DNA from: Chelativorans alearensis
GTDB lineage: Bacteria; Pseudomonadota; Alphaproteobacteria; Rhizobiales; Rhizobiaceae
Direction: 5' to 3'
DNA length: 64,000 nt
Assembly (NCBI RefSeq): GCF_010993735.1
Contig: NZ_WQNI01000013.1
Location: 310,001 to 374,000, forward strand
The position numbers were made by a program, and so were the translations under genes. The notes beneath the pieces are model-generated. The model was given only the letters and a program-made list of their open reading frames with translations. It made no database searches and was not told where the DNA came from. Positions within the stretch are counted from its first letter, which is position 1, and each line of letters starts with the position of its first letter. Of this stretch, positions 1-64,000 are shown in pieces.

Positions 1-1
1 C

Positions 2-931
2 CACGCCCGCAACACGCTTCAGCCGGCAAACGCCGCGGCGCGCGCCTTCTTCGAGCAGCATTTCCTTCCCTTCCGCATCCGGCCGGAGACGGCCGGAAGC
101 GGCTTCGTCACCGGCTATTACGAGCCGGAGACCGAGGCCTCTCCGGTGCGGACAGGGCGTTTCTGCGTGCCGCTCTATCGCCGGCCGGACGATCTCGTCG
201 CCGTCGATCGGCAGAACCGGCCCGCCGCCCTCGACCCGTCCTTCGCCTTCGCCCGGCGCGACGGGAAGAGGCTCCTCGCCTATCACGACCGCCAGGCGAT
301 CGACCGCGGCGCCCTTGCCGGCCTCGGCCTGGAGCTGTGCTGGTTGGCCGATCGGGTGGAGGCGTTCTTCATCCATGTCCAGGGTGCCGCCCGCCTGAAG
401 ATGACCGACGGCAGCCGGAAGCGCGTCTCCTACGCCGCCAAGACCGGCCACCCCTTCACCGGCATCGGCCGTGTGCTGGCAAGCCTCGGAGAGGTCCCGC
501 TTGAAGAGGTGACCATGCAGTCGATCCGCGCCTGGCTCGCCGGCAATCCGCGCCGCATGGACGAGATCCTGTGGCACAACAGGTCCTACATCTTCTTCCG
601 CGAGACGCCGGTTGGAGACCCCGCCCTTGGGCCGGTCGCCGCCGCCAAGGTGCAGCTGGAGCCGGGGCATTCCATCGCCGTCGACCGCCTTTTGCACACG
701 TTCGGCACCCCCTTCTTCATCGACGCCCCGAGCCTGCGCGAAGGTTTCGATAAGCCTTTCCGCCGGCTGATGATCGCCCAGGACACGGGGTCCGCCATCA
801 CCGGCCCAGCGCGCGGCGACCTTTTCATCGGCACCGGCAAGGCCGCCGGCGCTGTCGCCGGAAAGATCCGCCACCCGGCGGATTTCTACGCCCTCCTGCC
901 GCGCGCGCTTGCCGAGGGACGGCGGCCATGA
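2..931 (+). CDS. mltA: Membrane-bound lytic murein transglycosylase A, 5' end cut by window
   Basis: Lytic transglycosylase that cleaves the glycan strands of peptidoglycan with formation of 1,6-anhydro-MurNAc, acting on the periplasmic side. The open frame runs back to the window edge, so the signal peptide and first domain part are missing; the first in-window ATG at 146 is internal. Visible MltA signatures are GFVTGYYEP (bases about 103-129), the FIHVQGAARLK segment, and the C-terminal 3D domain with AQDTGSAITGPARGDLF, whose conserved Asp residues form the active site. The stop overlaps the start of the following Smr gene (ATGA), so the two are translationally coupled. Identification is secure; only the N-terminus is unknown. 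Confidence 0.93.
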   Translation, partial: HARNTLQPANAAARAFFEQHFLPFRIRPETAGSGFVTGYYEPETEASPVRTGRFCVPLYRRPDDLVAVDRQNRPAALDPSFAFARRDGKRLLAYHDRQAIDRGALAGLGLELCWLADRVEAFFIHVQGAARLKMTDGSRKRVSYAAKTGHPFTGIGRVLASLGEVPLEEVTMQSIRAWLAGNPRRMDEILWHNRSYIFFRETPVGDPALGPVAAAKVQLEPGHSIAVDRLLHTFGTPFFIDAPSLREGFDKPFRRLMIAQDTGSAITGPARGDLFIGTGKAAGAVAGKIRHPADFYALLPRALAEGRRP

Positions 932-1455
932 AACGCAAGCGCCTGACCGACGAAGACCGCATCCTGTGGAGCCGCGTCGCCCGCACGGCGGTCCCGATGA
1001 AAGGAAAGGCGTTTCCCGACGAGGCGCTTGAGCCGCCTCCGGCGCTGGCCGGCAAGCGCCAGCGCCCCCTCGCACCGGCGGCGGAGCCGAATGCGGACAT
1101 GTCCGCGGGCCCGGAACGACACCCGCGCAGGCTGGATGCGCCGACCCGCGAAAAGCTGGCCAAGGGCCGTCTCGACATCGCCGGTCGGGTCGACCTGCAT
1201 GGCATGACGCAGGAGGAGGCGCACATCCTCCTCCTGTCCTTCCTGCGCCGGGCCTATCAGGCCGACCGCCGCTACGTGCTGGTCATCACCGGCAAGGGCT
1301 CGTCCGGTGAAGGCGTGCTGCGCCGCGCCGTGCCGCAATGGCTCGCAACGCCGCCCTTCCGCGCCATCGTCGGCGGCTACGAGGAGGCGGCCAGGCATCA
1401 TGGCGGCGGCGGCGCGCTCTATGTGCGCCTGCGCCGCGCGGGGGGCGGGCGATGA
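928..1455 (+). CDS. Smr domain protein
   Basis: 175-residue protein with a C-terminal Smr (small MutS-related) domain. The hallmark DLHG motif (about residues 90-93) and the TGKG motif (about 119-122) are both present, followed by the usual GGxGALYVRLRR end. Smr domains bind nucleic acid and some nick DNA or cleave RNA; the substrate of this alphaproteobacterial single-domain form is unknown. The N-terminal ~85 residues are basic and low in complexity. It starts inside the mltA stop and its stop overlaps the next start, giving a three-gene overlapping unit mltA-smr-xre, an arrangement common in Rhizobiales. Confidence 0.88.
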   Translation: MKRKRLTDEDRILWSRVARTAVPMKGKAFPDEALEPPPALAGKRQRPLAPAAEPNADMSAGPERHPRRLDAPTREKLAKGRLDIAGRVDLHGMTQEEAHILLLSFLRRAYQADRRYVLVITGKGSSGEGVLRRAVPQWLATPPFRAIVGGYEEAARHHGGGGALYVRLRRAGGGR

Positions 1456-1832
1456 CGCCTTTCGCCGCAAGGATACGCCAGATGCGCCGCGCGCGCGGCG
1501 TCACCCAGAAGGAGATGGCGGCCGCCCTCGGCGTAAGCCCGGCCTACCTTTCCGCCCTCGAGCATGGCCGGCGCAGCCCGCCCAACTGGGCCATGGTCCA
1601 GAAGATCATCGGCTATTTCAACGTCATATGGGACGAGGCGGACGAACTGCAGCGCCTCGCCACGCTCTCGCATCCCCGTGTCGTCGTCGACACCGCCGGC
1701 CTCCCGGACAAGGCCACCGCCCTCGCCAACCTGATCGCCCGTCATATAGCCGAGCTTGATGAGGAGGAGCTGACGCGGCTTTTTGACGAGCTGGAGGGAA
1801 TTTTGGAGAAGAAGCGGAAGGTGACGGAATAG
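1452..1832 (+). CDS. XRE-family helix-turn-helix regulator
   Basis: 126-residue DNA-binding protein. Residues about 5-60 form a Cro/CI-type helix-turn-helix: RARGVTQKEMAAALGVSPAYLSALEHGRR is the typical recognition unit, quoted here in outline. The C-terminus is acidic and helical (DEEELTRLFDELEGILEKK) and may dimerise. The ATG at 1452 overlaps the stop of the Smr gene (ATGA), which decides the start over an upstream in-frame ATG at 1338 that lies wholly inside smr. Target genes are not evident. Last gene of the mltA unit; a palindromic repeat follows. Confidence 0.85.
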   Translation: MTPFAARIRQMRRARGVTQKEMAAALGVSPAYLSALEHGRRSPPNWAMVQKIIGYFNVIWDEADELQRLATLSHPRVVVDTAGLPDKATALANLIARHIAELDEEELTRLFDELEGILEKKRKVTE

Positions 1833-1868
1833 ACGATGCGAAGTTGAAGCGGCACCAAGGCCGCAGTA

Positions 1869-1901
1869 GCCCTCATGGTAAGCTTGTCGAGCCACGAGGG
1901 C
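1869..1901. repeat. Palindromic intergenic repeat, probable bidirectional terminator
   Basis: The left arm GCCCTC-TGG and right arm CCA-GAGGGC pair around a short loop containing AAGCTTGTCGAG. It lies between two convergent genes. The sequence type (CTCATGGT...GCTTGTCGA...CCACGAGGG) is a familiar interspersed repeat of rhizobial genomes. Its position suggests transcription termination from both sides. Confidence 0.6.
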
Positions 1902-1910
1902 GCTCGGTCC

Positions 1911-2879
1911 TCACGATTCGGCGATCAACGCCTCCAACTCCTCCAGCTTCTCGTTCACCAGCCAGCCGTAGTAGTTCTCCCTCGGCAGCATGGGCGCGCG
2001 GCCCTGCTTGCGGAGCAGATGATTCTTGGCGGCAAGCTTGGCGGCGCGGGTTTCCGCGTTTCCGAGATTGTAGAGGGTGGCCGTGATGCCCGGATTCCTG
2101 CTGATGTCGAAGCCGGCGATGTCGGCGTAGGCGTCGATGGATTTCCTCAGCGTCGCCGCCACATAGGCGAGCGTGATATCGGGGTTCATGATGGTCCGGT
2201 AGACCCTCTGCGGGTCGCGGTAGTCGAGCTTCTCCAGCCCGGAGACCTCGTTCACGATATCCGTCACTTGCAGCGCCGTCAGCGGGTTGAGCTGACCGAT
2301 ACCGAAGGTCTGCCCGGCATAGAACGGCTGGAAGAAGACGGCGCTGAAGCGGTCGTCGGGGAAACGCTGCCCCTCGACACGGCGCCCGCGGAATGCCGTA
2401 TCCCACACCTTCTCGCGGCAGCTCCACAGGTCGTAGCTGCCCTTCTTGCCTTCGCATTCGGAAAATTCCGGACGCTTGAGAAACACCTCCAGGCTTTCTC
2501 CCGCATGGGAGAACGAGAAGGAGCTTTTCAGGTACGACACCGCCTTCACGTAGTAGGTCTGCAGGTGGTCGTAGGCATCCACATTGTAGGTGTGCTCGCC
2601 GACGATGGCGCCGAGGATGTGGATCGGCGCGATGTCGTAGGCGTCCGCCGCCTCGCGGATCTTCACGCGCAGCGCAGCGTCGTTTTTCAGGAGCTGGTAG
2701 ACCTTGGCGTATTTGGCCTCGAAGGTCGTCCGCCCGGCGCCCGTGCGCCGCGCGGAGGCGCCGGGCACCGGCGGCTGCTCGGCGCTGCGGTTGCCCGGCG
2801 GCACAAGTTCGGCGGCTCCCGAAGAGGCCGCCGTCATGCCCAGGAATATGCCCAAGAGGATGCTATGCCTCAGCGCCAT
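1911..2879 (-). CDS. Exported DUF1402 family protein, lysozyme-like
   Basis: 322 residues from ATG 2879; a TTG at 2927 would add 16 residues, but the ATG gives a clean signal peptide (MALRHSILLGIFLGMTAASSGA, then AEL) and is preferred. Family DUF1402 occurs almost only in Rhizobiales. The mature part has features of a lysozyme/lytic transglycosylase fold: an Ala-Ile-Val-Gly-Glu stretch with a possible catalytic Glu, GIGQLNPLTA resembling the GxMQ motif, and ITATLYNLGN resembling the AYN-G motif. Transglycosylase activity is an inference. It sits beside hslU in many relatives. Two prolines and a basic linker follow the signal peptide. Confidence 0.8.
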   Translation of the reverse strand: MALRHSILLGIFLGMTAASSGAAELVPPGNRSAEQPPVPGASARRTGAGRTTFEAKYAKVYQLLKNDAALRVKIREAADAYDIAPIHILGAIVGEHTYNVDAYDHLQTYYVKAVSYLKSSFSFSHAGESLEVFLKRPEFSECEGKKGSYDLWSCREKVWDTAFRGRRVEGQRFPDDRFSAVFFQPFYAGQTFGIGQLNPLTALQVTDIVNEVSGLEKLDYRDPQRVYRTIMNPDITLAYVAATLRKSIDAYADIAGFDISRNPGITATLYNLGNAETRAAKLAAKNHLLRKQGRAPMLPRENYYGWLVNEKLEELEALIAES

Positions 2880-3004
2880 CCGCCACCCAAACGCATTTTT
2901 GCCGAACAGTTTTTTGATTGACCGCAACCTATGGAAAGCCCCCGTTCAAGTCGAGGGAAATCCGCAGGGGCCGGGGCGGTTGTCCGCCGGGTGTGGCCGT
3001 TACC

Positions 3005-4315
3005 TCACAGGATGAAGCGCGAGAGGTCGGTGTTCTTGGCCATGTCGCCCACATTCCTGTCCACGAATTCGGCGTCGATGGTCACCTTGGAGCCGGAGCG
3101 GTCCGGCGCGTTGTAGGAGACATCGTCCAGCACGCGCTCCATCACCGTTTGCAGCCGGCGGGCGCCGATGTTCTCGACGCTGGCGTTCAGATCGACGGCG
3201 ATCGCCGCCAGCCGGTCGATGGCGTCGTCGGTGAATTCGAGCTCCACGCCCTCCGTCTGCATCAAGGCCACATATTGCTTTATGAGGCTCGCTTCGGTCT
3301 CCGTCAGGATGCGCCGGAAATCATCCTTCTCCAGCGCCCTGAGCTCGACGCGGATCGGCAGCCGCCCCTGCAGCTCCGGCAAAAGGTCCGAAGGCTTCGA
3401 CACGTGGAAGGCGCCGGAGGCGATGAACAGGATGTGGTCGGTCTTCATGGGCCCGTACTTGGTGGCCACCGTCGTGCCCTCCACCAGCGGCAGGAGGTCG
3501 CGCTGCACGCCCTCGCGGGAAACGCCGGCGCCCATGCCGCCCTCGCGCGCGGCGATCTTGTCGATTTCGTCGAGGAAGACGATGCCGTCGTTCTCCGCCG
3601 CCTCCATCGCCCGCTGCACCACCTCTTCCTGGTCGAGCAGCTTGTCCGATTCGTCGTTGATCAGGTGCTTGTAGGAGTCCTTGACGGTGGTCTTGCGTGT
3701 CTTGGTGCGCCCGCCGCCCATCGCCTTCTGCAGCATATCATTGATGTTGAGCACCCCGATATTGGCGCCCGGCATGCCGGGTATCTCGAAGCCGGGCATG
3801 CCGCCGCCGGTGTCGGAAACCTCGATCTCGATCTCCTTCTCGTCGAGATCGCCGCTCCTGAGCTTCTGGCGGAAGCTGTCGCGCGTGGCGGGGCTCGCTG
3901 TCTTGCCCACCAGCGCCTCCAGTACCCGCTCCTCCGCGTTCATGTGCGCCCGCGCTTTCACGTTCTCGCGCATCTTGTCGCGCGTCAGCCCGATCGACAC
4001 TTCCACGAGGTCGCGCACGATCTGCTCCACGTCGCGGCCGACATAGCCCACCTCGGTGAACTTGGTGGCCTCCACCTTGATGAAGGGCGCCCCCGCCAGC
4101 CTTGCGAGCCGGCGCGAGATCTCCGTCTTGCCGACGCCCGTGGGGCCGATCATCAGGATGTTCTTCGGCATCACCTCCTCGCGCAGCTCCGGCTCGAGCT
4201 GCTGGCGGCGCCAGCGGTTGCGAAGGGCGATGGCCACGGCGCGCTTGGCGTCCTTCTGGCCGATGATGTAGCGGTCGAGTTCGGAAACGATCTCGCGCGG
4301 CGAAAAATTGGTCAT
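3005..4315 (-). CDS. hslU: ATP-dependent protease ATPase subunit HslU
   Basis: 436-residue AAA+ unfoldase that feeds substrates to the HslV peptidase in the cytoplasm. Walker A is [10 protein letters not shown] (about residues 57-66) and Walker B is [11 protein letters not shown]; the intermediate domain with the [14 protein letters not shown] stretch and the conserved C-terminus ending FIL, which inserts into HslV, are present. Length is standard. Its ATG overlaps the stop of the upstream acetyltransferase gene (ATGA), so hslV, the GNAT gene and hslU form one operon. Confidence 0.98.
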
Positions 4316-4854
4316 ATCGTCGTCTCGTGTGCGTGTGTCTGGTATTGCATGATCAGTGAACCTTGCGTCCGCCCCGCAAGATGCGGGATGGGGCGGAACC
4401 CGGCCTTCGTATAGGCGCGCACGGCGCGCGTGTTTTGCGGGTCGGGGTCGATGATGATGGTGGTATGCCCTTCATTCAGCAGCTTTCGCACAAAAGCGCC
4501 GAGCGCCGCGGTGCCGATCCCCTTCGACAGCTTCTCCGGGTCGCCGATCGATAGGTCGACGCCGACGGTCTCGGCCGGCAGCTCCATGAGCCATGGGTTA
4601 TCGTCCACCCATTCCTTGTTCTGGTGGTGGCCGATGAACCAGCATTGGATATAACCCACCGGTTCCTCGTCCAGCACGATGAGAAAAGGCTGCGTCGTGT
4701 CACGCCCGGCCACCATGTCGCGGATATGGCCCAGCTCCTTCTCCGGCTCTCCCCACCATTCGCGCACATGCGGCATTTCCAGCCAGCGGCGCAGCAGGGG
4801 AAAATGTTGCGCCGCGACCGGCTCGAAACGCAGCGTTGCGCTCTCAGCCTTCAT
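4312..4854 (-). CDS. GNAT family acetyltransferase between hslV and hslU
   Basis: 180-residue GNAT of the aminoglycoside 6'-N-acetyltransferase-like group ([39 protein letters not shown] is the acetyl-CoA loop with G-x-[15 protein letters not shown] is the GNAT C-terminal motif). ATG 4854 begins 11 bases inside the 3' end of hslV and the stop overlaps the hslU start. This insertion between the two protease subunit genes is known in several Rhizobiales. The substrate is unknown; the similarity to aminoglycoside acetyltransferases is not proof of resistance activity. Confidence 0.85.
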
Positions 4855-5392
4855 CCAGCGTTTCCAGAATGATGTTGTCGTTGGTGTAGATGCAGATGCT
4901 GGCGGCGATCTCCATGGCACGCCGGGCGATCTCCTCGGCGTTCTTGTCCGTGTCGAGCAGGGCTCGCGCGGCGGCCAGCGCGTAATTGCCGCCGGAACCG
5001 ATCGCCATCACCCCCTGTTCCGGCTCCAAAACGTCGCCGTTGCCGGTCAGAGCCAGGGTGACGCCCGGGTCGGCCACCAGCATCATCGCTTCCAGCCGCC
5101 GCAGATAGCGGTCCGTGCGCCAGTCCTTGGCCAGCTCCACGCAGGCGCGCATGAGCTGGTCGGGATACTGCTCCAGCTTGGCCTCCAGGCGCTCGAGCAG
5201 CGTGAAGGCGTCGGCCGTTGCGCCGGCGAAGCCGGCGATCACGTTGCCCTTGCCGAGGCGGCGCACCTTGCGGGCGTTGCCCTTCATGACGGTCTGGCCG
5301 AAGCTCACCTGGCCGTCGCCGGCGATCACCACCTTGCCGCCCTTGCGCACGGTCACGATGGTCGTGGCGTGCATGGATTCCATTTCGCTCAT
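4844..5392 (-). CDS. hslV: ATP-dependent protease peptidase subunit HslV
   Basis: 182-residue Ntn-hydrolase, proteasome-beta-like. The catalytic threonine lies in [12 protein letters not shown] (Thr about residue 10, exposed after removal of a short propeptide), and [21 protein letters not shown] is the conserved next block, split here by description. An AAGGAG ribosome binding site lies 7 bases before ATG 5392. First gene of the hslV-GNAT-hslU operon; forms the double-ring protease with HslU. Confidence 0.98.
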
Positions 5393-5585
5393 CGGTGCAC
5401 TCCTTCAGCGCACCCCGCCCCAAGAGGGTGCCGTTCAGAGCGCATATGTAAGGCCCGAAGGCGAGAATGCAAACGGGCGGCCAGGGCCTGCGGAGATGGA
5501 CCAGCGAAACGCTTCGGCGGCATGACGCGCGTTTGGAAGACTTGTGCAGCCTCGGACAAGCCCGCACCCCTTCACGGAGACTGCC

Positions 5586-5660
5586 CGGGACCCATTCCGG
5601 TACATTGGCAAGTCACGGAAGGATCCTCGGGTGAAGCCGGGCAAGCCCGAGGATGACGAT
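5586..5660. repeat. Palindromic interspersed repeat, terminator-like
   Basis: A 9-bp perfect inverted repeat, ATCCTCGGG at 5623-5631 and CCCGAGGAT at 5646-5654, with a 14-base loop. It is preceded by GGGACCCATTCCGG. It lies between the hslV promoter region and the end of the ABC permease gene. The CTCGGGTnAAG...CGAGGATGACG motif recurs in degenerate form near 21137-21162, so it is an interspersed family. Confidence 0.6.
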
Positions 5661-5663
5661 GGT

Positions 5664-6515
5664 CTACCCTGGAGACATGCCGCGCAGGCGCTCGTTGCGC
5701 CGGCGGATCATCTCCAGCGTGGTCAGGAGGATGATCGAGAGCGCGACCAGGAGGCTTGCGAGGGCCAGGATCGTCGGGCTGATCTCCTCGCGCAGGCCGG
5801 AGAACATGCGGACCGTCATCGGCGTCTGGGCCGGACCCGCCATGAAGTTGACGATCACCACCTCGTCAAGCGAGGTGACGAAGGCGAACAGCGCGCCTGC
5901 TATGACGCCGGGCAGGAGCAGCGGCAGGATGACCTTGAAGAAGGTGCGCGACTGATTGGCGCCGAGGCTCTGCGAGGCACGGATCAACGTCTCATCGAAG
6001 CCGGCGAGCGAGGCGGTCACCGTGAGAACGACGAAAGGCGTGCCAAGCACCACGTGGCTGAGAATGATCCCCGGAAAGGTGTTCGCCAGGCCGGCGCGGG
6101 CGAAGAACGAAAACAGCGCGGCCGCGGTGATGATGAGAGGGACGATCATCGGCGAGATCAGGATCGCCGTGATGATCCCGCGCGCCGGCATGTGGCGCCG
6201 GTTGAGGCCGAGGGCGGCCAACGTGCCGAGAGCGGTGGCGATGATGGTGGACGAGATCGAGATGATGAAGGAATTGCGGATCGAGCCCATCCATTCCGAC
6301 GAGCCTAGCAGGGCCCTGAACCAACGCAGCGAATAGCCCTCCGGATCGAGCGCCAGCATCTCGCGCGTGAAGGTGAAGTAGGGCTCCGCGTTGAAGGCGA
6401 GCGGCACGATGACGATGATCGGCGCGATCAGGAAGAAAAAGATGAGCGCGCAGATGGCGCGGAACGCATAGTACCAGATGCGTTCGGCCGGTGTTGCATA
6501 TGATGGCACTGCCAT
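5664..6515 (-). CDS. ABC transporter permease, PotC/PotI type
   Basis: 283-residue inner-membrane permease with six predicted membrane spans, starting with a long hydrophobic segment (ALIFFFLIAPIIVIVPLAF). The cytoplasmic EAA loop is recognisable around TLIRASQSLGANQSRTFFKVILPLLLPG, given here in outline. It pairs with the permease just upstream to form the channel of an importer. Last gene of the four-gene leftward operon (ATPase, binding protein, permease, permease). Polyamine-type family assignment follows similarity to PotC; the actual substrate is not determined. Confidence 0.88.
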   Translation of the reverse strand: MAVPSYATPAERIWYYAFRAICALIFFFLIAPIIVIVPLAFNAEPYFTFTREMLALDPEGYSLRWFRALLGSSEWMGSIRNSFIISISSTIIATALGTLAALGLNRRHMPARGIITAILISPMIVPLIITAAALFSFFARAGLANTFPGIILSHVVLGTPFVVLTVTASLAGFDETLIRASQSLGANQSRTFFKVILPLLLPGVIAGALFAFVTSLDEVVIVNFMAGPAQTPMTVRMFSGLREEISPTILALASLLVALSIILLTTLEMIRRRNERLRGMSPG

Positions 6516-6525
6516 TGCCGCCCCC

Positions 6526-7791
6526 TTATCCGAATTTCAGCTTGTCGACGCCGACGAGCTTGTTGAAGACCCAGTAGACGACGAGCACGGCGACCAGGAG
6601 GATCGTGGCGAGCGCGGCGGCCAGCTTCAGCTGGGCGCTCGATCCCTGCATGTTCTGGGCGATCAGGTTGGAGATGAATATGCCGCTGTCGCCGCCCACC
6701 AGCGCCGGCGTGATGTAGTAGCCGATCGCCAGGATGAAGACGAGGATGCAGCCAGCCGCCAGCCCTGGGATCGTCAACGGGAAATAGACCCGCCACCAGG
6801 CGCGGAAGGGATGTGCGCCGAGCGATTTCGCCGCGCGCAGGTAGCTCGGCGGGATCGTCTTCATCACAGAATAGAGCGGCAGCACCATGAACGGCAGAAG
6901 GATGTGCGTCATGGCGATGATGGTGCCGGTGCGGTTGTAGATCATCCGCAGCCTGCCCCGGCTATCGATGATGTCGAGCGCAACGAGAAGCTCGTTGATG
7001 ACGCCCTGCTGCTGCAACAGCACGATCCAGGCCGACGTTCTGACCAGAAGCGAGGTCCAGAACGGCAACAGAACCAGGATAAGCAGCAGGTTGGCGACGC
7101 GGGCCGGCTGCGTGGCCATCAGATAGGAGATCGGGTAGGCAAGCAGGATGCAGATGCCGGTGATCAGCATGCTCATCCACGCGGTACGCCAGAACAACGC
7201 CTTGTAGATCCGGTAAACCTCGGGGCGCGGCCTGATCTCGCCGTCGGCGGTGTATTCGTAGTCGAGCGCCAAGAGGTAGTAGGCAGGGGTGACGAGGCGG
7301 GTCTCGCGTTTCAGGAGACGCCAGAAGTCAAGGTCGGACCAGCGCTCATCGGCCTCGAGGAACTTCTCGCGGTAGGGCGCCGACCACTCGTCGACCTCCC
7401 GCGCTGTGCGCATCATGCGGCTGCGCGCTCCGGGGATCTCGCGGTTGATGCGGGCGGCGGCACGGCCGATCGTCCTTTTTTCCACGCCGACGATCATGTC
7501 GGCGGCCATGGCCTGGAACACCGGCTCCGGCGGCACGTCCTCGCCGTCCCATTCCTGTAGGGCGGCGGCTGTCTGCGGCAGGAAGTTGCGGACTTCGGGG
7601 TTGTACACGGAGCGCCAGATCATGCTGGCGATCGGCACAGCGAAGACGATCAGTATGAACAGGAGAAGCGGCGCTACCAGCAAGAACGCGGCTCTGCGCT
7701 CGCGCGCCTGCGAGCGCCGCAGGGCCTGTTTGAGCGGTGTGCCGTCCGCCGCAAGAATCGGTTCTTTTATTGCCCCGTCCGTCGATGCCAT
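6526..7791 (-). CDS. ABC transporter permease, PotB type with large periplasmic insert
   Basis: 421 residues from ATG 7791; an in-frame ATG at 7839 is less likely. After the first membrane span (FLLVAPLLLFILIVFAVPIA, about 36-55) comes an unusually long hydrophilic stretch of about 150 residues before the remaining spans; ordinary PotB proteins are about 280-300 residues. The EAA loop is seen at YLRAAKSLGAHPFRAWWRVYF-PLTIPG in outline. The insert would lie outside the membrane, near the binding protein docking face. The downstream permease starts 10 bases after its stop. Confidence 0.87.
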   Translation of the reverse strand: MASTDGAIKEPILAADGTPLKQALRRSQARERRAAFLLVAPLLLFILIVFAVPIASMIWRSVYNPEVRNFLPQTAAALQEWDGEDVPPEPVFQAMAADMIVGVEKRTIGRAAARINREIPGARSRMMRTAREVDEWSAPYREKFLEADERWSDLDFWRLLKRETRLVTPAYYLLALDYEYTADGEIRPRPEVYRIYKALFWRTAWMSMLITGICILLAYPISYLMATQPARVANLLLILVLLPFWTSLLVRTSAWIVLLQQQGVINELLVALDIIDSRGRLRMIYNRTGTIIAMTHILLPFMVLPLYSVMKTIPPSYLRAAKSLGAHPFRAWWRVYFPLTIPGLAAGCILVFILAIGYYITPALVGGDSGIFISNLIAQNMQGSSAQLKLAAALATILLVAVLVVYWVFNKLVGVDKLKFG

Positions 7792-7866
7792 GGCTGCCGT
7801 CCAACTCCCCTCGGTTCGCCGGGAAGCGGCGGGGCGCACCTCAGCGCCCCGCCGCTATTTCCTTCG

Positions 7867-8958
7867 TCAGCCCGCGACCCAGGCGTTGAAGCGCTCTTCT
7901 AGCGCGTCGCCATAGTCGGTCCAGAACTGGACGTCGAAGGTGACGGCCGTCTCCAGGTTCTCGGGATTGGTCGGCATGTGCGGCTTCATGTCGATATCCG
8001 TATCCTCAAACGTGCCGACGAGCGGCGCCGACGAGGCACGGGCCGGGCCGTAGGAGATGTACTTGGCCTGGTCGGCGAGGCGCTGCGTGTCAGTTGCGAA
8101 GTAGAGGTAATCCCTGATGAGCTCCATCTTGTCTTCATTGCCGACGGGTACCACCCAGCCGTCGGACTCGAGCATTTGGCGGTCCCAGATGATCTCGAAC
8201 GGCTGATCCTCGTTGACCTGGGCGTTGAAGATACGGCCGTTATAGGCGGTGGCGATCACGGCCTCCTTGTCGGCCAGCATCTGCGGCGGCTGCGCACCTT
8301 CCGACCACCAGATCACGTGGTCCTTGATCTCATCGAGCTTGGCGAATGCGCGGTCCTGGCCTTCGGGCGTGGCGAGCACTTCGTAGACCTCCTCGTCCGG
8401 CACGCCGTCGGCGATCAGTGCCCATTCGAGGTTCTTCTGCGGGATCTGCTGCAGCGCCCGCGTGCCTGGGAACTTCTCGACGTCCCAGATGTCTCCGATC
8501 GTTTGCGGACCACCGTCCGGGAACGCTTCGGTGTTGTAGGCGAACATGGTCGCATAGAGGATCTGCGGGACGTAACAGTCGCCGAGCTGGCCTTCGATGA
8601 AGTCCTCCGAGGCCGGCGTGCCGTCCGGCGCGGGGGCAAGCCATTCGTCGTGATCGATGATCTCCAGCAGGCCTTCGTCGCAGGCGCGCTGGGCATCGGC
8701 CTGCAGCATGTCGACGATGTCCCAAGTCACGTTGTCGGCCTCGACCTGCGCGCGGATGCCTGCAAGCGCGTTTGCCGACTTATCCTCGTTGACGATCTTG
8801 ACGCCGGTCTTCTCGGTGTAAGGCTCGTGATATGCCTTGATCTGGGAGTTGCTGTAAGCACCGCCCCAGGAGACGATTGTCAGCTGCTGGTCCTGCGCCA
8901 CCGCGCCTCCCAGCGCGATCGCGGCGACAGAGCCGGTCAGGATTAGAACGCGTTTCAT
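7867..8958 (-). CDS. Periplasmic solute-binding protein, PotD-like
   Basis: 363-residue extracellular solute-binding protein. Signal peptide MKRVLILTGSVAAIALGGAVA with cleavage before QDQQ. The mature protein opens with LTIVSWGGAYSNSQIKAYHEPY, the start typical of family 1/PotD-type polyamine or putrescine binding proteins. AGGAAGG ribosome binding site before ATG 8958. It delivers substrate to the two permeases encoded directly downstream. Polyamine, amino acid or opine-like substrates are all possible for this subfamily. Confidence 0.88.
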   Translation of the reverse strand: MKRVLILTGSVAAIALGGAVAQDQQLTIVSWGGAYSNSQIKAYHEPYTEKTGVKIVNEDKSANALAGIRAQVEADNVTWDIVDMLQADAQRACDEGLLEIIDHDEWLAPAPDGTPASEDFIEGQLGDCYVPQILYATMFAYNTEAFPDGGPQTIGDIWDVEKFPGTRALQQIPQKNLEWALIADGVPDEEVYEVLATPEGQDRAFAKLDEIKDHVIWWSEGAQPPQMLADKEAVIATAYNGRIFNAQVNEDQPFEIIWDRQMLESDGWVVPVGNEDKMELIRDYLYFATDTQRLADQAKYISYGPARASSAPLVGTFEDTDIDMKPHMPTNPENLETAVTFDVQFWTDYGDALEERFNAWVAG

Positions 8959-8981
8959 ACTGGCACCTTCCTCTTAAAGTT

Positions 8982-9014
8982 TCTGGCCTTTTGCAGTCTC
9001 TGGCCTTTTGCAGT
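8982..9014. repeat. 16-bp tandem direct repeat in the leader between potA-type ATPase and binding-protein genes
   Basis: TCTGGCCTTTTGCAGT occurs at 8982-8997 and again at 8999-9014, a 17-base period, with a degenerate T-rich third unit following. It lies 24-56 bases upstream of the binding-protein start, in the 172-base gap inside the transport operon. It could be a regulatory or mRNA-stability element that raises binding-protein expression over the ATPase. Confidence 0.6.
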
Positions 9015-9130
9015 TTTTGGTTTTTCCTGCGGTTTTTAAACGCACAGGAACGTGGCCGGCATTGTTCTTCGTTTGTTAAGGTCGCCGGCTGACCTCGTCC
9101 GCGCAGTGCGCCATAGCGCTCTGCTGGCCG

Positions 9131-10312
9131 TCACTCGTGATCGAGCGCGCGGCAGTCTTCCGTCGCCCAGCCGACCCGCACACTCGCACCGGGATCGAGG
9201 CGACGGGCGCCCAGCCGGTTGCGGGTCTTGACGACGAAATCGCTGTTGCCGGCCACCGTCATCCGCGTGCGGATATGGTCGCCGAGATAGATCACCTCTT
9301 CGACACGCGCCGTGACCGTGTGATCGGAGACACTTTCGTCGGGGTCGATCTCCACCCGTTCCGGGCGGATCGAAAGCTGTGTGCGCTCGCCGGGACCGGC
9401 ATTGACTGCCAGCGCCTCGACGATCTCACCGTCGGTAAGCTCGACCCGGGCGATGCCCTCATTGATGGCCTTGACCTTGCCGACAAGCGTGTTGTTCTCG
9501 CCGATGAACTGGGCGACGAAGCTGTTCTCCGGCTTTTCATAAAGCACCTCGGGGGCGGCAAGCTGCTGGACCACGCCGTCGTTGAACACGGCGATGCGGT
9601 CCGACATGGTCAGCGCCTCGCCCTGGTCGTGCGTGACGTAGATGACCGTGACGCCGAGCGATTCGTGGATGTGCTTGATCTCCAGCTGCATATGCTCGCG
9701 CAACTGCTTGTCGAGCGCGCCCAGCGGCTCGTCCATCAGCACCAGCTTCGGTTCGAACACAAGCGCGCGGGCAAGCGCCACACGCTGCTGTTGGCCGCCC
9801 GAGAGTTGCGCGGGGCGGCGGCCGTGAAAGCTGCCGTCGCCCATCTGCACCATGTCGAGGGCGCGCTGGACCTTCTTTTCCGCTTCCGCCTTGCCGATGC
9901 CGCGGACATCGAGCGGGAAAGCCAGGTTCTCGGCGATCGTCATATGCGGAAACAGCGCGTAGTTCTGGAAGACCATGCCGATGCCGCGCTTGTGCGGCGG
10001 CACACTGTTGATCGGCTGGCCATCGAGATAGATCTCGCCATGGGTCGCCGGCTCGAACCCTGCCACCATCATCAGGCAGGTGGTCTTGCCGGAGCCGGAG
10101 GGGCCGAGCATGGTAAGGAACTCGCCCTTTCGGATCTCCAGATTGAAGTTCTTCACGACGAGCGTTTCGCCGTCATAGGACTTCTGCACCTTGTCGAAGT
10201 GAACCATAGGGCGGTTTGAACGCACGTCGCCCGAAGATACGCGCGGTGAGCCCACTGGCTCCGCGTCTTTCACATCACTCAATAGATAACTCTCCCCTTC
10301 GGTTTCGCCCAT
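9131..10312 (-). CDS. ABC transporter ATP-binding protein, PotA type
   Basis: 393-residue ATPase. Walker A is GPSGSGKTT, the ABC signature is LSGGQQQRVALARAL, Walker B is LVLMDEPLGALD, and the H-loop is VTHDQGEAL. The C-terminal ~120 residues form a TOBE regulatory domain (LSIRPERVEI). A 35-residue N-terminal extension precedes the ABC domain. First gene of the importer operon; energises uptake through the two permeases encoded downstream. The promoter should lie in 10313-10462. Confidence 0.93.
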   Translation of the reverse strand: MGETEGESYLLSDVKDAEPVGSPRVSSGDVRSNRPMVHFDKVQKSYDGETLVVKNFNLEIRKGEFLTMLGPSGSGKTTCLMMVAGFEPATHGEIYLDGQPINSVPPHKRGIGMVFQNYALFPHMTIAENLAFPLDVRGIGKAEAEKKVQRALDMVQMGDGSFHGRRPAQLSGGQQQRVALARALVFEPKLVLMDEPLGALDKQLREHMQLEIKHIHESLGVTVIYVTHDQGEALTMSDRIAVFNDGVVQQLAAPEVLYEKPENSFVAQFIGENNTLVGKVKAINEGIARVELTDGEIVEALAVNAGPGERTQLSIRPERVEIDPDESVSDHTVTARVEEVIYLGDHIRTRMTVAGNSDFVVKTRNRLGARRLDPGASVRVGWATEDCRALDHE

Positions 10313-10353
10313 TCGGGCTTATTTGGTGTTCCCAATTGAGCTTAGACCTAGTG

Positions 10354-10373
10354 AGGGCATCGAGCAATGCCCT
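10354..10373. terminator. Hairpin between dnaQ and the ABC operon
   Basis: AGGGCAT (10354-10360) pairs with ATGCCCT (10367-10373) around a 6-base loop. It lies in the 150-base gap after dnaQ and before the transporter ATPase, both leftward. A moderate stem without a clear T-run; a terminator for the dnaQ unit or a leader hairpin of the transporter mRNA. Confidence 0.4.
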
Positions 10374-10462
10374 TGGGGAGGTTGTGTCTTGGGCTCGCAA
10401 ATCCGCTTAAATTCCGCGGCGAGTGGTGGGCGGATCGTTCCGATATCCCACAACCGGGAGTA

Positions 10463-11194
10463 TCAGGCGGTCTCGGCCTGGTCGGGGGCCGGGCGTTTCG
10501 CCGCCTTCAACCATAGGGCCTTCTCGCCCAACTCGCTCACCAGCGCCTCGTGCGCGTCACGCTCGGCCGCGGTCAGGCGTGGAGTGAGCGGGCGCTCGCG
10601 CTTGAGAGGAACAACGGGCGTGCCGGGTGCCAACGAGCGCGCGGTGCTTTCCTGAGGGGCGACTTCCAGGCCGAACGTCGCCTGCTTGCCGCCGATAAGC
10701 TCGATATAGACCTCGGCCAACAGTTCGGCGTCGAGCAGGGCGCCGTGCTTTGTGCGGCGCGAATTGTCGATGCCGTAGCGGCGGCACAGGGCGTCGAGCG
10801 AGTTCGGCCCCATGGGGTGCTTGCGGCGGGCGATCGCCAACGTGTCGACGACGCGCCCGGGGTCGACCACCGGCTGGCCGAGGCGGCCAAACTCGGCGTT
10901 GACGAAGCCAATGTCGAAATTGGCGTTGTGGGCGACCAGCTTGGCGCCTTCAACGAACTCCAGGAACGAATCCGCGATTGCCGCGAAGACGGGCTTATCG
11001 GCAAGATCGGCGTCAGAGATGCCGTGCACGGCCTGAGCTTCCGGGTGCACGGAGCGCCCGTCGGGATTGATGAAACAATGCAGCGTACGGCCTGTCGGGA
11101 AGCGGTTTACCAACTCAACGCAGCCGAGCTCGATGATGCGGTCGTCGCGCGGATCGAGGCCGGTGGTTTCCGTATCGAAGATGATTTCACGCAT
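10463..11194 (-). CDS. dnaQ: DNA polymerase III epsilon subunit, 3'-5' proofreading exonuclease
   Basis: 243-residue DEDDh exonuclease. Exo I motif FDTETTG at residues 6-12, Exo II HNANFDIGF at 89-97, and Exo III with His150 and Asp155 (HGALLDAEL) are all intact. ATG 11194 has GGGGAG upstream; the longer frame to 11242 has no support. Proofreads replication errors as part of the Pol III core. It lies 80 bases after coaE in the leftward aroE-coaE-dnaQ group typical of alphaproteobacteria near the origin. Confidence 0.96.
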   Translation of the reverse strand: MREIIFDTETTGLDPRDDRIIELGCVELVNRFPTGRTLHCFINPDGRSVHPEAQAVHGISDADLADKPVFAAIADSFLEFVEGAKLVAHNANFDIGFVNAEFGRLGQPVVDPGRVVDTLAIARRKHPMGPNSLDALCRRYGIDNSRRTKHGALLDAELLAEVYIELIGGKQATFGLEVAPQESTARSLAPGTPVVPLKRERPLTPRLTAAERDAHEALVSELGEKALWLKAAKRPAPDQAETA

Positions 11195-11274
11195 CGAATC
11201 ACTCCCCGCACGAAGCATGAAGAACGGCGGCGGCAGCCGCAAGACGCGCGGGGCAGAAAGCTGTCAACCTTGTG

Positions 11275-11862
11275 TCAGTTTGCTTCCGTCAGCTGAGCTA
11301 TAATGTCGCGCACGGCCTGCCGCGCGGCTTCCAAGCCATGGCTGGTGTCGACGATGAAATCCGCGCGCTGTCGCTTTTCGGCGTCCGGCACCTGGCGGGC
11401 GAGGATCGCGGCGAATTTTTCCTCCGTCATACCGGGGCGGGCAAGCACGCGCTGGCGCTGTACCTCTTGAGGAGCGGTGACGACCACGATCCTGTCCACG
11501 CGGCCCGTACCGGCGGTCTCGAACAGCAACGGAATGTCGAGGAGGACCAGAGGCGTGCCTTTTTTCCGGTGCTCCTCCACGAGGCGGTCAGCATCGCGGC
11601 GCACCATCGGGTGGATGAGCGCTTCCAGCTTCGCGAGCGCATCCGGCTTGCCGACCACCGCTTCGGCGAGGCGCTCGCGGTCGACGGCGCCACCGACCAC
11701 GGTGCCGGGGAAGAGCGCTTCGACGGCCGGTGCCGCCTCACCGGCGTAAAGCCTGTGCACGGCGGCATCGGAATCGTGCACGGGCACGCCCTCCTCCGCA
11801 AACATGCGCGCCGTCGTCGTCTTGCCCATGCCGATGGAGCCCGTGAGGCCGAGGACGATCAC
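11275..11862 (-). CDS. coaE: Dephospho-CoA kinase
   Basis: 195-residue P-loop kinase for the last step of CoA synthesis, phosphorylating the 3'-hydroxyl of dephospho-CoA. P-loop [12 protein letters not shown] is at residues 5-16; [10 protein letters not shown] and LLDIPLLFE are the other family blocks. The start is GTG 11862, which overlaps the aroE stop (GTGA) and has GGAGG 7 bases upstream, so translation is coupled to aroE. Confidence 0.96.
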
Positions 11863-12701
11863 GCCGTCGCCTCCAAATCGGCGACCACGAGTGCGCGCAG
11901 GCGAGGCGTCACCTCCGGGCGCACGCCGAACCAGCGCTCGAAGCCGGGCACGGCCTGGTGCAAGAGCATACCGAGCCCGTCCACCGTGCGCAGGCCGCGC
12001 TGCTTTGCTTTGACCAGAAATGGGGTTTCAAGCGGTACGTAGACAATGTCGGTAACGACGGCCGACGACGGCAGCGGTGCCAGGTCGAGCACCAGCGCCG
12101 CCGCGCCGTCCATGCCGAGCGAGGTCGTGTTGACGAGGAGCGCCGTGTCGGCAAGCAACTCAGGCAGCGCGTCCCAGCCGTGGGCGCTGGCGGGCCCCGC
12201 GAAGCGGTAGGCGAGTTCCTCGGCGCGGGCGAGCGTGCGGTTGACGATGCGGATCTCCCGCATGCCGCGCTCCCTGAGCGCGTGCACAACGGCGCGGGCC
12301 GCGCCGCCGGCGCCGAGCACGGTGGCTACGCTACCTTCCGCCCAGCAGGGGGCCGCGGAGTCGAGATTGGCGGCGAAGCCGTAGGCATCCGTATTGCCGC
12401 CGCACAGGCTACCGTCCTCGAACCACAGCGTGTTCACCGCGCCGATGATCTCCGCCGCCTCGTCGCGCCGGTCGACCAGAAGGTGGGCGCTTTCCTTGTG
12501 CGGGATGGTGACGTTGCCGCCGACATAAGGGCTGCGGGCGAGGCCGCGCAGGAAGGTTTCGAACGCCTCCGGCGCCACGTCCCGGCGCTCGTAGATGCCG
12601 GCGATGCCATGCTCTTGCAGCCAATAGCCGTGGATGAGCGGCGAGCGGGAATGGGCGACGGGATGGCCACAGACGAAGGCGCGCGGGGTTTCTTCAGCCA
12701 T
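11859..12701 (-). CDS. aroE: Shikimate dehydrogenase
   Basis: 280-residue NADPH-dependent reductase converting 3-dehydroshikimate to shikimate in aromatic amino acid synthesis. Substrate-binding SRSPLIH (about residues 17-23) and catalytic Lys/Asp in GNVTIPHKE; the Rossmann loop is [14 protein letters not shown] 12701 lies 8 bases inside the 3' end of maf, which decides the start over ATG-like codons further up. Ends overlapping coaE. Confidence 0.96.
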
Positions 12702-13302
12702 CGATCGCTCCGATTTCACGCAGCTTTGCAAGGAGCGGCAGGAGGGGCACGCCGACTATGGTGAAATAGTCGCCTTCGATCTTCTCGAAGAGCTGGATCC
12801 CCTCGCCCTCGACCTGGTAGGCGCCGACGCTCGAAAGCGCCTTGTCACCGACGCGCGAAAGATGCCGGCCGATGAAGCCGGGGTCGAGCGAGCGCATGGT
12901 CATCCGCGCCACGGCGACATGACGCCATACCGCCTCGCCTCCACGCGCCAGGACGATGGCGCTGTTAAGCTGGTGTGTCCTGCCGGAAAGCGCCAGAAGA
13001 TGGCGGCGGGCGCCCTCCATGTCTTGCGGCTTGTGGAAAATCCGGTCCTCCAGCGACAGCGTCTGGTCGCCGCCGACCACCCATTCTTCAGGATAGCGCA
13101 CCGAGACGTCGACCGCTTTCGCCTCGGCAAGGATGAGGGCGACGTCCTCGGCACTGGCACCGGAACCTTCCAGCGGCGCCCCCAGCGCGCGCTCGTTCAC
13201 CTCGGGCGCCACCGGCCTCACCGCCAGCCCGGCGTTCTCCAGGAGCTGCCGCCGAAAGGGGCTGGTCGATGCGAGGACGATCGTCTGGGTTTCGTTTGGC
13301 AT
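12694..13302 (-). CDS. maf: Maf/YceF-type nucleotide pyrophosphatase
   Basis: 202-residue Maf protein. Motifs [16 protein letters not shown] near the N-terminus, the EAKA helix and VVGGDQTL with catalytic Asp are visible. Maf proteins hydrolyse modified or canonical nucleoside triphosphates to limit their incorporation. The start is ATG 13302; the frame continues upstream without a better site. It lies 17 bases after the regulatory kinase gene and overlaps aroE by 8 bases, in a leftward origin-proximal operon conserved across Rhizobiales. Confidence 0.93.
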
Positions 13303-13319
13303 GGTTCCGCTCTCTATGA

Positions 13320-14144
13320 TCACCACGGCTTTCCACGCAACGCCAAGATGGCGGCGGCGGTTTCCTCGATCGAGCGGCGCGTGACGTCGATCAACGGCCA
13401 ACTGTGCCGGCTGCAGAGCTGACGCGCATAGGCGAGCTCACGGGCGATGGTGGAGCGGTCCGCATAGGTGTCGAAATCACTGGCCGCGGCAGCGCTCGAC
13501 AAGAGGCGGTTTTGCCGCACCTGGGCGATGCGCTCGGCGGAAGCGACGAGGCCGACGATGAGCGGACGCTTGGCCCGCGCCAGGCTGTCGGGCAAAGGCA
13601 CGTCGAGGACGATCGGCACATTGGCCGTCTTGATCCCGCGATTGGCGAGATAGATGCTTGTCGGCGTCTTCGAGGTGCGCGAGACGCCGACAAGCACGAT
13701 ATCCGCCTCGTCCACATCATGCGGAAGCTGCCCGTCGTCGTGTTCCATCGTGAAGTTCAGCGCGTCGATGCGGCGGAAATATTCAGCGTCAAGGACATGC
13801 TGGGCACCCACCCGGCGGCCGGCGGGCGTGCCGAGATAGGACTGAAAGACCGAAAGCACCGGCTCCAGAACGGAGACGCTGGGCAGGCCCATGGCCGCGC
13901 AACGCTCCTCGATCTGCCGCGCCACTTTCTGGTCGACGATTGTGTAGAGCACGATGCCAGGCTCCTCGTCGATCTCCGCGAACACCTTCTCGAGCTGCTT
14001 TTCGGTGCGGATCAACGGATAGATGTGCTCGATGGCGCGCGCATCCTTGTATTGCGCGGCCGCGGCCCGCCCTGCGGCGAGTAGCGTCTCGCCCGTGGCG
14101 TCTGAAATCAGGTGCAGGTGAAAGAAGCTCTGGGTTTTTTGCAC
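13320..14144 (-). CDS. Pyruvate phosphate dikinase/PEP synthase regulatory kinase-phosphorylase (DUF299)
   Basis: 274 residues from GTG 14144. The family normally begins just before [15 protein letters not shown], which fits this GTG; the frame extends to 14306 but that part would cover the origin. The P-loop-like [18 protein letters not shown] block binds nucleotide. The enzyme inactivates PPDK or PEP synthase by ADP-dependent phosphorylation of a Thr and reactivates it by phosphorolysis. Gene next to hemE with the origin in between is the arrangement found in Caulobacter and many alphaproteobacteria. Confidence 0.92.
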
Positions 14145-14543
14145 ACTGGCGATCCCGCGTCTGTGGAGAAGTGTTGATAGCGCGGAAGGTTTTGGAAGGC
14201 GAGGCGCGCGGAGGGGAAAACCCCATCGCTCATCCACAATTCGCGCCGATGCGGATTTGGTTTTGCGCCTGTAGAAAACTGTGTGGAGAGAAAATACTGT
14301 CCACATAGAGGAGGCAATACCTAGGAACCTCCCATTCTATGCAGCGGATTGATTCCATTGCGTAAGTCCGAAAGTCCCCGCAAAGATATCCCCATGGTAT
14401 CGTATGTCGGCGCGGCAAAATGCGCACCCTTTCGAGGACGGGAATCGTGGACAGGCTTTAATCCACACTCCAAACAGACTCTTAGAATCAGAAGATTCCT
14501 AAATCTTGGATTCTTTATTTTTGAATCTTTGGAGGCCTTTCAC
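14145..14543. other. Predicted chromosomal replication origin (oriC)
   Basis: 399 bases without a supportable gene between the divergently oriented regulatory-kinase gene and hemE, the classical alphaproteobacterial origin position. DnaA-box-like 9-mers, against TTATCCACA: TTCTCCACA (reverse, 14162-14170, one mismatch), TCATCCACA (14230-14238, one), CTCTCCACA (reverse, 14282-14290, two), CTGTCCACA (14297-14305, two) and TAATCCACA (14459-14467, one). An AT-rich stretch at 14471-14530 follows and could be the unwinding element. Five GANTC sites cluster in it. The parABS system is 7-11 kb away, as expected. Assignment is by context and motif; not tested. Confidence 0.75.
14477..14527. promoter_or_regulatory. 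Cluster of five GANTC (CcrM methylation) sites before hemE
   Basis: GACTC 14477, GAATC 14485, GATTC 14494, GATTC 14509 and GAATC 14523 fall within 51 bases; two more are at 14351 and 14442. GANTC is the target of the cell-cycle methyltransferase CcrM in alphaproteobacteria. The cluster lies between the last DnaA-like box and the hemE ribosome binding site, so methylation could affect both origin use and hemE transcription. Confidence 0.65.
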
Positions 14544-15572
14544 GTGCCGGAACGGAAATTCCTCGAAGCGTTGAGCGGGCGAACGGTCTTCCCACCCCCT
14601 ATCTGGATGATGCGCCAGGCGGGGCGCTATCTCCCGGAATACCGGGATATCCGTAAGAAGGCCGGAAGCTTTCTCGACCTGTGCTACAATCCCGACTTTG
14701 CCGTCGAGGTGACGCTGCAGCCGATCCGGCGATTTGGCTTCGACGCGGCCATCCTTTTCTCCGACATCCTTGTCGAGCCGCATGCGCTCGGCCGCGACCT
14801 GCGCTTTGAAGAGGGTGCGGGTCCTTTGATGACGCCGCTCGGCAAGGACGATATAGATGCGCTCGAAACAGCGGACTTTCACGAAAGGCTGGCGCCGGTA
14901 TACGAGACGGTGCGGCGGCTGCGCAGCGAATTACCACGCGAGACGGCGCTGATCGGCTTTTGCGGTGCGCCGTGGACCGTCGCCACCTATATGATCGCCG
15001 GGCGTGGTACGCCGGACCAGGCGCCGGCGCGGCTGTTCGGGCATTCTTCGCCAGAAGCATTCGCCCGCCTTCTCGACCGGCTTGCCGCCTGCTCGGCCGA
15101 CTATCTCATCCGCCAGATCGATGCCGGTGCCGACGCGGTGCAGATATTCGATTCCTGGGCGGGTGTTCTGGACGAGGCAAGTTTTCGCGCCTGGTGCGAA
15201 CGGCCGGTTGCGGAGATCGTGCGCCGGGTGCGCGAGCGGCATCCGACGGTGCCTATCATCGGCTTTCCAAAGGGTGCCGGCACGCTCTATGCGGGTTACC
15301 GGCAGGCTACCGGAGTGACCGCGCTCGGGCTTGATTGGACCGTGCCGCTGGCGACCGCGCGGCGCCTGCAGGCGGAAGGTCCGGTTCAGGGCAATCTCGA
15401 CCCGATGCGGCTTGTCGCCGGCGGACGGGCGCTCGAGGAAGGTGTCGATGCCATTCTCACCACGCTCGGGAGCGGGCCGCTGATCTTCAATCTCGGGCAT
15501 GGTGTAACGCCGGAGACACCCGTGGAACACGTGGAAGCCATGGTAAGGCGGGTGCGGGAGGCCGTGCAATGA
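14544..15572 (+). CDS. hemE: Uroporphyrinogen decarboxylase
   Basis: 342-residue enzyme that decarboxylates uroporphyrinogen III to coproporphyrinogen III in haem synthesis. [14 protein letters not shown] near the N-terminus is the family signature, with the catalytic Asp in FSDILVEP and GFCGAPWT after it. The start is GTG 14544, with GGAGG at 14531-14535; the upstream frame to 14349 would translate the origin. The stop overlaps the hemJ start (ATGA). Confidence 0.97.
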
Positions 15573-16102
15573 CGACAGAGGCTCAAACGGACAGAAAGGG
15601 CGCGGCGCAGCGGGCTTTCACCTCGCTGGCGATTTTCGCCGTGCTGACGGCCTTGCTTTTCCTGGCGGCGCCGGACGGCCTCTATCCCTGGATCAAGGCA
15701 TTCCACGTCATCGCCGTGATCTCCTGGATGGCGGGAATGCTTTATCTGCCGCGGCTCTTCGTCTATCATTCGCAGGCGAGCGTGGGCTCGGCCGAGAGCG
15801 AGACCTTCAAGGTGATGGAGCGGCGCCTTCTGCGCCTCATCATCAATCCGGCCATGATCGCAACCTGGATGTTCGGCCTGTGGCTCGCGTGGAAGGGTTT
15901 CGGCTTTTCCGGTGGATGGTTGCACGCGAAGATTGCGGCGGTCGTTATCCTTTCAGGCGTTCACGGGTATTTTTCCAGGGCCGTTCGGCTGTTTGCGGCC
16001 GACCGCAACGTGAAACCGGCGCGGCATTGGCGTATGGTTAACGAAGTGCCAACGGTGCTGATGATCGTCATTGTCATATTGGTGATCGTGAAGCCGTTTT
16101 AA
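15569..16102 (+). CDS. hemJ: Protoporphyrinogen IX oxidase HemJ
   Basis: 177-residue membrane protein of the UPF0093/HemJ family, the protoporphyrinogen oxidase of most alphaproteobacteria. About four to five membrane spans; the conserved His in [25 protein letters not shown] (outlined) and the RxxNEVPT motif near the C-terminus are present. ATG 15569 overlaps the hemE stop. Genetic coupling with hemE fits their joint role in haem synthesis. Confidence 0.94.
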
Positions 16103-16319
16103 CGGCCCGCCCGACGGCGCGGACTTTCGCTTTTTCGCTTCGAAAGGAGAGATTCGCGGGAACAAAAAGGCGCCTTGCTCTTTGTCCAACAGGGCGATAA
16201 AAGGGCATTCCCTTCCTTCCACGTCCGGTGCCTTTCTTCCGATGTTCCGGACGCTGCCGGCGCCCAAAGCGCCCCAGCCATCCCTCAGGCATCCCATGAC
16301 CTATCCAGAGCCCGCCACT

Positions 16320-17585
16320 ATGCAGGAAATGAAACTACAGGAGCTGAAGAGCAAGTCGCCGACCGACCTGATCGCGTTCGCCGAATCGCTCGAGGTCGAG
16401 AACGCCAGCATCATGCGCAAGCAGGAACTGATGTTCGCGATCCTCAAGAAGCTCTCGACCCAGGATATCGAGATCATCGGCGACGGCGTGGTCGAGGTTC
16501 TTCAGGACGGCTTCGGCTTCCTGCGCTCCGCGACCGCCAACTACCTGCCGGGCCCGGACGACATCTACATTTCGCCATCGCAGATCCGCCGCTTCTCGCT
16601 GAAGACGGGCGATACGGTGGAAGGGCCGATCCGCAGCCCCAAGGAGGGCGAGCGCTATTTCGCGCTGCTCAAGGTCAATACGATCAATTTCGAGGACCCC
16701 GAGAAGATCCGCCACAAGATCCACTTCGACAACCTGACGCCGCTCTACCCCGACGAGCGGCTCAACATGGAAATCGAAAACCCTACCACGAAGGACCTGT
16801 CGGCCCGCGTGATCGATCTCGTGGCGCCGCTCGGCAAGGGCCAACGCGGGCTGATCGTGGCGCCGCCGCGCACCGGCAAGACCGTGATCCTGCAGAACAT
16901 CGCCCATTCCGTCACCACAAACCACCCCGAGTGCTACCTGATCGTGCTCCTCATCGATGAGCGGCCAGAGGAGGTGACGGACATGCAACGCTCGGTGAAG
17001 GGCGAGGTGGTGTCCTCGACCTTCGACGAGCCGGCGACACGCCACGTGCAGGTGGCCGAGATGGTGATCGAGAAGGCCAAGCGCCTTGTCGAGCATGGCC
17101 GGGACGTGGTCATCCTGCTCGATTCCATCACCCGGCTCGGCCGCGCCTACAACACGGTGGTGCCTTCCTCGGGCAAGGTGCTGACCGGTGGTGTCGACGC
17201 CAATGCGCTGCAGCGGCCGAAGCGCTTCTTCGGCGCGGCGCGCAATATCGAGGAAGGCGGCTCGCTCACCATCATCGCCACGGCGCTGATCGATACCGGC
17301 AGCCGCATGGACGAGGTGATCTTCGAGGAGTTCAAGGGCACGGGCAACTCGGAAATCGTGCTCGACCGCAAGGTTGCCGACAAGCGCATTTACCCGGCCA
17401 TGGATATCCTCAAGTCCGGCACGCGCAAGGAGGACCTCCTGGTACCGCGCCAGGACCTGCAGAAAATCTTCGTCCTGCGCCGCATCCTGGCGCCGATGGG
17501 CACCACGGATGCCATCGAGTTCCTCAACGACAAGCTCAGGCAGACCAAGAGCAACGCCGAGTTCTTCGATTCCATGAACACCTGA
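16320..17585 (+). CDS. rho: Transcription termination factor Rho
   Basis: 421-residue hexameric RNA helicase. The N-terminal helical domain starts [17 protein letters not shown], matching rhizobial Rho of the same length, so ATG 16320 is chosen although the frame is open from 16182. RNA-binding cold-shock domain DGFGFLRS, Walker A APPRTGKT, and the [13 protein letters not shown] block are intact. A leader of about 217 bases (16103-16319) separates it from hemJ; long rho leaders are often used for autoregulation. The leader has no other gene I can support. Confidence 0.97.
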
Positions 17586-17602
17586 ACCTGGATTTGTGTG
17601 CG

Positions 17603-17625
17603 GGGATGGGCTGGGACCCATTCCC
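17603..17625. terminator. Hairpin between convergent rho and thioredoxin-domain genes
   Basis: GGGATGGG (17603-17610) pairs with CCCATTCCC (17617-17625) with one bulged base and a 6-base loop. It lies in the 60-base gap between two convergent genes, so it could stop transcription from both sides. Confidence 0.45.
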
Positions 17626-17645
17626 TCACTGCCAGCACTCCGGCT

Positions 17646-19670
17646 CTATTCCTTCCGGGATGAGCGCAGGGTGGCTTCCAAGATCACGGGATCGTGGATG
17701 GACGGCAGGCAGCTTTGGCCGACGCATAACCAAGCCCCCGGCACTGCGCGGTCGATGGTGATCCCGGCCATTTGTTCGGCTGGCGCCTTCTCTTCCTCCT
17801 TGAGCACGACATCGACGCGCCGGGGATCGCTGATTCGATTCGCAACCGGAACGAACCGCTCATGCTGGGAGGTATCACTAATGAGCAGTTTCATGGGGCG
17901 TTGCGCCAAGGCCGCGGCGTGGATGATGCCGGCCTGCCCGTATGCCTGTTGCTGGGCACGGGCTAGTGCCGCTTCCGCCGAGCGCATGGCTTTTTCGTAG
18001 AGGGCGTGATCGCCGCTCAGCGAGGAAAGCTGGGTCAGGGCGACGATGATCTGCGCCGTGGCCGATGGAACAGCCTCGTCAACATCTCCGCGAATGCGCA
18101 TCGGCACGTCGGCGTTGTCGGAGGCGGTCAGGAAATAGCCGCTCCCTGCCTCGTCGGCGTGCCAACGGTCGAGCATCTCGGCCCAGCGGAGCGCCTGCTT
18201 GATGAACGCATTCTCCTGTAGCGCTCCATGCAGCGCAACGGCGGCGGAAATCATCGCCGCGTAATCGCTGGCCAACGCCGGGAACAAGCGCTTTTCGCCC
18301 CTGATACTGTGCGGCAGACGTTCATCCTGCATCGATTCGCAAACGAAACGATAAGCAGCGTGGGCGGCCTCGATCCAGTCTCGCCGTGCTAACTGGCGTC
18401 CAGCGGTTGCAAGGGCAGCGATCGTCAGCCCGTTCCAGTCCACCAGAACCTTGTCATCTCGCCCCGGGCGCGGTCGCTTTTCGCGCTTAGCAAGCAGCCT
18501 GTCGAGCAACTCGCGCTGGCGACGCTCTTCCGCCGGCGGTTGCGCATCGGGGCGATGCAGCCGGTGCAGGATCGGATCACCTTCCCATCCCTCGGGCTTG
18601 GAAAGGCTGTAGAAGCCGAGAAGCGTTTCGGCGTCTTCGCCGAGGACCTTTTCGATCTCCGAGCGTGTCCACAAGTAAAACTTGCCTTCCTCGCCTTCCG
18701 TATCCGCGTCGAGGCTGGACGCGAAGGCGCCGCCTTCCACCTGCATCTCGCGCAGCACCCAACCGATCGTCTCTTCGATTCGCATCCGGAACAATTCGTC
18801 GCCGGTTTCGACGTGGGCGAAGCAGGCGTGGCGTATGATCTGAGCGTTGTCGTAGAGCATCTTTTCGAAATGCGGGACGAGCCACTGTGCGTCGGTGGAA
18901 TAGCGCGCAAGGCCGCCGCCGACATGGTCGTAGATCCCGCCGGAGAGCATAGAGCGCAGCGTGCCGAGGACCGCGTCGCGGCGCGCGACTGTACGGTTCT
19001 CCAGCCAGTCGAGCCAGAGGACATCGAGGAACGGCGCGTTGGGGAATTTCGGCGCGCCGCGCAGGCCGCCGAGATCGGGATCCATCATAGAGGCGATCTT
19101 TTCGGCGAGTGGCTGCAAGGGCGGTGCGGCGGGAGCCGCTCCGTCGGGCGTCGGGGCAAGGCGGCTCGCAACATGCGCTGCGAGGGCATCGGCGCTGCGC
19201 GCCAGTTCCGCCTGCTTGTCTTTCCAGGCGGTGTGGACGGCGTTCAGGACCTCTACGAAGCCAGGGCGGCCGAAGCGCGCCTTTCTCGGGAAGTAGGTTC
19301 CGCCCCAGAAGGGCTTGGCATCGGGTGTCAGGAACATGGTGAGCGGCCAGCCGCCCTGCTCACCGGTCGCCTGAAGGGCCGCCATGTATATCTGGTCTAT
19401 GTCGGGACGCTCCTCTCGGTCCACCTTGATATTGACGAAGAGACGGTTCATGACGTCGGCGACTTCGTCGTCCTCGAAGCACTCATGGGCCATCACATGG
19501 CACCAGTGGCAGGCGGCGTAGCCGATCGAAAGGAGGATGGGCTTGTCCAGGGCTTTCGCCTCCGCCAACGTCTTGGTCGACCAGGGGCGCCAGTGGACGG
19601 GATTGCCTTTATGCTGCTGGAGGTAGGGGCTGGTCTCATCGCCAAGCAGGTTTTTTGCGGGAAGTGCCAC
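17646..19670 (-). CDS. Thioredoxin-domain protein of the YyaL/SSP411 (DUF255) family
   Basis: 674 residues from GTG 19670, which has GGAG 8 bases upstream; the frame opens at 19727 but that start would lie inside mnmE. The N-terminal domain is thioredoxin-like with CHWCH instead of CxxC (YAACHWCHVMAHECFED in outline), followed by an (alpha/alpha)6 barrel like that of N-acylglucosamine epimerases. The family is widespread from bacteria to human SPATA20, with no settled biochemical role. Divergent from mnmE. Confidence 0.88.
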   Translation of the reverse strand: MALPAKNLLGDETSPYLQQHKGNPVHWRPWSTKTLAEAKALDKPILLSIGYAACHWCHVMAHECFEDDEVADVMNRLFVNIKVDREERPDIDQIYMAALQATGEQGGWPLTMFLTPDAKPFWGGTYFPRKARFGRPGFVEVLNAVHTAWKDKQAELARSADALAAHVASRLAPTPDGAAPAAPPLQPLAEKIASMMDPDLGGLRGAPKFPNAPFLDVLWLDWLENRTVARRDAVLGTLRSMLSGGIYDHVGGGLARYSTDAQWLVPHFEKMLYDNAQIIRHACFAHVETGDELFRMRIEETIGWVLREMQVEGGAFASSLDADTEGEEGKFYLWTRSEIEKVLGEDAETLLGFYSLSKPEGWEGDPILHRLHRPDAQPPAEERRQRELLDRLLAKREKRPRPGRDDKVLVDWNGLTIAALATAGRQLARRDWIEAAHAAYRFVCESMQDERLPHSIRGEKRLFPALASDYAAMISAAVALHGALQENAFIKQALRWAEMLDRWHADEAGSGYFLTASDNADVPMRIRGDVDEAVPSATAQIIVALTQLSSLSGDHALYEKAMRSAEAALARAQQQAYGQAGIIHAAALAQRPMKLLISDTSQHERFVPVANRISDPRRVDVVLKEEEKAPAEQMAGITIDRAVPGAWLCVGQSCLPSIHDPVILEATLRSSRKE

Positions 19671-19715
19671 GATCTCGTCTCCATGTCGGACTGAAAAGAA
19701 GGTAGAGCGCCGGCT

Positions 19716-21047
19716 ATGGCGGATCAAACGTTAGTTCGTGACACCATCTTTGCCCTGTCGAGCGGCGCCCTGCCCTCCGGGGTCGCCATCGTGCGGCTTT
19801 CGGGGCCGGCAACAGCGGCTGTGATCGAAGCCATGACAGGGAGCCTTCCCGCTCCACGCAACGCTAAACTGACGGCGATCCGCAACCGCGCGGGCACGCT
19901 TCTGGACCGTGGGCTATGCCTTTTCTTTCCCGCGCCGGAGAGCTTTACCGGAGAGGATTGCGGTGAACTGCATCTGCACGGCGGGCGCGCGGTGGTGAAT
20001 GCGGTGTTGGAGACGCTGGCGTCCTTCCCCGCCTTGCGGGGGGCGGAAGCCGGCGAGTTCACCAAGCGGGCCTTTCTCAACGGCAAGATCGATCTCACCG
20101 GTGCCGAGGCCCTGTCGGACCTGATCGCCGCGGAGACGGAGGCGCAGCGGCGCTTCGCGCTTGCCAACAGCGACGAGCGGCATCGCCGGCTTTACGAGGA
20201 ATGGCGGCGGCAACTCATCCATGCCCGGGCGATGATCGAGGCGGAACTGGACTTTGCCGACGAATCCGATGTGCCCGGCTCGGTGGCCGACGCGATCTGG
20301 AGAGAAATCACCGCGCTGCGCAGCGCGATCGCCGCCCATGCCGCAGCCTACCGCGATGCCGAGATCATCCGCGAGGGCCTTCGGGTGGTGATTCTGGGCG
20401 CGCCCAATGCCGGCAAGTCGAGCCTGCTCAACGCGCTCGCGCGTCGCGACGTCGCCATCGTGACGGAGGAACCGGGCACGACGCGCGACGTGCTCGAAGT
20501 GAACATGGACATTGGCGGCATGAAGGTTGTGCTCACCGATACCGCCGGCATTCGCGAGGCCGAAGGGCGCGTCGAGGCCATCGGCATCGAACGCTCACTG
20601 CAGCGGGCGCTCGAGGCCGACCTGGTGATCCTCCTGGAGGATGCGGCCGCGCCCGTCCCGTTCGACGGTGTTTCGGATAAGCCGCTGATTCGGGTCGGCA
20701 GCAAGAGCGACCTCGTCGAAAGCGAGATGCCGGCAGGGCGGTATGCGTGCCTTCTTTCCACGAAGACTGGCGAAGGGATCGATCATCTGCTGCAGCTTTT
20801 GCGCGACACTTGTGCGGGGTATGATGCGCGCACCGGCGATCTTCTGCCATTCCGCTCCCGGCATGTGGCCTTGCTGCGGGAGGCGGTGGAGGCTTTGGAT
20901 GCCGCGCTTGAGGGGCAGAGCGATGTGTTGGAATTGAGAGCCGAGGGCCTGCGCCTTGCCTCCACCGCGCTGGGCCGCATTTGTGGGGAGATCGACGTGG
21001 AGGACTTGCTGGACACGATCTTCTCGACCTTCTGCATCGGTAAATGA
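19716..21047 (+). CDS. mnmE: tRNA modification GTPase MnmE
   Basis: 443-residue GTPase that, with MnmG, installs the 5-carboxymethylaminomethyl group on wobble U34. N-terminal tetrahydrofolate-binding domain starts DTIFALSSGALPSGVAI; the G domain has GAPNAGKSSLLNAL (about 223-236) and DTAGIRE; the C-terminus ends in CIGK, the catalytic Cys motif. The TGA stop is itself the first three bases of parS site 1. Followed by mnmG after a 286-base gap. Confidence 0.97.
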   Translation: MADQTLVRDTIFALSSGALPSGVAIVRLSGPATAAVIEAMTGSLPAPRNAKLTAIRNRAGTLLDRGLCLFFPAPESFTGEDCGELHLHGGRAVVNAVLETLASFPALRGAEAGEFTKRAFLNGKIDLTGAEALSDLIAAETEAQRRFALANSDERHRRLYEEWRRQLIHARAMIEAELDFADESDVPGSVADAIWREITALRSAIAAHAAAYRDAEIIREGLRVVILGAPNAGKSSLLNALARRDVAIVTEEPGTTRDVLEVNMDIGGMKVVLTDTAGIREAEGRVEAIGIERSLQRALEADLVILLEDAAAPVPFDGVSDKPLIRVGSKSDLVESEMPAGRYACLLSTKTGEGIDHLLQLLRDTCAGYDARTGDLLPFRSRHVALLREAVEALDAALEGQSDVLELRAEGLRLASTALGRICGEIDVEDLLDTIFSTFCIGK

Positions 21048-21060
21048 TTCACGTGAAACA
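21045..21060. promoter_or_regulatory. parS site 1, ParB centromere
   Basis: TGATTCACGTGAAACA, one mismatch to the parS consensus TGTTTCACGTGAAACA. It overlaps the stop codon of mnmE. ParB loads here and spreads, marking the origin region for segregation. Confidence 0.9.
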
Positions 21061-21080
21061 TGGATGCGGAAGGGGCGACG

Positions 21081-21096
21081 TGATTCACGTGAAACA
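21081..21096. promoter_or_regulatory. parS site 2
   Basis: A second TGATTCACGTGAAACA, identical to site 1, with 20 bases between the two sites, in the mnmE-mnmG gap. Confidence 0.9.
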
Positions 21097-21125
21097 CCTG
21101 CTGTGATGAGGTCGCTGGTGATGTG

Positions 21126-21175
21126 TCGATGTTCCGGCATGGGCGGCCCTCGGGTCAAGATCGAGGATGACGACC
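21126..21175. repeat. Degenerate copy of the CTCGGG...CGAGGATGACG interspersed repeat
   Basis: CCCTCGGGTCAAGATCGAGG followed by ATGACGACC resembles the palindromic repeat at 5623-5654, with the right arm partly decayed (ATCGAGGAT instead of CCCGAGGAT). It lies between parS sites 2 and 3. Confidence 0.45.
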
Positions 21176-21248
21176 GCAGGGGCGTTTGCGCCAATCACCC
21201 GCGTTTGGAGATTTGCGGCGACCTCCCCCGATAGAGATGGGGGTATAC

Positions 21249-21264
21249 CGTTTCACGTGAAACA
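21249..21264. promoter_or_regulatory. parS site 3
   Basis: CGTTTCACGTGAAACA, matching the parS consensus except at the first base. It lies 70 bases before the mnmG start. Confidence 0.9.
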
Positions 21265-21333
21265 TTTGCTTCCCCGACGGGCTTGACTGACGGACCCGAT
21301 GCGCGCATCTGGGGCCGGCGAGAAGGAGCGGTT

Positions 21334-23199
21334 ATGGGCGAGTCTTTCGATGTCGTGGTGATCGGTGGCGGCCATGCGGGGTGCGAGGCCGCTGCAGCTT
21401 CCGCGCGCATGGGCGCGAGGACGGCGCTCGTCACGCTGCGGCGGGATACGATCGGCGTGATGTCCTGCAACCCCGCCATCGGCGGGATCGGCAAGGGCCA
21501 GCTCGTGCGTGAGGTGGATGCGCTGGACGGGCTGATGGGCCGCGTGGCGGACGCGGCGGGCATCCAGTTTCGCCTCTTGAACCGGCGCAAGGGGCCGGCG
21601 GTGCGGGGCCCGCGCACCCAGGCGGACCGGCGGCTCTATCGCGAGGCCATGCAGGCGGCAATCGCCGAGCAGGAAAACCTCCACGTGGTGGAGGCGGAGG
21701 CGCACGCGCTGGGCGTCGAGAAAGGTCGGATCACCCATGTGGTCGTTTCCGATGAGCGTCGGATCGATTGCGGTGCCGTGGTGCTGACCACGGGCACGTT
21801 TCTGCGCGGGCTCATTCATATCGGCGAGAAGACAATTCCCGCTGGGCGGGTGAACGAGCCGGCAGCGAGACGGCTTTCGGCCTCCATGGAGCAAGCAGGG
21901 TTTGTGCTCGGGCGATTGAAGACGGGAACGCCGCCGCGGCTCGATGGGCGGACCATCGACTGGGGCGGGCTTGGCCGGCAGGAGGCGGACGATGAGCCGA
22001 CGCCCTTCTCCTTGCTTACAGATCGGATCGTCAACCCTCAGATCGCCTGCGGCATTACACGGACCACGGAGGAGACGCACGCGATCATCCAGGAGAACAT
22101 CACGCGATCTGCCATGTATTCCGGCGCGATCGAGGGGGTCGGGCCGCGCTACTGCCCGTCGATCGAGGACAAGATTGTCAAGTTCGGTGAGCGCGACGGG
22201 CATCAGATTTTCTTGGAGCCCGAGGGGTTGGACGATGATACGGTCTATCCGAACGGTATCTCCACCTCGCTTCCTGAGGAAGTGCAGCATGCTTTTCTGA
22301 AGACCATTCCCGGGCTTGCCAGGGCGCGCGTGCTGCAGCCGGGTTACGCCATTGAATATGACCATGTCGACCCGCGCGAGCTGGAGCCTTCGCTGGAGAC
22401 CCGGCGCGTCGGCGGTCTTTTCCTGGCTGGGCAGATCAACGGGACGACTGGCTACGAGGAAGCGGCCGCGCAAGGTTTACTTGCCGGGCTGAACGCGGCA
22501 CGGGTAGCCTCGGGGGCTGCATCCGCCACCATCAGCCGGGCGGATGCCTATATCGGCGTGATGGTGGACGACCTGGTGACGCGGGGTGTGAGCGAGCCCT
22601 ATCGCATGTTCACCTCGCGCGCCGAGTTTCGCCTATCGCTGCGGGCGGACAATGCCGACACACGGCTGACGCCGCTAGCGGTGGAGTGGGGCATTGCTTC
22701 GGCAGAGCGGCGGGCGCGTTTCACGCAGGTAGAGAAGGCGCTGGTCGAGGCGCGTGCCCTCGCCCAGGCGCGTGACCTGACCCCAAATGAGGCGACGCGA
22801 CATGGCATCCCACTCAACCATGACGGGATTCGTCGCAGCGCTTACGACCTTTTGTCATATCCCGATGTGACGCTTGGGCGGTTGGCACAAATCTGGCCGG
22901 AACTGGGTGATATACCACCGAAGACGGCTGAGCGACTGGAAACCGAGGCACGCTACGCGGTCTATCTGGAGCGCCAGGCAGCGGATGCTGAGCGGCTCCG
23001 GCAAGACGAGAGCAAGGCCATTCCCTCGGATGCGGATTTCAGTTCGGTGCCGGGCCTTTCCAATGAGCTGAAGGACAAGCTGCGGCGGCTGAAGCCGCGC
23101 ACGCTGGCCGAGGCGCAGCGGATCGACGGGATGACGCCGGCCGCCCTTGCGCTGATCCTGATGGCGCTGCGCCAGGGCGAAGCGCGGGGCGTGGCGTGA
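21334..23199 (+). CDS. mnmG: tRNA uridine-5-carboxymethylaminomethyl modification enzyme MnmG
   Basis: 621-residue FAD-binding partner of MnmE. Dinucleotide-binding [13 protein letters not shown] at the N-terminus and the family block [20 protein letters not shown] are present. ATG 21334 with AGAAGGAG five bases upstream; an in-frame ATG at 21283 is weaker. The stop overlaps the rsmG GTG start. Part of the conserved mnmE-mnmG-rsmG-parA-parB run. Confidence 0.97.
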
Positions 23200-23837
23200 C
23201 TGAGGCGCGCTTTGCGGCGCTGCAGGCAGTCGCCGGGCCGGTTTCACGTGAAACATTTGTGCGTTTGGAGGCCTTTGAGGCCGCGTTCCGACGCTGGGCG
23301 GCACGCATCAATCTCGCCGCTCCTTCCACGCTTCCGCATCTGTGGGAGCGGCACATTCTCGACAGCGCGCAGCTCGTTCGCTTGGCCCCGGAGGCCAAGC
23401 GATGGCTGGACCTCGGTTCCGGCGGTGGCTTTCCCGGCGGGGTGGTTGCCGTTTTGCTGATCGAGCGCGCCGAAGCGCATATCGATCTGGTGGAAAGCAA
23501 TCGGAAGAAGGCGGCGTTCCTGCAGACGACGCTGGCAGGTCTCGATGCCCCAGCCACGGTGCATGCACGGCGAATTGAGGACTGCTACACGGCGATTCCA
23601 GCGCCGGAAATCGTCACGGCGCGGGCATTGGCGCCGTTGAGCCGCCTGCTGGAGCTTGCCGAACCATGGCTTGTCCAAGGCGCAAGGGCTCTCTTTCATA
23701 AAGGCCGGGATTACCGGCGGGAAGTGGAAGAAAGCGGTGACGCCTGGCAATTCGATCTGGTAGAACACAGCGAGTCGATCGGCGACGGCGTGATTCTGGA
23801 GATCAGCGATCTCCGCCGCCTCTCGCACCGCCGGTGA
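23196..23837 (+). CDS. rsmG: 16S rRNA (guanine-527-N7)-methyltransferase RsmG
   Basis: 213-residue methyltransferase that modifies G527 of 16S rRNA; loss gives low-level streptomycin resistance in other bacteria. SAM-binding motif [11 protein letters not shown] is at about residues 71-81. GTG 23196 overlaps the mnmG stop. A parS site lies inside its first 60 bases, encoding part of PVSRETF, so the protein sequence there is constrained by ParB binding. Confidence 0.95.
23240..23255. promoter_or_regulatory. parS site 4, inside rsmG
   Basis: GGTTTCACGTGAAACA within the rsmG coding sequence. Core TTTCACGTGAAACA is intact. It brings the total to four sites in 2.2 kb, all within 0.7-3.5 kb of parA and parB. 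Confidence 0.88.
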
Positions 23838-23872
23838 CGGTGATGTTGGAAGAATATTGGCTGCAGGGGCCC

Positions 23873-24667
23873 ATGAGCACGCCATCGCGCATCATTACAG
23901 TGGCAAATCAGAAAGGCGGCGTCGGCAAGACGACCACTGCCATCAACCTGGCCACCGCGCTCGCAGCCATCGGCGAGCGGGTGCTGATCGTCGACATCGA
24001 CCCGCAGGGCAACGCCAGCACCGGCCTTGGCATCGACCGGCAGGCGCGCATGGTCTCGTCCTATGACGTCCTGACTGGCGCCGCTAGTGTCCGTGGGGCG
24101 GCGATGGATACGGCGGTGCCGGGTCTTGCCATCATTCCCTCGACGCTCGATCTGCTTGGCATCGAGATGGAGATCGCGGAAGCGCCGGACCGGGTCCTGA
24201 AGCTGCGCCGGGCGTTGCGGGAGGCGCCGGGCGGCGTGCCCTACTCCTACGTGCTGATCGATTGTCCGCCCTCCCTCAACCTCCTGACGCTGAATGCCAT
24301 GGCGGCGGCCGATTCGGTGCTCGTGCCTCTGCAATGCGAGTTTTTCGCGCTCGAGGGCTTGAGCCAGCTGCTCGAGACGGTGGAGCAGATCCGCACGTCC
24401 ATTAACCCGCGCTTAACCATACAGGGTATCGTGCTGACCATGTTCGACCGGCGCAACAACCTGGCCAACCAGGTGGTCGAGGACGTGCGCGCCCATATGG
24501 GCGACACGGTCTACGAGACGGTGATCCCGCGCAATGTGCGCGTGTCCGAAGCGCCTTCCTATGGCAAGCCGGCGATCCTTTACGACCTGAAATGCTCCGG
24601 CAGCCAGGCGTATCTGCAGCTGGCCTCCGAGGTGATCCGGCGCGAGCGGCGCCTGCGGGCGGCATGA
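23873..24667 (+). CDS. parA: Chromosome partitioning ATPase ParA
   Basis: 264-residue deviant Walker ATPase that moves ParB-parS complexes. KGGVGKT (about residues 14-20) is the deviant Walker A with the signature Lys; DIDPQGNASTGLG and LIDCPPSLNLLTLNA are the A' and B motifs. ATG 23873 gives the usual rhizobial length; the frame is open from 23834, overlapping rsmG. Followed by parB after 34 bases, in one operon. Confidence 0.96.
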   Translation: MSTPSRIITVANQKGGVGKTTTAINLATALAAIGERVLIVDIDPQGNASTGLGIDRQARMVSSYDVLTGAASVRGAAMDTAVPGLAIIPSTLDLLGIEMEIAEAPDRVLKLRRALREAPGGVPYSYVLIDCPPSLNLLTLNAMAAADSVLVPLQCEFFALEGLSQLLETVEQIRTSINPRLTIQGIVLTMFDRRNNLANQVVEDVRAHMGDTVYETVIPRNVRVSEAPSYGKPAILYDLKCSGSQAYLQLASEVIRRERRLRAA

Positions 24668-24701
24668 GTTTTTCGCATAGTCTCCGGAGTGTGGAACCGA
24701 C

Positions 24702-25571
24702 ATGAACGAAGATGCCTCGCGTAAACGTCTCGGCCGCGGCCTGGCCGCTCTGATCGGCGAAATGGACAACCCTTCAGCGAGCGAGCAGGAGGCGGTGCGC
24801 GCCGACCGGGTGGCACCGATCGAGTTCATCTCGCCCAACCCGCGCAACCCGCGGCGCAGCTTTGCGGAGGACGAACTCGGCGATCTTGCCCAGTCGATCC
24901 GCGAGCACGGCATCGTGCAGCCGGTGGTGGTGCGTCCGGCGGCGGCGAACGGCCGCTTCGAGATCATCGCTGGCGAGCGCCGCTGGCGCGCCGCTCAGCG
25001 CGCCGGCCTTACTGAGGTGCCCGTCATCGTCCGCGATGTGGATGACAAGGTCGCGCTCGAGCTCGCCATCATCGAGAACGTGCAGCGCTCCGACCTGAAC
25101 CCGATCGAGGAGGCGCGGGGCTACCAGCAGCTCATGGACGAGCACAGCTACACGCAGGCCGATCTGGGCCAGGTTATCGGCAAAAGCCGCAGCCACGTGG
25201 CCAACACGTTGCGGCTGCTCAAACTGCCGTCCGCCGTGAGCGACCTCATCGTCGATGGCTCGCTGACGGCCGGCCACGCGCGCACGCTGGTCACCGCGGC
25301 GGACCCGGCGAGCCTTGCCAAGCGTATCGTCGAGCAAGGGCTCTCCGTGCGCCAGGCGGAAGCGCTCGCTGCCGCGCCGGATGCGGAGCCGACACCGGGT
25401 GGCGCGGCGCGCAGGGAGAAGGATGCCGACACGCTGTCGCTGGAAAAGCTCCTGAGCGACCATATCGGCATGAAGGTGACGATCGGCCACAAGGATAAGG
25501 GCGGCGAGCTGCGCATCGCCTACCGCACGCTGGAGCAGCTCGACGAGCTTTGCCGGCTATTGCAGCGCTAG
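24702..25571 (+). CDS. parB: Chromosome partitioning protein ParB
   Basis: 289-residue CTP-dependent parS-binding clamp. The N-terminus RLGRGLAALIGE stimulates ParA; the CTP-binding motif GERRWRAAQR is at residues 91-100 and ENVQRSDLNPIEEA follows; the KSRSHVANTLRLLKLP helix-turn-helix (outlined) reads parS. The C-terminal dimerisation domain ends the protein. Binds the four parS sites nearby. Confidence 0.97.
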   Translation: MNEDASRKRLGRGLAALIGEMDNPSASEQEAVRADRVAPIEFISPNPRNPRRSFAEDELGDLAQSIREHGIVQPVVVRPAAANGRFEIIAGERRWRAAQRAGLTEVPVIVRDVDDKVALELAIIENVQRSDLNPIEEARGYQQLMDEHSYTQADLGQVIGKSRSHVANTLRLLKLPSAVSDLIVDGSLTAGHARTLVTAADPASLAKRIVEQGLSVRQAEALAAAPDAEPTPGGAARREKDADTLSLEKLLSDHIGMKVTIGHKDKGGELRIAYRTLEQLDELCRLLQR

Positions 25572-25597
25572 CAATATGTTAGCCGGCAAATTTACAT

Positions 25598-26635
25598 TTA
25601 TCTTGCAGATCGAGCGCCTTCGATAGCTAGCGCCAGAAGTGCTTGGCGGCTGAGCGGCTCGGCTACGGCTGGATGCTGGCGGGACTTCAAGATGGCGCCT
25701 TGCAGGCGGTTTGCCGCAGCCTGCAGCATAGCCTGGTTCCAGCGCTGCAGGGCCTGCTCGACCGCGCGCCGCCGGGTGAAGAAAACCGGCGGCCGGGCAG
25801 ATGCGACGGCAGCGGCCGGTGTCTTGCCGTGGCGATCCACCTGCTCGCGCATCAATTGCAGCGCCTGAATCTGGCGCAAGGCGGCGGAAAGAACCAGGAA
25901 GGGCGGGCTGCCGCTGGCGAGATGGCGTGTGAAGAGCGTATCGAACGCGGCAATGCTGCCGCAGAGCACGGCATCCACCGCATCGTCGGCGGAGAGGCGG
26001 GAGACGTCGCCGATCACCGCACGCACGTCCTCGGCTGAAACCTCGCCAGCACTGGCACAATAAAGCGCCAGCTTGTCCAGTTCGCCGCGCGAGGCGAGCC
26101 GATCGCCGCCTAGATTGGCCTTCAGAAGCTGCCGCGCATCGAGGGCGATCGACAGGCCGGCGGCGGCAAGAATCTCGTCGATCACGGCGTCGATGCCGCG
26201 ACCGTCGTCAGCATAGCACGGCAGCGCCATGGCCGCGTGGCCGCGCTCAACAGCAGTGCGCAGCGCGGCGTTCTTTTTCAGGTCTCCGGCTTCGATCAGG
26301 ACCAAGCTGTCCGTCGGCGGGTCGGCAATGAGGGCGGCCACATCGGCGGCGAGCGCGCTGTGGCCGGCAGCGCCGCGCACCCATACGAGGCGGCGCTCGG
26401 CGAACATCGGAACGGTGCGCGCCTCGTCGAGCAGGCGTCCTTGCTGATCCGCGTCGGCGGCGTCGATCCTGACGACGGTGAAGGGGTCGTCGAGGGGCAG
26501 GCCGGTCTTCTGTGCAAACACTCTCGCCCGTTCCGACACCAGCCCGCGGTCCGGCCCGTAGATCAGGATCACCGGTATATCGCGGTCGGGGCGGGCCAGC
26601 CAGCCGTCGACTTCATGCGCTTTCTTCTGTGCCAT
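25598..26635 (-). CDS. holA: DNA polymerase III delta subunit
   Basis: 345-residue clamp-loader subunit that opens the beta clamp. ATG 26635 starts MAQKKAHEVDGWL; VILIYGPDRGLVSERAR is the typical N-terminal block, and the middle and C-terminal helical domains follow. It is convergent with parB, 26 bases apart, as in other Rhizobiales, where lptE and leuS usually lie upstream. Here they do not, so the conserved block ends at this gene. Confidence 0.93.
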   Translation of the reverse strand: MAQKKAHEVDGWLARPDRDIPVILIYGPDRGLVSERARVFAQKTGLPLDDPFTVVRIDAADADQQGRLLDEARTVPMFAERRLVWVRGAAGHSALAADVAALIADPPTDSLVLIEAGDLKKNAALRTAVERGHAAMALPCYADDGRGIDAVIDEILAAAGLSIALDARQLLKANLGGDRLASRGELDKLALYCASAGEVSAEDVRAVIGDVSRLSADDAVDAVLCGSIAAFDTLFTRHLASGSPPFLVLSAALRQIQALQLMREQVDRHGKTPAAAVASARPPVFFTRRRAVEQALQRWNQAMLQAAANRLQGAILKSRQHPAVAEPLSRQALLALAIEGARSAR

Positions 26636-26857
26636 GGGTCCCAAACTAGGCGAGCGGCGGGTGGATGTGAAGCGGCGCGAGGACGGGCCGCCGCAATGAC
26701 GTGGCGCCGCCGTCCGCGAACAGCGGCAGGTCGCATCGGCTCCGTACCCCGGATCACTCGCCAAAGCCAATCGGAATAATGCGCCTTCGAAAAATGTCGG
26801 AATCCTTCGCTCGCTTCGTCCTTGGGACGGTTGGCGGAGGCAAAACAGGAGGTTCCC

Positions 26858-27034
26858 GTGGAACGGTTCTTTCTCATGCGCTGCGCGATGGAGGCCTCGG
26901 GTCGCCGCGCCGCAGAAGCGCTCGCCCAAGGGCGGCTTTCGAGGGAAGGGCTGGCCGGATTTCTCACGGCTCTTGCCCTCCTCGGTCTTTTCGTGAGTGC
27001 GCTTGAGGTTGCTGCGGCACTGGCCGGTGCTTAG
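26858..27034 (+). CDS. Small predicted membrane protein, 58 residues
   Basis: Short gene starting at GTG 26858 with a perfect AGGAGG five bases upstream. The peptide starts VERFFLMRCAMEASGRR, has an amphipathic middle (EALAQGRLSREGL) and one strong hydrophobic segment (FLTALALLGLFVSALEVAAA) at the C-terminus. This is a tail-anchored-like arrangement. No family recognised. The TAG stop lies in the first bases of the interspersed repeat at 27031, so the repeat insertion may have set the end of the gene. Confidence rests on the ribosome binding site and composition only. Confidence 0.5.
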   Translation: MERFFLMRCAMEASGRRAAEALAQGRLSREGLAGFLTALALLGLFVSALEVAAALAGA

Positions 27035-27125
27035 ACCGGTTCATCGATTCCGTGAACCGATGCACCGGTCCAATTCTTTGTTTGTCGCAATCCCGGACGG
27101 AAAACCCAACTTCCACTTTTCCTAG
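27031..27125 (-). repeat. Interspersed repeat copy A (rhizobial RIME-like element)
   Basis: Begins TTAGACCGGTTCATCGATTC and runs through GTCGCAATCCCGGACGG to CTTCCACTTTTCCTAGA. It aligns over about 90 bases, in inverted orientation, with the element at 57011-57156. GGTTCAtcgattccGTGAACC forms a hairpin. It directly follows the small ORF, whose stop codon it supplies. Confidence 0.75.
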
Positions 27126-27149
27126 ACCGCTGCGGTGGCTTTTCATTGT

Positions 27150-27175
27150 CCGGCCGAGCAGCACTGCTCGGCCGG
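27150..27175. terminator. 12-bp perfect hairpin after the peptidoglycan-binding protein gene
   Basis: CCGGCCGAGCAG (27150-27161) and CTGCTCGGCCGG (27164-27175) are perfect inverted arms with a 2-base centre. It lies 16 bases beyond the stop of the leftward gene that follows; on that strand the stem is followed by ACAATGAAAA, so there is no U-run. A terminator or 3' mRNA-stabilising structure. Confidence 0.65.
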
Positions 27176-27190
27176 ATATTCGTTGCGTTC

Positions 27191-29563
27191 CTACGGCGTG
27201 CGTGTCGCTGGTGCGAGACGCAGGGGCGCTTCGGGAGGTGCAACCCTCCGCGGCGCTTCACGGGCGGCCGTGCCGATCCGGCATGCGCCATTCCTGAGCG
27301 CAGAACCCTGTGGGCAGAGGCAGGCCCCGTTTCGCACGACGCCACCCCGACAGGCGATCTCGGGCGCTACCCTTTGAGGTTCCACCTTCCTGACCGGGGG
27401 CTGGACGACAATACCCTTGATCTCGGGGCGGGCCACTTCGCGTATGCAGCGATAGGCATTCGTCCGCACCTCCTCTGCACGGGTGCCTTCCGGGCAAGCA
27501 CACATGCCGTTGCGCACGATACCGCCGGCGCATGCGACGTTCTTCGGCACAGGATCGACGATGGCGCGTTTCGGTGCCGCGGTATCGCCTTGCCTCTCAG
27601 GTATCTTGCGCGGAGTGGCCGTACGCAGCGCCGCCACCGTCTCGTCGTCCACCTCGGGCTTCGGAGGCAGACCGTTGTCGGCCTTGAATGCAAGGAGCGC
27701 GGCGCGTGTGCGCCTGCCGAAGGCGCCGTCGATCCCGCCGACCTCGCGGTAGCCGAGGTCGAGGAGGCGTTGCTGCACCCAACGGATATCGACCGCCGTC
27801 GAGGGCGGCTTGCGGCCGGCAAGATCGTCGGACGGGACCACGTCGGGGTTGAGGTTGACGGTGGGTGCCGTGCCGATGGCCGTCGGCGCCGGATCCTGGC
27901 AGACGAAGTCGTAGCTCGCAACATTGCTCTGGAAGGCCACCGGCTGCTCGATGACGATCTGCAACGTTCCCGCCTTGCGTCCGGCCTGGCTGCCCGCTCC
28001 TGTGCCCGGCAGCGCCCAGCCGCCCTCCTCGGACACCCAGACACCCTCGCCGCTGGTGGAGAAGTCGAGATTTTCGAGGAACTTGCCGATGTTGTTTGCG
28101 TGGGACGTCAGGATGGTCTGCCAGGGGGTCGTGACACCCTGGTGGTTCCTGAGGCGGAACTTGACGGGGACATTCTTGACGTTCGTCTGGATCCAGCCGA
28201 CGACAGTCATGCCGCATTGGGAGCCATCCATCGGCGCCTTCGGGAAGGTGGTCAGGAAGGCCTGCTCGATGAAGGCCGGCTGGCCAAGCGATTGCGGCAG
28301 GTCGCCGACCGACGGCCCTACCTGAGGATCGCAGGTCACTGAGTATTTCCACCATTCCGAGATCACCGTCTTGCCGCCGCCGGTTGCGACGAGCCGCAGC
28401 GAATCTTCATGCAGATTGCGAGGATTGTAGCCTGTCTGCACCTCACCCGGGCCGTCGGGTATCCCGCCGGAACCGGGGAACGTGTCGTCGGGCGCAGGCT
28501 CGACGGTGCCGAGCTGGCCGATACCCGCGGCGGCGTCCATGCCGGCACCGCCGGATGGTTCCTCTGGCGGCCTCTCTACGGGAATGGCGAGGTTCGCCGT
28601 AAAATGCTTCGCCCAGCTTCCATTTGCGCCGGCCTCACTCGTCTGGCTTGCGAGCTTCTCCGACTTCCAGCCGCTTTTGGCCTCGATCCTGGCCTCGAAG
28701 GGGCCTGGGATGTTGCTCTCCACGCTCATGGACAGCTCCAGGTCGACTGGACACGCACCTTCATGGACGCTCGGAGCGCCCTGCAGCGCCGCGCCGACCA
28801 CCTGGTACGGCGGCAAGTCCTGGCTGATCTCCTCTGGTCCGCCGGCGCCTGGCACCGCCTCGCAGGTCACGGAAAGAGCTACGTCGAAAGTACGGCTGAA
28901 ATCGACATCCGCCAGCGGCTCGCTTCCCAATGCGAAGCCGTTGCCCGACGAGTTGAACGAGAAGCCGTCCCACATCTTCGTGTCGGCGCCCAGCGTCATC
29001 TCAACGGTGTGCATGAAGCCGAACCCGTTCTGCAGGCTCTTGCCTTCCTCAAGGCCGGCATTGCACCGGGCGATGATCTCGTTGCCATAGGGCACCAGCG
29101 GGATGCCACCTGAATTCGAACCGCCCAACAGACCCGACGGGAAGGAAAAACTGACCGTGCCGTCGATGGATTTCGGGCTGGTTTCGCCGAATATGGCCGA
29201 GCCGAGAAATGGTGTCCCAAACGTCTCGAAGCAGGCGTGCCCTTCACATGTGCCCAGAAAGACGGCGAAAGCCTTGATAAGGCCGTGCTTCATCTTGATC
29301 TCGAGTGGGCCGGCGAGTTGGATGCCGGTATCCCGGATGTGGGTCCAGCTCTCCCCGTCGGCGGAGTCGACGTAGACGCCGACGTAAATCCCGTCGGCGC
29401 TCAGGTCCATCGTCATTCTGTCGAGCGTACCCTCGGGCGCGGCGTCCGCCACGGTGGCCGGCAACAGGGTGGCGAATGCCAGGCTGCAACAGGCGACCGC
29501 GGAAACGGCTCCTTGGCGAACTGTACGGACGCATGCGCCGGCAGAGCGGTTCAAGCGGTTCAT
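27191..29563 (-). CDS. Large exported protein with peptidoglycan-binding domain and cysteine modules
   Basis: 790 residues from ATG 29563, with GGAGG 7 bases upstream. Signal peptide at about residues 1-42 (AVSAVACCSLAFATLLPATVADA). Residues about 45-590 match no family I recognise and contain regularly spaced cysteines. A peptidoglycan-binding_1 domain lies at about 591-650 (RWVQQRLLDLGY...IDGAFGRRTRAALLAF). Then come two CxGGxVRNGxCxCPxG modules at about 678-706 and 738-761, and a Pro/Arg-rich tail. Likely a periplasmic or envelope-anchored protein, disulphide-bonded. Function unknown. No partner gene in the same direction is adjacent. Confidence 0.8.
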   Translation of the reverse strand: MNRLNRSAGACVRTVRQGAVSAVACCSLAFATLLPATVADAAPEGTLDRMTMDLSADGIYVGVYVDSADGESWTHIRDTGIQLAGPLEIKMKHGLIKAFAVFLGTCEGHACFETFGTPFLGSAIFGETSPKSIDGTVSFSFPSGLLGGSNSGGIPLVPYGNEIIARCNAGLEEGKSLQNGFGFMHTVEMTLGADTKMWDGFSFNSSGNGFALGSEPLADVDFSRTFDVALSVTCEAVPGAGGPEEISQDLPPYQVVGAALQGAPSVHEGACPVDLELSMSVESNIPGPFEARIEAKSGWKSEKLASQTSEAGANGSWAKHFTANLAIPVERPPEEPSGGAGMDAAAGIGQLGTVEPAPDDTFPGSGGIPDGPGEVQTGYNPRNLHEDSLRLVATGGGKTVISEWWKYSVTCDPQVGPSVGDLPQSLGQPAFIEQAFLTTFPKAPMDGSQCGMTVVGWIQTNVKNVPVKFRLRNHQGVTTPWQTILTSHANNIGKFLENLDFSTSGEGVWVSEEGGWALPGTGAGSQAGRKAGTLQIVIEQPVAFQSNVASYDFVCQDPAPTAIGTAPTVNLNPDVVPSDDLAGRKPPSTAVDIRWVQQRLLDLGYREVGGIDGAFGRRTRAALLAFKADNGLPPKPEVDDETVAALRTATPRKIPERQGDTAAPKRAIVDPVPKNVACAGGIVRNGMCACPEGTRAEEVRTNAYRCIREVARPEIKGIVVQPPVRKVEPQRVAPEIACRGGVVRNGACLCPQGSALRNGACRIGTAAREAPRRVAPPEAPLRLAPATRTP

Positions 29564-29818
29564 CGTCGTTCCTCCAGTCAGGCATGCGCCGTTGCATCCG
29601 CCCGGCCGATCCCCCGAACCGCCTGCTCCCGCCGCTGCCACTGTCCCTCCGCGTCGAGGCTAACTCCGGCTGGAGGAGAGGTCTTGAACGGAGGCGAAAC
29701 GAGGCTTGGCCTGAAACGAAGTATTAGGCTCGATAAGTCGGAGGTGTGAGCGTCGTGTCGCATGGCGGCCACCTGTGCTAGTCTGTGTCGTAACGTTGTT
29801 AGCAACCGGAGAAATCCG

Positions 29819-30805
29819 ATGGGGGCGCTGCAACTGGACTTCGGCCCGGGAAGGGTTTCCAGCGATGGATTGCCGCCGGCCAAGCGGTCGTCGTTCTGGC
29901 GCGAAGCCCTGGGGCCTCATGTGGCGCTCGACATGGAACCCCTGGACGGCAAGTCGTTTTGCTGCAAGGCGACGATCCGTACCCTGCCCGGGCTGAACGT
30001 ATCGTTGATCGGCAGCTGCACGGGGGTCGCCGCGCGCCGCACACGAGAATGCATCGCCACCGACGGCAATGACGATTTCGTCCTGCTCATCCCCGTGACA
30101 GGCAACGTGACCGCCAGCCAATTGGGCCGCGATGTAGGGGCGGCCGAGGGCGGCGGCATTGCGCTTCTGAACGCCGATCCGAGCTTGATGCAGTATATGC
30201 CGTCGGCGCAGTGCCTCGTGGTCTGCATGCCGCCGGCCCTGCTCATGCCGCTGGTCCCGAGCCTCGAGGCCGCGCGTGCGGTCCCCCGTGGCAGTGACGC
30301 GATGCGCCTTCTGACCGGCTATCTCCGGCTGATCTGGGAGGATGGCAGGATCGAAAGCGCCGAAACGCGCCATGCCGTCTCACACCATATCCAAGATCTG
30401 GTCGCTTTGGTTGTCGGGGTGACCGGCGATGCACGGGAATGCATCGAAGCTCGTGGCATGCGCGCGGCGCGGCTGAAGGCGATCAAGGCCGATATCCTCG
30501 ACCGGCTCGATCATCCCGGCCTCGGCATCGCCGCCGTGGCGGCGCGGAACGGCGTCACGCCGCGCTACATCCAGCTTTTGTTCAAGGGCGAAGGCACCAC
30601 CTTCACGCAATTCGTCTTGCGCCAGCGGCTGGCGCGCGCCCACCGCCTCTTGAGCGATCCGCGCCTCACCGACCGCACAATCAGCATGCTGGCAACCCAG
30701 GCTGGCTTTGATGACATCTCATACTTCAACCGCAGTTTCCGCAAATCCTATTTTGCTACGCCCTCCGATATCCGCGAGAAGGCGCGTCTGCAGAATGTGA
30801 AATAG
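29819..30805 (+). CDS. AraC-family transcriptional regulator
   Basis: 328 residues from ATG 29819. The C-terminal ~100 residues carry two helix-turn-helix units: GIAAVAARNGVTPRYIQLLF and ISMLATQAGFDDISYFNRSF, ending in the AraC signature (TPSDIREKAR). The N-terminal half resembles the AraC-binding-like domain (DDFVLLIPVTGNVTASQLGR), which senses a ligand or partner. Divergent from the peptidoglycan-binding protein gene, and 62 bases upstream of phhA in the same direction; either could be a target. Confidence 0.88.
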   Translation: MGALQLDFGPGRVSSDGLPPAKRSSFWREALGPHVALDMEPLDGKSFCCKATIRTLPGLNVSLIGSCTGVAARRTRECIATDGNDDFVLLIPVTGNVTASQLGRDVGAAEGGGIALLNADPSLMQYMPSAQCLVVCMPPALLMPLVPSLEAARAVPRGSDAMRLLTGYLRLIWEDGRIESAETRHAVSHHIQDLVALVVGVTGDARECIEARGMRAARLKAIKADILDRLDHPGLGIAAVAARNGVTPRYIQLLFKGEGTTFTQFVLRQRLARAHRLLSDPRLTDRTISMLATQAGFDDISYFNRSFRKSYFATPSDIREKARLQNVK

Positions 30806-30828
30806 ATATTCGGTCTGCCGGTGGTAGA

Positions 30829-30842
30829 ATTGCTATAGCAAT
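30829..30842. promoter_or_regulatory. Perfect 14-bp palindrome upstream of phhA
   Basis: ATTGCTATAGCAAT is a perfect palindrome, 26 bases before the phhA ATG, in the 62-base gap after the AraC gene. An operator or part of the promoter. The symmetry fits a dimeric regulator more than an AraC monomer-repeat site. Confidence 0.5.
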
Positions 30843-30867
30843 CTGTCCTGACGAATGAGGTGACGTC

Positions 30868-31659
30868 ATGACCAAGGAAAGCACCTATACCGCCAAGTTG
30901 CCGGAACCGGACGGAACCTATCTCTACACGCCCGAGGAAGATGCGATCTGGGGCGAGCTCTACCGGCGACAGATGGCGCTGCTCGCCAACAAGGCCTGCG
31001 ATGAATATCTCGAAGGGGTTCGGACGCTGGGTTTGAATCCGGACAAGGTTCCGCAGCTCAAGGATGTGAACAGGCGATTAGCCGAAAGCACCGGCTTCGG
31101 TGTGGAGGGCGTACCTGCCCTTATCCCGCCCTCGCGCTTCTACGAGCTGTTGTCGCAGGGCAAGTTCCCGCTTGCCACCTTCATGCGTCGGCGCGAGCAT
31201 ATCGACTATATCGAGGAACCCGACCTCTTTCACGAGGTTTTCGGCCATTGCCCGCTGCTCACCAACACGAGCTACGCCAACTTTGTTCGCCGCTTCGGAC
31301 AAAAGGCCGCCACGCTCGGTAAGGGCTATTCGTGGCATCTGTTCCGAATCTTCTGGTTCACGGTGGAATTCGGTCTGATCAACACGCCGAAAGGCAGGCG
31401 CTGCTTCGGCGCGGGTATCGTTTCGTCGCCGAGCGAGACGCGCAACGCCATGGCTTCGACAGAATGCGAGTTCCGGCCCTTCGATCTGATGACAGTGCTG
31501 CGCACACCCTACCGGATCGATATCGTCCAGCCGATCTACTACGTCATTGATAGCTTCGCTCAGCTCGAGTCGATCGTCGAGGAGGATATCGCGGCGCGGA
31601 TCAATGAGGCGAAGGCGCTCGGCGATTTCCCGCCGGCGTTCGAGGCGAAAGCGTCCTGA
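30868..31659 (+). CDS. phhA: Phenylalanine-4-hydroxylase
   Basis: 263-residue monomeric, tetrahydropterin- and iron-dependent enzyme converting phenylalanine to tyrosine. The metal ligands are His122 and His127 in FHEVFGHCPL and Glu167 in FWFTVEFGL, all intact. The N-terminal regulatory domain of animal enzymes is absent, as in bacteria. GAGGTG upstream of ATG 30868. No pterin dehydratase (phhB) follows, unlike Pseudomonas. First step of phenylalanine breakdown or a tyrosine source. Confidence 0.95.
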   Translation: MTKESTYTAKLPEPDGTYLYTPEEDAIWGELYRRQMALLANKACDEYLEGVRTLGLNPDKVPQLKDVNRRLAESTGFGVEGVPALIPPSRFYELLSQGKFPLATFMRRREHIDYIEEPDLFHEVFGHCPLLTNTSYANFVRRFGQKAATLGKGYSWHLFRIFWFTVEFGLINTPKGRRCFGAGIVSSPSETRNAMASTECEFRPFDLMTVLRTPYRIDIVQPIYYVIDSFAQLESIVEEDIAARINEAKALGDFPPAFEAKAS

Positions 31660-31790
31660 CCGATTTTTCGGTGCGGTCTTGTTTTGCGTCACATTCCGGG
31701 GCCTTGCAGTGCTCATGGACGCTGCGGCTCCGGCCGCAGGCGAGGTCCCCTCACCGGCATCCACTCATTTGCGGTGGCGGTGAAGAGCCT

Positions 31791-32789
31791 TCATGTTTCT
31801 TCGCCCAGCTTGTGGCTTTCAATCCAGGCCCGCGGATCGCTGCGCGGGCGGAGAAAGCCAACGGGAAGAGCCGCTGCGTGGAACAGCCACGCAACCACGG
31901 AATAGGTGCCCATGACCAAGCTTCCCTTGCGCAGCGACATGGCAAGCACGACGAACGCAAACAATCCCAAAACGATGACCAGCGACAGAAGCTTCTCGGG
32001 AAGGAAGAGGAGGAGCGACAGCGAAAGGACGATGCAAGCCAAGACCAGCGCCCAAAGCCTGAGCTCCGGCAGTTCCCTGAGCATCTTCCGGAAGTAGGGT
32101 TTCCCCACCGATCCGCGCAGCACCTCGCCGATGCCGAAGAGATATTTGCTCTTCCAGCGTCTCAAGAGGAGGCGAAAGGAGTTTTCGACATGGCCGTAAT
32201 GGCGCACGAAGCGCCTGTCGAGGCGGACTAGCCGCCAGCCGGCGCTGCGCAGGCGGATGCCGAGGTCGAATTCCTCGTAGCCGTGCAAATTGCGGTCGGT
32301 GAGGTAGCCGACGCTTTCGATGGCCGCGCGGCGATAGACCCCGCCGCCATTCATCCGGTCGACCTCGCCGACCCGGTTTTCCGGCGCGTTGCGGGTTACG
32401 CGGCGGGTGAACTCCAGATTGGCGAGGTTCATCTCCTCCACGTGGCCGGTCACGCCTGCCACATCCGGGTGCGCGCGCAAATATTCCAGCGCCTCGGTGA
32501 GAAAGGTCGGATCCAGGTCCATGTCGCCGTCGATGAGGCAGATGAAATCGTGTTGGGCGTATTGAAAGCCGAGCTGGCCGCCGATGCCGCAACTGGGCCG
32601 CGCGGGCTCGACGATCTGAACCATTGTGGCGGGATAGCGGGAGACGATCTCGGCCGTCCGATCGGTGGAGCCGCTGTCGGCCACGATAACCTCGCCCTCT
32701 CCGCCCGCCAGGCCGGAAAGCGCGTGTTCGACGGTCGAAGCGATGTGCTTTTCTTCGTTCAGCGTCTTGATGATGATGCTGACTGTCAA
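31791..32789 (-). CDS. Family 2 glycosyltransferase
   Basis: 332 residues from TTG 32789, supported by AGAGGGGG five bases upstream. GT-A fold: VSIIIKTLNEEKHI at the N-terminus, ADSGSTDRT, the metal-binding LIDGDMDLDP, and a C-terminal hydrophobic region of about three membrane spans (LRLWALVLACIVLSLSLLLFL). Inverting transfer of a sugar from a nucleotide donor to a lipid-linked acceptor at the inner membrane. Last gene of the leftward polysaccharide unit that starts at the chain-length gene. Confidence 0.9.
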   Translation of the reverse strand: MTVSIIIKTLNEEKHIASTVEHALSGLAGGEGEVIVADSGSTDRTAEIVSRYPATMVQIVEPARPSCGIGGQLGFQYAQHDFICLIDGDMDLDPTFLTEALEYLRAHPDVAGVTGHVEEMNLANLEFTRRVTRNAPENRVGEVDRMNGGGVYRRAAIESVGYLTDRNLHGYEEFDLGIRLRSAGWRLVRLDRRFVRHYGHVENSFRLLLRRWKSKYLFGIGEVLRGSVGKPYFRKMLRELPELRLWALVLACIVLSLSLLLFLPEKLLSLVIVLGLFAFVVLAMSLRKGSLVMGTYSVVAWLFHAAALPVGFLRPRSDPRAWIESHKLGEET

Positions 32790-32811
32790 GATTGCCCCCT
32801 CTTCCGAATGC

Positions 32812-33270
32812 TCACGCGCCCGCTCGCGGATGAAGGTTCTCGCGCGCAGACCAGTGTGGCCAGTCCGGATTGGTCTCTTGTAACCGCTTGCGGCGGCGCG
32901 CGCGGAGGTGCAGCGATATCCAGGTAAGGAAAATGCCCCCTACACCACCGGCAAGTTTGACCGCGAGATCGGAAAAGCGAGGGTGACGATCCGTCAGGCT
33001 CAGTTGCAGGAGCTCAAGCGCGACGGTGGAAAAGGCGACGATGATGCAGACGAGAACCAGGCGTCTCAGGAAGGCAATCGCATAGAGGAAACCAAGAAGG
33101 GCAAAAACGGCGAAGCGCTCCGCATGGGCGGACCCCGTGCGGGGACGCATGTCGAGCGGCGAAAGCGTAGCCAGAAGAACAGCGGCGAGAACCAGCCACG
33201 GCGCGGCCCGGCGCACCCAAACCAGCAGTCCCATAAGGAGATGGCGGCGTGCTTTTCCATGCCGGGACAT
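32812..33270 (-). CDS. VanZ-like membrane protein
   Basis: 152 residues from ATG 33270. Family marks: ERFAVFALLGFLYA and ALELLQLSLTDRHPRFSDLAVKLAGG, outlined, with three to four membrane spans. VanZ-like proteins are common in polysaccharide and exosortase loci; their activity is unresolved. Basic tail (LRARRRKRLQE) in the cytoplasm. Lies between two glycosyltransferase genes, 22 bases before the next one. Confidence 0.82.
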   Translation of the reverse strand: MSRHGKARRHLLMGLLVWVRRAAPWLVLAAVLLATLSPLDMRPRTGSAHAERFAVFALLGFLYAIAFLRRLVLVCIIVAFSTVALELLQLSLTDRHPRFSDLAVKLAGGVGGIFLTWISLHLRARRRKRLQETNPDWPHWSARENLHPRAGA

Positions 33271-33293
33271 TTTTGGGTTCCTCGAGCGCGCGT

Positions 33294-34580
33294 TCAGGTG
33301 AGCAGCGAGCGGTAGACGGCGGCCGTCCGCTCTGCGATCGAGGCCCAACCATAACGATCCTCGATCTCTCGGGCCTTGTGGCGCCGTTCTTCTTCTGAAG
33401 AGGAGGAGGAGAGCTTGCGCTCGATCGCCGCGGCCAAGGCATCGACGTCGCCCAAGGGGAAATAGTCTTCCGCCGGCAGGCCCACCTCCAGATTGGCGGG
33501 GATGTCGCTTGCAAGAGTGGGCAGGCCGTGCCCGAGCGCCTCCAGAAGCGCTATCGGCATCCCCTCGTGGCTGGACGGTAGGACGAAGAGCGCGGCGTTC
33601 GCGAAGAGGGCTGCGAGGCTGTCCCCGGTCTGGAAGCCGGTCATGACGACGCCAGGCACTCCGCGCGCCTTTTCCTCGAGCCGGCGGGAATAGGGGGTTT
33701 CGAACTCGCTGCCACCGACAATCACCAGCTTGTGGGCCGGGTTCCTTAGCTTGGCAAAGGCGTCGATCAGGTCGGTCTGGCGCTTTTCCGGGACAAGGCG
33801 TGCCACAGTCAGGATGTAGCCTTGCGGGGACAGGTCGGAGCGCTCGAGCTCCTTTCCTCCATCCTTGGCGCTATGGATTGCGACGCCGTTGGGAATAAAG
33901 CTGACTGGAACGCCATAGCGGGTCTGCATCGCCTCCGCGATGCCGCCAGCGATCGCGATACGCCCGTCGGCGAACCGCATGCCGAGCGCCTCGCCGAGTT
34001 TCAGAATCCTCTTGGCGACAGGACCCCATTTTTGCCGGTTGTAGTCGAAGCCGTGATGGGTCACCACGACCTTCAGACCAAGAAGCCGGGCGAGCGGCAC
34101 CATGAGCGAGGGGCCGATCGCGTGAATGTGCAGGATATCCGGCCGGTGGAGACCGGAGTAAAGCACGCCGAGAAGTGTGTGGACGGCTGCCTCCAGCGCC
34201 ACCTTCCGCGGTGACCAGATCGGCACCACATCGATGCCGTTCCAGTTGGTCACCGCCCTTTCAGGCAGGTATGACCGGCGCCCGATTACGGTGACATGCC
34301 AGCCGAGGCGAGCGAGCTCGCACCCGAGCATTTCGACATGCCGTTCCACCCCGCCTTGAACGTTGGGAATACCGCGCAGGCCGAGCATGGTGATGCGTTC
34401 CTTCCGGAACGTCGTGGTCGAGCCCAGCGACGTGAGGTGAACGGCGCCGGAGGCCGGGTGGGCGGAGCGAAGTGCTTCCGCGGGCATGGGCCGCTCGGAC
34501 GTATGGAGAAGCCCGCCAGACGGCTTTTTCGGCTCAGCGCCATGGCTCTCGCAGGCGGCTGCGGTGTTGACGTCGGACAT
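33294..34580 (-). CDS. Family 4 (GT-B) glycosyltransferase
   Basis: 428 residues from ATG 34580, preceded by GGAGAGG. The first ~65 residues are variable, then MLGLRGIPNVQGGVERHVEML starts the donor/acceptor fold, here in outline. GT4 marks: ILHIHAIGPS, THHGFDYNRQKWG, YILTVARLVPEKRQTDLI and the E-x7-E region in PSSHEGMPIALLEALGHG. Similar to rhamnosyl/galactosyltransferases of exopolysaccharide clusters; the sugar cannot be told from sequence. The upstream frame to 34664 lacks a better start. Confidence 0.9.
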   Translation of the reverse strand: MSDVNTAAACESHGAEPKKPSGGLLHTSERPMPAEALRSAHPASGAVHLTSLGSTTTFRKERITMLGLRGIPNVQGGVERHVEMLGCELARLGWHVTVIGRRSYLPERAVTNWNGIDVVPIWSPRKVALEAAVHTLLGVLYSGLHRPDILHIHAIGPSLMVPLARLLGLKVVVTHHGFDYNRQKWGPVAKRILKLGEALGMRFADGRIAIAGGIAEAMQTRYGVPVSFIPNGVAIHSAKDGGKELERSDLSPQGYILTVARLVPEKRQTDLIDAFAKLRNPAHKLVIVGGSEFETPYSRRLEEKARGVPGVVMTGFQTGDSLAALFANAALFVLPSSHEGMPIALLEALGHGLPTLASDIPANLEVGLPAEDYFPLGDVDALAAAIERKLSSSSSEEERRHKAREIEDRYGWASIAERTAAVYRSLLT

Positions 34581-34694
34581 CACCTCTCCACGAATGGTGG
34601 CCGGACGATAGCCGCGATCTCTAAAAGAAGCGTGAACCGGACCCCAAACCAGTTCTGGTTCCATGAAATCGATGAATTGGTCACAATCTCGGAA

Positions 34695-35960
34695 CTAAGT
34701 TCCGTGCCGCCGCATATCGCCTATGTCGGACGAAACAAGGGCGGCATAAAGGTCGAGCATGCGCTGCCGGTAGCGCGTTGCCGAAAACTCGGCCAAGACC
34801 CACTCTCTGCCGCGCATTCCCATCGCGGCGCGGTCGGCAGCCGACAGGGATGCCACGGTGAGCATGGCATGCGCGAGGCTTTCGGGCGATCCGGCTTCAG
34901 CCGCGTAGCCCGTCTCACCCTCCTTGATCATCTCCGGAATGCCGCCGATGGCGGAGCCGATGACCGGCCTTCCGAGCGCGTACGCTTCCAGAATGCTGAT
35001 CGGCGCGTTCTCGTACCATTCGGAAGGAAGGACCAGAGCCTTCGCCCCGCCGATCAAGCCGTGGAGGTCTTCACCAGATACATAGCCGGCAAAGGAGACG
35101 TCGGCGCCAGTATCGCGAGCCAGAGCGCGCAACGCCGCCTCTTCCGGCCCCGTGCCGGCGATGACGAGCGTCTGCCTAGACACGGCCGCGGCGCGAATGA
35201 GCGTGGCAATACCCTTTTCCGGCGCCAGCCTTCCAGCGTAGACGAAATGGTCCCGCTCCGCCCAATCCGTCCTCAGATGCGATGCGTCGACGAAATTCGG
35301 GATATAGACGAGCTTCTCGGCCGGCCAGCCCCACTCGATGAGCTTCTCGCGGTAGAAGCGGCTTGGAACGACGAAGCGGTCGACCTTGTCGCGATAGAGC
35401 CCGAGCAGCCGGTGCACCATCGTCTCGACGAACACGATGCCGCTCACGGCAAACGAATCCTTCACGCAGCGGTTCAGGATCACGTTGTGGACGCGCCCTC
35501 CCTTGCACTTCTCGCACACGACGCCCCGGCTCAGCATCTTATAGGCAGGGCAACCAAGCTTCAGGTCATGCGCGGTCATCACGACGGGGACACTGGCTGC
35601 CTTCAGGGTCGAGAAGATGGCCGGCGAGAGGTGGTGATAGACATTGTGCGCATGTGCGATCGTTGGCGGCGCGGCTTCGATCAGCCTTGAAAGCTTGCGC
35701 TGGGCTTCCAGCGAATAGATGACCTTGGCGGCGTGCATTGCCTTGGTCAGCGCGCCGTGCTGGTTGCCGTACTCGATCTCGGAGATGAAGTAGTCGGACC
35801 ACGCGGAGGGCTCGTTCCCGTCGTGCTGCATGGCGAAAGGTACGACATCCCAGCCGATCTCGGCAAATAGCGCCATGTGATCGAAGAAGACCGCCTCGGC
35901 CCCTCCCCGCCGGTAGAAGTAATTGTTGATGGCAAGCAGCCGCGGTGCATCCATGGTCAT
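34695..35960 (-). CDS. Family 4 (GT-B) glycosyltransferase
   Basis: 421 residues from ATG 35960, which overlaps the stop of the deacetylase gene (ATGA). Opens LLAINNYFYRRGGAEAVFFD, the usual start of GT4 enzymes; HAHNVYHHLSPAI, a Cys-rich CPAYKMLSRGVVCEKCKGG (four Cys nearby with RCVKDS), FVYAGRLAPEKGIATLI and PSEWYENAPISILEAYALG follow. The cysteine cluster is typical of a subgroup with CxxC loops. Donor unknown. Part of the leftward polysaccharide operon. Confidence 0.9.
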   Translation of the reverse strand: MTMDAPRLLAINNYFYRRGGAEAVFFDHMALFAEIGWDVVPFAMQHDGNEPSAWSDYFISEIEYGNQHGALTKAMHAAKVIYSLEAQRKLSRLIEAAPPTIAHAHNVYHHLSPAIFSTLKAASVPVVMTAHDLKLGCPAYKMLSRGVVCEKCKGGRVHNVILNRCVKDSFAVSGIVFVETMVHRLLGLYRDKVDRFVVPSRFYREKLIEWGWPAEKLVYIPNFVDASHLRTDWAERDHFVYAGRLAPEKGIATLIRAAAVSRQTLVIAGTGPEEAALRALARDTGADVSFAGYVSGEDLHGLIGGAKALVLPSEWYENAPISILEAYALGRPVIGSAIGGIPEMIKEGETGYAAEAGSPESLAHAMLTVASLSAADRAAMGMRGREWVLAEFSATRYRQRMLDLYAALVSSDIGDMRRHGT

Positions 35961-36727
35961 CGGCTTGCCCCCTCCCAGCCGAGCAGCGCGACAGCTTCGC
36001 CTGTCGTCACGATCCTGCAGTTCTTCGCTGCATAGGCGACCAGATGCTCGAATGTCCCCGGCGTGCAGCCGAACCGGGTCGGCGTATCGGCGATGTCGTG
36101 CGTGAAGAAGATCAGCCATCCAGGCGTTGCCGCCACGTCGTCCACCCACCGGGTCGCCGAGCGGGCATAGGCCTCGGGCTGCCGAATCTCCACGGCCTTG
36201 AGCATGAGATGATCGACCTTGCCGCGGTTGATGGCCTCGCCCGCTCCCCTGCACGTGAGATAACGCGCGCGAAGCGCCGGTCTCGCCAAGGGCCAGGCTG
36301 CGTTGTAGGGAAACGCGAAATTGCGGATCGGCGGCTCGACCCCGGCCGCCGACAGGTAGGCAGCGTTTTTTTCCAGGTCCGCCTCCAGGCCGGCGCCCAG
36401 GGAGCGGACCTTGCGATGCGCGAAGGTGTGGCAACCGATCTCGTGCCCGCGCGTCGAGAGCTCGCGGCAGCCCTCTCTCGATATCAGCGTGCGATCGCGT
36501 TCCACGCGCGAGGCGATGCCGCCGGCCACATAGAAGGTGCCCCGGGCACCATGCCGCTCCAAGATTGCCGCGCCGTTGGTCAAGGCCGTCTCCGGCACGT
36601 CGTCGAACGTGAAGGTGACCAGGGGCACGTCCGTCAGCACCTCCCGCTCCTCCTCCGCCGTCCTCCAGACGAGACGATTGACGGCGCGGTCGATCAGTTC
36701 ATCGGCTTTCCTCGCAAGACCCCACAC
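35957..36727 (-). CDS. Polysaccharide deacetylase, NodB-like
   Basis: 256-residue carbohydrate esterase 4-type enzyme. The NodB motif 1 TFTFDDVPE supplies the catalytic Asp pair, and GCHTFAHRKV the metal-binding His pair (H-x3-H). C-terminal HDI motif is present in FFTHDIADTP. No signal peptide, so it would act in the cytoplasm or on lipid-linked sugar at the inner face. Start is GTG 36727, five bases after the ligase stop, with weak ribosome binding. Removes N-acetyl groups from sugar residues by inference. Confidence 0.87.
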   Translation of the reverse strand: MWGLARKADELIDRAVNRLVWRTAEEEREVLTDVPLVTFTFDDVPETALTNGAAILERHGARGTFYVAGGIASRVERDRTLISREGCRELSTRGHEIGCHTFAHRKVRSLGAGLEADLEKNAAYLSAAGVEPPIRNFAFPYNAAWPLARPALRARYLTCRGAGEAINRGKVDHLMLKAVEIRQPEAYARSATRWVDDVAATPGWLIFFTHDIADTPTRFGCTPGTFEHLVAYAAKNCRIVTTGEAVALLGWEGASR

Positions 36728-36731
36728 ACCC

Positions 36732-38048
36732 CTACCCCACTAGTCTTCTCGGCGAATGGACGATTTGGGCAGAAGATTGGTAACGGAATCCATAAAGCGC
36801 CAGTAAAAAGGTGAACCAGAGCGGGTTTCCCCCCTCGTAAAATAGGCTTTCGAGACCGGCGTTGAACAGAGTGTAGAGCCAGATGCGTGTGTAGAGCCGG
36901 GTCAAGGGCGAACGCTGTTCCTCCGGCTTTATGCGCGAAATGTCGCGAAGGGGGAGGAAAACGATCCAAATCAGCGTCAGCACGAGCCCCGGCACCCCCG
37001 TCATGAGGGTGATGTCGAGGTAGGAGTTGTGCCCGTTGGCGGCGGCCACGGCCCAGGTTTCTATCGTGCCGCCGCTGTAGACCAGCTCCTCGGTCTGCCA
37101 GAACGCCTTGAACCCGTGCCCCAGGATGGGGCTATCGGCAATTGCCGAAAAGGCGAACCGCCAGATATCGGCGCGGTTGGTAAAGGTTGCGTCGATGCCG
37201 AGTTTCGTGAGCAATTCGCCAAAGGGCTCGATGACCGCCGAGCCGACGGCCAGCAGGTTGAACAGGGCGATGCCTCCGACGGCGATGGGCACCCGCAGGA
37301 AGCGGAACCGCTCGAATGCCCACGCAAGGACGATGATCGCCGGCAGCATCGCACTGGATGTCTTGCCCCCCGTATTGAACAGGAAGAACGCCGCCAGCAC
37401 CGTAATGACGGCACCTCCGACGCGCGACCACGCGCGCATGACGAAGAGGCCGAAGAAGGTGGAGACGACCATTGCCGCGGCGGCGCTGTTTTTGTGCGGG
37501 AAATGCCCGCGCCACAATCCGGCGTTCATCGGTTCACGCAGTTCGGACGCCTGGTGAATGGCGAGCGTCGGCTTGAAGATGATCCCGAAATAGGAGAGCG
37601 CCAGCACCGCCATTGTGCCGAACGCGATCATTTTGGCGAAGTGGCGCTCCGACGCTGGAATGAGCAGGTAAATGCTCGCATTCACAGTGACGAGGACTGC
37701 CAGCACGACGCCCTTGACGCCCAGCATCGGGTGGCTGGAGATCATGGAGACGAACAGGATCCAGCAGAAAAGCGGCACCAGCAGCGCAAGCGGCTGGAAT
37801 ACCGCGCCGCGCAGCGGATGCAGCATTCCGAAAAGCAGGATGACGCTGAACAGCCCGAGGAAGACAAGCTGGTTGAGGCGGTTCGAATTGCCCGCAGAAG
37901 GGTCGAGAGCCGCCTCGCCCGTCAAGTCCACGAACGGGTTCAGCGAGATCCAGAGGAAGAAGAACAGCGCCATGAACAGCACCGTGCGTGCCGCCGTCTG
38001 AAGCCCGCCCACCGGCAGATCGACGGCCGTCAGTTGCGCCGACTGCAT
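36732..38048 (-). CDS. O-antigen ligase/Wzy-type polymerase
   Basis: 438 residues from ATG 38048 (GTG 38051 also possible; AAGGAG serves both). About ten to twelve membrane spans and a large periplasmic loop with GHGFKAFW and GHNSYLDITLMTGVPGL, the conserved region of the WaaL/Wzy/ExoQ family. Such proteins polymerise or ligate lipid-linked sugar repeats in the periplasm. ExoQ-like exopolysaccharide polymerase is most likely given the chain-length protein encoded just upstream. Confidence 0.87.
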   Translation of the reverse strand: MQSAQLTAVDLPVGGLQTAARTVLFMALFFFLWISLNPFVDLTGEAALDPSAGNSNRLNQLVFLGLFSVILLFGMLHPLRGAVFQPLALLVPLFCWILFVSMISSHPMLGVKGVVLAVLVTVNASIYLLIPASERHFAKMIAFGTMAVLALSYFGIIFKPTLAIHQASELREPMNAGLWRGHFPHKNSAAAAMVVSTFFGLFVMRAWSRVGGAVITVLAAFFLFNTGGKTSSAMLPAIIVLAWAFERFRFLRVPIAVGGIALFNLLAVGSAVIEPFGELLTKLGIDATFTNRADIWRFAFSAIADSPILGHGFKAFWQTEELVYSGGTIETWAVAAANGHNSYLDITLMTGVPGLVLTLIWIVFLPLRDISRIKPEEQRSPLTRLYTRIWLYTLFNAGLESLFYEGGNPLWFTFLLALYGFRYQSSAQIVHSPRRLVG

Positions 38049-38061
38049 CACAGGCGCTCCT

Positions 38062-39633
38062 TCACACGGCGCGGCTTTGCGACTCGCGAAGATATCCGAA
38101 CAAGCCGAGCGTCAGGGCGGCGAAGAGGCCCAGCACGAGCCCTGCGAAAGCGCCGGCTGCAAGCAGTATCATCGTGCGAGGCGGCCAGCTTCGTGATTTG
38201 GGCGGCACGGCGCGCGAAATCACCCGGATATTGCTGGTGTCGATCTGCTGACGCTCCGTTATCTGCTGACTGCGCGAGAGGTAGGTCTCGTAGAGTGCGG
38301 CCTTCGCCCGGGCATCGCGCTCCAGTTCGCGCAAGGCCACCTGAGCGCTGCTGTCAACGAAGACCTTCGCCTCTTCATCCCGCGTCTTCAGGCGCAACTC
38401 CTCGGCTACCGTGCGAGCCTGCTCGGCGTCGATTCTCGCGGCTTCGACGATGCGCTGTGCTTCGGCCGAGATCGCACGCTGCACGGAGGAAATCTCGGTC
38501 CTGATCGCCTGCAGGCGTGGATGCCTGTCGAGGTAGACCAGCGCGAGCGCCCCCAACTGTTGCTGCAGACGGTCATGCTGCGCGCGCAGATCGATGAGCG
38601 TTTCCGACTGGAATACAGAGGAGGCGGTAGTGCGCTGCTCTTCAAGCGCCTGCCGCAATTGGCGGTAGCGCATTTCGAGCTGGATTTGACGTTCCTGGGC
38701 TTCGAGCACCTGATCGTTCAGTTCGCCGGAAAGGCGCATGCTGACGAGTTCGCCGTCGTTTGACTGCAACCCACTTTCGCGCTTGAACGCCTCCACGCGG
38801 GCCTCCGCCTCGGTGACGTTGGCGCGCAGCTCATCCAGCCGCTCGCTGATGCTTGCAGCCACGCGCCCCGCACTCCCGGCCGCAGTTTCGAACACCTCGG
38901 TCTCGAAGGCGTCGACGATGGCGTCGGAAAGGGCGACCGACTTCATCGGGTCTTCCGTCCACACGCTTAGGACGACCACGTAGGAGCGCTCCTCCCTGCG
39001 CGCTTCCACGCGCTCCGAAAGCGCGCGCAACACCGCCAGTTGCCGATCTTCGGAAGTGGGTCCGCTGGAGATCAGCCGCTTCAGGGGGGCCAGCCAGTCA
39101 GGTTTCACGAACTCGGGGTCTTCGGTGAGGTTCAGATCGCTGATGACGCGGTTCAGCACATTGCGCGAGGTGAGGACCCTCAGCTTGCTTTCTACCTCAA
39201 GCAGTTGCGTGTCGCGCTGCGGATTGTTGGCGAACACGTCGTCGGTGACCACCTGCAGATTGGCCGGGTCCACCACGATATCGGTATAGACCGTGTAGCG
39301 CGGCGATGCGGTGATGGCGTAGGCGAAAGCCGCCGCCACGCAAAGAAGCACCAAGGAAACGATCAGGACCTTTCCGCGGTCGAGCCAGAAGAGAACGTCG
39401 TCCGGGGAGATCCCGCGCAGCTTTTCCAGATAATCGGCCACGTTCCCGCGCACGGGTGGTGCCGGTGCAAGGGCCGGTTCCGCCTCTCGCGCCGGTGCAG
39501 CGGCAGGTTCTGCTTCCTCCGTCGCGGGCGGGGTGGAAAGCAGGTTGAGAAGTGAGCCCCGCGCATGGAGGTTTTCGGCTCGGTTCCGGGCCGGCTTGGC
39601 GGGTTCGCGACGCGGTTCAGCTACTTCATACAT
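38062..39633 (-). CDS. Wzz/GumC-type polysaccharide chain-length protein
   Basis: 523 residues. Pro/Ala-rich cytoplasmic N-terminus of about 80 residues, membrane span 1 (VLIVSLVLLCVAAAFAYAI), a long periplasmic coiled-coil region (many Glu/Gln/Arg heptads), and span 2 (MILLAAGAFAGLVLGLFAAL) close to the C-terminus. The tyrosine-kinase domain of full-length ExoP/Wzc is absent: no Walker motifs follow span 2. Controls polymer length with the polymerase encoded next. First gene of the leftward unit ending at 31791. Confidence 0.9.
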   Translation of the reverse strand: MYEVAEPRREPAKPARNRAENLHARGSLLNLLSTPPATEEAEPAAAPAREAEPALAPAPPVRGNVADYLEKLRGISPDDVLFWLDRGKVLIVSLVLLCVAAAFAYAITASPRYTVYTDIVVDPANLQVVTDDVFANNPQRDTQLLEVESKLRVLTSRNVLNRVISDLNLTEDPEFVKPDWLAPLKRLISSGPTSEDRQLAVLRALSERVEARREERSYVVVLSVWTEDPMKSVALSDAIVDAFETEVFETAAGSAGRVAASISERLDELRANVTEAEARVEAFKRESGLQSNDGELVSMRLSGELNDQVLEAQERQIQLEMRYRQLRQALEEQRTTASSVFQSETLIDLRAQHDRLQQQLGALALVYLDRHPRLQAIRTEISSVQRAISAEAQRIVEAARIDAEQARTVAEELRLKTRDEEAKVFVDSSAQVALRELERDARAKAALYETYLSRSQQITERQQIDTSNIRVISRAVPPKSRSWPPRTMILLAAGAFAGLVLGLFAALTLGLFGYLRESQSRAV

Positions 39634-39760
39634 GTCAGTCTCATCCGCATCGCTGCTCAGCCCGACATCGCGGCCTCGGTACGTCGCGGGACCCTATAGC
39701 GTTATGGTTTAACATGTCTTAATCCGCGGGAAGTGGTCGTGCCTTCGCGGCCCCCGCTTC

Positions 39761-40936
39761 TCAGAACGCGACGAGCAGATTGCTCCAGCTTTCCGATGCA
39801 AGCCCGCCGATGTACATGTCGCCAGAGAGGGCCGCGTCCACAATCTCGGAATGGCGGCTGACCATGCAGAAATAGCCCGAGTGCCTGAATGTGAGTTGTC
39901 GCTGCCGCATAATCGCCTTCATGAGGAAGGGCTGGGCCATGCCCCTTGCATCGCAATACCCTTCGGCATCGAAAAAGGCGCACACCTGCTCGACAACCTC
40001 CTGCTCCCTTCCTTGCGGGCAAATGAGGTTGAGCACGCGGGCGATGCCGTTTGCTTCGCCGAAATAGAGCACGAAGCCCGCCGTCTCGCCCTTCGGGTCG
40101 AGAACCTTGCGGCAGCTCAGCGTACCGCAGGTGATGTTCTGCCTCGCCAACCCGATAAGCCAGGAGAATTCTCCGGCCGACCATGCGGGCCGCAGGTAAA
40201 AACGCTTGAGCACGGTGTCCGCGTATTCCCTGAACTCCTCGTAACCTGCCGGTTCCACGCGATATCCGGGGGCGGCTGCCGGCTTGAAGGAGGGCAACAG
40301 CCACCGTGCCAACCGGTCGAGCGGGAGGGCAACGATACGCAACGGGAGCTTCCGCAAAGCCGGAACGGCGACGAAGAGCCGCTGGAGAGAGCTCGTGAAC
40401 GGGCGGAAGACACGCCGCCACTCCAGGCTCTGTATAGGCAATATGTTCCCGCCGCCAGCTTCCCAGTGATCGGCGCTGCGCGGCGAGGCATTGTCGGAGA
40501 AGCAGAAATCCTGGTGCTTTGCCCGAAACGTTCTCGCCAGATGGGCCGCGCCTAGGGCGCCGGACTTGCCTTTTGCCATGAAGGCGCAAAGGAGCCTTGC
40601 CGTGAGCGTTCCTTCACCCACCCGCAACTGCATGGGAACGGACAGGACGGCACTGTCGATCTCCCCTTCGGCATTCTCATGGACGATACTTCCGTTTTCC
40701 GGCGTGTAGAGGGGGCTGGAGAAGGTTACCGTTTCCAGATAGCGGTTGAGCTCCTGGCTTCCCTCCGCCTCGTTTTTCCTGAAGATGCAGTTGAACAGCT
40801 TGGCGACGGCGGCGATGTCGCCTCTCTCCATCGGGCGCACGCGTCCCCGCCGCCGTGCGGCGATCGGATCAGCCGCCATGTCCTTGCTGTCTGGCGCGAC
40901 CATGACGCCGATATCATGCATCTCGATGGGCTTCAT
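39761..40936 (-). CDS. GNAT-like acyltransferase, paralogue 1
   Basis: 391 residues from ATG 40936, with GGGAGG upstream; overlaps the flippase stop (ATGA). N-terminal GNAT-like half (VRPMERGDIAAVAKLFNCIF) and a C-terminal half (FYLRPAWSAGEFSWLIG; GFVLYFGEANGIARVLNLIC) suggest a double acyltransferase fold. It is clearly paralogous to the protein at 43149-44264: CFSDNASPRSADHWE...SLEWRRVFRPF matches FSETASEVSANMWT...SLDWVRVIRPF. Probably transfers an acyl or aminoacyl group to the polysaccharide or its precursor; substrate unknown. The open frame continues to 41680 antisense to the flippase and is not coding there. Confidence 0.75.
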   Translation of the reverse strand: MKPIEMHDIGVMVAPDSKDMAADPIAARRRGRVRPMERGDIAAVAKLFNCIFRKNEAEGSQELNRYLETVTFSSPLYTPENGSIVHENAEGEIDSAVLSVPMQLRVGEGTLTARLLCAFMAKGKSGALGAAHLARTFRAKHQDFCFSDNASPRSADHWEAGGGNILPIQSLEWRRVFRPFTSSLQRLFVAVPALRKLPLRIVALPLDRLARWLLPSFKPAAAPGYRVEPAGYEEFREYADTVLKRFYLRPAWSAGEFSWLIGLARQNITCGTLSCRKVLDPKGETAGFVLYFGEANGIARVLNLICPQGREQEVVEQVCAFFDAEGYCDARGMAQPFLMKAIMRQRQLTFRHSGYFCMVSRHSEIVDAALSGDMYIGGLASESWSNLLVAF

Positions 40937-42246
40937 GGCCGTGCCTCCCTCAGAAGACTTGCTTCGGCCGCCGAACCCTTGCTCTTGCGGATGACGTGCA
41001 CGAGGACGAGCCACGACGCCACCACCATTGCGAACTCGACGACATAGAGGGAAACGATCGTGCCTGTCGGCGGTGCATACCAGCTGGCCCAGGCAGTCAA
41101 GACAGCGCCGAAGAGACTGCCGAGCGCCATCACGGTGCCGCGATAGGCGTGATTGCCGGATGCGCCCAGCGCCTCCACCGCAACCGACCAGATCGCAAGC
41201 AATATGACGATCCAGCACATCTGGCGCACGAAGGAGACGAGCGAAACGTAGTCGTGACCGAACAGATAAGGCAAGAGCGGCGCGATGATGAACACGGCAA
41301 TGGCGGCGGCGACGGAGATCACAGTCGCGGCGGCAAGAACCTTTTTGACCCGCTCGGCCATGTGGTGCAGTCCCTCCGCGCTGGCTCTTGCCGAGCCGGG
41401 ATAGATGAGCCGGTTGAGCGCCTCGACAGAGAGATAGCTGCTTTCCAGCATCCTGCGGGCTACGCTGTAGCTCGACACGATCTCGGCGGTCGAAACGAGG
41501 CTCAGGACCAGAAGATCGACGTTCTGACGGGCGGCCCGGAGGATGAAGGGAACGCTGAAGTAGATCCCGTTCATGATCTCCTCCCGCACGATCCTGAATT
41601 CGGGCCGACCCAGCCGCATGAGCAGGCGAAAGCACACGAGCGCGACCAGGACATGGCAGACGAACTGCCAGACCGCCCATTCTCCCGTCGTCGACACACC
41701 AAGTATGACGCAGGCCAATACAGCGGCCACTGTCCTTGCAACCGCGAAGCCGACGACCACCATGTTGGCCGTGCCGAACTCGCTGCGTCCGATGAATATC
41801 TGCTCCGTCAGCACAATCAGCCGGACGAGCACGATATTCGTGATCAGCATGGCCACGATGAAAAGGAGATTGAGGACCGGATTGTCTGAAAGCTTGAACA
41901 GGAAGGGGAGCACGACCGCCCCTGCAGCCACCAGGATCACTCCGCTGATGCCCGTCAGGATAAGATTATGGCCAAGCATGACGGGATAGGTGGAAGGGTC
42001 TCGCGCCACCCGCCGTACCAGAGTTTCCATGGCGCCGAGCCCGCACAGATGCAGCGCGACGCTGCAGATGGCGGTGATCGCCACGAACAGGCTGAACTCA
42101 TCGACGCCAAGCCATCGGGCGAGGATTGCGAACGTCACCAACTGTGCGGCGGAGCTGATGAGAAGGCTGCCGCTCGACGCTACGTAGGTGATGAGTGTCG
42201 CAAGGAGGGACCTGAAGTCGCCTGTGATGTGCTTGCCCCTGAACAT
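40933..42246 (-). CDS. Lipopolysaccharide/exopolysaccharide flippase, Wzx/MATE type
   Basis: 437 residues from ATG 42246 (a TTG lies just before it). Twelve or so predicted membrane spans, with the polysaccharide-synthesis MVF/Wzx-like layout: ISSAAQLVTFAILARWLGVDEF in the first span region. It would flip lipid-linked repeat units to the periplasm for the polymerase. Overlaps the GNAT-like gene downstream. Divergent from the methyltransferase gene, with a 198-base control region 42250-42447. Confidence 0.88.
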   Translation of the reverse strand: MFRGKHITGDFRSLLATLITYVASSGSLLISSAAQLVTFAILARWLGVDEFSLFVAITAICSVALHLCGLGAMETLVRRVARDPSTYPVMLGHNLILTGISGVILVAAGAVVLPFLFKLSDNPVLNLLFIVAMLITNIVLVRLIVLTEQIFIGRSEFGTANMVVVGFAVARTVAAVLACVILGVSTTGEWAVWQFVCHVLVALVCFRLLMRLGRPEFRIVREEIMNGIYFSVPFILRAARQNVDLLVLSLVSTAEIVSSYSVARRMLESSYLSVEALNRLIYPGSARASAEGLHHMAERVKKVLAAATVISVAAAIAVFIIAPLLPYLFGHDYVSLVSFVRQMCWIVILLAIWSVAVEALGASGNHAYRGTVMALGSLFGAVLTAWASWYAPPTGTIVSLYVVEFAMVVASWLVLVHVIRKSKGSAAEASLLREARP

Positions 42247-42447
42247 CAAATTCCAAGCCCTGCCGCGCGCCGTCCTCCGGCGAAGGAGTGACCGGGTCGC
42301 CGGTTATCGTTCTATCCCACTTCGGGCCTTAATACGCGGCGGGAATGATCTTGCGGTTAACGCGCCGTCCAGAAGCTTCGCAATCCGCTTCAAGCTCCAT
42401 TTACCTGTGTCGACTATATCGAAGTTCGATTTGAAGAGGGGCGCGGG

Positions 42448-43152
42448 ATGGCGAAGCAAGAAGTGATCGAAGCAAATCCTGGAGAAAGGCCGCCGTTGGC
42501 ACGGTCGGTGCGTTTCATGGGCATCGAGTTGGAGACGGCTCCCGGCGTTCTGGTGCCGCGTGAAGAGACGGAGCTTCTGGGCCGCAGCACGGTTGCACTG
42601 CTGCGGGAGGTACCCGGTGAAGCCATCGTGATCGACATGTGCTGCGGCTCGGGCAACTTGGCGCTGGCCATCGCTGCGGCGGTCCCGACGGCAAGGGTCT
42701 GGGCATCCGACCTTACCGACGACACGGTGGCTCTTGCCAGACGAAATGTGGAGCGCTGCGGCCTCGCCGGCGCTGTCAAGGTTATGCAGGGCGACCTTTT
42801 CTCCGGGCTCCAGAATGAGGGACTGGAGGGGAGGGCCGATCTCGTTGTTTGCAACCCTCCCTATATCTCGACCCTTCGCCTGGAAGGCGACCGCTCCGCT
42901 CTGCTCGAGGACGAGCCGAGGGAGGCCTTCGATGGGGGGCCTTATGGTCTCTCGATACACCAGCGCCTCGTGCGCGAAGCCGCGGCCTTTCTCAAGCCCG
43001 GCGGATGGCTCGCTTTCGAATTCGGTGAAGGGCAAGACCGCCAGGTCAAGATCCTCCTCGCGCGGGCCGGTTTCTACGAGCCGGTCCGCTTTGCCTTGGA
43101 CGCCGCTGGCACGCCGCGTGTCGCAATCGCACGCAAGAAGCATGAGCAATGA
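42448..43152 (+). CDS. PrmC/HemK-like SAM-dependent methyltransferase, short form
   Basis: 234 residues. SAM-binding VIDMCCGSGNLALAIAA (motif I with GSGN) and the NPPYIS catalytic motif of N5-glutamine or N6-adenine type methyltransferases. PRE-E before it (LVPREETELLG) also matches PrmC. The N-terminal helical domain that PrmC uses to bind release factors is missing; only ~20 residues precede the region. So a different substrate, such as a carrier-bound or small-molecule amide, is possible. Overlaps the next gene by 4 bases. Confidence 0.8.
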   Translation: MAKQEVIEANPGERPPLARSVRFMGIELETAPGVLVPREETELLGRSTVALLREVPGEAIVIDMCCGSGNLALAIAAAVPTARVWASDLTDDTVALARRNVERCGLAGAVKVMQGDLFSGLQNEGLEGRADLVVCNPPYISTLRLEGDRSALLEDEPREAFDGGPYGLSIHQRLVREAAAFLKPGGWLAFEFGEGQDRQVKILLARAGFYEPVRFALDAAGTPRVAIARKKHEQ

Positions 43153-44264
43153 CAGCCGTTCGGCCACTAAGGGAGAACGACATCCCGGCCGTCACCGGGC
43201 TCTTTCAGCGTATCTTCAGGGATCGACACCGGCGCCCGCCCGAAGCGCTCGCCGTCTATCTGCGGCGGCTTTACCTGGAATTTCCGGGGCACGACCCTGA
43301 GATCGCCTCGCTCGTGCACCTGAGGGAGGATGGCAGCATTTCAGGCTTCATCGGCGTGACGACGCTGCCAATGTCGTTTGAAGGCCGGCCACTGCGCGCG
43401 GCCGTCTGCGGCTCGCTTATGGTGGAAGATCGCGAGAGCGACCCCATGGCGGGCGCGCGGCTGCTGAAAGCATTCCTCGCCGGACCGCAGGACGTCTCCT
43501 TCAGCGAGACGGCGAGCGAGGTGTCGGCAAATATGTGGACGCGGCTGCGCGGCGTGCAGCTGCCGCAATACAGTCTCGACTGGGTCCGCGTGATCCGGCC
43601 CTTTTCCTTCCTCGCGCAAGCGGCTTCCGGGAAGGTCCGTGCCCTGCGGACGCTGTCGCCGCTGGCGAGCATGATGGACACGCTCGCTCGCCGACGCATG
43701 ACGACGGATGCCTTGCGGTGGTCCGGCATCCCGGAAAACTGGAAGGGTGCGGGCGCCCGCAGCGCGGTTGAAATCACCAGGGACAACTTCGCCGAACTGG
43801 TTGCGCCATTCACCGCCCACTTCTCCCTCCGGCCGGAATGGGCGCCGGGGCAGCTTAAGCAAGTCCTGGCCGACGCGCAAAGCAAGGAGGAATACGGGCC
43901 TGCCAGGTTCTGCAAAGTCATTTCGCGAACGGGCAGGACGATTGGCGGCTTTTTCTATCACGGCGGACCGGGCCGGATCGGCCGCGTGCTGCAGCTGCTT
44001 GCCCTTCCCGGCCAGGCGGACGCCGTGATCGACGCCATGTTCGCCCACGCCGCCGAGCAGGGTCTCGCCGGCCTGCGCGGCCGCACCCAGCCGGCCCTCC
44101 TGGAAGCCATGCTCGGACGACGCGTCGCCTTCACGCATCTAGCCTCGACCGTCGTGCATGCGCGCGATGCCGGGATCGTCCATGGACTCCAAGAGGGCAA
44201 AGGGTTCCTAAACGGCATTGCCGGCGAACATTGGAGCCGGCTGATCGGTGGCCGGTTCGATTGA
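43149..44264 (+). CDS. GNAT-like acyltransferase, paralogue 2
   Basis: 371 residues; ATG 43149 overlaps the methyltransferase stop. VRPLRENDIPAVTGLFQRIFRDR is a GNAT start, quoted in outline, followed by FIGVTTLPMSF and a C-terminal second GNAT-like half (HFSLRPEWAPGQLKQVL; GFFYHGGPGRIGRVLQLLAL). Paralogous to the gene at 39761-40936, though on the other strand and about 3.2 kb away. Convergent with the NadE-like gene, 12 bases apart. Predicted tailoring acyltransferase; no substrate can be named. Confidence 0.75.
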   Translation: MTAVRPLRENDIPAVTGLFQRIFRDRHRRPPEALAVYLRRLYLEFPGHDPEIASLVHLREDGSISGFIGVTTLPMSFEGRPLRAAVCGSLMVEDRESDPMAGARLLKAFLAGPQDVSFSETASEVSANMWTRLRGVQLPQYSLDWVRVIRPFSFLAQAASGKVRALRTLSPLASMMDTLARRRMTTDALRWSGIPENWKGAGARSAVEITRDNFAELVAPFTAHFSLRPEWAPGQLKQVLADAQSKEEYGPARFCKVISRTGRTIGGFFYHGGPGRIGRVLQLLALPGQADAVIDAMFAHAAEQGLAGLRGRTQPALLEAMLGRRVAFTHLASTVVHARDAGIVHGLQEGKGFLNGIAGEHWSRLIGGRFD

Positions 44265-44276
44265 CGCCAAGTCTCT

Positions 44277-45287
44277 TCAGGCGATTTCAGCTACGGTCTC
44301 GACCAGTTGAGGCCCGAGGTGGAGATAGCGGGTCGCCTTGCGCTTGGTCGCGATATCGGCCCACACACGCTGGACCTGTTCCTCGGTGAGCGCCGCCGCT
44401 GCCGCAACGGCGGATGCCGGCATGCCATGGTTGAGGCCGTAAAGGCACAGGTCCATCCGGTCGTAGGGGAGCGAGAAGTAGAACTCCTCCTGTGTCTGCT
44501 GTAGCGAGTAGGTATCCGTCGTCGGTGGCCTACGTCGGATCTCTTCCGGCACGCCAAGATATGCGGCAAGCTCATAGACCTGCGACTTGTAGAGATGGGC
44601 GATCGGCTTCACGTCGGCAGCTCCATCGCCGTTCTTGACGAAGAAGCCCTGGTCGTATTCGAGCCGGTTGGGCGTGCCGATGACAGCGAAGTTCAGCCTG
44701 TCGGCGTGGTAGTATTCGATCTGTTTGCGGGTGCGCTGCTTCATGTTTGTCGCGGCCACGATCCCCAGATAGACCTCCGGCGTCATCCGCAGCTTCGTCT
44801 GCCTTCCTTCGGGATCCTGCACCACCAGGAAGGAGATGTTGTAGCCGTCCCCTTCCAGCGCGTTGGCGATGACGATCTTCGACGCCCAGCCGGGGCCGTA
44901 GTTGGGAACGAGCTGGCGAATGAAACTGTCGCGCCGCTCGTAGCAGCCCATCGCCTGAAGGCTCGGGCCGATATCCTCCACAATGCTGTCATCGACGCCG
45001 AAGGTACGGGCGACCTGCCGGCCGAGCGACAGGCTCTCCGGATCGGAATCGTTTTCCGGCATGAAGACGCAGAGAACGTTCTTTGCGCCCGCCGCCCGGA
45101 CCGCAAGCGCGGTGCACACGCTCGAATCTACGCCCCCCGACACGCCCAGCACGAGGCCGCGCTTGCGCAGCGAGCGCAGCTGGGCCCTGAGCGCGGCTAC
45201 GATCCGCTCCGTCTCGGCGGCAGGATCGACGGCGAGCGCTGTGGACGAAAAGGAAGCGGCGGCGTCTTGAACGGAATGGTGTGTCAT
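44277..45287 (-). CDS. NAD synthetase-like, ammonia-dependent ATP-pyrophosphatase enzyme
   Basis: 336 residues from ATG 45287, overlapping the ligase stop (ATGA). The PP-loop SGGVDSS is at residues 50-56 and the second half KNGDGAADVKPIAHLYKSQVYELA matches NadE. Differences: GTPNRLE (204-210) replaces the usual GTxNKSE, PPTTDTY (254-260) replaces the PxADL-type end, and an extra ~50 residues (about 105-165) follow the PP-loop half. Length exceeds the usual ~275 of ammonia-dependent NadE. It sits in a biosynthetic operon, so it may adenylate and amidate a pathway acid rather than make NAD. A genuine housekeeping role is not excluded. Confidence 0.8.
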   Translation of the reverse strand: MTHHSVQDAAASFSSTALAVDPAAETERIVAALRAQLRSLRKRGLVLGVSGGVDSSVCTALAVRAAGAKNVLCVFMPENDSDPESLSLGRQVARTFGVDDSIVEDIGPSLQAMGCYERRDSFIRQLVPNYGPGWASKIVIANALEGDGYNISFLVVQDPEGRQTKLRMTPEVYLGIVAATNMKQRTRKQIEYYHADRLNFAVIGTPNRLEYDQGFFVKNGDGAADVKPIAHLYKSQVYELAAYLGVPEEIRRRPPTTDTYSLQQTQEEFYFSLPYDRMDLCLYGLNHGMPASAVAAAAALTEEQVQRVWADIATKRKATRYLHLGPQLVETVAEIA

Positions 45288-46828
45288 TCGGCTGGCTCTA
45301 TCGTTTCGGCCGCAAGCCTGCGGCTGACCTTGCCCGTGTCCGTCTTCGGCAGCTCGCTGACGAACCGCACGAGTTTCGGGACCATGAAGTCTTCCAGATG
45401 GCGGGTGCAATGGCGGATGACGTCGCGCTCGGAAAGTGCCGGGTCGGTCGAGACGACCATTGCTGCGATGGCATGGCCCAGCACCGGATCGGCCACCCCC
45501 GTCACCACGGCTTCGGCGATCGACGGATGGGCGTGAAGGACCGCCTCCACTTCCTTGGGTGCCACCTTCTCGCCGCGCGTCTTGATGATGTCGTCCTTGC
45601 GGCCGACGAAATAGAGGAAGCCGTCGGCGTCGGTGCGGAAGAGGTCTCCGGTGTAGAGCACCTTCTCCCACGGATTGAGGCCCGGCCGCAGCATCCTGGC
45701 CGTCGCCTCCTCGTTGCGCCAGTAGCCCTGCATGACGTGTGGGCCACGGATCACCAATTCCCCCACCGTTCCGGAGGGGACGGGCCTGCCGTCCTCGCCC
45801 ACCACGAAAGCTTCGGTATTCGGGATCGCGATGCCGACCGAGTCCGGCCGGTGGTCAAGCTCCTCCGGCGGCAGATAGGTGCAACGCTTGCATTCGGTGA
45901 GCCCGTACATGGAATAGAGCTCGACACCCGGGCACAGCTCGCGCAGCCGGGCGATATGAGGCGGCGGCAGGGCGGCGGCGGTGTTGGAAAAGTAGCGCAG
46001 GCTCGGCAGGAAACCGGGCTGGAGGTCGCGCATCTGCAGGATCATCGCTGCCATGGTGGGGACCAGCGGAAAGCCGGTCACCTTTTCCTTGCGCATCAGT
46101 TCGAAGATCGCCTGAGGGAAAGCGAAGGACTTCTCCAGCACCAGTGTGGCGCCGAGCTTGACCGACATCAGGAGCTGATAGAGCCCGTAGTCGAAGGCGA
46201 GCGGCAGGGCGTTCAGGATGATGTCTTCCCGCGTGTTGCGCAGGTAGGTGGTAATGGATGTGGCGGCCGCCTCCACGTTGCGGTGCGTCATCATCACGCC
46301 CTTGGGGCGGCCGGTCGAGCCGGAGGTATAGATGAGCATGGCAAGATCGACATCGATGCCGCCATGCGAGGCGGGAACGGGCTGGGTCGTCAGGGCCTCT
46401 GCGAAGGAGAGGGGGCCTTCCGGCACTGCCTCCCCGGGCCTCTGCGTGGAGACGAGAACGAACGGTCGGCCGCAAAGCGCGCGCGCCTCGGCGGCGACCG
46501 GCAGGAGCTTGGCCTGCGTCAGCACCGCCGCAGCCTCGCAATCCCCTGCCACATAGGCAAGTTTCTCGGCCTTGGTGGAAGCGTTGATCGGGCTGAAGGT
46601 GGCACCGGCTTTCAGCACGGCGAAGATGGAGACCGCCGCCTCCCAGGAATTGTCCATGAAGACCAGGACGCGGTCGTTGCGGCGCACGCCGCTCGACGCC
46701 AACGCTGCCGCCAACCGGTCGGACAGCGCATCCAACTCGTTATAGGAAAGCCGCCGGGAGCCGCAGATCAGAGCCGTCTTGGCTCCATCGGCCAAGGCGC
46801 TGCGTTTCAGGAACTCTTCGACACGCAT
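45284..46828 (-). CDS. AMP-forming acyl ligase
   Basis: 514-residue ANL-family enzyme. YTSGSTGRPKG (residues 167-177) binds ATP phosphates, YGLTECKRCTYL is the A5 region, YTGDLFRTD the A7, and Lys in PKTDTGKVSRR near the C-terminus is the adenylation catalytic Lys. ATG 46828 has GGAG 7 bases upstream. Its ACP partner is encoded 22 bases upstream, so it probably loads an acyl or amino-acyl group on that carrier rather than CoA. Resembles the ligases of exosortase-A-associated polysaccharide loci. Confidence 0.88.
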   Translation of the reverse strand: MRVEEFLKRSALADGAKTALICGSRRLSYNELDALSDRLAAALASSGVRRNDRVLVFMDNSWEAAVSIFAVLKAGATFSPINASTKAEKLAYVAGDCEAAAVLTQAKLLPVAAEARALCGRPFVLVSTQRPGEAVPEGPLSFAEALTTQPVPASHGGIDVDLAMLIYTSGSTGRPKGVMMTHRNVEAAATSITTYLRNTREDIILNALPLAFDYGLYQLLMSVKLGATLVLEKSFAFPQAIFELMRKEKVTGFPLVPTMAAMILQMRDLQPGFLPSLRYFSNTAAALPPPHIARLRELCPGVELYSMYGLTECKRCTYLPPEELDHRPDSVGIAIPNTEAFVVGEDGRPVPSGTVGELVIRGPHVMQGYWRNEEATARMLRPGLNPWEKVLYTGDLFRTDADGFLYFVGRKDDIIKTRGEKVAPKEVEAVLHAHPSIAEAVVTGVADPVLGHAIAAMVVSTDPALSERDVIRHCTRHLEDFMVPKLVRFVSELPKTDTGKVSRRLAAETIEPAE

Positions 46829-46850
46829 ACCGGATCTCCAGCCTCCCCGC

Positions 46851-47123
46851 TCATGCGGACAGAGACGCCTCCGCGCCCACTCTGGCGCTGACGAAAGCAA
46901 CGATCCGGTCGAGCGAATCGAGATTCGCTGGAACGATGTCAGCATCGGCCATGGTCAGCCCGAACTGCTCTTCGATGAAAGCGACGAGCTCCAGCACGCC
47001 GGTGGAATCGATGATGTCGTTCTCGATGAGCGATGCGTCTTCTTCGAGTGCGAAGGACGTGTCACCAAACAAGAAATTCTCGACGATGAACGCATGCACG
47101 CTGTCCTTGATGTTGTTCGTCAT
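46851..47123 (-). CDS. Acyl carrier protein
   Basis: 90 residues from ATG 47123; AAGGAG six bases upstream rules out the ATG at 47129. Acidic helical protein with Ser40 in ENDIIDSTGVLELV, the site for 4'-phosphopantetheine. A dedicated carrier, distinct from fatty-acid AcpP in sequence (DST instead of DSL). It lies between asnB-type and ligase genes and would hold the intermediate on which they act. Confidence 0.92.
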   Translation of the reverse strand: MTNNIKDSVHAFIVENFLFGDTSFALEEDASLIENDIIDSTGVLELVAFIEEQFGLTMADADIVPANLDSLDRIVAFVSARVGAEASLSA

Positions 47124-47141
47124 TCCCATCTCCTTACAAGC

Positions 47142-49088
47142 TTACGCGGCCTCCGAGGCCCGGAAGTGCGAACCCGTGAATGTCTCAAGCCAGAGCTGAG
47201 ACGAAAGAATGCCGACGAAGGCGGCGTTGTCGCGAAAGCCGGTGAGCGGCTGCTGGCGGCTTTTCGCGAAGAGCTTTGACACGGAGGCCGGATTGAAGAG
47301 GCCGCCGGCGGCAAGCTTCTCCGCGCTCATGGCCTCGCGGACGTAATCCTTCTCGCCTGCCCCCCTGAAAGACTGGCTGTCGGGCGCGCGGTAAGGCTGC
47401 TTGGTCCGCCGTAGGATCGTTTCCGGCAGGAGGCTTTTGCTCGCCTCGCGCAAGATATGCTTTTCGACCAGCCGCTTCAGCTTCATCTCCGGCGGAAGTG
47501 TTGCGGCAAATTCGACCAATCGGTGGTCGAGGAAGGGAAAGCGCCCCTCGATGCCGTGCGCCATCGCCATGCGATCGCCCTGGCTCGAAAGAATGTAGCC
47601 CGGCAGGAGGAATCGCGATTCCAGATACTGCGCCTGGTGCAGCGGATGCCAGCGGCCGAACTCCGCCGGCAGCCGCGATGCCAATTCCTCCGCCGCGTCG
47701 TAGCCGGAAAGGGTCTCACGCAGATCCGCGGAGAAGAACAGCTTTGCCGCCCCGGTCGCCCGAAACCGGGGATTGTGGGAGAACAGAGGATCGTCTGGCG
47801 AATCCGCGCCTGCACCGAAGAAGGCGGCCAGATATTCCGCCGACTGCTGCTTGAGGCCCGGCAGGTAGGGGTAGAGCTTGCGGAAGAGGTGGGGCCGGAT
47901 GCGCGAGCCCGGCTGGCGCGCGCAGAAGCGGCGCACCCGCGCCTCCTTGAAAAGGTCGTAACCGGCGAACACCTCATCCGCCCCCTCGCCCGTCAGCACG
48001 ACTTTCAGGCCCTTCTCGCGAACGAGGGCGGAGAGCTTGAAAAGCGGCGCGGGCGCGGTCCGCAGGATCGGCCGCTCCGCAAAGCGGACAACCTCGGGGA
48101 AGACGGCGGCGATGTCGTCATCCCGGCACTGGACGGAACTGTGCATCGTCCCGAGGGCGGCGGCCATCTCCTTCTGAAAGGCGCTCTCGTCATGCTCCTC
48201 GCTGTCGAAGGCGACCGAAAAGGTACGCAGCACCTCCGACGTCATGCCCGCCGCCAGCGCAGAGACAATCGAGGAATCGAGACCGCCCGAAAGGTAGGAG
48301 CCCACCGGTACATCGGCCCGCATGCGCAGACGCGTGGCGTCCGCAAGCAGCGCGCGTAACTCCGCGGCCGCAGCGTTCTCGTCCGTGTGGCGGCTGCGCG
48401 AACCATGATCGGGAAAGGCAAGTGACCAATAAGGCCTTACCGTTTGCTTGTCTTGTTCGACAATCATCATGCTTGCCGGTTCGAGCTCATGGATATCCTT
48501 GAAGGGGGTGCGCGATGCAATGGGTGCCCATAGAGTGAAAATCTGGTCGAGTGCGACCGGATCCATTTCCGCTTCGACACCTGGCACGTGCAAAAGCGCC
48601 TTCGCCTCCGATGCGAAGAAGAGCGTGTTTCGGACGGTCGTGTAGAACAGCGGGCGCACGCCCATCCGGTCGCGGGCAAGGAACATGCGCCGGCGCTGCG
48701 CATCCCAGATGGCGAAGGCGAAATCTCCATTGAGATCGGCGAGGCAGTCTGGCCCCTTCTCGTCGTAAAGATGCAGGATGACTTCGGTGTCGCTGGAGGT
48801 GTGGAGGACCCTGCCGCGCGAGCGGAGCGCCTCACGCAACTCGACGTAGTTGAAGATTTCTCCGTTAAAGGCGATGGACAGCCGACCGTGCCCGATGGAC
48901 ATGGGCTGCTGGCCATCCGAGAGGCCGACGATCGACAGACGCGTGTGACAAAGGCCCGCGTTCGCGAAAGCGGCCACACCGCTTTCGTCGGGACCGCGGT
49001 GCGCAACGGCAGAGGCCATCCGCTCAAGCAGCGGCTTCGCCTCAGCCGGCGCTACGCCGGAGCCGAAATATCCACCAAAGCCGCACAA
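47142..49088 (-). CDS. Asparagine synthase-type glutamine amidotransferase
   Basis: 648 residues if started at TTG 49088. That start makes the protein begin Met-Cys-Gly-Phe, placing the essential glutaminase nucleophile Cys at position 2; an ATG 33 bases upstream would bury it. Glutaminase marks: HRGPDESG and NGEIFNY; synthetase PP-loop SGGLDSS at residues 267-273; GEGADEVFAGY later. In polysaccharide loci such enzymes turn uronic acids into uronamides or amidate carrier-bound acids. First gene of the operon with ACP, ligase and NadE-like genes. Confidence 0.9.
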   Translation of the reverse strand: MCGFGGYFGSGVAPAEAKPLLERMASAVAHRGPDESGVAAFANAGLCHTRLSIVGLSDGQQPMSIGHGRLSIAFNGEIFNYVELREALRSRGRVLHTSSDTEVILHLYDEKGPDCLADLNGDFAFAIWDAQRRRMFLARDRMGVRPLFYTTVRNTLFFASEAKALLHVPGVEAEMDPVALDQIFTLWAPIASRTPFKDIHELEPASMMIVEQDKQTVRPYWSLAFPDHGSRSRHTDENAAAAELRALLADATRLRMRADVPVGSYLSGGLDSSIVSALAAGMTSEVLRTFSVAFDSEEHDESAFQKEMAAALGTMHSSVQCRDDDIAAVFPEVVRFAERPILRTAPAPLFKLSALVREKGLKVVLTGEGADEVFAGYDLFKEARVRRFCARQPGSRIRPHLFRKLYPYLPGLKQQSAEYLAAFFGAGADSPDDPLFSHNPRFRATGAAKLFFSADLRETLSGYDAAEELASRLPAEFGRWHPLHQAQYLESRFLLPGYILSSQGDRMAMAHGIEGRFPFLDHRLVEFAATLPPEMKLKRLVEKHILREASKSLLPETILRRTKQPYRAPDSQSFRGAGEKDYVREAMSAEKLAAGGLFNPASVSKLFAKSRQQPLTGFRDNAAFVGILSSQLWLETFTGSHFRASEAA

Positions 49089-49290
49089 ACCTCTGCCCCC
49101 AACATCGTCCGATGCATGCAATACCGCCGCACACCTTAATAATTGGATATTTCTTCACATGGCCTGCCGAACTCGGCGGGGGTTACCGGGAGTATCGTGG
49201 AGGAAGGCTTAGCCTATTCGCTAAAATGGAAAGCATTCTCAATTTCGCTTGTCGGCTCTCCAACTCCTTGGCCGGACGCCGGGCGAAGGG

Positions 49291-50775
49291 CTAGGTGCCG
49301 GAGATTTCGCGCCCAAGGCGAACGGTTTCCCGGACAAGGAGAAGGAGATCATCGCGCCGCGTCCGATGATTGGCGATTGCCACTCTCAGGCAATGCTCGT
49401 CGTGCACTGTCGTGTCCGAGAGCGCGGCCGTGCCTTGCTCCTGCAACCGCAGCATGATCTCGATGTTGAGCGCTTTCAGAGCCTCGCCATCTACACCCCC
49501 TGGCACTCCTGCTGGGCGAAAGCGATAGCACACGATGTTGATGCTCGTCGGTGCAACCAGCTCAAGAAGGGGCTCGTTCTCGATCAATTGGCTGAGATAG
49601 GCGCCCTGAGCGACGTTCTGGTCGATGAGCCGGCCGAACGTGTCCGCGCCATGCTCCTTGAGTGCCATCCAGACTTTCAGCGAGCGGAAACCACGAGTGG
49701 TCTGCAGGCCGTAGTCGTGCAGCCACGGGGCCGATGCGAGGCCGCGCGGCGTCGGTTCGAGGTATTCCGGCGCGACCGCGAAGGTGCCGCGGTGGGCGGC
49801 CGCGTCCCGTATCAGGGCGCAGCCGACCTCGAACGGCGCATGCAGCCACTTGTGCGGATCAAGCGCTACGGAATGGGCATGTTCGATCCCGGCGACACGG
49901 TGGGCGTTCTTCGGAGCGATGGCAAGCAGGGCGCCGATGCAGCCGTCGACATGGAGCCAGATATCCTCTTCCCCCGCCAGCTTCGCCAAGGCCTGAAGAT
50001 CGTCGATGGCGCCGGTATTTACCGTCCCGGCTGTTGCGATCACGCAGGCGGGACGGAATCCGGCCGCGCGATCCTCCGCAATCGCGGCGCGCAGCGCGGC
50101 AACGTCGATGCGCAGTTCGCCGTCCGTCGCGATGCGCCGCAGGGCCCGGTTTCCCATCCCGAGCGCTTCCACGGCCTTGCGGTGGCAGCTGTGAATTTGA
50201 TCCGAGCCGTAGAAGCGTAAGGGGTTTTCGATGGCTGCGACGCCATGTTCCCGTACATCGACGCCAGCCTTCACGTTGCGCGCCACGGTCAGCCCGATGA
50301 GGTTCGCTATCGAACCGCCGCTGACCAGCGTGCCACTGGCGGAAGCCGGAAAGCCGATCATCTCCTTGCACCAGTTCACCACCTGGCCGTCCAAAAACGC
50401 GGCGGCGTGGTTGCCGCCGCCGAGATTGGAGCCTTGGACCGCCGCCAGGAGGTCTGCCAGCGCCCCGGTGAAGTTGCCCGATCCCATATACCAGGACCAA
50501 AAGCGCGGATGAACATTGCCCATCGGATAGGGCATCACGTTCTCCGCGACCTCGCGGTAGACCTCGGCGAGCGGCGCTGGCGAGCGTGGCAGGGGTGCAT
50601 CGAAGAAGGCCCTCACCTCCGCAGGCACCTCCCGCCACACCGGCCGATCGCGGACATCACGCAGATAGGCGATGGAATCGTCGATGATCCGGCGCGAGAG
50701 CGAACGTATGCTGCTCCAGTCGTCTGGATCGAGCGTCTCTTCCACCTCGCGCAGGGCGTTCTGCATATCGTTCAC
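49291..50775 (-). CDS. Group II PLP-dependent amino acid decarboxylase
   Basis: 494 residues from GTG 50775, with AAGGAG five bases upstream. Related to aromatic-L-amino-acid, glutamate and cysteine-sulfinate decarboxylases: the PLP Lys is 309 in DPHKWLH, Asp277 (HVDGCIG) contacts the pyridine nitrogen, and His in SCHRKA stacks on the ring. Starts 16 bases after the cysK-type gene and is probably co-transcribed with it. Substrate is not predictable from motifs; the pairing hints at a cysteine- or O-acetylserine-derived amino acid. Confidence 0.88.
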   Translation of the reverse strand: MNDMQNALREVEETLDPDDWSSIRSLSRRIIDDSIAYLRDVRDRPVWREVPAEVRAFFDAPLPRSPAPLAEVYREVAENVMPYPMGNVHPRFWSWYMGSGNFTGALADLLAAVQGSNLGGGNHAAAFLDGQVVNWCKEMIGFPASASGTLVSGGSIANLIGLTVARNVKAGVDVREHGVAAIENPLRFYGSDQIHSCHRKAVEALGMGNRALRRIATDGELRIDVAALRAAIAEDRAAGFRPACVIATAGTVNTGAIDDLQALAKLAGEEDIWLHVDGCIGALLAIAPKNAHRVAGIEHAHSVALDPHKWLHAPFEVGCALIRDAAAHRGTFAVAPEYLEPTPRGLASAPWLHDYGLQTTRGFRSLKVWMALKEHGADTFGRLIDQNVAQGAYLSQLIENEPLLELVAPTSINIVCYRFRPAGVPGGVDGEALKALNIEIMLRLQEQGTAALSDTTVHDEHCLRVAIANHRTRRDDLLLLVRETVRLGREISGT

Positions 50776-50791
50776 GGGGGCTCCTTGCCGC

Positions 50792-51877
50792 TCAGGCGGC
50801 GAATTGAAAGCCTGGCGTGGAGCGCGAGAGCGCCATCTCCTCCTCATCCATGTCTGCTTCGATAGCCTCGAAGAGCGGTGTCGTCATATACCGCTCGCCT
50901 GTATCCGGCAGCATGCAAAGGATGACGGAGCCGGTGGGCGCGCGTTCGGCGATCTGACGCGCCACGGCGAAGGTGGCCCCGCCGGAGATGCCGGTAAAGA
51001 TACCCTCTTTCTGAGCCAGCGCCTTGGCCCATTTGATGCCCTCGGGCCCGGCAATCGGCACGACCTCGTCATAGAAGCGGGAATCGATCGCTTCCTGCAG
51101 CACATGGGGGATGAAGTCGGGGGTCCAGCCCTGGATCGGGTGCGGCTCAAAGGCGGGGTGGCTGGCAGCCGGGGCACCGTCGGGCGAGCGCTTCTGCTCA
51201 TGGCCGCTGCCGACAAGCTGGGCGTTGGCCGGCTCGCTGAGCACGATCTTCGTTTCGGGCCTTTCCCGGCGCAGCACGCGCCCGACGCCGGCCACCGTGC
51301 CGCCGGTGCCGTAGCCGGTCACGAACCAGTCGAGCCTGGACCCGGCAAAGTCGTTGATAATCTCGCGCGCCGTGGTCGCTTCGTGGATGTCGGCATTGGC
51401 GTCGGTCTCGAACTGGCGCGCGAGGAACCAGCCATTGGCCTCGGCCAGCTCGACCGCCTTTCTGTACATGCCGAAGCCCTTTTCCGCACGCGGCGTCAGC
51501 ACGACCTTTGCACCCAGCATGCGCATCAGCTTACGGCGCTCTATGGAGAAGCTGTCGGCCATGGTGACCACGAGGGGGTAGCCCTTCTGCGCGCAGATCA
51601 TGGCGAGGCCGATCCCGGTATTGCCGCTGGTCGCCTCGACGACCGTCTGCCCCGGCTTCAGAGCCCCGGTACGCTCGGCCTCCTCGATGATGTTCAGGGC
51701 CAGCCGGTCCTTGACCGATCCGGCGGGATTGAAGAATTCCGCCTTCACATAAATGGTCGCGTGGTCGACGCTGAGATTGTTGATCCGGATCGTGGGCGTG
51801 TCGCCCACCGTGTCGAGAATGCTGCCGAAGAGACGGCCTCGGCCTGCCGTCGTACGTATCGTTGTTTGGATAGGCAT
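50792..51877 (-). CDS. cysK: Cysteine synthase-type PLP enzyme
   Basis: 361 residues; ATG 51877 with TAGGAGAT upstream. PLP Lys56 in NPAGSVKDR, TSGNTGIG and the GTGGTVAGVGRVLRRE phosphate-binding loop are all intact, as in O-acetylserine sulfhydrylase. A 20-residue N-terminal extension and an insert after LVGSGHEQKRSPDGA make it slightly long. Could be the cell's cysteine synthase or a specialised beta-replacement enzyme (for example cysteate- or diaminopropionate-forming) for the decarboxylase encoded downstream. Confidence 0.88.
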   Translation of the reverse strand: MPIQTTIRTTAGRGRLFGSILDTVGDTPTIRINNLSVDHATIYVKAEFFNPAGSVKDRLALNIIEEAERTGALKPGQTVVEATSGNTGIGLAMICAQKGYPLVVTMADSFSIERRKLMRMLGAKVVLTPRAEKGFGMYRKAVELAEANGWFLARQFETDANADIHEATTAREIINDFAGSRLDWFVTGYGTGGTVAGVGRVLRRERPETKIVLSEPANAQLVGSGHEQKRSPDGAPAASHPAFEPHPIQGWTPDFIPHVLQEAIDSRFYDEVVPIAGPEGIKWAKALAQKEGIFTGISGGATFAVARQIAERAPTGSVILCMLPDTGERYMTTPLFEAIEADMDEEEMALSRSTPGFQFAA

Positions 51878-51989
51878 GAACGATCTCCTAGTGATCACGT
51901 TGAATCCGGACTTCCCGGTGGTTCCGGTGCGGCCGGCCTGCCGCCGTCCTGCGCTGCAAGCGGAGGCAGGCCAGCCAACAATCATAGCC

Positions 51990-52490
51990 CTAGTTCGTCC
52001 GCGGGTCGTCCTTGGGATTGACGTATTCGACACCGAACGGGCCGATGCCGTTGAGCTGGACGACCGTCTCTTCGTCGGCCCAGGCGAAATGTGCTGTGCC
52101 GACGGGTATACGTACGAAACTTCCCGGCGGCAGGATGGGCGCCGTGCTACGGTCGTACGTCTCTCCGGTGGCCATGCCGAAGCCTCCCGAAACGACCGTA
52201 ACATGCTCCTCCTTCAGATGGCGGTGGGGCGCGATCACGTAGCCGGCGGGAAATTTCAGTCGAAAGACGAATTGGCCTTCCTCGGCCGGATTGCCATGCA
52301 GCACGGCAATCTGAGCGCCGGCCGGCAAAGTGGGCGGGCCCGGCTGCCACTCCACCTGGTCTTCGGTGATTGCGGTGTGATGCGCCTCGCCGGCCGGCAC
52401 GGGTGTTACCGACAGGGCGAGAAGTGCGCCGAGCGCGACAGCGCCGTAAAGGGCCGACGGCGAGATACGACAACTCCTACTCAGGGTCAT
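51990..52490 (-). CDS. Exported cupin-domain protein
   Basis: 166 residues; ATG 52490 with GAGGAGG seven bases upstream. N-terminal signal peptide (SALYGAVALGALLALSVTPVPAG). One cupin barrel with HRHLKEEHVTVVSGGF and GTAHF, giving a possible three-His metal site. Periplasmic or secreted; function unknown. It is leftward, 112 bases ahead of the cysK-type gene, and divergent from the SARP-type regulator. Confidence 0.83.
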   Translation of the reverse strand: MTLSRSCRISPSALYGAVALGALLALSVTPVPAGEAHHTAITEDQVEWQPGPPTLPAGAQIAVLHGNPAEEGQFVFRLKFPAGYVIAPHRHLKEEHVTVVSGGFGMATGETYDRSTAPILPPGSFVRIPVGTAHFAWADEETVVQLNGIGPFGVEYVNPKDDPRTN

Positions 52491-52639
52491 TGTTATTCCT
52501 CCTCTTTCTCAGTCTTTCTTTCCGCCCGCTCCACAAGTCTGGAGTGGGCAGGCGAGGGTGGGCATCCAGCCCGATGCAGGATGCGGTCCATCGCATTCAA
52601 TGATAGAATGTGCGCAGAGAGCCCACCGTTGGAGAGAAC

Positions 52640-54679
52640 GTGGAAAGGCGCGTGGAATCCCCGTCGCTGGGCGTCGACGACGTCCATGTGCGGATGCTCG
52701 GCCCTTTGAGAATCAACCGGAATGGCACCGTGCTGGACCTTCCGGCCTCGCGAAAGGTGCGCGCGCTTTTTGCCTATCTGGCTCTCACCCCACATGCGGT
52801 GGGGCGCAGCCGTCTCTGCGAGCTCTTCTGGGACGTTCCGAACGACCCGCGCGGCGAGCTGCGGTGGTGTCTCAGCAAGCTCAGAGGCATGCTCGACGGG
52901 CCTGGCCGGCGCCGGGTCGCGACATCCGACGATATGGTCGCACTCGATCTTAGCGGCTGTTTCGTGGATGCCGTCGAGATTGCGGCCGCGGCTAGGGAAG
53001 GAATAGGGACGCTGGATGCGGAACGCCTGCGAACGCTCTCCTGCCTTTTCGCGGGCGACTTTATGGAAGGGCTGGAGATCGACCGCAGCCTGCAGTTCGA
53101 TAGCTGGCTCATCGCACAAAGACGCAGCCTCAGGGCCTGTCACACGGCTGTGCTGGAGCACCTCGTAGAAAGCCTCCCTGTGGGCTTCGACGAGGTCTTT
53201 CCACTGCTGGACAAGTGGGTCGAGCTTGCCCCGTATGATGGGCGCGCGCATGTGACGCTGCTGCGCGCGCTGTTGGCGCGCGGCCAAATCGGTGAATGCG
53301 AGGAGCATCTTGCCGCGACCGCCAAGCTCTTTGAAGCCGAGGATCTGGATTTCGCACCGATTCGCGAGGCGTGGCGGACCCTCAGGGACTGGCGGGCAGT
53401 CGCATCACGCTCTATCGAAGCGATCCCCGCGGCTTCCGCGTCGGCGACGGTGGCCGGCTCCGCCGAAGCCGGCGCTTTCACGGCTCGGCGCGCCTCCCTC
53501 GCCGTTATGCCTTTTCTGGAGCAAACGAACGCAGGCAGCCTTCGCGGCGGGCTCGCCGACGGCCTCACCCACGATATCATCACCCGTCTGGCCAAGCTGA
53601 GGAGCCTGTTCGTAATCGCACAGGGCTCAGTCTTTGCCCTCGCGGAGCGAAATATCGGGCCCGAAGACGCCGCCAGGAGGCTCGATATCGACTACGTCGC
53701 CAGCGGGATGCTGCGGCGCGAGGCAGGCCGCTTTACCGTGACGATCGAACTGGTCGAGGCGCGTACGGCCAGAATCGTTTGGGCGGAGGCCTTCGACCAC
53801 AAGGCGGACGATGCCTTCATCGTCCTCGACGAAATCGGCAACAGAATTGTTGCCTCGATCGCCAACGAGATCGAGGCCGCGGAAAAGAACCGCGCAATCC
53901 TCAAGCCGCCTAACTCGCTCGATGCCTGGGAAGCCCATCATCGCGGTCTCTGGCATATGTATCGCTTCACCAGAGGCGACAACGAGCAGGCCCGGCACTT
54001 CTTCGAGATGGCGGTGCGGCTGGATCCGACCTTTGCCCGCGCCTATGCAGGCCTGTCCTTCACCCACTGGCAGAGCGCCTTTCAGCATTGGGCGGATCGT
54101 GAGCGTGAGACCGATCTCGCCTTCGAGGCAGCGGGCCGAAGCCTTATCATTGACGACCACGACCCGGCTGCTCATTGGGCGATGGGCCGCGCGCTATGGC
54201 TGCGCGGGCGACAGGACGAGTCTCTCGGCGAATTGGAGCGGGCGGTGGACCTCAGCCCGAATTTCGCGCTCGGCCACTATGCGCTCGCCTTCGTCCATTC
54301 CCAGTCGGGGGATCCGGGTGCTGCCATCGGGTCAGCCGATCACTCGCGCAGCTTGAGCCCGTTCGACCCTCTGCTGTTTGCAATGCTTGGCGCGCGGGCG
54401 ATGGCTCATGTTCGTCTCGGCCAGTTCGAGGAAGCCGCGGAATGGGCGGTCAAGGCGGCCGCGCGGCCCAATGCCCATGTCGTCATCCGCGCCATAGCCG
54501 CTCATTGTCTCGCGTTGGCCGACCGGGTGGAGGAGGGCCGGGCCTATGCGAAGGCTATCCGCGAGACGCTCCCAAGCTACAGCGTCGACGATTTCCTCAC
54601 CGCCTTGAGGTTCGCACCCGACGCCGAGGCACTGTTCCGGAAAGGCGCCAAGCGGATCGGCTTTGGCAGGATCAGATAA
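52640..54679 (+). CDS. SARP/BTAD-type regulator with TolB-like and TPR domains
   Basis: 679 residues from GTG 52640 (GGAGAG upstream; GTG 52610 is an alternative). Winged-helix DNA-binding N-terminus (VRMLGPLRINRNG; RSRLCELFWDVPNDPRGELR), bacterial transcriptional activator domain to about residue 260, a TolB/CyaB-like region (ASLAVMPFLEQTN; DYVASGMLRREAGRF) and about five TPR-like repeats to the end. No ATPase or cyclase domain. Such regulators activate secondary-metabolite loci in actinomycetes; here it is divergent from the cupin-cysK-decarboxylase genes, likely targets. Confidence 0.83.
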   Translation: MERRVESPSLGVDDVHVRMLGPLRINRNGTVLDLPASRKVRALFAYLALTPHAVGRSRLCELFWDVPNDPRGELRWCLSKLRGMLDGPGRRRVATSDDMVALDLSGCFVDAVEIAAAAREGIGTLDAERLRTLSCLFAGDFMEGLEIDRSLQFDSWLIAQRRSLRACHTAVLEHLVESLPVGFDEVFPLLDKWVELAPYDGRAHVTLLRALLARGQIGECEEHLAATAKLFEAEDLDFAPIREAWRTLRDWRAVASRSIEAIPAASASATVAGSAEAGAFTARRASLAVMPFLEQTNAGSLRGGLADGLTHDIITRLAKLRSLFVIAQGSVFALAERNIGPEDAARRLDIDYVASGMLRREAGRFTVTIELVEARTARIVWAEAFDHKADDAFIVLDEIGNRIVASIANEIEAAEKNRAILKPPNSLDAWEAHHRGLWHMYRFTRGDNEQARHFFEMAVRLDPTFARAYAGLSFTHWQSAFQHWADRERETDLAFEAAGRSLIIDDHDPAAHWAMGRALWLRGRQDESLGELERAVDLSPNFALGHYALAFVHSQSGDPGAAIGSADHSRSLSPFDPLLFAMLGARAMAHVRLGQFEEAAEWAVKAAARPNAHVVIRAIAAHCLALADRVEEGRAYAKAIRETLPSYSVDDFLTALRFAPDAEALFRKGAKRIGFGRIR

Positions 54680-54702
54680 AGCTGCTGGTCCCTACCCGCC
54701 AA

Positions 54703-54735
54703 CTGCTTCCCCCCTTTCGCAGACGGGGGAAGCAG
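54703..54735. terminator. Strong hairpin after the SARP-type gene
   Basis: CTGCTTCCCCC (54703-54713) pairs with GGGGGAAGCAG (54725-54735), an 11-bp perfect stem with an 11-base loop. It lies 23 bases after the regulator stop and 50 bases beyond the tRNA-Gly 3' end, so it could serve both convergent units. Confidence 0.7.
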
Positions 54736-54785
54736 AAAACGCCCCTGAAGGCGCCCACCAGGCCTTTGATATTCTTGAAGAAAAC

Positions 54786-54860
54786 TGGAGCGGGCGAAGG
54801 GATTCGAACCCTCGACCCCAACCTTGGCAAGGTTGTGCTCTACCCCTGAGCTACACCCGC
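54786..54860 (-). tRNA. tRNA-Gly (GCC)
   Basis: Cloverleaf read on the minus strand: acceptor GCGGGTG with CGCCCGC (G-T pair allowed), discriminator T and an encoded CCA at 54786-54788; D-arm with AGCTCAGGGGTAGAGC; anticodon stem CAACC/GGTTG around TTGCCAA, anticodon GCC at 54826-54828; T-arm GGGTTCGAATCCC. The rest of the 54680-55065 gap, 385 bases, holds the terminator above and otherwise nothing I can support. Confidence 0.97.
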
Positions 54861-55065
54861 TCGCACGGCGAAAGCCGTAAGCGGCGCTTATATGGCTGAA
54901 CTGCCGGCCGATTGCAACAGGGAATTCGTGCCGGCTTTGCATTCGCCCGGGGCGCCGGGTGCTTCCACAAACATCGGTCGTTCGCTGCCGCTGGCGGTCG
55001 TGCTTGCAAAAAGGCGGCGGGAGCGCATACACCGGTGTGGTGCCAGCTATTCGAAGTGAGGGGTC

Positions 55066-55563
55066 ATGCCGAGATCGCCGGAAGAACTGATGGATTATCT
55101 CGCGGGACTCGGCATCGTGGTGACGACCCATCGCCATCCTCCGCTTTTCACGGTCGAGGAATCGCAAGACCTGCGTGGCGAAATTTCCGGCGGTCATACA
55201 AAAAACCTGCTCTTGAAGGATAAGAAGGATCGGTATTTCCTGGTGACGGTCGAAGAGGATGCGCGGGTGGACCTCAAGACGATTCACCATGCGATCGGCG
55301 CGTCCGGCCGCGTGTCCTTCGGCAAGCCGGACAGGCTTATGGCTCTGCTCGGGGTTACCCCCGGTGCCGTCACCGTCTTCGGCGTGGTCAACGATAGCGA
55401 GCGGAAGGTTACCGTGGTGCTGGACGAAGCGCTCCTGGAGCACGAGATCATCAACGCGCATCCGCTTCACAATGAGGCGACGATATCAATCCGCAGGGCC
55501 GACCTCATGCGTTTCCTCGAAACGACCGGGCACCGGCCGCTCGTCTTGAAAGTTTCGCAATGA
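55066..55563 (+). CDS. Prolyl-tRNA editing protein, YbaK/ProX family
   Basis: 165-residue trans-editing domain that deacylates mischarged tRNA-Pro (Ala- or Cys-tRNA-Pro). Family marks: GGHTKNLLLKDKKDRYFLV in outline, with the catalytic Lys region, and SFGKPDRLMALLGVTPGAVTVFG. Closest in style to PrdX/ProXp-ala. Single gene after the tRNA-Gly, followed by the thioredoxin gene 91 bases on. Confidence 0.9.
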   Translation: MPRSPEELMDYLAGLGIVVTTHRHPPLFTVEESQDLRGEISGGHTKNLLLKDKKDRYFLVTVEEDARVDLKTIHHAIGASGRVSFGKPDRLMALLGVTPGAVTVFGVVNDSERKVTVVLDEALLEHEIINAHPLHNEATISIRRADLMRFLETTGHRPLVLKVSQ

Positions 55564-55654
55564 TCGCCACATCACGTTTTCCGCTCTTATCGGCGAGACG
55601 GCGCCCCGGCGTTGCCTTGGCGAGCAGGCGCGTCAAGTACACGAAGGGGCAGAA

Positions 55655-56644
55655 ATGAGCAACCACGACAATCCCTATGGCGGAACAGGCGGTCAGATGA
55701 CGGCGAATGTCAGTTTCGGCGGGCCAGGCGGCGAGGCGGGAAGCGGCAACGGCTTCGCGGAGGCCGCTCCCGGGGCGTCCGGTCTTATCAAGGACACGTC
55801 GACGGCGTCCTTTGCCGCCGATGTCGTCCAGGAGTCGAGCCGCCAGCCGGTGCTGGTGGATTTCTGGGCGCCGTGGTGCGGCCCCTGCAAGCAGCTTACG
55901 CCGGCGCTCGAGAAGGTGGTGCGCGAGGCAGGCGGCGGCGTCAAGCTCGTGAAGCTGAACATCGATGAGCACCCGGCCATTCCCGGCCAACTCGGCATCC
56001 AGTCGATTCCCGCCGTCATCGCCTTCAAGGACGGCCAGCCCGTCGACGGTTTCATGGGTGCCGTTCCAGAGAGCCAGATTCGCGACTTCGTGAAGAAGCT
56101 CTCGGCCGGTGGCGGCAACCGCGTCGAGGAAGCGTTGGCAGCGGCGGCGGAGGCGCGCGAGGCCGGCGACCAGCAGATGGCGGCGCAGATCTATTCGGCG
56201 GTCCTGCAGCAGGAGCCGGAGCATGTGGAGGCGTTGGCGGCCCTTGCCGACCTCCTGTTCGAGGCGGGGCAGGCCGACGAGGCACGGGCTGTGCTCGAGC
56301 GGGTGCCGGAAGCGAAGAAGGATGCCGCTTCCGTTGCCGCAGTGCGGGCCAAGATGGCGCTGGCCGAACAGGTGGCGGGGCTCGGCGACCCGGTCGCCCT
56401 GCAGAGGCGGCTTGAGGCGGACCCTGCCGACCATCAGGCGCGCTTCGATCTGGCGCTCATCCGAAACGCGGAGGGAAAGCGCGAGGAAGCGGCGGAACAC
56501 CTGCTCGTCGTCGTCAGGGCGGATCGGAGCTGGAATGACGACGCAGCACGGGCGAAGCTTCTGGAGCTCTTCGATGCCTGGGGGATGAGCGATCCGGCGA
56601 CCCTTTCGGCCAGGCGCAAGCTTTCCTCGCTGCTGTTTTCCTGA
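55655..56644 (+). CDS. Thioredoxin-TPR protein, CnoX/YbbN-like
   Basis: 329 residues. Gly-rich N-terminus of about 45 residues, thioredoxin fold at about 50-150 with WCGPC at 74-78 (a full redox-active CxxC), and TPR-like helices to the end (AAQIYSAVLQQEPEHVEALAALADLLFE outlined). In alphaproteobacteria CnoX-type proteins act as redox-linked holdases that hand clients to GroEL. Precedes the Trm112-like gene; a Lon N-terminal domain gene usual between them in relatives is missing. Confidence 0.9.
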   Translation: MSNHDNPYGGTGGQMTANVSFGGPGGEAGSGNGFAEAAPGASGLIKDTSTASFAADVVQESSRQPVLVDFWAPWCGPCKQLTPALEKVVREAGGGVKLVKLNIDEHPAIPGQLGIQSIPAVIAFKDGQPVDGFMGAVPESQIRDFVKKLSAGGGNRVEEALAAAAEAREAGDQQMAAQIYSAVLQQEPEHVEALAALADLLFEAGQADEARAVLERVPEAKKDAASVAAVRAKMALAEQVAGLGDPVALQRRLEADPADHQARFDLALIRNAEGKREEAAEHLLVVVRADRSWNDDAARAKLLELFDAWGMSDPATLSARRKLSSLLFS

Positions 56645-56770
56645 GTGCCGCTCCCGTACGGGCGAAATATAGGGGCGCCGGACGCCCTCTCGCTCGTCCC
56701 GCCATCATGCTATGAATGGGCGAGGAAGTGTGTTCGGTGGACAGTGGAGTGGAGCGGAGACGCCGGTGAC

Positions 56771-56980
56771 ATGACTGACAGAGGGCGGAGCGAACAGGCC
56801 TTGATCGAGCCGAAGCTTCTGGAGCTTCTGGTTTGTCCCCTCACCAGGGGCCCGCTTAAATGGGACCCGGCGGGCAGCGAGCTGATCTCCAGGGCGGCCC
56901 AGCTTGCTTATCCGGTGCGCGACGGCGTTCCCGTCATGCTGCCGTCGGAAGCGCGGCCACTGGATCCGGACCACCCCTGA
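56771..56980 (+). CDS. Trm112 family protein
   Basis: 69 residues from ATG 56771. [19 protein letters not shown] then [20 protein letters not shown] match the bacterial Trm112/UPF0434 family. The usual second CPxC is reduced to a single Cys, as often in alphaproteobacteria, so no zinc site. Eukaryotic Trm112 activates methyltransferases; the bacterial role is less clear. Confidence 0.85.
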
Positions 56981-57010
56981 CGTGAGGCCACGTCCTTTCC
57001 GCTTGGCTTT

Positions 57011-57156
57011 TTAGAGCATGATCCCGAAAGTGGATGCCGGTTTTGGGAAAGATAAGCGGCATCCAGGAAGTGGAAACCGGTTTTTCCGTCCGGAATTGCG
57101 ATAAAACAAGGAGTTAGATCAGTTCATTGATTCCATGAAACGATGAACGGCTCTAA
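57011..57156 (+). repeat. Interspersed repeat copy B (rhizobial RIME-like element)
   Basis: 146 bases bounded by TTAGAGC (57011-57017) and GCTCTAA (57150-57156) as 7-bp terminal inverted repeats. Inside are two near-direct blocks GTGGATGCCGGTTTTGGGAA and GTGGAAACCGGTTTTTCCGT, then the hairpin GTTCATtgattccATGAAAC-GATGAAC. The distal half aligns with copy A at 27031-27125, in opposite orientation. Its right end supplies the TAG stop of dnaE2. The gap 57001-57152 holds nothing else. Confidence 0.8.
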
Positions 57157-60100
57157 TGGAAATTCCGCCCCTTGGGCATGACGGCGGCGGCTTGGGCGCG
57201 CACCAGCCGCGGGGCTCCCTCCGATGGCGGCGGTCTGCCTTGCGCAGCCGGAGCGCCCGGCTGTTTCGCCTCGGTCCACCTGCCGTCCTCCCTTTGCCGT
57301 TCGTCCTTGACAAGGATGTCGAGCCAGATGCTCAGGTCTTCGATCCGCTCGGCGATGAGGTGGATGACGCCCGAGGCCGCCTGGAGGCGACCCGTGACGC
57401 GCACGAAGCGGGCGCCCAGCACCTGCGGCCGGAAACGCTCGAAGGTTTTGTGCCAGACGACGATGTTGGCGATGCCGGTTTCGTCCTCGAGGGTCATGAA
57501 GATGACGCCTTTGGAGGTGCCGGGGCGCTGGCGGATGAGCACCAGGCCGGCGACGGAAAGGCGGCGCCCGTTACCCATCACCGGCAGACTTTCGTTGGAG
57601 GTCACGCCTTCCGCATCGAGGCGGGTGCGCAGGAAGGAGACAGGATGCGCCTTGAGCGACAGACCGAGCGCGCGGTAATCGTGCACCACGTGTTCGCCGA
57701 GCGGCATGGGCGGCAGGCGCATCTCCGGCTCGCGGTCGGCAAGGCGCAGGCTTGGCCGGTCGAAAAGCGGCAAGCGCTCGGCGGCGGCTTTCTCGTCCAG
57801 CGCCCGCGCGGCCCAAAGTGCCGAGCGCCTGTCGAGGCCGAGGGAGCGGAAGGCATCGGCCTCCGCCAGACGGGCGACGGTGCTTTTGCCCAAGCCCGCG
57901 CGCAGCCACAGGTCGCGCACGGAATCGTAGCCGGCACCGCGATTTTCCACCAGCCGCTTCACGTCCTCCTCCGAAAGCCCCTTGACCTGGCGCAAGCCGA
58001 GGCGCACGGCGTGCCGTGTCGCAATGACCGGGCGCATCTGTGTATGCCGGTCCGCCACGCGGGCACGGTCAAAGGGGGCTTCTTCCAGCGTGCAGTCCCA
58101 TTCGGACAGGTTGATGTCCGCGGCGCGAACCTCGACACCATGCTCGCGCGCGTCGCGCACGAGCTGCGCCGGCGCGTAGAAGCCCATGGGCTGGGCGTTG
58201 AGGATCGCCGCGCAGAAGACGTCCGGATAGAAGGTCTTGAACCACGCGGAGGCATAGACGAGGAGGGCGAAGGAGGCGGCGTGGCTTTCGGGGAAGCCGT
58301 AGTCGCCGAACCCTTCGATCTGCTTGAAGCAGCGCTCGGCGAACTCGCGCGGATAGCCCCGCGACACCATGCCGTCGATCATCTTCTGGCGGTACTCGTG
58401 GATCGTGCCCGTGCGCCTGAAAGTCGCCATCGCGCGGCGCAACTGGTCGGCCTCGCCGGGGGAAAAGCCGCCGGCCACGACGGCGATCTTCATCGCCTGT
58501 TCCTGGAAGAGCGGCACGCCGAGCGTTCTCTCCAGAATGGCCTTGAGTTCCGGCCGCACGTATTCCGGCTTTTCCTTTCCCTCACGCCGGCGAAGATAGG
58601 GATGCACCATGTCGCCCTGGATGGGCCCCGGCCTGACGATGGCCACCTCGATAACGAGATCATAGAATTTGCGCGGCTTGAGGCGGGGGAGCATCGACAT
58701 CTGTGCGCGGGACTCGACCTGGAAGACGCCGAGCGTGTCCGCCCGGCAGATCATGTCGTAGACGCGCCGGTCCTTGATCGGGACCGTTGCCAGTTCGAGA
58801 GGCCGGCCATGGTCGTCCCGAACGTCGTAGTGTTCCTTCAGTAGCTCGAATGAACGCCGCAGGCAGGACAGCATGCCGAGCGCCAGGACATCGACCTTAA
58901 GCATCTTGACCGCATCGAGGTCGTCCTTGTCCCACTCCACCATCTTGCGCTCGTCCATCGCCGTCTTGACGATGGGGACCATCTCGTCGAGCCGGTCCCT
59001 GGTGATGACGAAGCCGCCGACATGTTGAGACAGGTGACGCGGGAAACCTAAAATCTCATTCGCGCGGTCGACCAGATGCTTTGTCCGAGGGTCGGCTTTA
59101 TCGAGGCCGGCGGCGCCTGTCTCCGTGTCGCCGAGCTCGGCGCTCGACCAACCCCAGATCGAGCCGGAGAGCGCGGCCATCGTGTCCTCGGAGAGGCCGA
59201 GCGCCTTGGCGACCTCGCGCAGTGCGGAGCGGCCGCGATAGGTGACGACAGAGGCGGCGAGTGCGGTCCGCTTCTCACTGTACTTCCTGTAGATATAAGC
59301 GATGACGTCGTCGCGCCGGCTATGCTCGAAATCGACATCGATGTCCGGCGGTTCGTTGCGCTCCTTTGAAATGAAGCGCTCGAAAAGGGTATCGATGATG
59401 TCCGGTCCGACATCGGTGATGAACAGGCAGTAACAGACAATGGAATTGGCGGCCGAACCCCGGCCCTGGCAGAGGATACCTTTCCCGCGGGCAAACTTCA
59501 TGATGTCGTGGACGGTCAGGAAGTAGCGGGCGTATTGCAACTCGCGGACCGTCTCCAGCTCGTGCCGGATTATCGCCTCTATCTTGGGAGAAACGCCGTC
59601 TGGGAACCGCTTGCGCGCGCCTTCCCAGGTGAGCCGTTCGAGCTCCTCCTGAGGCGGAAGGCCGGATTCCGTCGGTTCGTCGGGATAATTGTATTGAAGC
59701 TCTGCGAGCGAGAAGGAAAGGCTTTCGGCAAAACGGATCGTCTCGGTGAGCGCTTCGGGGTAGTGACGGAAGAGCCGTGTCATTTCCTCCGGCGGTTTCA
59801 GGTGGCGCTCGGCGTTGGCTTCGAGGGCGAAGCCTGTCTCCGTTATCGGCGTGTTCAACCGGATCGCGGTCAGCACATCCTGCAGCGGGCGCCGCTCCGC
59901 TGCATGATAGAGCACGTCATTGGTCGCCATCAGCGGCAGGCTCGAGGCCTCTGCCATATTTGCCGCCTGGGCCAGCTTCCAGCGGTCATTCCCGCCATAG
60001 GAAGGTGCTACCGCAAGCCGGACCGCTCGCCCAAAGCGGTCCTTCAGGCGCTTGAGGAAGGAAAGCGTTTCCTCCGGCTGCGCTTCAAGATCGGGCAGGG

Positions 60101-60509
60101 CGGCGAGCGAGATGCGATCCCCCCATTCGAAGAGGTCTTTCGCGAAAAGGACGAGCGCGCCCTTTTCGCTTTCCTCGCGCAGATTTGCTTCTGTCAGCAT
60201 CCGGCAGAGATACGCCCAGCCCTGCCGGTCTTGCGGATAGGCAAGAATATCCGGTGTGCCGTCGGAGAAGACGAGCCGGCTGCCGGGGTGATAAGGAAGC
60301 TGGGTCAGCTCGGCATTCTCCGTCAGCTTGATGTGTTTGGACTGGCTCCAGGCCCGCACCACGCCCGCCACGGTGTTGCGGTCGGCAAGGCCCAGGGCCG
60401 AATGGCCGAGCAACTTTGCCGCGACGACCAACTCCTCCGGCTTCGAAGCGCCGCGCAGGAAGGAGAAGTTCGACTGCACGCCGAATTCAGCATAGGCGGG
60501 GGCGCTCAT
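57153..60509 (-). CDS. dnaE2: Error-prone DNA polymerase III alpha-like subunit DnaE2 (ImuC)
   Basis: 1118 residues from ATG 60509, overlapping the imuB stop (ATGA). PHP domain start FGVQSNFSFLRGAS, polymerase core with GRGSAANSIVCYCLFITDVGP and PPDIDVDFEHSRRDDVI (catalytic Asp residues), helix-hairpin-helix KRLVENRGAGYDSVRDLW and a C-terminal OB fold. Lacks tau-binding tail typical of replicative DnaE. Performs lesion bypass and induced mutagenesis with ImuA and ImuB. The stop codon lies within the interspersed repeat. Confidence 0.96.
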   Translation of the reverse strand: MSAPAYAEFGVQSNFSFLRGASKPEELVVAAKLLGHSALGLADRNTVAGVVRAWSQSKHIKLTENAELTQLPYHPGSRLVFSDGTPDILAYPQDRQGWAYLCRMLTEANLREESEKGALVLFAKDLFEWGDRISLAALPDLEAQPEETLSFLKRLKDRFGRAVRLAVAPSYGGNDRWKLAQAANMAEASSLPLMATNDVLYHAAERRPLQDVLTAIRLNTPITETGFALEANAERHLKPPEEMTRLFRHYPEALTETIRFAESLSFSLAELQYNYPDEPTESGLPPQEELERLTWEGARKRFPDGVSPKIEAIIRHELETVRELQYARYFLTVHDIMKFARGKGILCQGRGSAANSIVCYCLFITDVGPDIIDTLFERFISKERNEPPDIDVDFEHSRRDDVIAYIYRKYSEKRTALAASVVTYRGRSALREVAKALGLSEDTMAALSGSIWGWSSAELGDTETGAAGLDKADPRTKHLVDRANEILGFPRHLSQHVGGFVITRDRLDEMVPIVKTAMDERKMVEWDKDDLDAVKMLKVDVLALGMLSCLRRSFELLKEHYDVRDDHGRPLELATVPIKDRRVYDMICRADTLGVFQVESRAQMSMLPRLKPRKFYDLVIEVAIVRPGPIQGDMVHPYLRRREGKEKPEYVRPELKAILERTLGVPLFQEQAMKIAVVAGGFSPGEADQLRRAMATFRRTGTIHEYRQKMIDGMVSRGYPREFAERCFKQIEGFGDYGFPESHAASFALLVYASAWFKTFYPDVFCAAILNAQPMGFYAPAQLVRDAREHGVEVRAADINLSEWDCTLEEAPFDRARVADRHTQMRPVIATRHAVRLGLRQVKGLSEEDVKRLVENRGAGYDSVRDLWLRAGLGKSTVARLAEADAFRSLGLDRRSALWAARALDEKAAAERLPLFDRPSLRLADREPEMRLPPMPLGEHVVHDYRALGLSLKAHPVSFLRTRLDAEGVTSNESLPVMGNGRRLSVAGLVLIRQRPGTSKGVIFMTLEDETGIANIVVWHKTFERFRPQVLGARFVRVTGRLQAASGVIHLIAERIEDLSIWLDILVKDERQREDGRWTEAKQPGAPAAQGRPPPSEGAPRLVRAQAAAVMPKGRNFH

Positions 60510-62143
60510 GGGAAAATCCCGTGCAGGAACCATCGCGGTGCGGCGGTCTCGCCATAAAGTCCCTCCCGGTAGAGCCAGTAGCGGCGGCCGGCCATGTCCT
60601 CGACGTGGAAATAATCGCGCGTGGGCGCAGGAGGGTCCTCGTGCCACCATTCGGAGGCGATGCGCTCGGGCCCCTCCGCGCGTGCCACACGGTAAAGCGC
60701 CCGCCGCCAGCGGAAGGAAAGGGGCGGGCCTTCGGGGACTTCCGCCGAGGCCGTCACCGGCTCGGGCTTTTCCAGAAGCCGGATGGGACGAGCCCCGGCC
60801 GTCGGCAGCGGTCCCGTTGTCCCTGTCGGCCGGGCGCGCGCCTCCTCCTCGATGGGAGCGAAGCGGGCCCTGCGCTCGGGCACGTGGCTCTCGACCAAGG
60901 CCGGGACGAGAATGGCGCCGTTGCCGAGGCGCGCGCGAATGCGGTCGGCAAGGAGGGAAAGCGCCTCCTCTTCCTCCGATGCGTGCCCCGAAAAATCCGC
61001 TTGCTGCATCACGAAGGGCACAGCGACGGCAACCGAAAGCCGTACCAGATCGAAGCCGTATCCGGCATCGAGGCTGTTTTCGAGGGCGGTCAGCCTCTCT
61101 TGGAACAGCCTTGCGATCAGCGGCGGCTCACGCAACGGACGCGACGTGCCCACCCGAATGCGCACCACGGCACCGTCGACCCGGAAAAGGGAAAGCTGTA
61201 GCCGCCTTGCGCCTTCGCCGCGCCGCTCCAGATCGCCCTTCAAGGTGCGGGCAAGAATGAGGACCAGCCGCTCGATATCCTCCCTGGTGCCGATCGGCTC
61301 TGCAAGCTGGCGTTCGACAGAGAGCGGCGCCACGGGAAGGCGTGGCGAGATGACTTCCTCGATCATCCCCAGGGCCTGGTCCAGACGGGTGATGAGCATG
61401 CTCCCGAAGCGGCGGGCGAGCGGCGCGCGCGGTGCGCCGAGCAGTGCCCCGACATGGCGCAGGCCCACGCTTTCGAGGCCGAACCGGGTCTTCTCCTCCA
61501 GGCGCAAAGCGGCAAGGGGCAAAGGGGCAAGCGCGTGCTCCTCCTCGCCCGCAGGCACGTTCCGGTCGCGGCCTTCATAGTAGCGCGTCGCCGCCCAGGC
61601 CATGCCCGGCGTGGAGGCGAGAGCGGCGCGCGCGTCGAACCCTTGATGCGTGAGCCGGCGGACGATCTCCTCCAGCATCGCATCCTCGCCGCCGAAAAGA
61701 TGCGCGCAGCCGTTGATGTCGAGGAAGAGTCCATCCGCGCCGTTGAGAGCCACCAGCGGTGTGAAGCGGTCACACCAGTCGGCCAAGCTTTCCAGCAGCC
61801 GCCGGTCGGCATCCGGATCGGCCTCGATGATCTCGATCCTCGGATGCATGGCGCGTGCGTCGGCAATACCCATCCCCGGCTTCAGGCCGAGTGAGGCGGC
61901 CCGCTCGTCCAGGGCGGCGATGCGCTGGGTGTTGCCCTCCCGGCAGCTTATGACCAGTGACGGAAAGTCAGCCTGCGCGCCTCTCCTTGCGCGCAGGCGC
62001 CAGCCCGCCCCGTACCGGCGGCGCAGGATCCGGTCGGTCGAAAGATGCGGTAGCCATACCGCCAGTATCCTGCGCTCCCCGGCTGCTCTTGAAAGCAGAT
62101 CCCCGTTCCCCGGTGGGCCATCTTTCCTGAAAAACGAAGTCAT
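60506..62143 (-). CDS. imuB: Y-family polymerase-like protein ImuB
   Basis: 545 residues from ATG 62143. Y-family fold (RRILAVWLPHLSTDRILRR; LFLDINGCAHLFGGEDAML) but the pair of acidic catalytic residues of active Y-polymerases is incomplete, as in all ImuB, which act as a clamp-binding scaffold rather than a polymerase. The ATG gives a 176-base overlap with imuA; a later start near LSRAAGERRILAVWL is possible but has no good codon. Middle gene of the SOS mutasome operon. Confidence 0.93.
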   Translation of the reverse strand: MTSFFRKDGPPGNGDLLSRAAGERRILAVWLPHLSTDRILRRRYGAGWRLRARRGAQADFPSLVISCREGNTQRIAALDERAASLGLKPGMGIADARAMHPRIEIIEADPDADRRLLESLADWCDRFTPLVALNGADGLFLDINGCAHLFGGEDAMLEEIVRRLTHQGFDARAALASTPGMAWAATRYYEGRDRNVPAGEEEHALAPLPLAALRLEEKTRFGLESVGLRHVGALLGAPRAPLARRFGSMLITRLDQALGMIEEVISPRLPVAPLSVERQLAEPIGTREDIERLVLILARTLKGDLERRGEGARRLQLSLFRVDGAVVRIRVGTSRPLREPPLIARLFQERLTALENSLDAGYGFDLVRLSVAVAVPFVMQQADFSGHASEEEEALSLLADRIRARLGNGAILVPALVESHVPERRARFAPIEEEARARPTGTTGPLPTAGARPIRLLEKPEPVTASAEVPEGPPLSFRWRRALYRVARAEGPERIASEWWHEDPPAPTRDYFHVEDMAGRRYWLYREGLYGETAAPRWFLHGIFP

Positions 62144-62948
62144 GGGGGTTCCATTCCAGTGTGAATGTTCCGGTTTTCCCGGTCCGGCTCCTGGCCAGGG
62201 TGACGGCAAAGGCCGGCGGGCCGATGGAGCGGGGGAGCGGTCCGGCAAGGGTTTCGCGCAGGGAAGAGGGCGCGGGGGAGACGAGAAGGCGCGTGGGGGC
62301 CGCCGTAGGCTCCGGCTCGGATGAATGGCGGATGAGGAATACGGGCCGCCCGGCATCCCTCGCGCGATGGTGCAGGCGTCGCGTGGCGGTCAGATCCAGC
62401 CTTGCTGGGTTGCCGCGCAGTTCCAGGAAGGTGGCCGAGAAGCCGCCCAGCCGGGCGGCCTCTTCCGCCGCCCAGAGCGCATCTTCGAGCCGGTTTGCCC
62501 GAACCAGGAGAAGCCGGTCGGGGGTGAGGCCGAAGAACTGCTCCACGCTAGGCGCATAGGGAAAGCCGGCTTCAGCAAGAATGTCCGCTGTGGCGACCCA
62601 CAGGACCGGCCGAGCGCCCTCGGCCGAGAAGGCGCCCGCTCGCGAGGCAATCGCGGCAAGTGCCAGCGAAAATCCGGAAACGATCCCGCTGTCGCGGGTC
62701 TCACGGCCGATGACCTCCGTTAGAGCCGCCTGCAGGATGCCGCCGCCGAGAGCGGCGTCGAGGCGCGGCGTTCCCGTTTCCGCGAGGGACATGGGCGCTG
62801 CCGCACCCTCGGGGCGGCCGTAACGGCGCAGCACCAGGCTCTCCCCTTCCTCCGGCGCGGCAAGCCGTTCGGGCAGGGCCCCCTCGATCCTGGCGATTTT
62901 CCGGCGCAGGGCGCAAATCGTCTCCTGCGCCATGGCAGTGCGTGCCAT
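61968..62948 (-). CDS. imuA: SOS mutagenesis protein ImuA
   Basis: 326-residue RecA-like protein of the ImuA group. RLDAALGGGILQAALTEVIGRE is the degenerate Walker A area; LSxAPSSLRETLAG and WNPHDFVFQE are family blocks. ATG 62948 with GGAG 8 bases upstream. First gene of imuA-imuB-dnaE2; an SOS box is 26 bases upstream. The C-terminal ~45 residues are encoded in the segment shared with imuB in another frame. Confidence 0.92.
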   Translation of the reverse strand: MARTAMAQETICALRRKIARIEGALPERLAAPEEGESLVLRRYGRPEGAAAPMSLAETGTPRLDAALGGGILQAALTEVIGRETRDSGIVSGFSLALAAIASRAGAFSAEGARPVLWVATADILAEAGFPYAPSVEQFFGLTPDRLLLVRANRLEDALWAAEEAARLGGFSATFLELRGNPARLDLTATRRLHHRARDAGRPVFLIRHSSEPEPTAAPTRLLVSPAPSSLRETLAGPLPRSIGPPAFAVTLARSRTGKTGTFTLEWNPHDFVFQERWPTGERGSAFKSSRGAQDTGGMATASFDRPDPAPPVRGGLAPARKERRAG

Positions 62949-62973
62949 GCCGTCCGCTCCGGCCGTTTATTCT

Positions 62974-62988
62974 GTTCCTGTTATGTTC
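62974..62988. promoter_or_regulatory. LexA (SOS) box of the imuA-imuB-dnaE2 operon
   Basis: GTTCCTGTTATGTTC is an exact match to the alphaproteobacterial LexA direct repeat GTTC-N7-GTTC. Positioned 26 bases upstream of the imuA start, over the expected promoter. It predicts DNA-damage induction of the mutasome. Confidence 0.9.
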
Positions 62989-63131
62989 CTATCAATTCCA
63001 GAGCTTTGCCCAAGAGTCAAGAAGGATTATATTCCTTCCTGTGATGCGTTATTTCCCTAAAAAGGAGAGGAACCACCTGCGCTCTCGAATCCGGCGCCGG
63101 AAAACGCTATATGCGCGGCAAAGGACACAAG

Positions 63132-63575
63132 ATGGCACGCATCTACCAGACACGCGCCTGGCACGACCAGCTCTCTCCCTCTCTCGCCGAATTCGAACTT
63201 CTGGCGATGGAGACCTATGCCAACCTGCCGAAGGAGTTTCGTGAACTCACCGGCGACATCGTCATCCAGATCGACGAGTTTCCCACCGAGGAGATCATGG
63301 ACGACCTGGCGTTGGAAACGCCGTTCGACCTGCTCGGCCTGTTCGAGGGGCGCGGCATCGCCGAGCGCTGGAACCCGGCTACCGGCGAAGGGCCCAACCG
63401 CATCACGCTCTACCGCCGCGCCATCCTCGACTACTGGGCCGAGAACGAGGAGACGCTGGGTGACATCGTGGCGCATGTGCTGATCCACGAGATCGGCCAT
63501 CATTTCGGCCTGTCGGACGACGATATGGCGCGCATCGAGGAGAACGCAGGTGAGTGGCCGAGCGCCAGTGCGTGA
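63132..63575 (+). CDS. Minimal zinc metallopeptidase-like protein (DUF1025)
   Basis: 147 residues from ATG 63132; an in-frame ATG at 63111 is less likely. The HEIGHHFGLSDDD zincin motif (His119, Glu120, His123 and Asp129) matches the compact 'metallopeptidase family' of actinobacteria and alphaproteobacteria. Cytoplasmic, no signal peptide. Substrate unknown. It lies 144 bases from the SOS box, divergent from imuA. Confidence 0.87.
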   Translation: MARIYQTRAWHDQLSPSLAEFELLAMETYANLPKEFRELTGDIVIQIDEFPTEEIMDDLALETPFDLLGLFEGRGIAERWNPATGEGPNRITLYRRAILDYWAENEETLGDIVAHVLIHEIGHHFGLSDDDMARIEENAGEWPSASA

Positions 63576-63638
63576 CCATCCCGGCCGAATGGAGCGAAGC
63601 GGAGTGAGAGCCGGGGATCCACTCCGGGGCATTTCATG

Positions 63639-63658
63639 GTCCGGAATGGGTTCCGGAC
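63639..63658. terminator. Hairpin between convergent genes
   Basis: GTCCGGAA (63639-63646) and TTCCGGAC (63651-63658) are perfect arms with loop TGGG. Preceded by GAGCCGGGGATCC, a common rhizobial intergenic repeat sequence. Lies between the metallopeptidase gene and the convergent DUF1737 gene. Confidence 0.6.
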
Positions 63659-63705
63659 AGCCTCCGCTATCGCGCCGGCTTCCGGAACGATGCGTGTCGT
63701 AGGGC

Positions 63706-63912
63706 TCAATAATCGCCCAGCTTGATGTCCGGTGTATAGTCCACCCCTTCCACTTCCTTGTAGACGGCCTGGCCGCAGCGCATGGTCTGTGTCTCGGTGT
63801 CATAGGCGTAAGTGGGGCCGCCGTGGAGGAGCCAGCCCTTATTCAGGGCCGCGGTGACCTTGTGACAGAAGCTGGAATTGTCGGGCCCGGTCAGGAAGCG
63901 GTAGAGCCTCAT
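63706..63912 (-). CDS. DUF1737 family small protein
   Basis: 68 residues. YRFLTGPDNSSFCHKVTAALNKGW then LHGGPTYAYD and MRCGQAVYKEV are the family blocks. The family is found mainly in alphaproteobacteria; function unknown. Its ATG overlaps the stop of the gene entering from the right (ATGA), so it is translationally coupled to it. Confidence 0.85.
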   Translation of the reverse strand: MRLYRFLTGPDNSSFCHKVTAALNKGWLLHGGPTYAYDTETQTMRCGQAVYKEVEGVDYTPDIKLGDY

Positions 63913-64000
63913 TCGCCTTTCTCCTCGATTTGTTTCGCCTTGGCGAGCAGCCCTTCGGCCATCTCCAGATGCAGGCGCTCGATCATGCGGCCGTTCAGCG
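63909..64000 (-). CDS. C-terminal fragment of an unidentified gene, cut by window
   Basis: Open frame from the window edge to TGA at 63909-63911. The visible end is NGRMIERLHLEMAEGLLAKA followed by KQIEEKGE, a charged helix. Too short to identify. Coupled to the DUF1737 gene by overlap. Confidence 0.6.
   Translation of the reverse strand, partial: LNGRMIERLHLEMAEGLLAKAKQIEEKGE

Follow-up and report, generated by a model that had tools for sequence, protein, structure and literature searches.

In the DltA/DltC and butirosin BtrI/BtrJ systems, a stand-alone ligase charges a discrete carrier protein with an amino acid. The passages of PMC7468200 on the Wbp/Vim linking-sugar pathway describe VimE as a putative deacetylase, VimA as an N-acetyltransferase-like protein and WbpS as an AsnB protein, and those of PMC6519341 on the Flavobacterium psychrophilum O-polysaccharide describe an acyl carrier protein (ACP)-dependent N-acylation of Qui4N involving the wfp genes. 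A holdfast paper, in its passages on HfsK, calls the exact role of this protein unclear and leaves the acyl group open (PMC5362036). Here, we describe a gene cassette that, by analogy, resembles Wbp/Vim and the ACP-dependent N-acylation of Flavobacterium; it would differ in its transferase family, its carrier-bound donor and its NadE-like partner. A literature search for this gene combination found no paper.

We analysed 64,000 nt of Chelativorans alearensis DNA (GCF_010993735.1, NZ_WQNI01000013.1:310,001-374,000, forward strand), referred to as the window (Table 1). A preliminary description had placed a PrmC-like methyltransferase, GNAT1, a NadE-like enzyme, a ligase, an ACP, AsnB, a PLP decarboxylase and a CysK-type enzyme at positions 42448-51877, and all of these genes were present as described; GNAT2, counted in the same set, and the flippase, the chain-length protein and the polymerase, described as adjoining it, were also found but lie just outside these coordinates. 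The flippase (PF01943), Wzy polymerase (PF04932), co-polymerase (PF02706) and glycosyltransferases (PF00534 and PF00535) occur together, as in a Wzx/Wzy-dependent polysaccharide locus. The HfsH-like deacetylase listed in the table was missed in the preliminary description. The conserved core consists of AsnB, the ACP, the AMP-forming ligase and the NadE-like gene (the quartet) together with GNAT1, and a truncated PrmC-like methyltransferase is often added.

Table 1. Features of the locus, numbered from the first letter of the window.
Feature	Coordinates	Strand	Remarks
GT2 glycosyltransferase	31791..32789	-	PF00535 63 bits
VanZ-like membrane protein	32812..33270	-	PF04892 32 bits
GT4 glycosyltransferase	33294..34580	-	PF00534 91 bits
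GT4 glycosyltransferase	34695..35960	-	PF00534 111 bits
HfsH-like polysaccharide deacetylase	35957..36727	-	GTG start; PF01522 56 bits; NF050820 155 bits
Wzy-type polymerase	36732..38048	-	PF04932 51 bits
Polysaccharide co-polymerase (Wzz/GumC type; chain-length protein)	38062..39633	-	PF02706 and PF13807
GNAT2, paralogous tandem-GNAT protein	39761..40936	-	30% identity to GNAT1; 4-base overlap with flippase
Wzx-type flippase	40933..42246	-	PF01943 49 bits
PrmC-like methyltransferase	42448..43152	+	without N-terminal domain, NPPY motif kept; 4-base overlap with GNAT1
GNAT1, predicted tandem-GNAT acyltransferase	43149..44264	+	AF2 model, Foldseek, co-occurrence with quartet
NadE-like predicted ATP-dependent amide-forming enzyme, quartet gene 4	44277..45287	-	NF002048; 4-base overlap with ligase
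AMP-forming ligase/NRPS-like adenylation enzyme, quartet gene 3	45284..46828	-	PF00501 316 bits
Dedicated carrier protein (ACP), quartet gene 2	46851..47123	-	serine in IIDSTG motif
AsnB-type glutamine amidotransferase, quartet gene 1	47142..49088	-	TTG start; MCGF with glutaminase Cys
PLP decarboxylase	49291..50766	-	
CysK-type enzyme	50792..51877	-	

To the ligase and discrete carrier that it has in common with DltA/DltC and BtrI/BtrJ, the cassette adds AsnB and the NadE-like enzyme; its presumed offloader is a tandem GNAT or a thioesterase. As far as the passages of PMC7468200 describe it, the Wbp/Vim pathway shares a putative deacetylase exposing an amine, acylation by a GNAT-class enzyme (with serine or glycine in that pathway), amide formation by an AsnB-type enzyme, a surface glycan and a nearby wzx gene. 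However, VimA matches the TIGR03019/femAB family, whereas neither GNAT1 nor GNAT2 gave a hit to any NCBIfam or Pfam family, and those passages name no ligase, carrier or NadE-like gene, all three of which are present here; the terms acyl carrier, tRNA and donor do not occur in the main text of that article. The wfp system also pairs a dedicated carrier with an acyltransferase predicted to attach a specialised acyl group to the amine of a sugar, but in the relevant passages of PMC6519341 this group is presumed to arise through steps resembling those of fatty acid synthase, the transferase is homologous to PglD, and AsnB, a NadE-like protein and an adenylating ligase, all found here, are unmentioned. 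The match of the carrier to OlsHI of planctomycete ornithine lipids gave no lead; a Pfam scan of 20 window proteins showed no GH3-like match.

AsnB passed the cut-off of TIGR01536 (502 bits; cut-off 267), and the MCG at its N terminus is conserved. The carrier protein gave no match in a Pfam scan and scored 52 bits with NF052616, below the cut-off of 130; its best solved relatives were peptidyl carrier proteins (E 1e-9), and its DST motif is conserved. The best solved relatives of the ligase were NRPS adenylation domains. In 92 of 106 ligases, including that of the window, Asp occupied the position aligned with the putative amino-group-binding Asp of adenylation domains (position assigned by hand from an alignment with LgrA; the set includes repeats of the same genome), and one pocket Arg was present in all 106. 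Since 14 ligases do not have this Asp, an amino acid substrate is not general. The likeness to exosortase-A loci proposed in the preliminary description holds in that, among curated families, TIGR03098 ranks first for the ligase and TIGR03108 second for AsnB, but both proteins score below the cut-offs (462 against 592 bits and 442 against 817 bits, respectively), and PF09721 gave no match in the window's genome, in agreement with the reported absence of an exosortase.

The NadE-like protein scored 523 bits with NF002048, a family named NAD(+) synthase (cut-off 313), and elsewhere in the genome lie an ordinary NadE candidate (C31) and another AsnB (C5:234959). The PrmC-like protein passed TIGR00536 (147 bits; cut-off 115.5) and matched TIGR03534 over profile positions 49-252 only, at 178 bits against a cut-off of 199; a full PrmC (TIGR03534, 279 bits) is encoded at C17. 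The subthreshold score, the missing N-terminal domain and this full-length copy led us to reject a release-factor methyltransferase identity for the PrmC-like protein.

The core genes recur together outside this strain; the refuting outcome named in the preliminary description, a lack of such co-occurrence, was not seen. GNAT1 and the NadE-like gene were found in the same 9 of 61 related genomes, and the other 52 had GNAT2-type proteins only (2) or neither (50); the NadE-like match in G014 is cut by a contig end. The probability of this co-occurrence is 5.8e-11 if the genomes are taken as independent, which they are not, and the value is inexact because the loci are phylogenetically related. 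The complete quartet was present in the genomes of all 80 GNAT1 loci examined (the best 80 of 152 relatives, a set biased to close relatives in which L090 and L142 share one genome), within the fetched locus in 70 cases and elsewhere in the genome in 10. The methyltransferase, counted as a member in the preliminary description, is usual but optional, with a PrmC-like gene in 56 of these best 80 of 152 loci. Starting from NadE-like matches in sampled genomes, a sample that may overlap the named GNAT1 set, we found the quartet complete around 26 of 28; L209 was without AsnB in the 19 kb read, and L144 showed the NadE-like gene alone at a contig end. Gene calls in relatives came from a codon-based caller or stop-to-stop frames, and the HMMs behind the tallies, derived from the window and its relatives, favour the GNAT1/quartet system.

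The NF002048 cut-off was passed in 15 of 398 sampled Pseudomonadota genomes and also in the archaeon Methanosarcina acetivorans, which served as a control. The quartet is scattered across this phylum, including many soil- and plant-associated bacteria, with its genes labelled as housekeeping enzymes ('NAD(+) synthase' and 'asparagine synthase' in relatives). The whole locus, with glycan genes, both GNATs, the PrmC-like gene and the complete quartet, is present on pSymB of the tractable laboratory strain Sinorhizobium meliloti 1021; a literature search with the locus tags gave no lead on the cassette. From gene numbering alone, SMb21506 may be the co-polymerase of this locus, and the title of one reference indicates that it affects succinoglycan. 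In four genomes (L251, L252, L260 and L261), the quartet occupies the opposite end of the polysaccharide locus. In Sinorhizobium/Ensifer, ~2 to 14 kb often separate it from GNAT1, and it is on another contig in the genomes of L096 and L141. Bare GNAT1-AsnB-ACP-ligase-NadE operons with mostly unrelated neighbours occur in Nitratireductor, Aminobacter, Pseudaminobacter and others. In 33 of the best 80 of 152 GNAT1 loci, no match to the window's polysaccharide proteins was found in the fetched stretch, a tally of window-type glycan genes that misses other glycan families such as the GT2 in L167.

The AF2 models of GNAT1 (pLDDT 88.7, pTM 0.88) and GNAT2 (pLDDT 82.9, pTM 0.81) predict two GNAT domains per chain, with ~350 columns aligned with the Eis2, 2hv2 and NMT chains. 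Foldseek matched GNAT1 to Eis2, NMT and related tandem GNATs (TM 0.48-0.58) and GNAT2 to NMT and 2hv2 (TM 0.46-0.52); all of these are remote similarities, with TM values of 0.46-0.58 and an rmsd of up to 9 A, and FemX was absent among those listed, which were NMT, Eis2 and similar chains. No NCBIfam match, to TIGR03019 or any other family, was obtained for GNAT1, GNAT2 or any of 22 GNAT2 sequences. In hhalign, a relation of GNAT1 to 10 PF13480-matching proteins was not detectable (probability 0.5%, E 0.13). Detectable homology of either protein to PF13480, the family of HfsK (the PF13480 search gave Caulobacter matches), or to TIGR03019 was therefore rejected. Alignment of GNAT1 with the GNAT-like family of L211, L214 and L215 gave E values of 4e-4 to 7e-4 (probability 34% and 27%) over the N-terminal part only, weakly suggesting homology; of two members of that family scanned, one reached the Pfam GNAT cut-off and the other matched nothing. 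The two GNATs had been described as a pair, but only GNAT1 tracks the quartet, whereas GNAT2 accompanies the flippase and occurs without a NadE-like gene in genomes G032 and G046 (assigned as GNAT2 by best tblastn match). GNAT2, the flippase, the PrmC-like gene and GNAT1 were found together in 43 of the best 80 of 152 GNAT1 loci.

NF050820 (HfsH) was by far the best NCBIfam family for the deacetylase, at 155 bits against a cut-off of 400 (next family, 30 bits), and a deacetylase of the same family was present in 43 of 83 loci. This HfsH-like protein lies inside the polysaccharide operon and belongs to the glycan side. As with holdfast HfsH/HfsK in the relevant passages of PMC5362036, polysaccharide genes are linked here to an HfsH-like deacetylase and to tandem-GNAT proteins, but GNAT1 and GNAT2 have no detectable relation to PF13480. 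The view of the whole gene set as one cassette had to be redrawn: the quartet and GNAT1 stand, but the PLP decarboxylase and CysK were rejected as members, because C. xinjiangense, the nearest relative, is the only one in which close homologues of them adjoin the quartet. Distant matches to the decarboxylase (29% and 27%) were found in L127, ~9 kb from GNAT1, and in L150. The quartet of L216 adjoins an XrtA-type deacetylase (TIGR03006, 390 bits; cut-off 276), and PF09721 had no match in that genome. A general location of quartets in exosortase loci was rejected; PF09721 was detected in 2 of 4 genomes checked, and the places listed were not near the quartet.

Among 25 loci (L203-L227), the presumed offloader was of the GNAT1 type in 10, of the other GNAT-like family in 3 and a thioesterase in 10 (by Pfam in L203, L204, L205, L212 and L225, and by our own HMM or cluster in the rest), and none was seen in 2. 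Four of the 10 thioesterases were fused to an adenylation domain, 9 of the 10 thioesterase loci had a PrmC-like gene, and several (L204, L208, L213 and L225) also contained glycan genes. Replacement of GNAT1 by a thioesterase or another GNAT-like protein is expected if the quartet product is a carrier-bound thioester, and the occurrence of the quartet with thioesterases suggests a portable acyl-carrier module that is not specific to the window's polysaccharide.

We consider the chances about even that the quartet is a dedicated donor pathway from which GNAT1 moves a carrier-bound acyl group to an amine of a polysaccharide precursor. The ligase would activate a small carboxylic acid by adenylation and load it on the carrier, the likeliest substrate being an amino acid or a diacid resembling one; AsnB, with glutamine-derived ammonia, would convert a free carboxylate of the carrier-bound acid to a carboxamide; the NadE-like enzyme would form a second amide or assist; and the PrmC-like enzyme, where present, would N-methylate the amide. 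The product would be an amidated, probably aminoacyl, group held as a thioester on the dedicated carrier. GNAT1 would then transfer the acyl group from the carrier to a sugar amine of the Wzx/Wzy polysaccharide precursor, possibly one uncovered by the HfsH-like deacetylase, and GNAT2 would add a further acyl group, perhaps plain acetyl. All substrates, the reaction order, the acceptor and the part played by the two amide-forming enzymes are inferred. The relatedness of the ligase to NRPS adenylation domains and of the ACP to peptidyl carriers is consistent with this donor pathway. The loci without window-type glycan genes and the bare operons count against it, as do the ligases without Asp, the distant structural matches of the GNATs, the undetectable relation of GNAT1 to PF13480, the incomplete sets of L209 and L144 and the presence of two amide-forming enzymes, for which one small acyl group offers little room. 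The preliminary description had likewise proposed an acid that is amidated and methylated on a carrier and moved to a glycan by the GNAT-like enzymes, which fits the co-occurrence.

The bare five-gene operons, the lack of window-type glycan genes in 33 of the best 80 of 152 loci, and the separation of the quartet from GNAT1 in Sinorhizobium/Ensifer and in the L096 and L141 genomes would also suit a unit that makes a small diffusible molecule, for instance an acylated amino acid amide serving as an osmolyte or signal, with polysaccharide genes as mere neighbours in some lineages; the thioesterase versions could release such a product. We regard this as possible though rather doubtful, as the clustering of GNAT2, flippase, PrmC-like gene and GNAT1 in 43 of the same 80 loci and the four genomes whose glycan locus has the quartet at its other end point to a glycan link, and so do the flippase-like frame adjoining GNAT1 in L218 and L221 (judged by eye) and the glycan genes in four thioesterase loci.

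Although we tentatively place the amide on the acyl group, AsnB and/or the NadE-like enzyme might instead amidate the sugar (uronic acid to uronamide, as WbpS), with the ligase, carrier and GNAT1 independently N-acylating it; according to the relevant passages of PMC7468200, the AsnB-type WbpS of P. gingivalis makes the uronamide of a sugar thought to be deacetylated by VimE and aminoacylated by VimA, and a deacetylase, GNATs and AsnB are all present in the window. This appears unlikely to us, because the quartet stays intact both beside thioesterases and where no window-type glycan genes are found, so that AsnB and the NadE-like enzyme are linked with the carrier and not with one sugar; moreover, no known uronic-acid-forming enzyme was recognised among the 20 window proteins scanned. 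It is highly improbable that AsnB and the NadE-like protein, despite passing the TIGR01536 and NF002048 cut-offs, are ordinary metabolic enzymes placed here by chance, since in 26 of 28 loci the NadE-like gene is linked to the three other members of the quartet, which contradicts this reading; separate genomic copies together with the scarcity (15 of 398 genomes) and linkage of NF002048 matches led us to reject housekeeping NadE, AsnB and PrmC identities for the locus genes.

A more specific form of the donor pathway, which we offer only as a tentative and rather improbable proposal, is a tRNA-independent aminoacylation of glycans. An amino acid would be loaded on a peptidyl carrier, its side chain would be amidated and N-methylated there by AsnB, the NadE-like enzyme and the PrmC-derived enzyme, yielding a group that resembles N-methyl-glutamine or asparagine, and transferases of a new tandem-GNAT family would pass it to a deacetylated sugar amine; the thioesterase versions would use the same donor for a released product. 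If the donor pathway is correct, it would provide a candidate donor for GNAT-type glycan modification, a point left open in the HfsK passages of PMC5362036 and on which nothing was found in the Wbp/Vim passages of PMC7468200 either. It would also explain the ligase/carrier/AsnB sets in other glycan loci, and it would concern a quartet that, despite its scattered presence in Pseudomonadota, is hidden behind its 'NAD(+) synthase' and 'asparagine synthase' annotation.

The locus in the window lies at the meeting point of three transcription units: a polysaccharide operon, a gene pair encoding a truncated PrmC-related methyltransferase (PrmC-like) and GNAT1, and a quartet encoding an AsnB-type amidotransferase, an acyl carrier (ACP), an AMP-forming ligase, and a NadE-like enzyme. 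The ligase and NadE-like genes, the last two of the quartet, overlap by 4 bases. The preliminary description was correct for every gene that it named but left out the deacetylase. The source genome is of the Chelativorans type, and the nearest named relatives of GNAT1 (best 80 of 152 relatives in the named species collection) were those of C. xinjiangense (94%) and C. salis (88%).

Features of the locus and its flank (window positions)
Feature	Position	Strand	Remarks
Polysaccharide operon	42246 (flippase) to 31791 (GT2)	minus	Order: flippase, GNAT2, co-polymerase, Wzy, deacetylase, two GT4, VanZ protein, GT2
Deacetylase	35957-36727	minus	In polysaccharide operon; best NCBIfam match HfsH, 155 bits, under cut-off of 400
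PrmC-like–GNAT1	42448-44264	plus	Two genes, 4-base overlap; divergent from polysaccharide operon
Quartet AsnB–ACP–ligase–NadE-like	49088-44277	minus	Converges on PrmC-like–GNAT1, 12-base gap
PLP decarboxylase and CysK-type enzyme	49291-51877		Pair of their own adjoining quartet
Open frame, 166 codons	51990-52490	minus	Between CysK and regulator; small secreted cupin-like by eye only
Regulator, 679 residues	52640-54679		BTAD and TPR repeats; beyond CysK

We read 28 NadE-like neighbourhoods (loci L203-L227, L030, L143, and L144; the window's own excluded, with possible species overlap with the named set). The complete quartet was present in 26 of them, and therefore the quartet, above any other grouping, is the unit. 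In L144, the NadE-like gene stood alone at a contig end. L209, in which no AsnB was found within the 19 kb read, was the sole locus with the GNAT1 type, NadE-like gene, ligase, and ACP but without AsnB; a PF01425 amidase (L209:7656-9236) lies there between GNAT1 and the NadE-like gene. Scores above the curated cut-off of the NadE-like subfamily were obtained in 3 of 385 Alphaproteobacteria genomes and in 15 of 398 Pseudomonadota genomes; of 297 genomes from the order, 20 had the protein at E 1e-60 or better. Each of these counts includes the window's own genome. Among 14 control genomes, Methanosarcina acetivorans alone passed the subfamily cut-off.

A GNAT1 search of 61 relatives gave matches in 11 genomes, nine of the GNAT1 type (G000, G001, G002, G006, G008, G011, G014, G029, and G051) and two (G032 and G046) nearer GNAT2; the NadE-like protein (E 1e-50 or better) occurred in the same nine and no other. 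A GNAT1 profile scan of the named species collection yielded 152 relatives, the best 80 of which, from Ensifer/Sinorhizobium, Rhizobium/Pararhizobium, Mesorhizobium, Bosea, Aminobacter, Nitratireductor, Pseudaminobacter, and other genera, were tallied up to 10 kb either side. The full quartet was present in 70 of these 80 loci, PrmC-like in 56, the co-polymerase in 47, the flippase and Wzy in 44 each, and GNAT2 and the deacetylase in 43 each. In the remaining 10, the NadE-like gene lay elsewhere in the genome, each time within a complete quartet (L065's genome was read via G001, where the coordinates were identical; L142 shares its genome with L090, under which that genome is counted, and is the second GNAT1 copy there). 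In G001, G008, G446, and G448, the quartet was at the opposite end of the same polysaccharide locus (L251, L252, L260, and L261), and pSymB of S. meliloti 1021 carried glycan genes, both GNATs, and PrmC-like, with a complete quartet ~10 kb further.

Several loci had particular arrangements. In Ensifer sesbaniae, the second GNAT1 copy (L142) has no quartet of its own nearby, and the first (L090) has one. In S. medicae pMl3 (L165) and S. meliloti Ak57 (L169, record named pSymA), an L,D-transpeptidase, an EAL-domain protein, a two-component system, and minCDE separate GNAT1 from the quartet; given the EAL gene, this polysaccharide may be under c-di-GMP control. The Ak57 ligase frame is broken into two, perhaps by a sequencing error. 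In Mesorhizobium ciceri pMESCI01 (L167), PrmC-like, GNAT1, and the quartet adjoin a GT2, a HEAT-repeat protein, a YaiO-type outer membrane barrel, and response regulators, with no Wzx/Wzy set.

Neither GNAT1 nor GNAT2 matched a Pfam or NCBIfam family. Their predicted models were tandem GNATs (pLDDT 88.7 and 82.9), for which Foldseek returned N-myristoyltransferases, Eis2, and related acetyltransferases (TM 0.46-0.58); profile comparison of GNAT1 with ten PF13480-matching proteins found no relation. The N-terminal Cys of AsnB is retained, as are the SGG.DSS loop and GDGAAD motif of the NadE-like protein and the NPPY motif of PrmC-like; PrmC-like lacks the N-terminal domain. The nearest relatives of the ligase and carrier were NRPS adenylation domains and peptidyl carriers, respectively. 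The NRPS specificity pocket was assigned by hand, from an alignment with LgrA and the usual numbering of the pocket; at these positions DYYP[S/T]TMRCK stands in 90 of 106 ligases. The first position was Asp in 92 (it was absent in 14, including those of L211, L214, L215, and L216), suggesting an amino acid substrate, and the eighth was Arg in all 106, which may suggest an acidic side chain.

The presumed offloading enzyme varied among the 25 loci L203-L227: a GNAT1-type protein in 10, another GNAT-like family in three (L211, L214, and L215), and a PF00975-type thioesterase in 10, four of them fused to an adenylation domain (L203, L208, L210, and L227; 694-911 residues as called, adjoining the quartets). 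None was seen in L216 or L220. PrmC-like accompanied 9 of 10 thioesterases versus 0 of 10 GNAT1-type proteins in this sample. Replacement of GNAT1 by a thioesterase would be as expected for a carrier-bound thioester product.

Most likely, an amidated acyl group is built on the carrier and passed to a glycan amine; what the analysis shows is which genes are present, how they are linked, their predicted folds, and their motifs. The ligase would load an acid onto the carrier, AsnB (and the NadE-like enzyme) would amidate it, PrmC-like would methylate the amide, and GNAT1 would transfer the acyl group to an amine of a glycan precursor, possibly exposed by the deacetylase; GNAT2 would perform a second, separate acylation. 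Formation of the amide on the sugar itself, as WbpS does according to the accessible text on the Wbp/Vim pathway (PMC7468200), seems unlikely here. We also find it rather doubtful that the product is a small soluble molecule, a reading favoured by operons of Nitratireductor and others that consist of the five genes alone and by the 33 of 80 GNAT1 loci (best 80 of 152) without window-type glycan genes.

The PLP decarboxylase (PF00282; nearest family diaminobutyrate decarboxylase, 194 of 900 bits) and the CysK-type enzyme (348 bits, just short of the TIGR01139 cut-off of 351) possibly form a separate small pathway; besides the window, only C. xinjiangense has close homologues next to the quartet. 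A protein resembling the regulator (28% identity) is encoded close to the quartet in a small number of Mesorhizobium loci (L098, L099, and L126).

The complete quartet of L216 (L216:4399-10402) adjoins an XrtA-type deacetylase (TIGR03006, 390 bits, cut-off 276), and its genome has no exosortase match (PF09721). In the genome of L211 (G673, contig C1), two matches to the exosortase family (202 and 85 bits) lie megabases from the quartet, which is at ~1.30 Mb. Among the nearest described logic, as far as the accessible parts of these accounts extend, are the Wbp/Vim pathway, with a deacetylase, a GNAT-class enzyme, and AsnB (PMC7468200), and the carrier-dependent N-acylation of F. psychrophilum O-polysaccharide (PMC6519341); HfsK, a tandem GNAT, modifies a glycan, and the account of it calls its exact role unclear (PMC5362036). 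The quartet is not described in those parts of the three accounts, and no description of the gene combination was recognised among the open-licence papers listed, which is weak evidence of absence. The system in the window would be carrier-dependent surface-glycan acylation, a known kind, and its unusual part would be the amide-forming donor module together with an unnamed transferase family.
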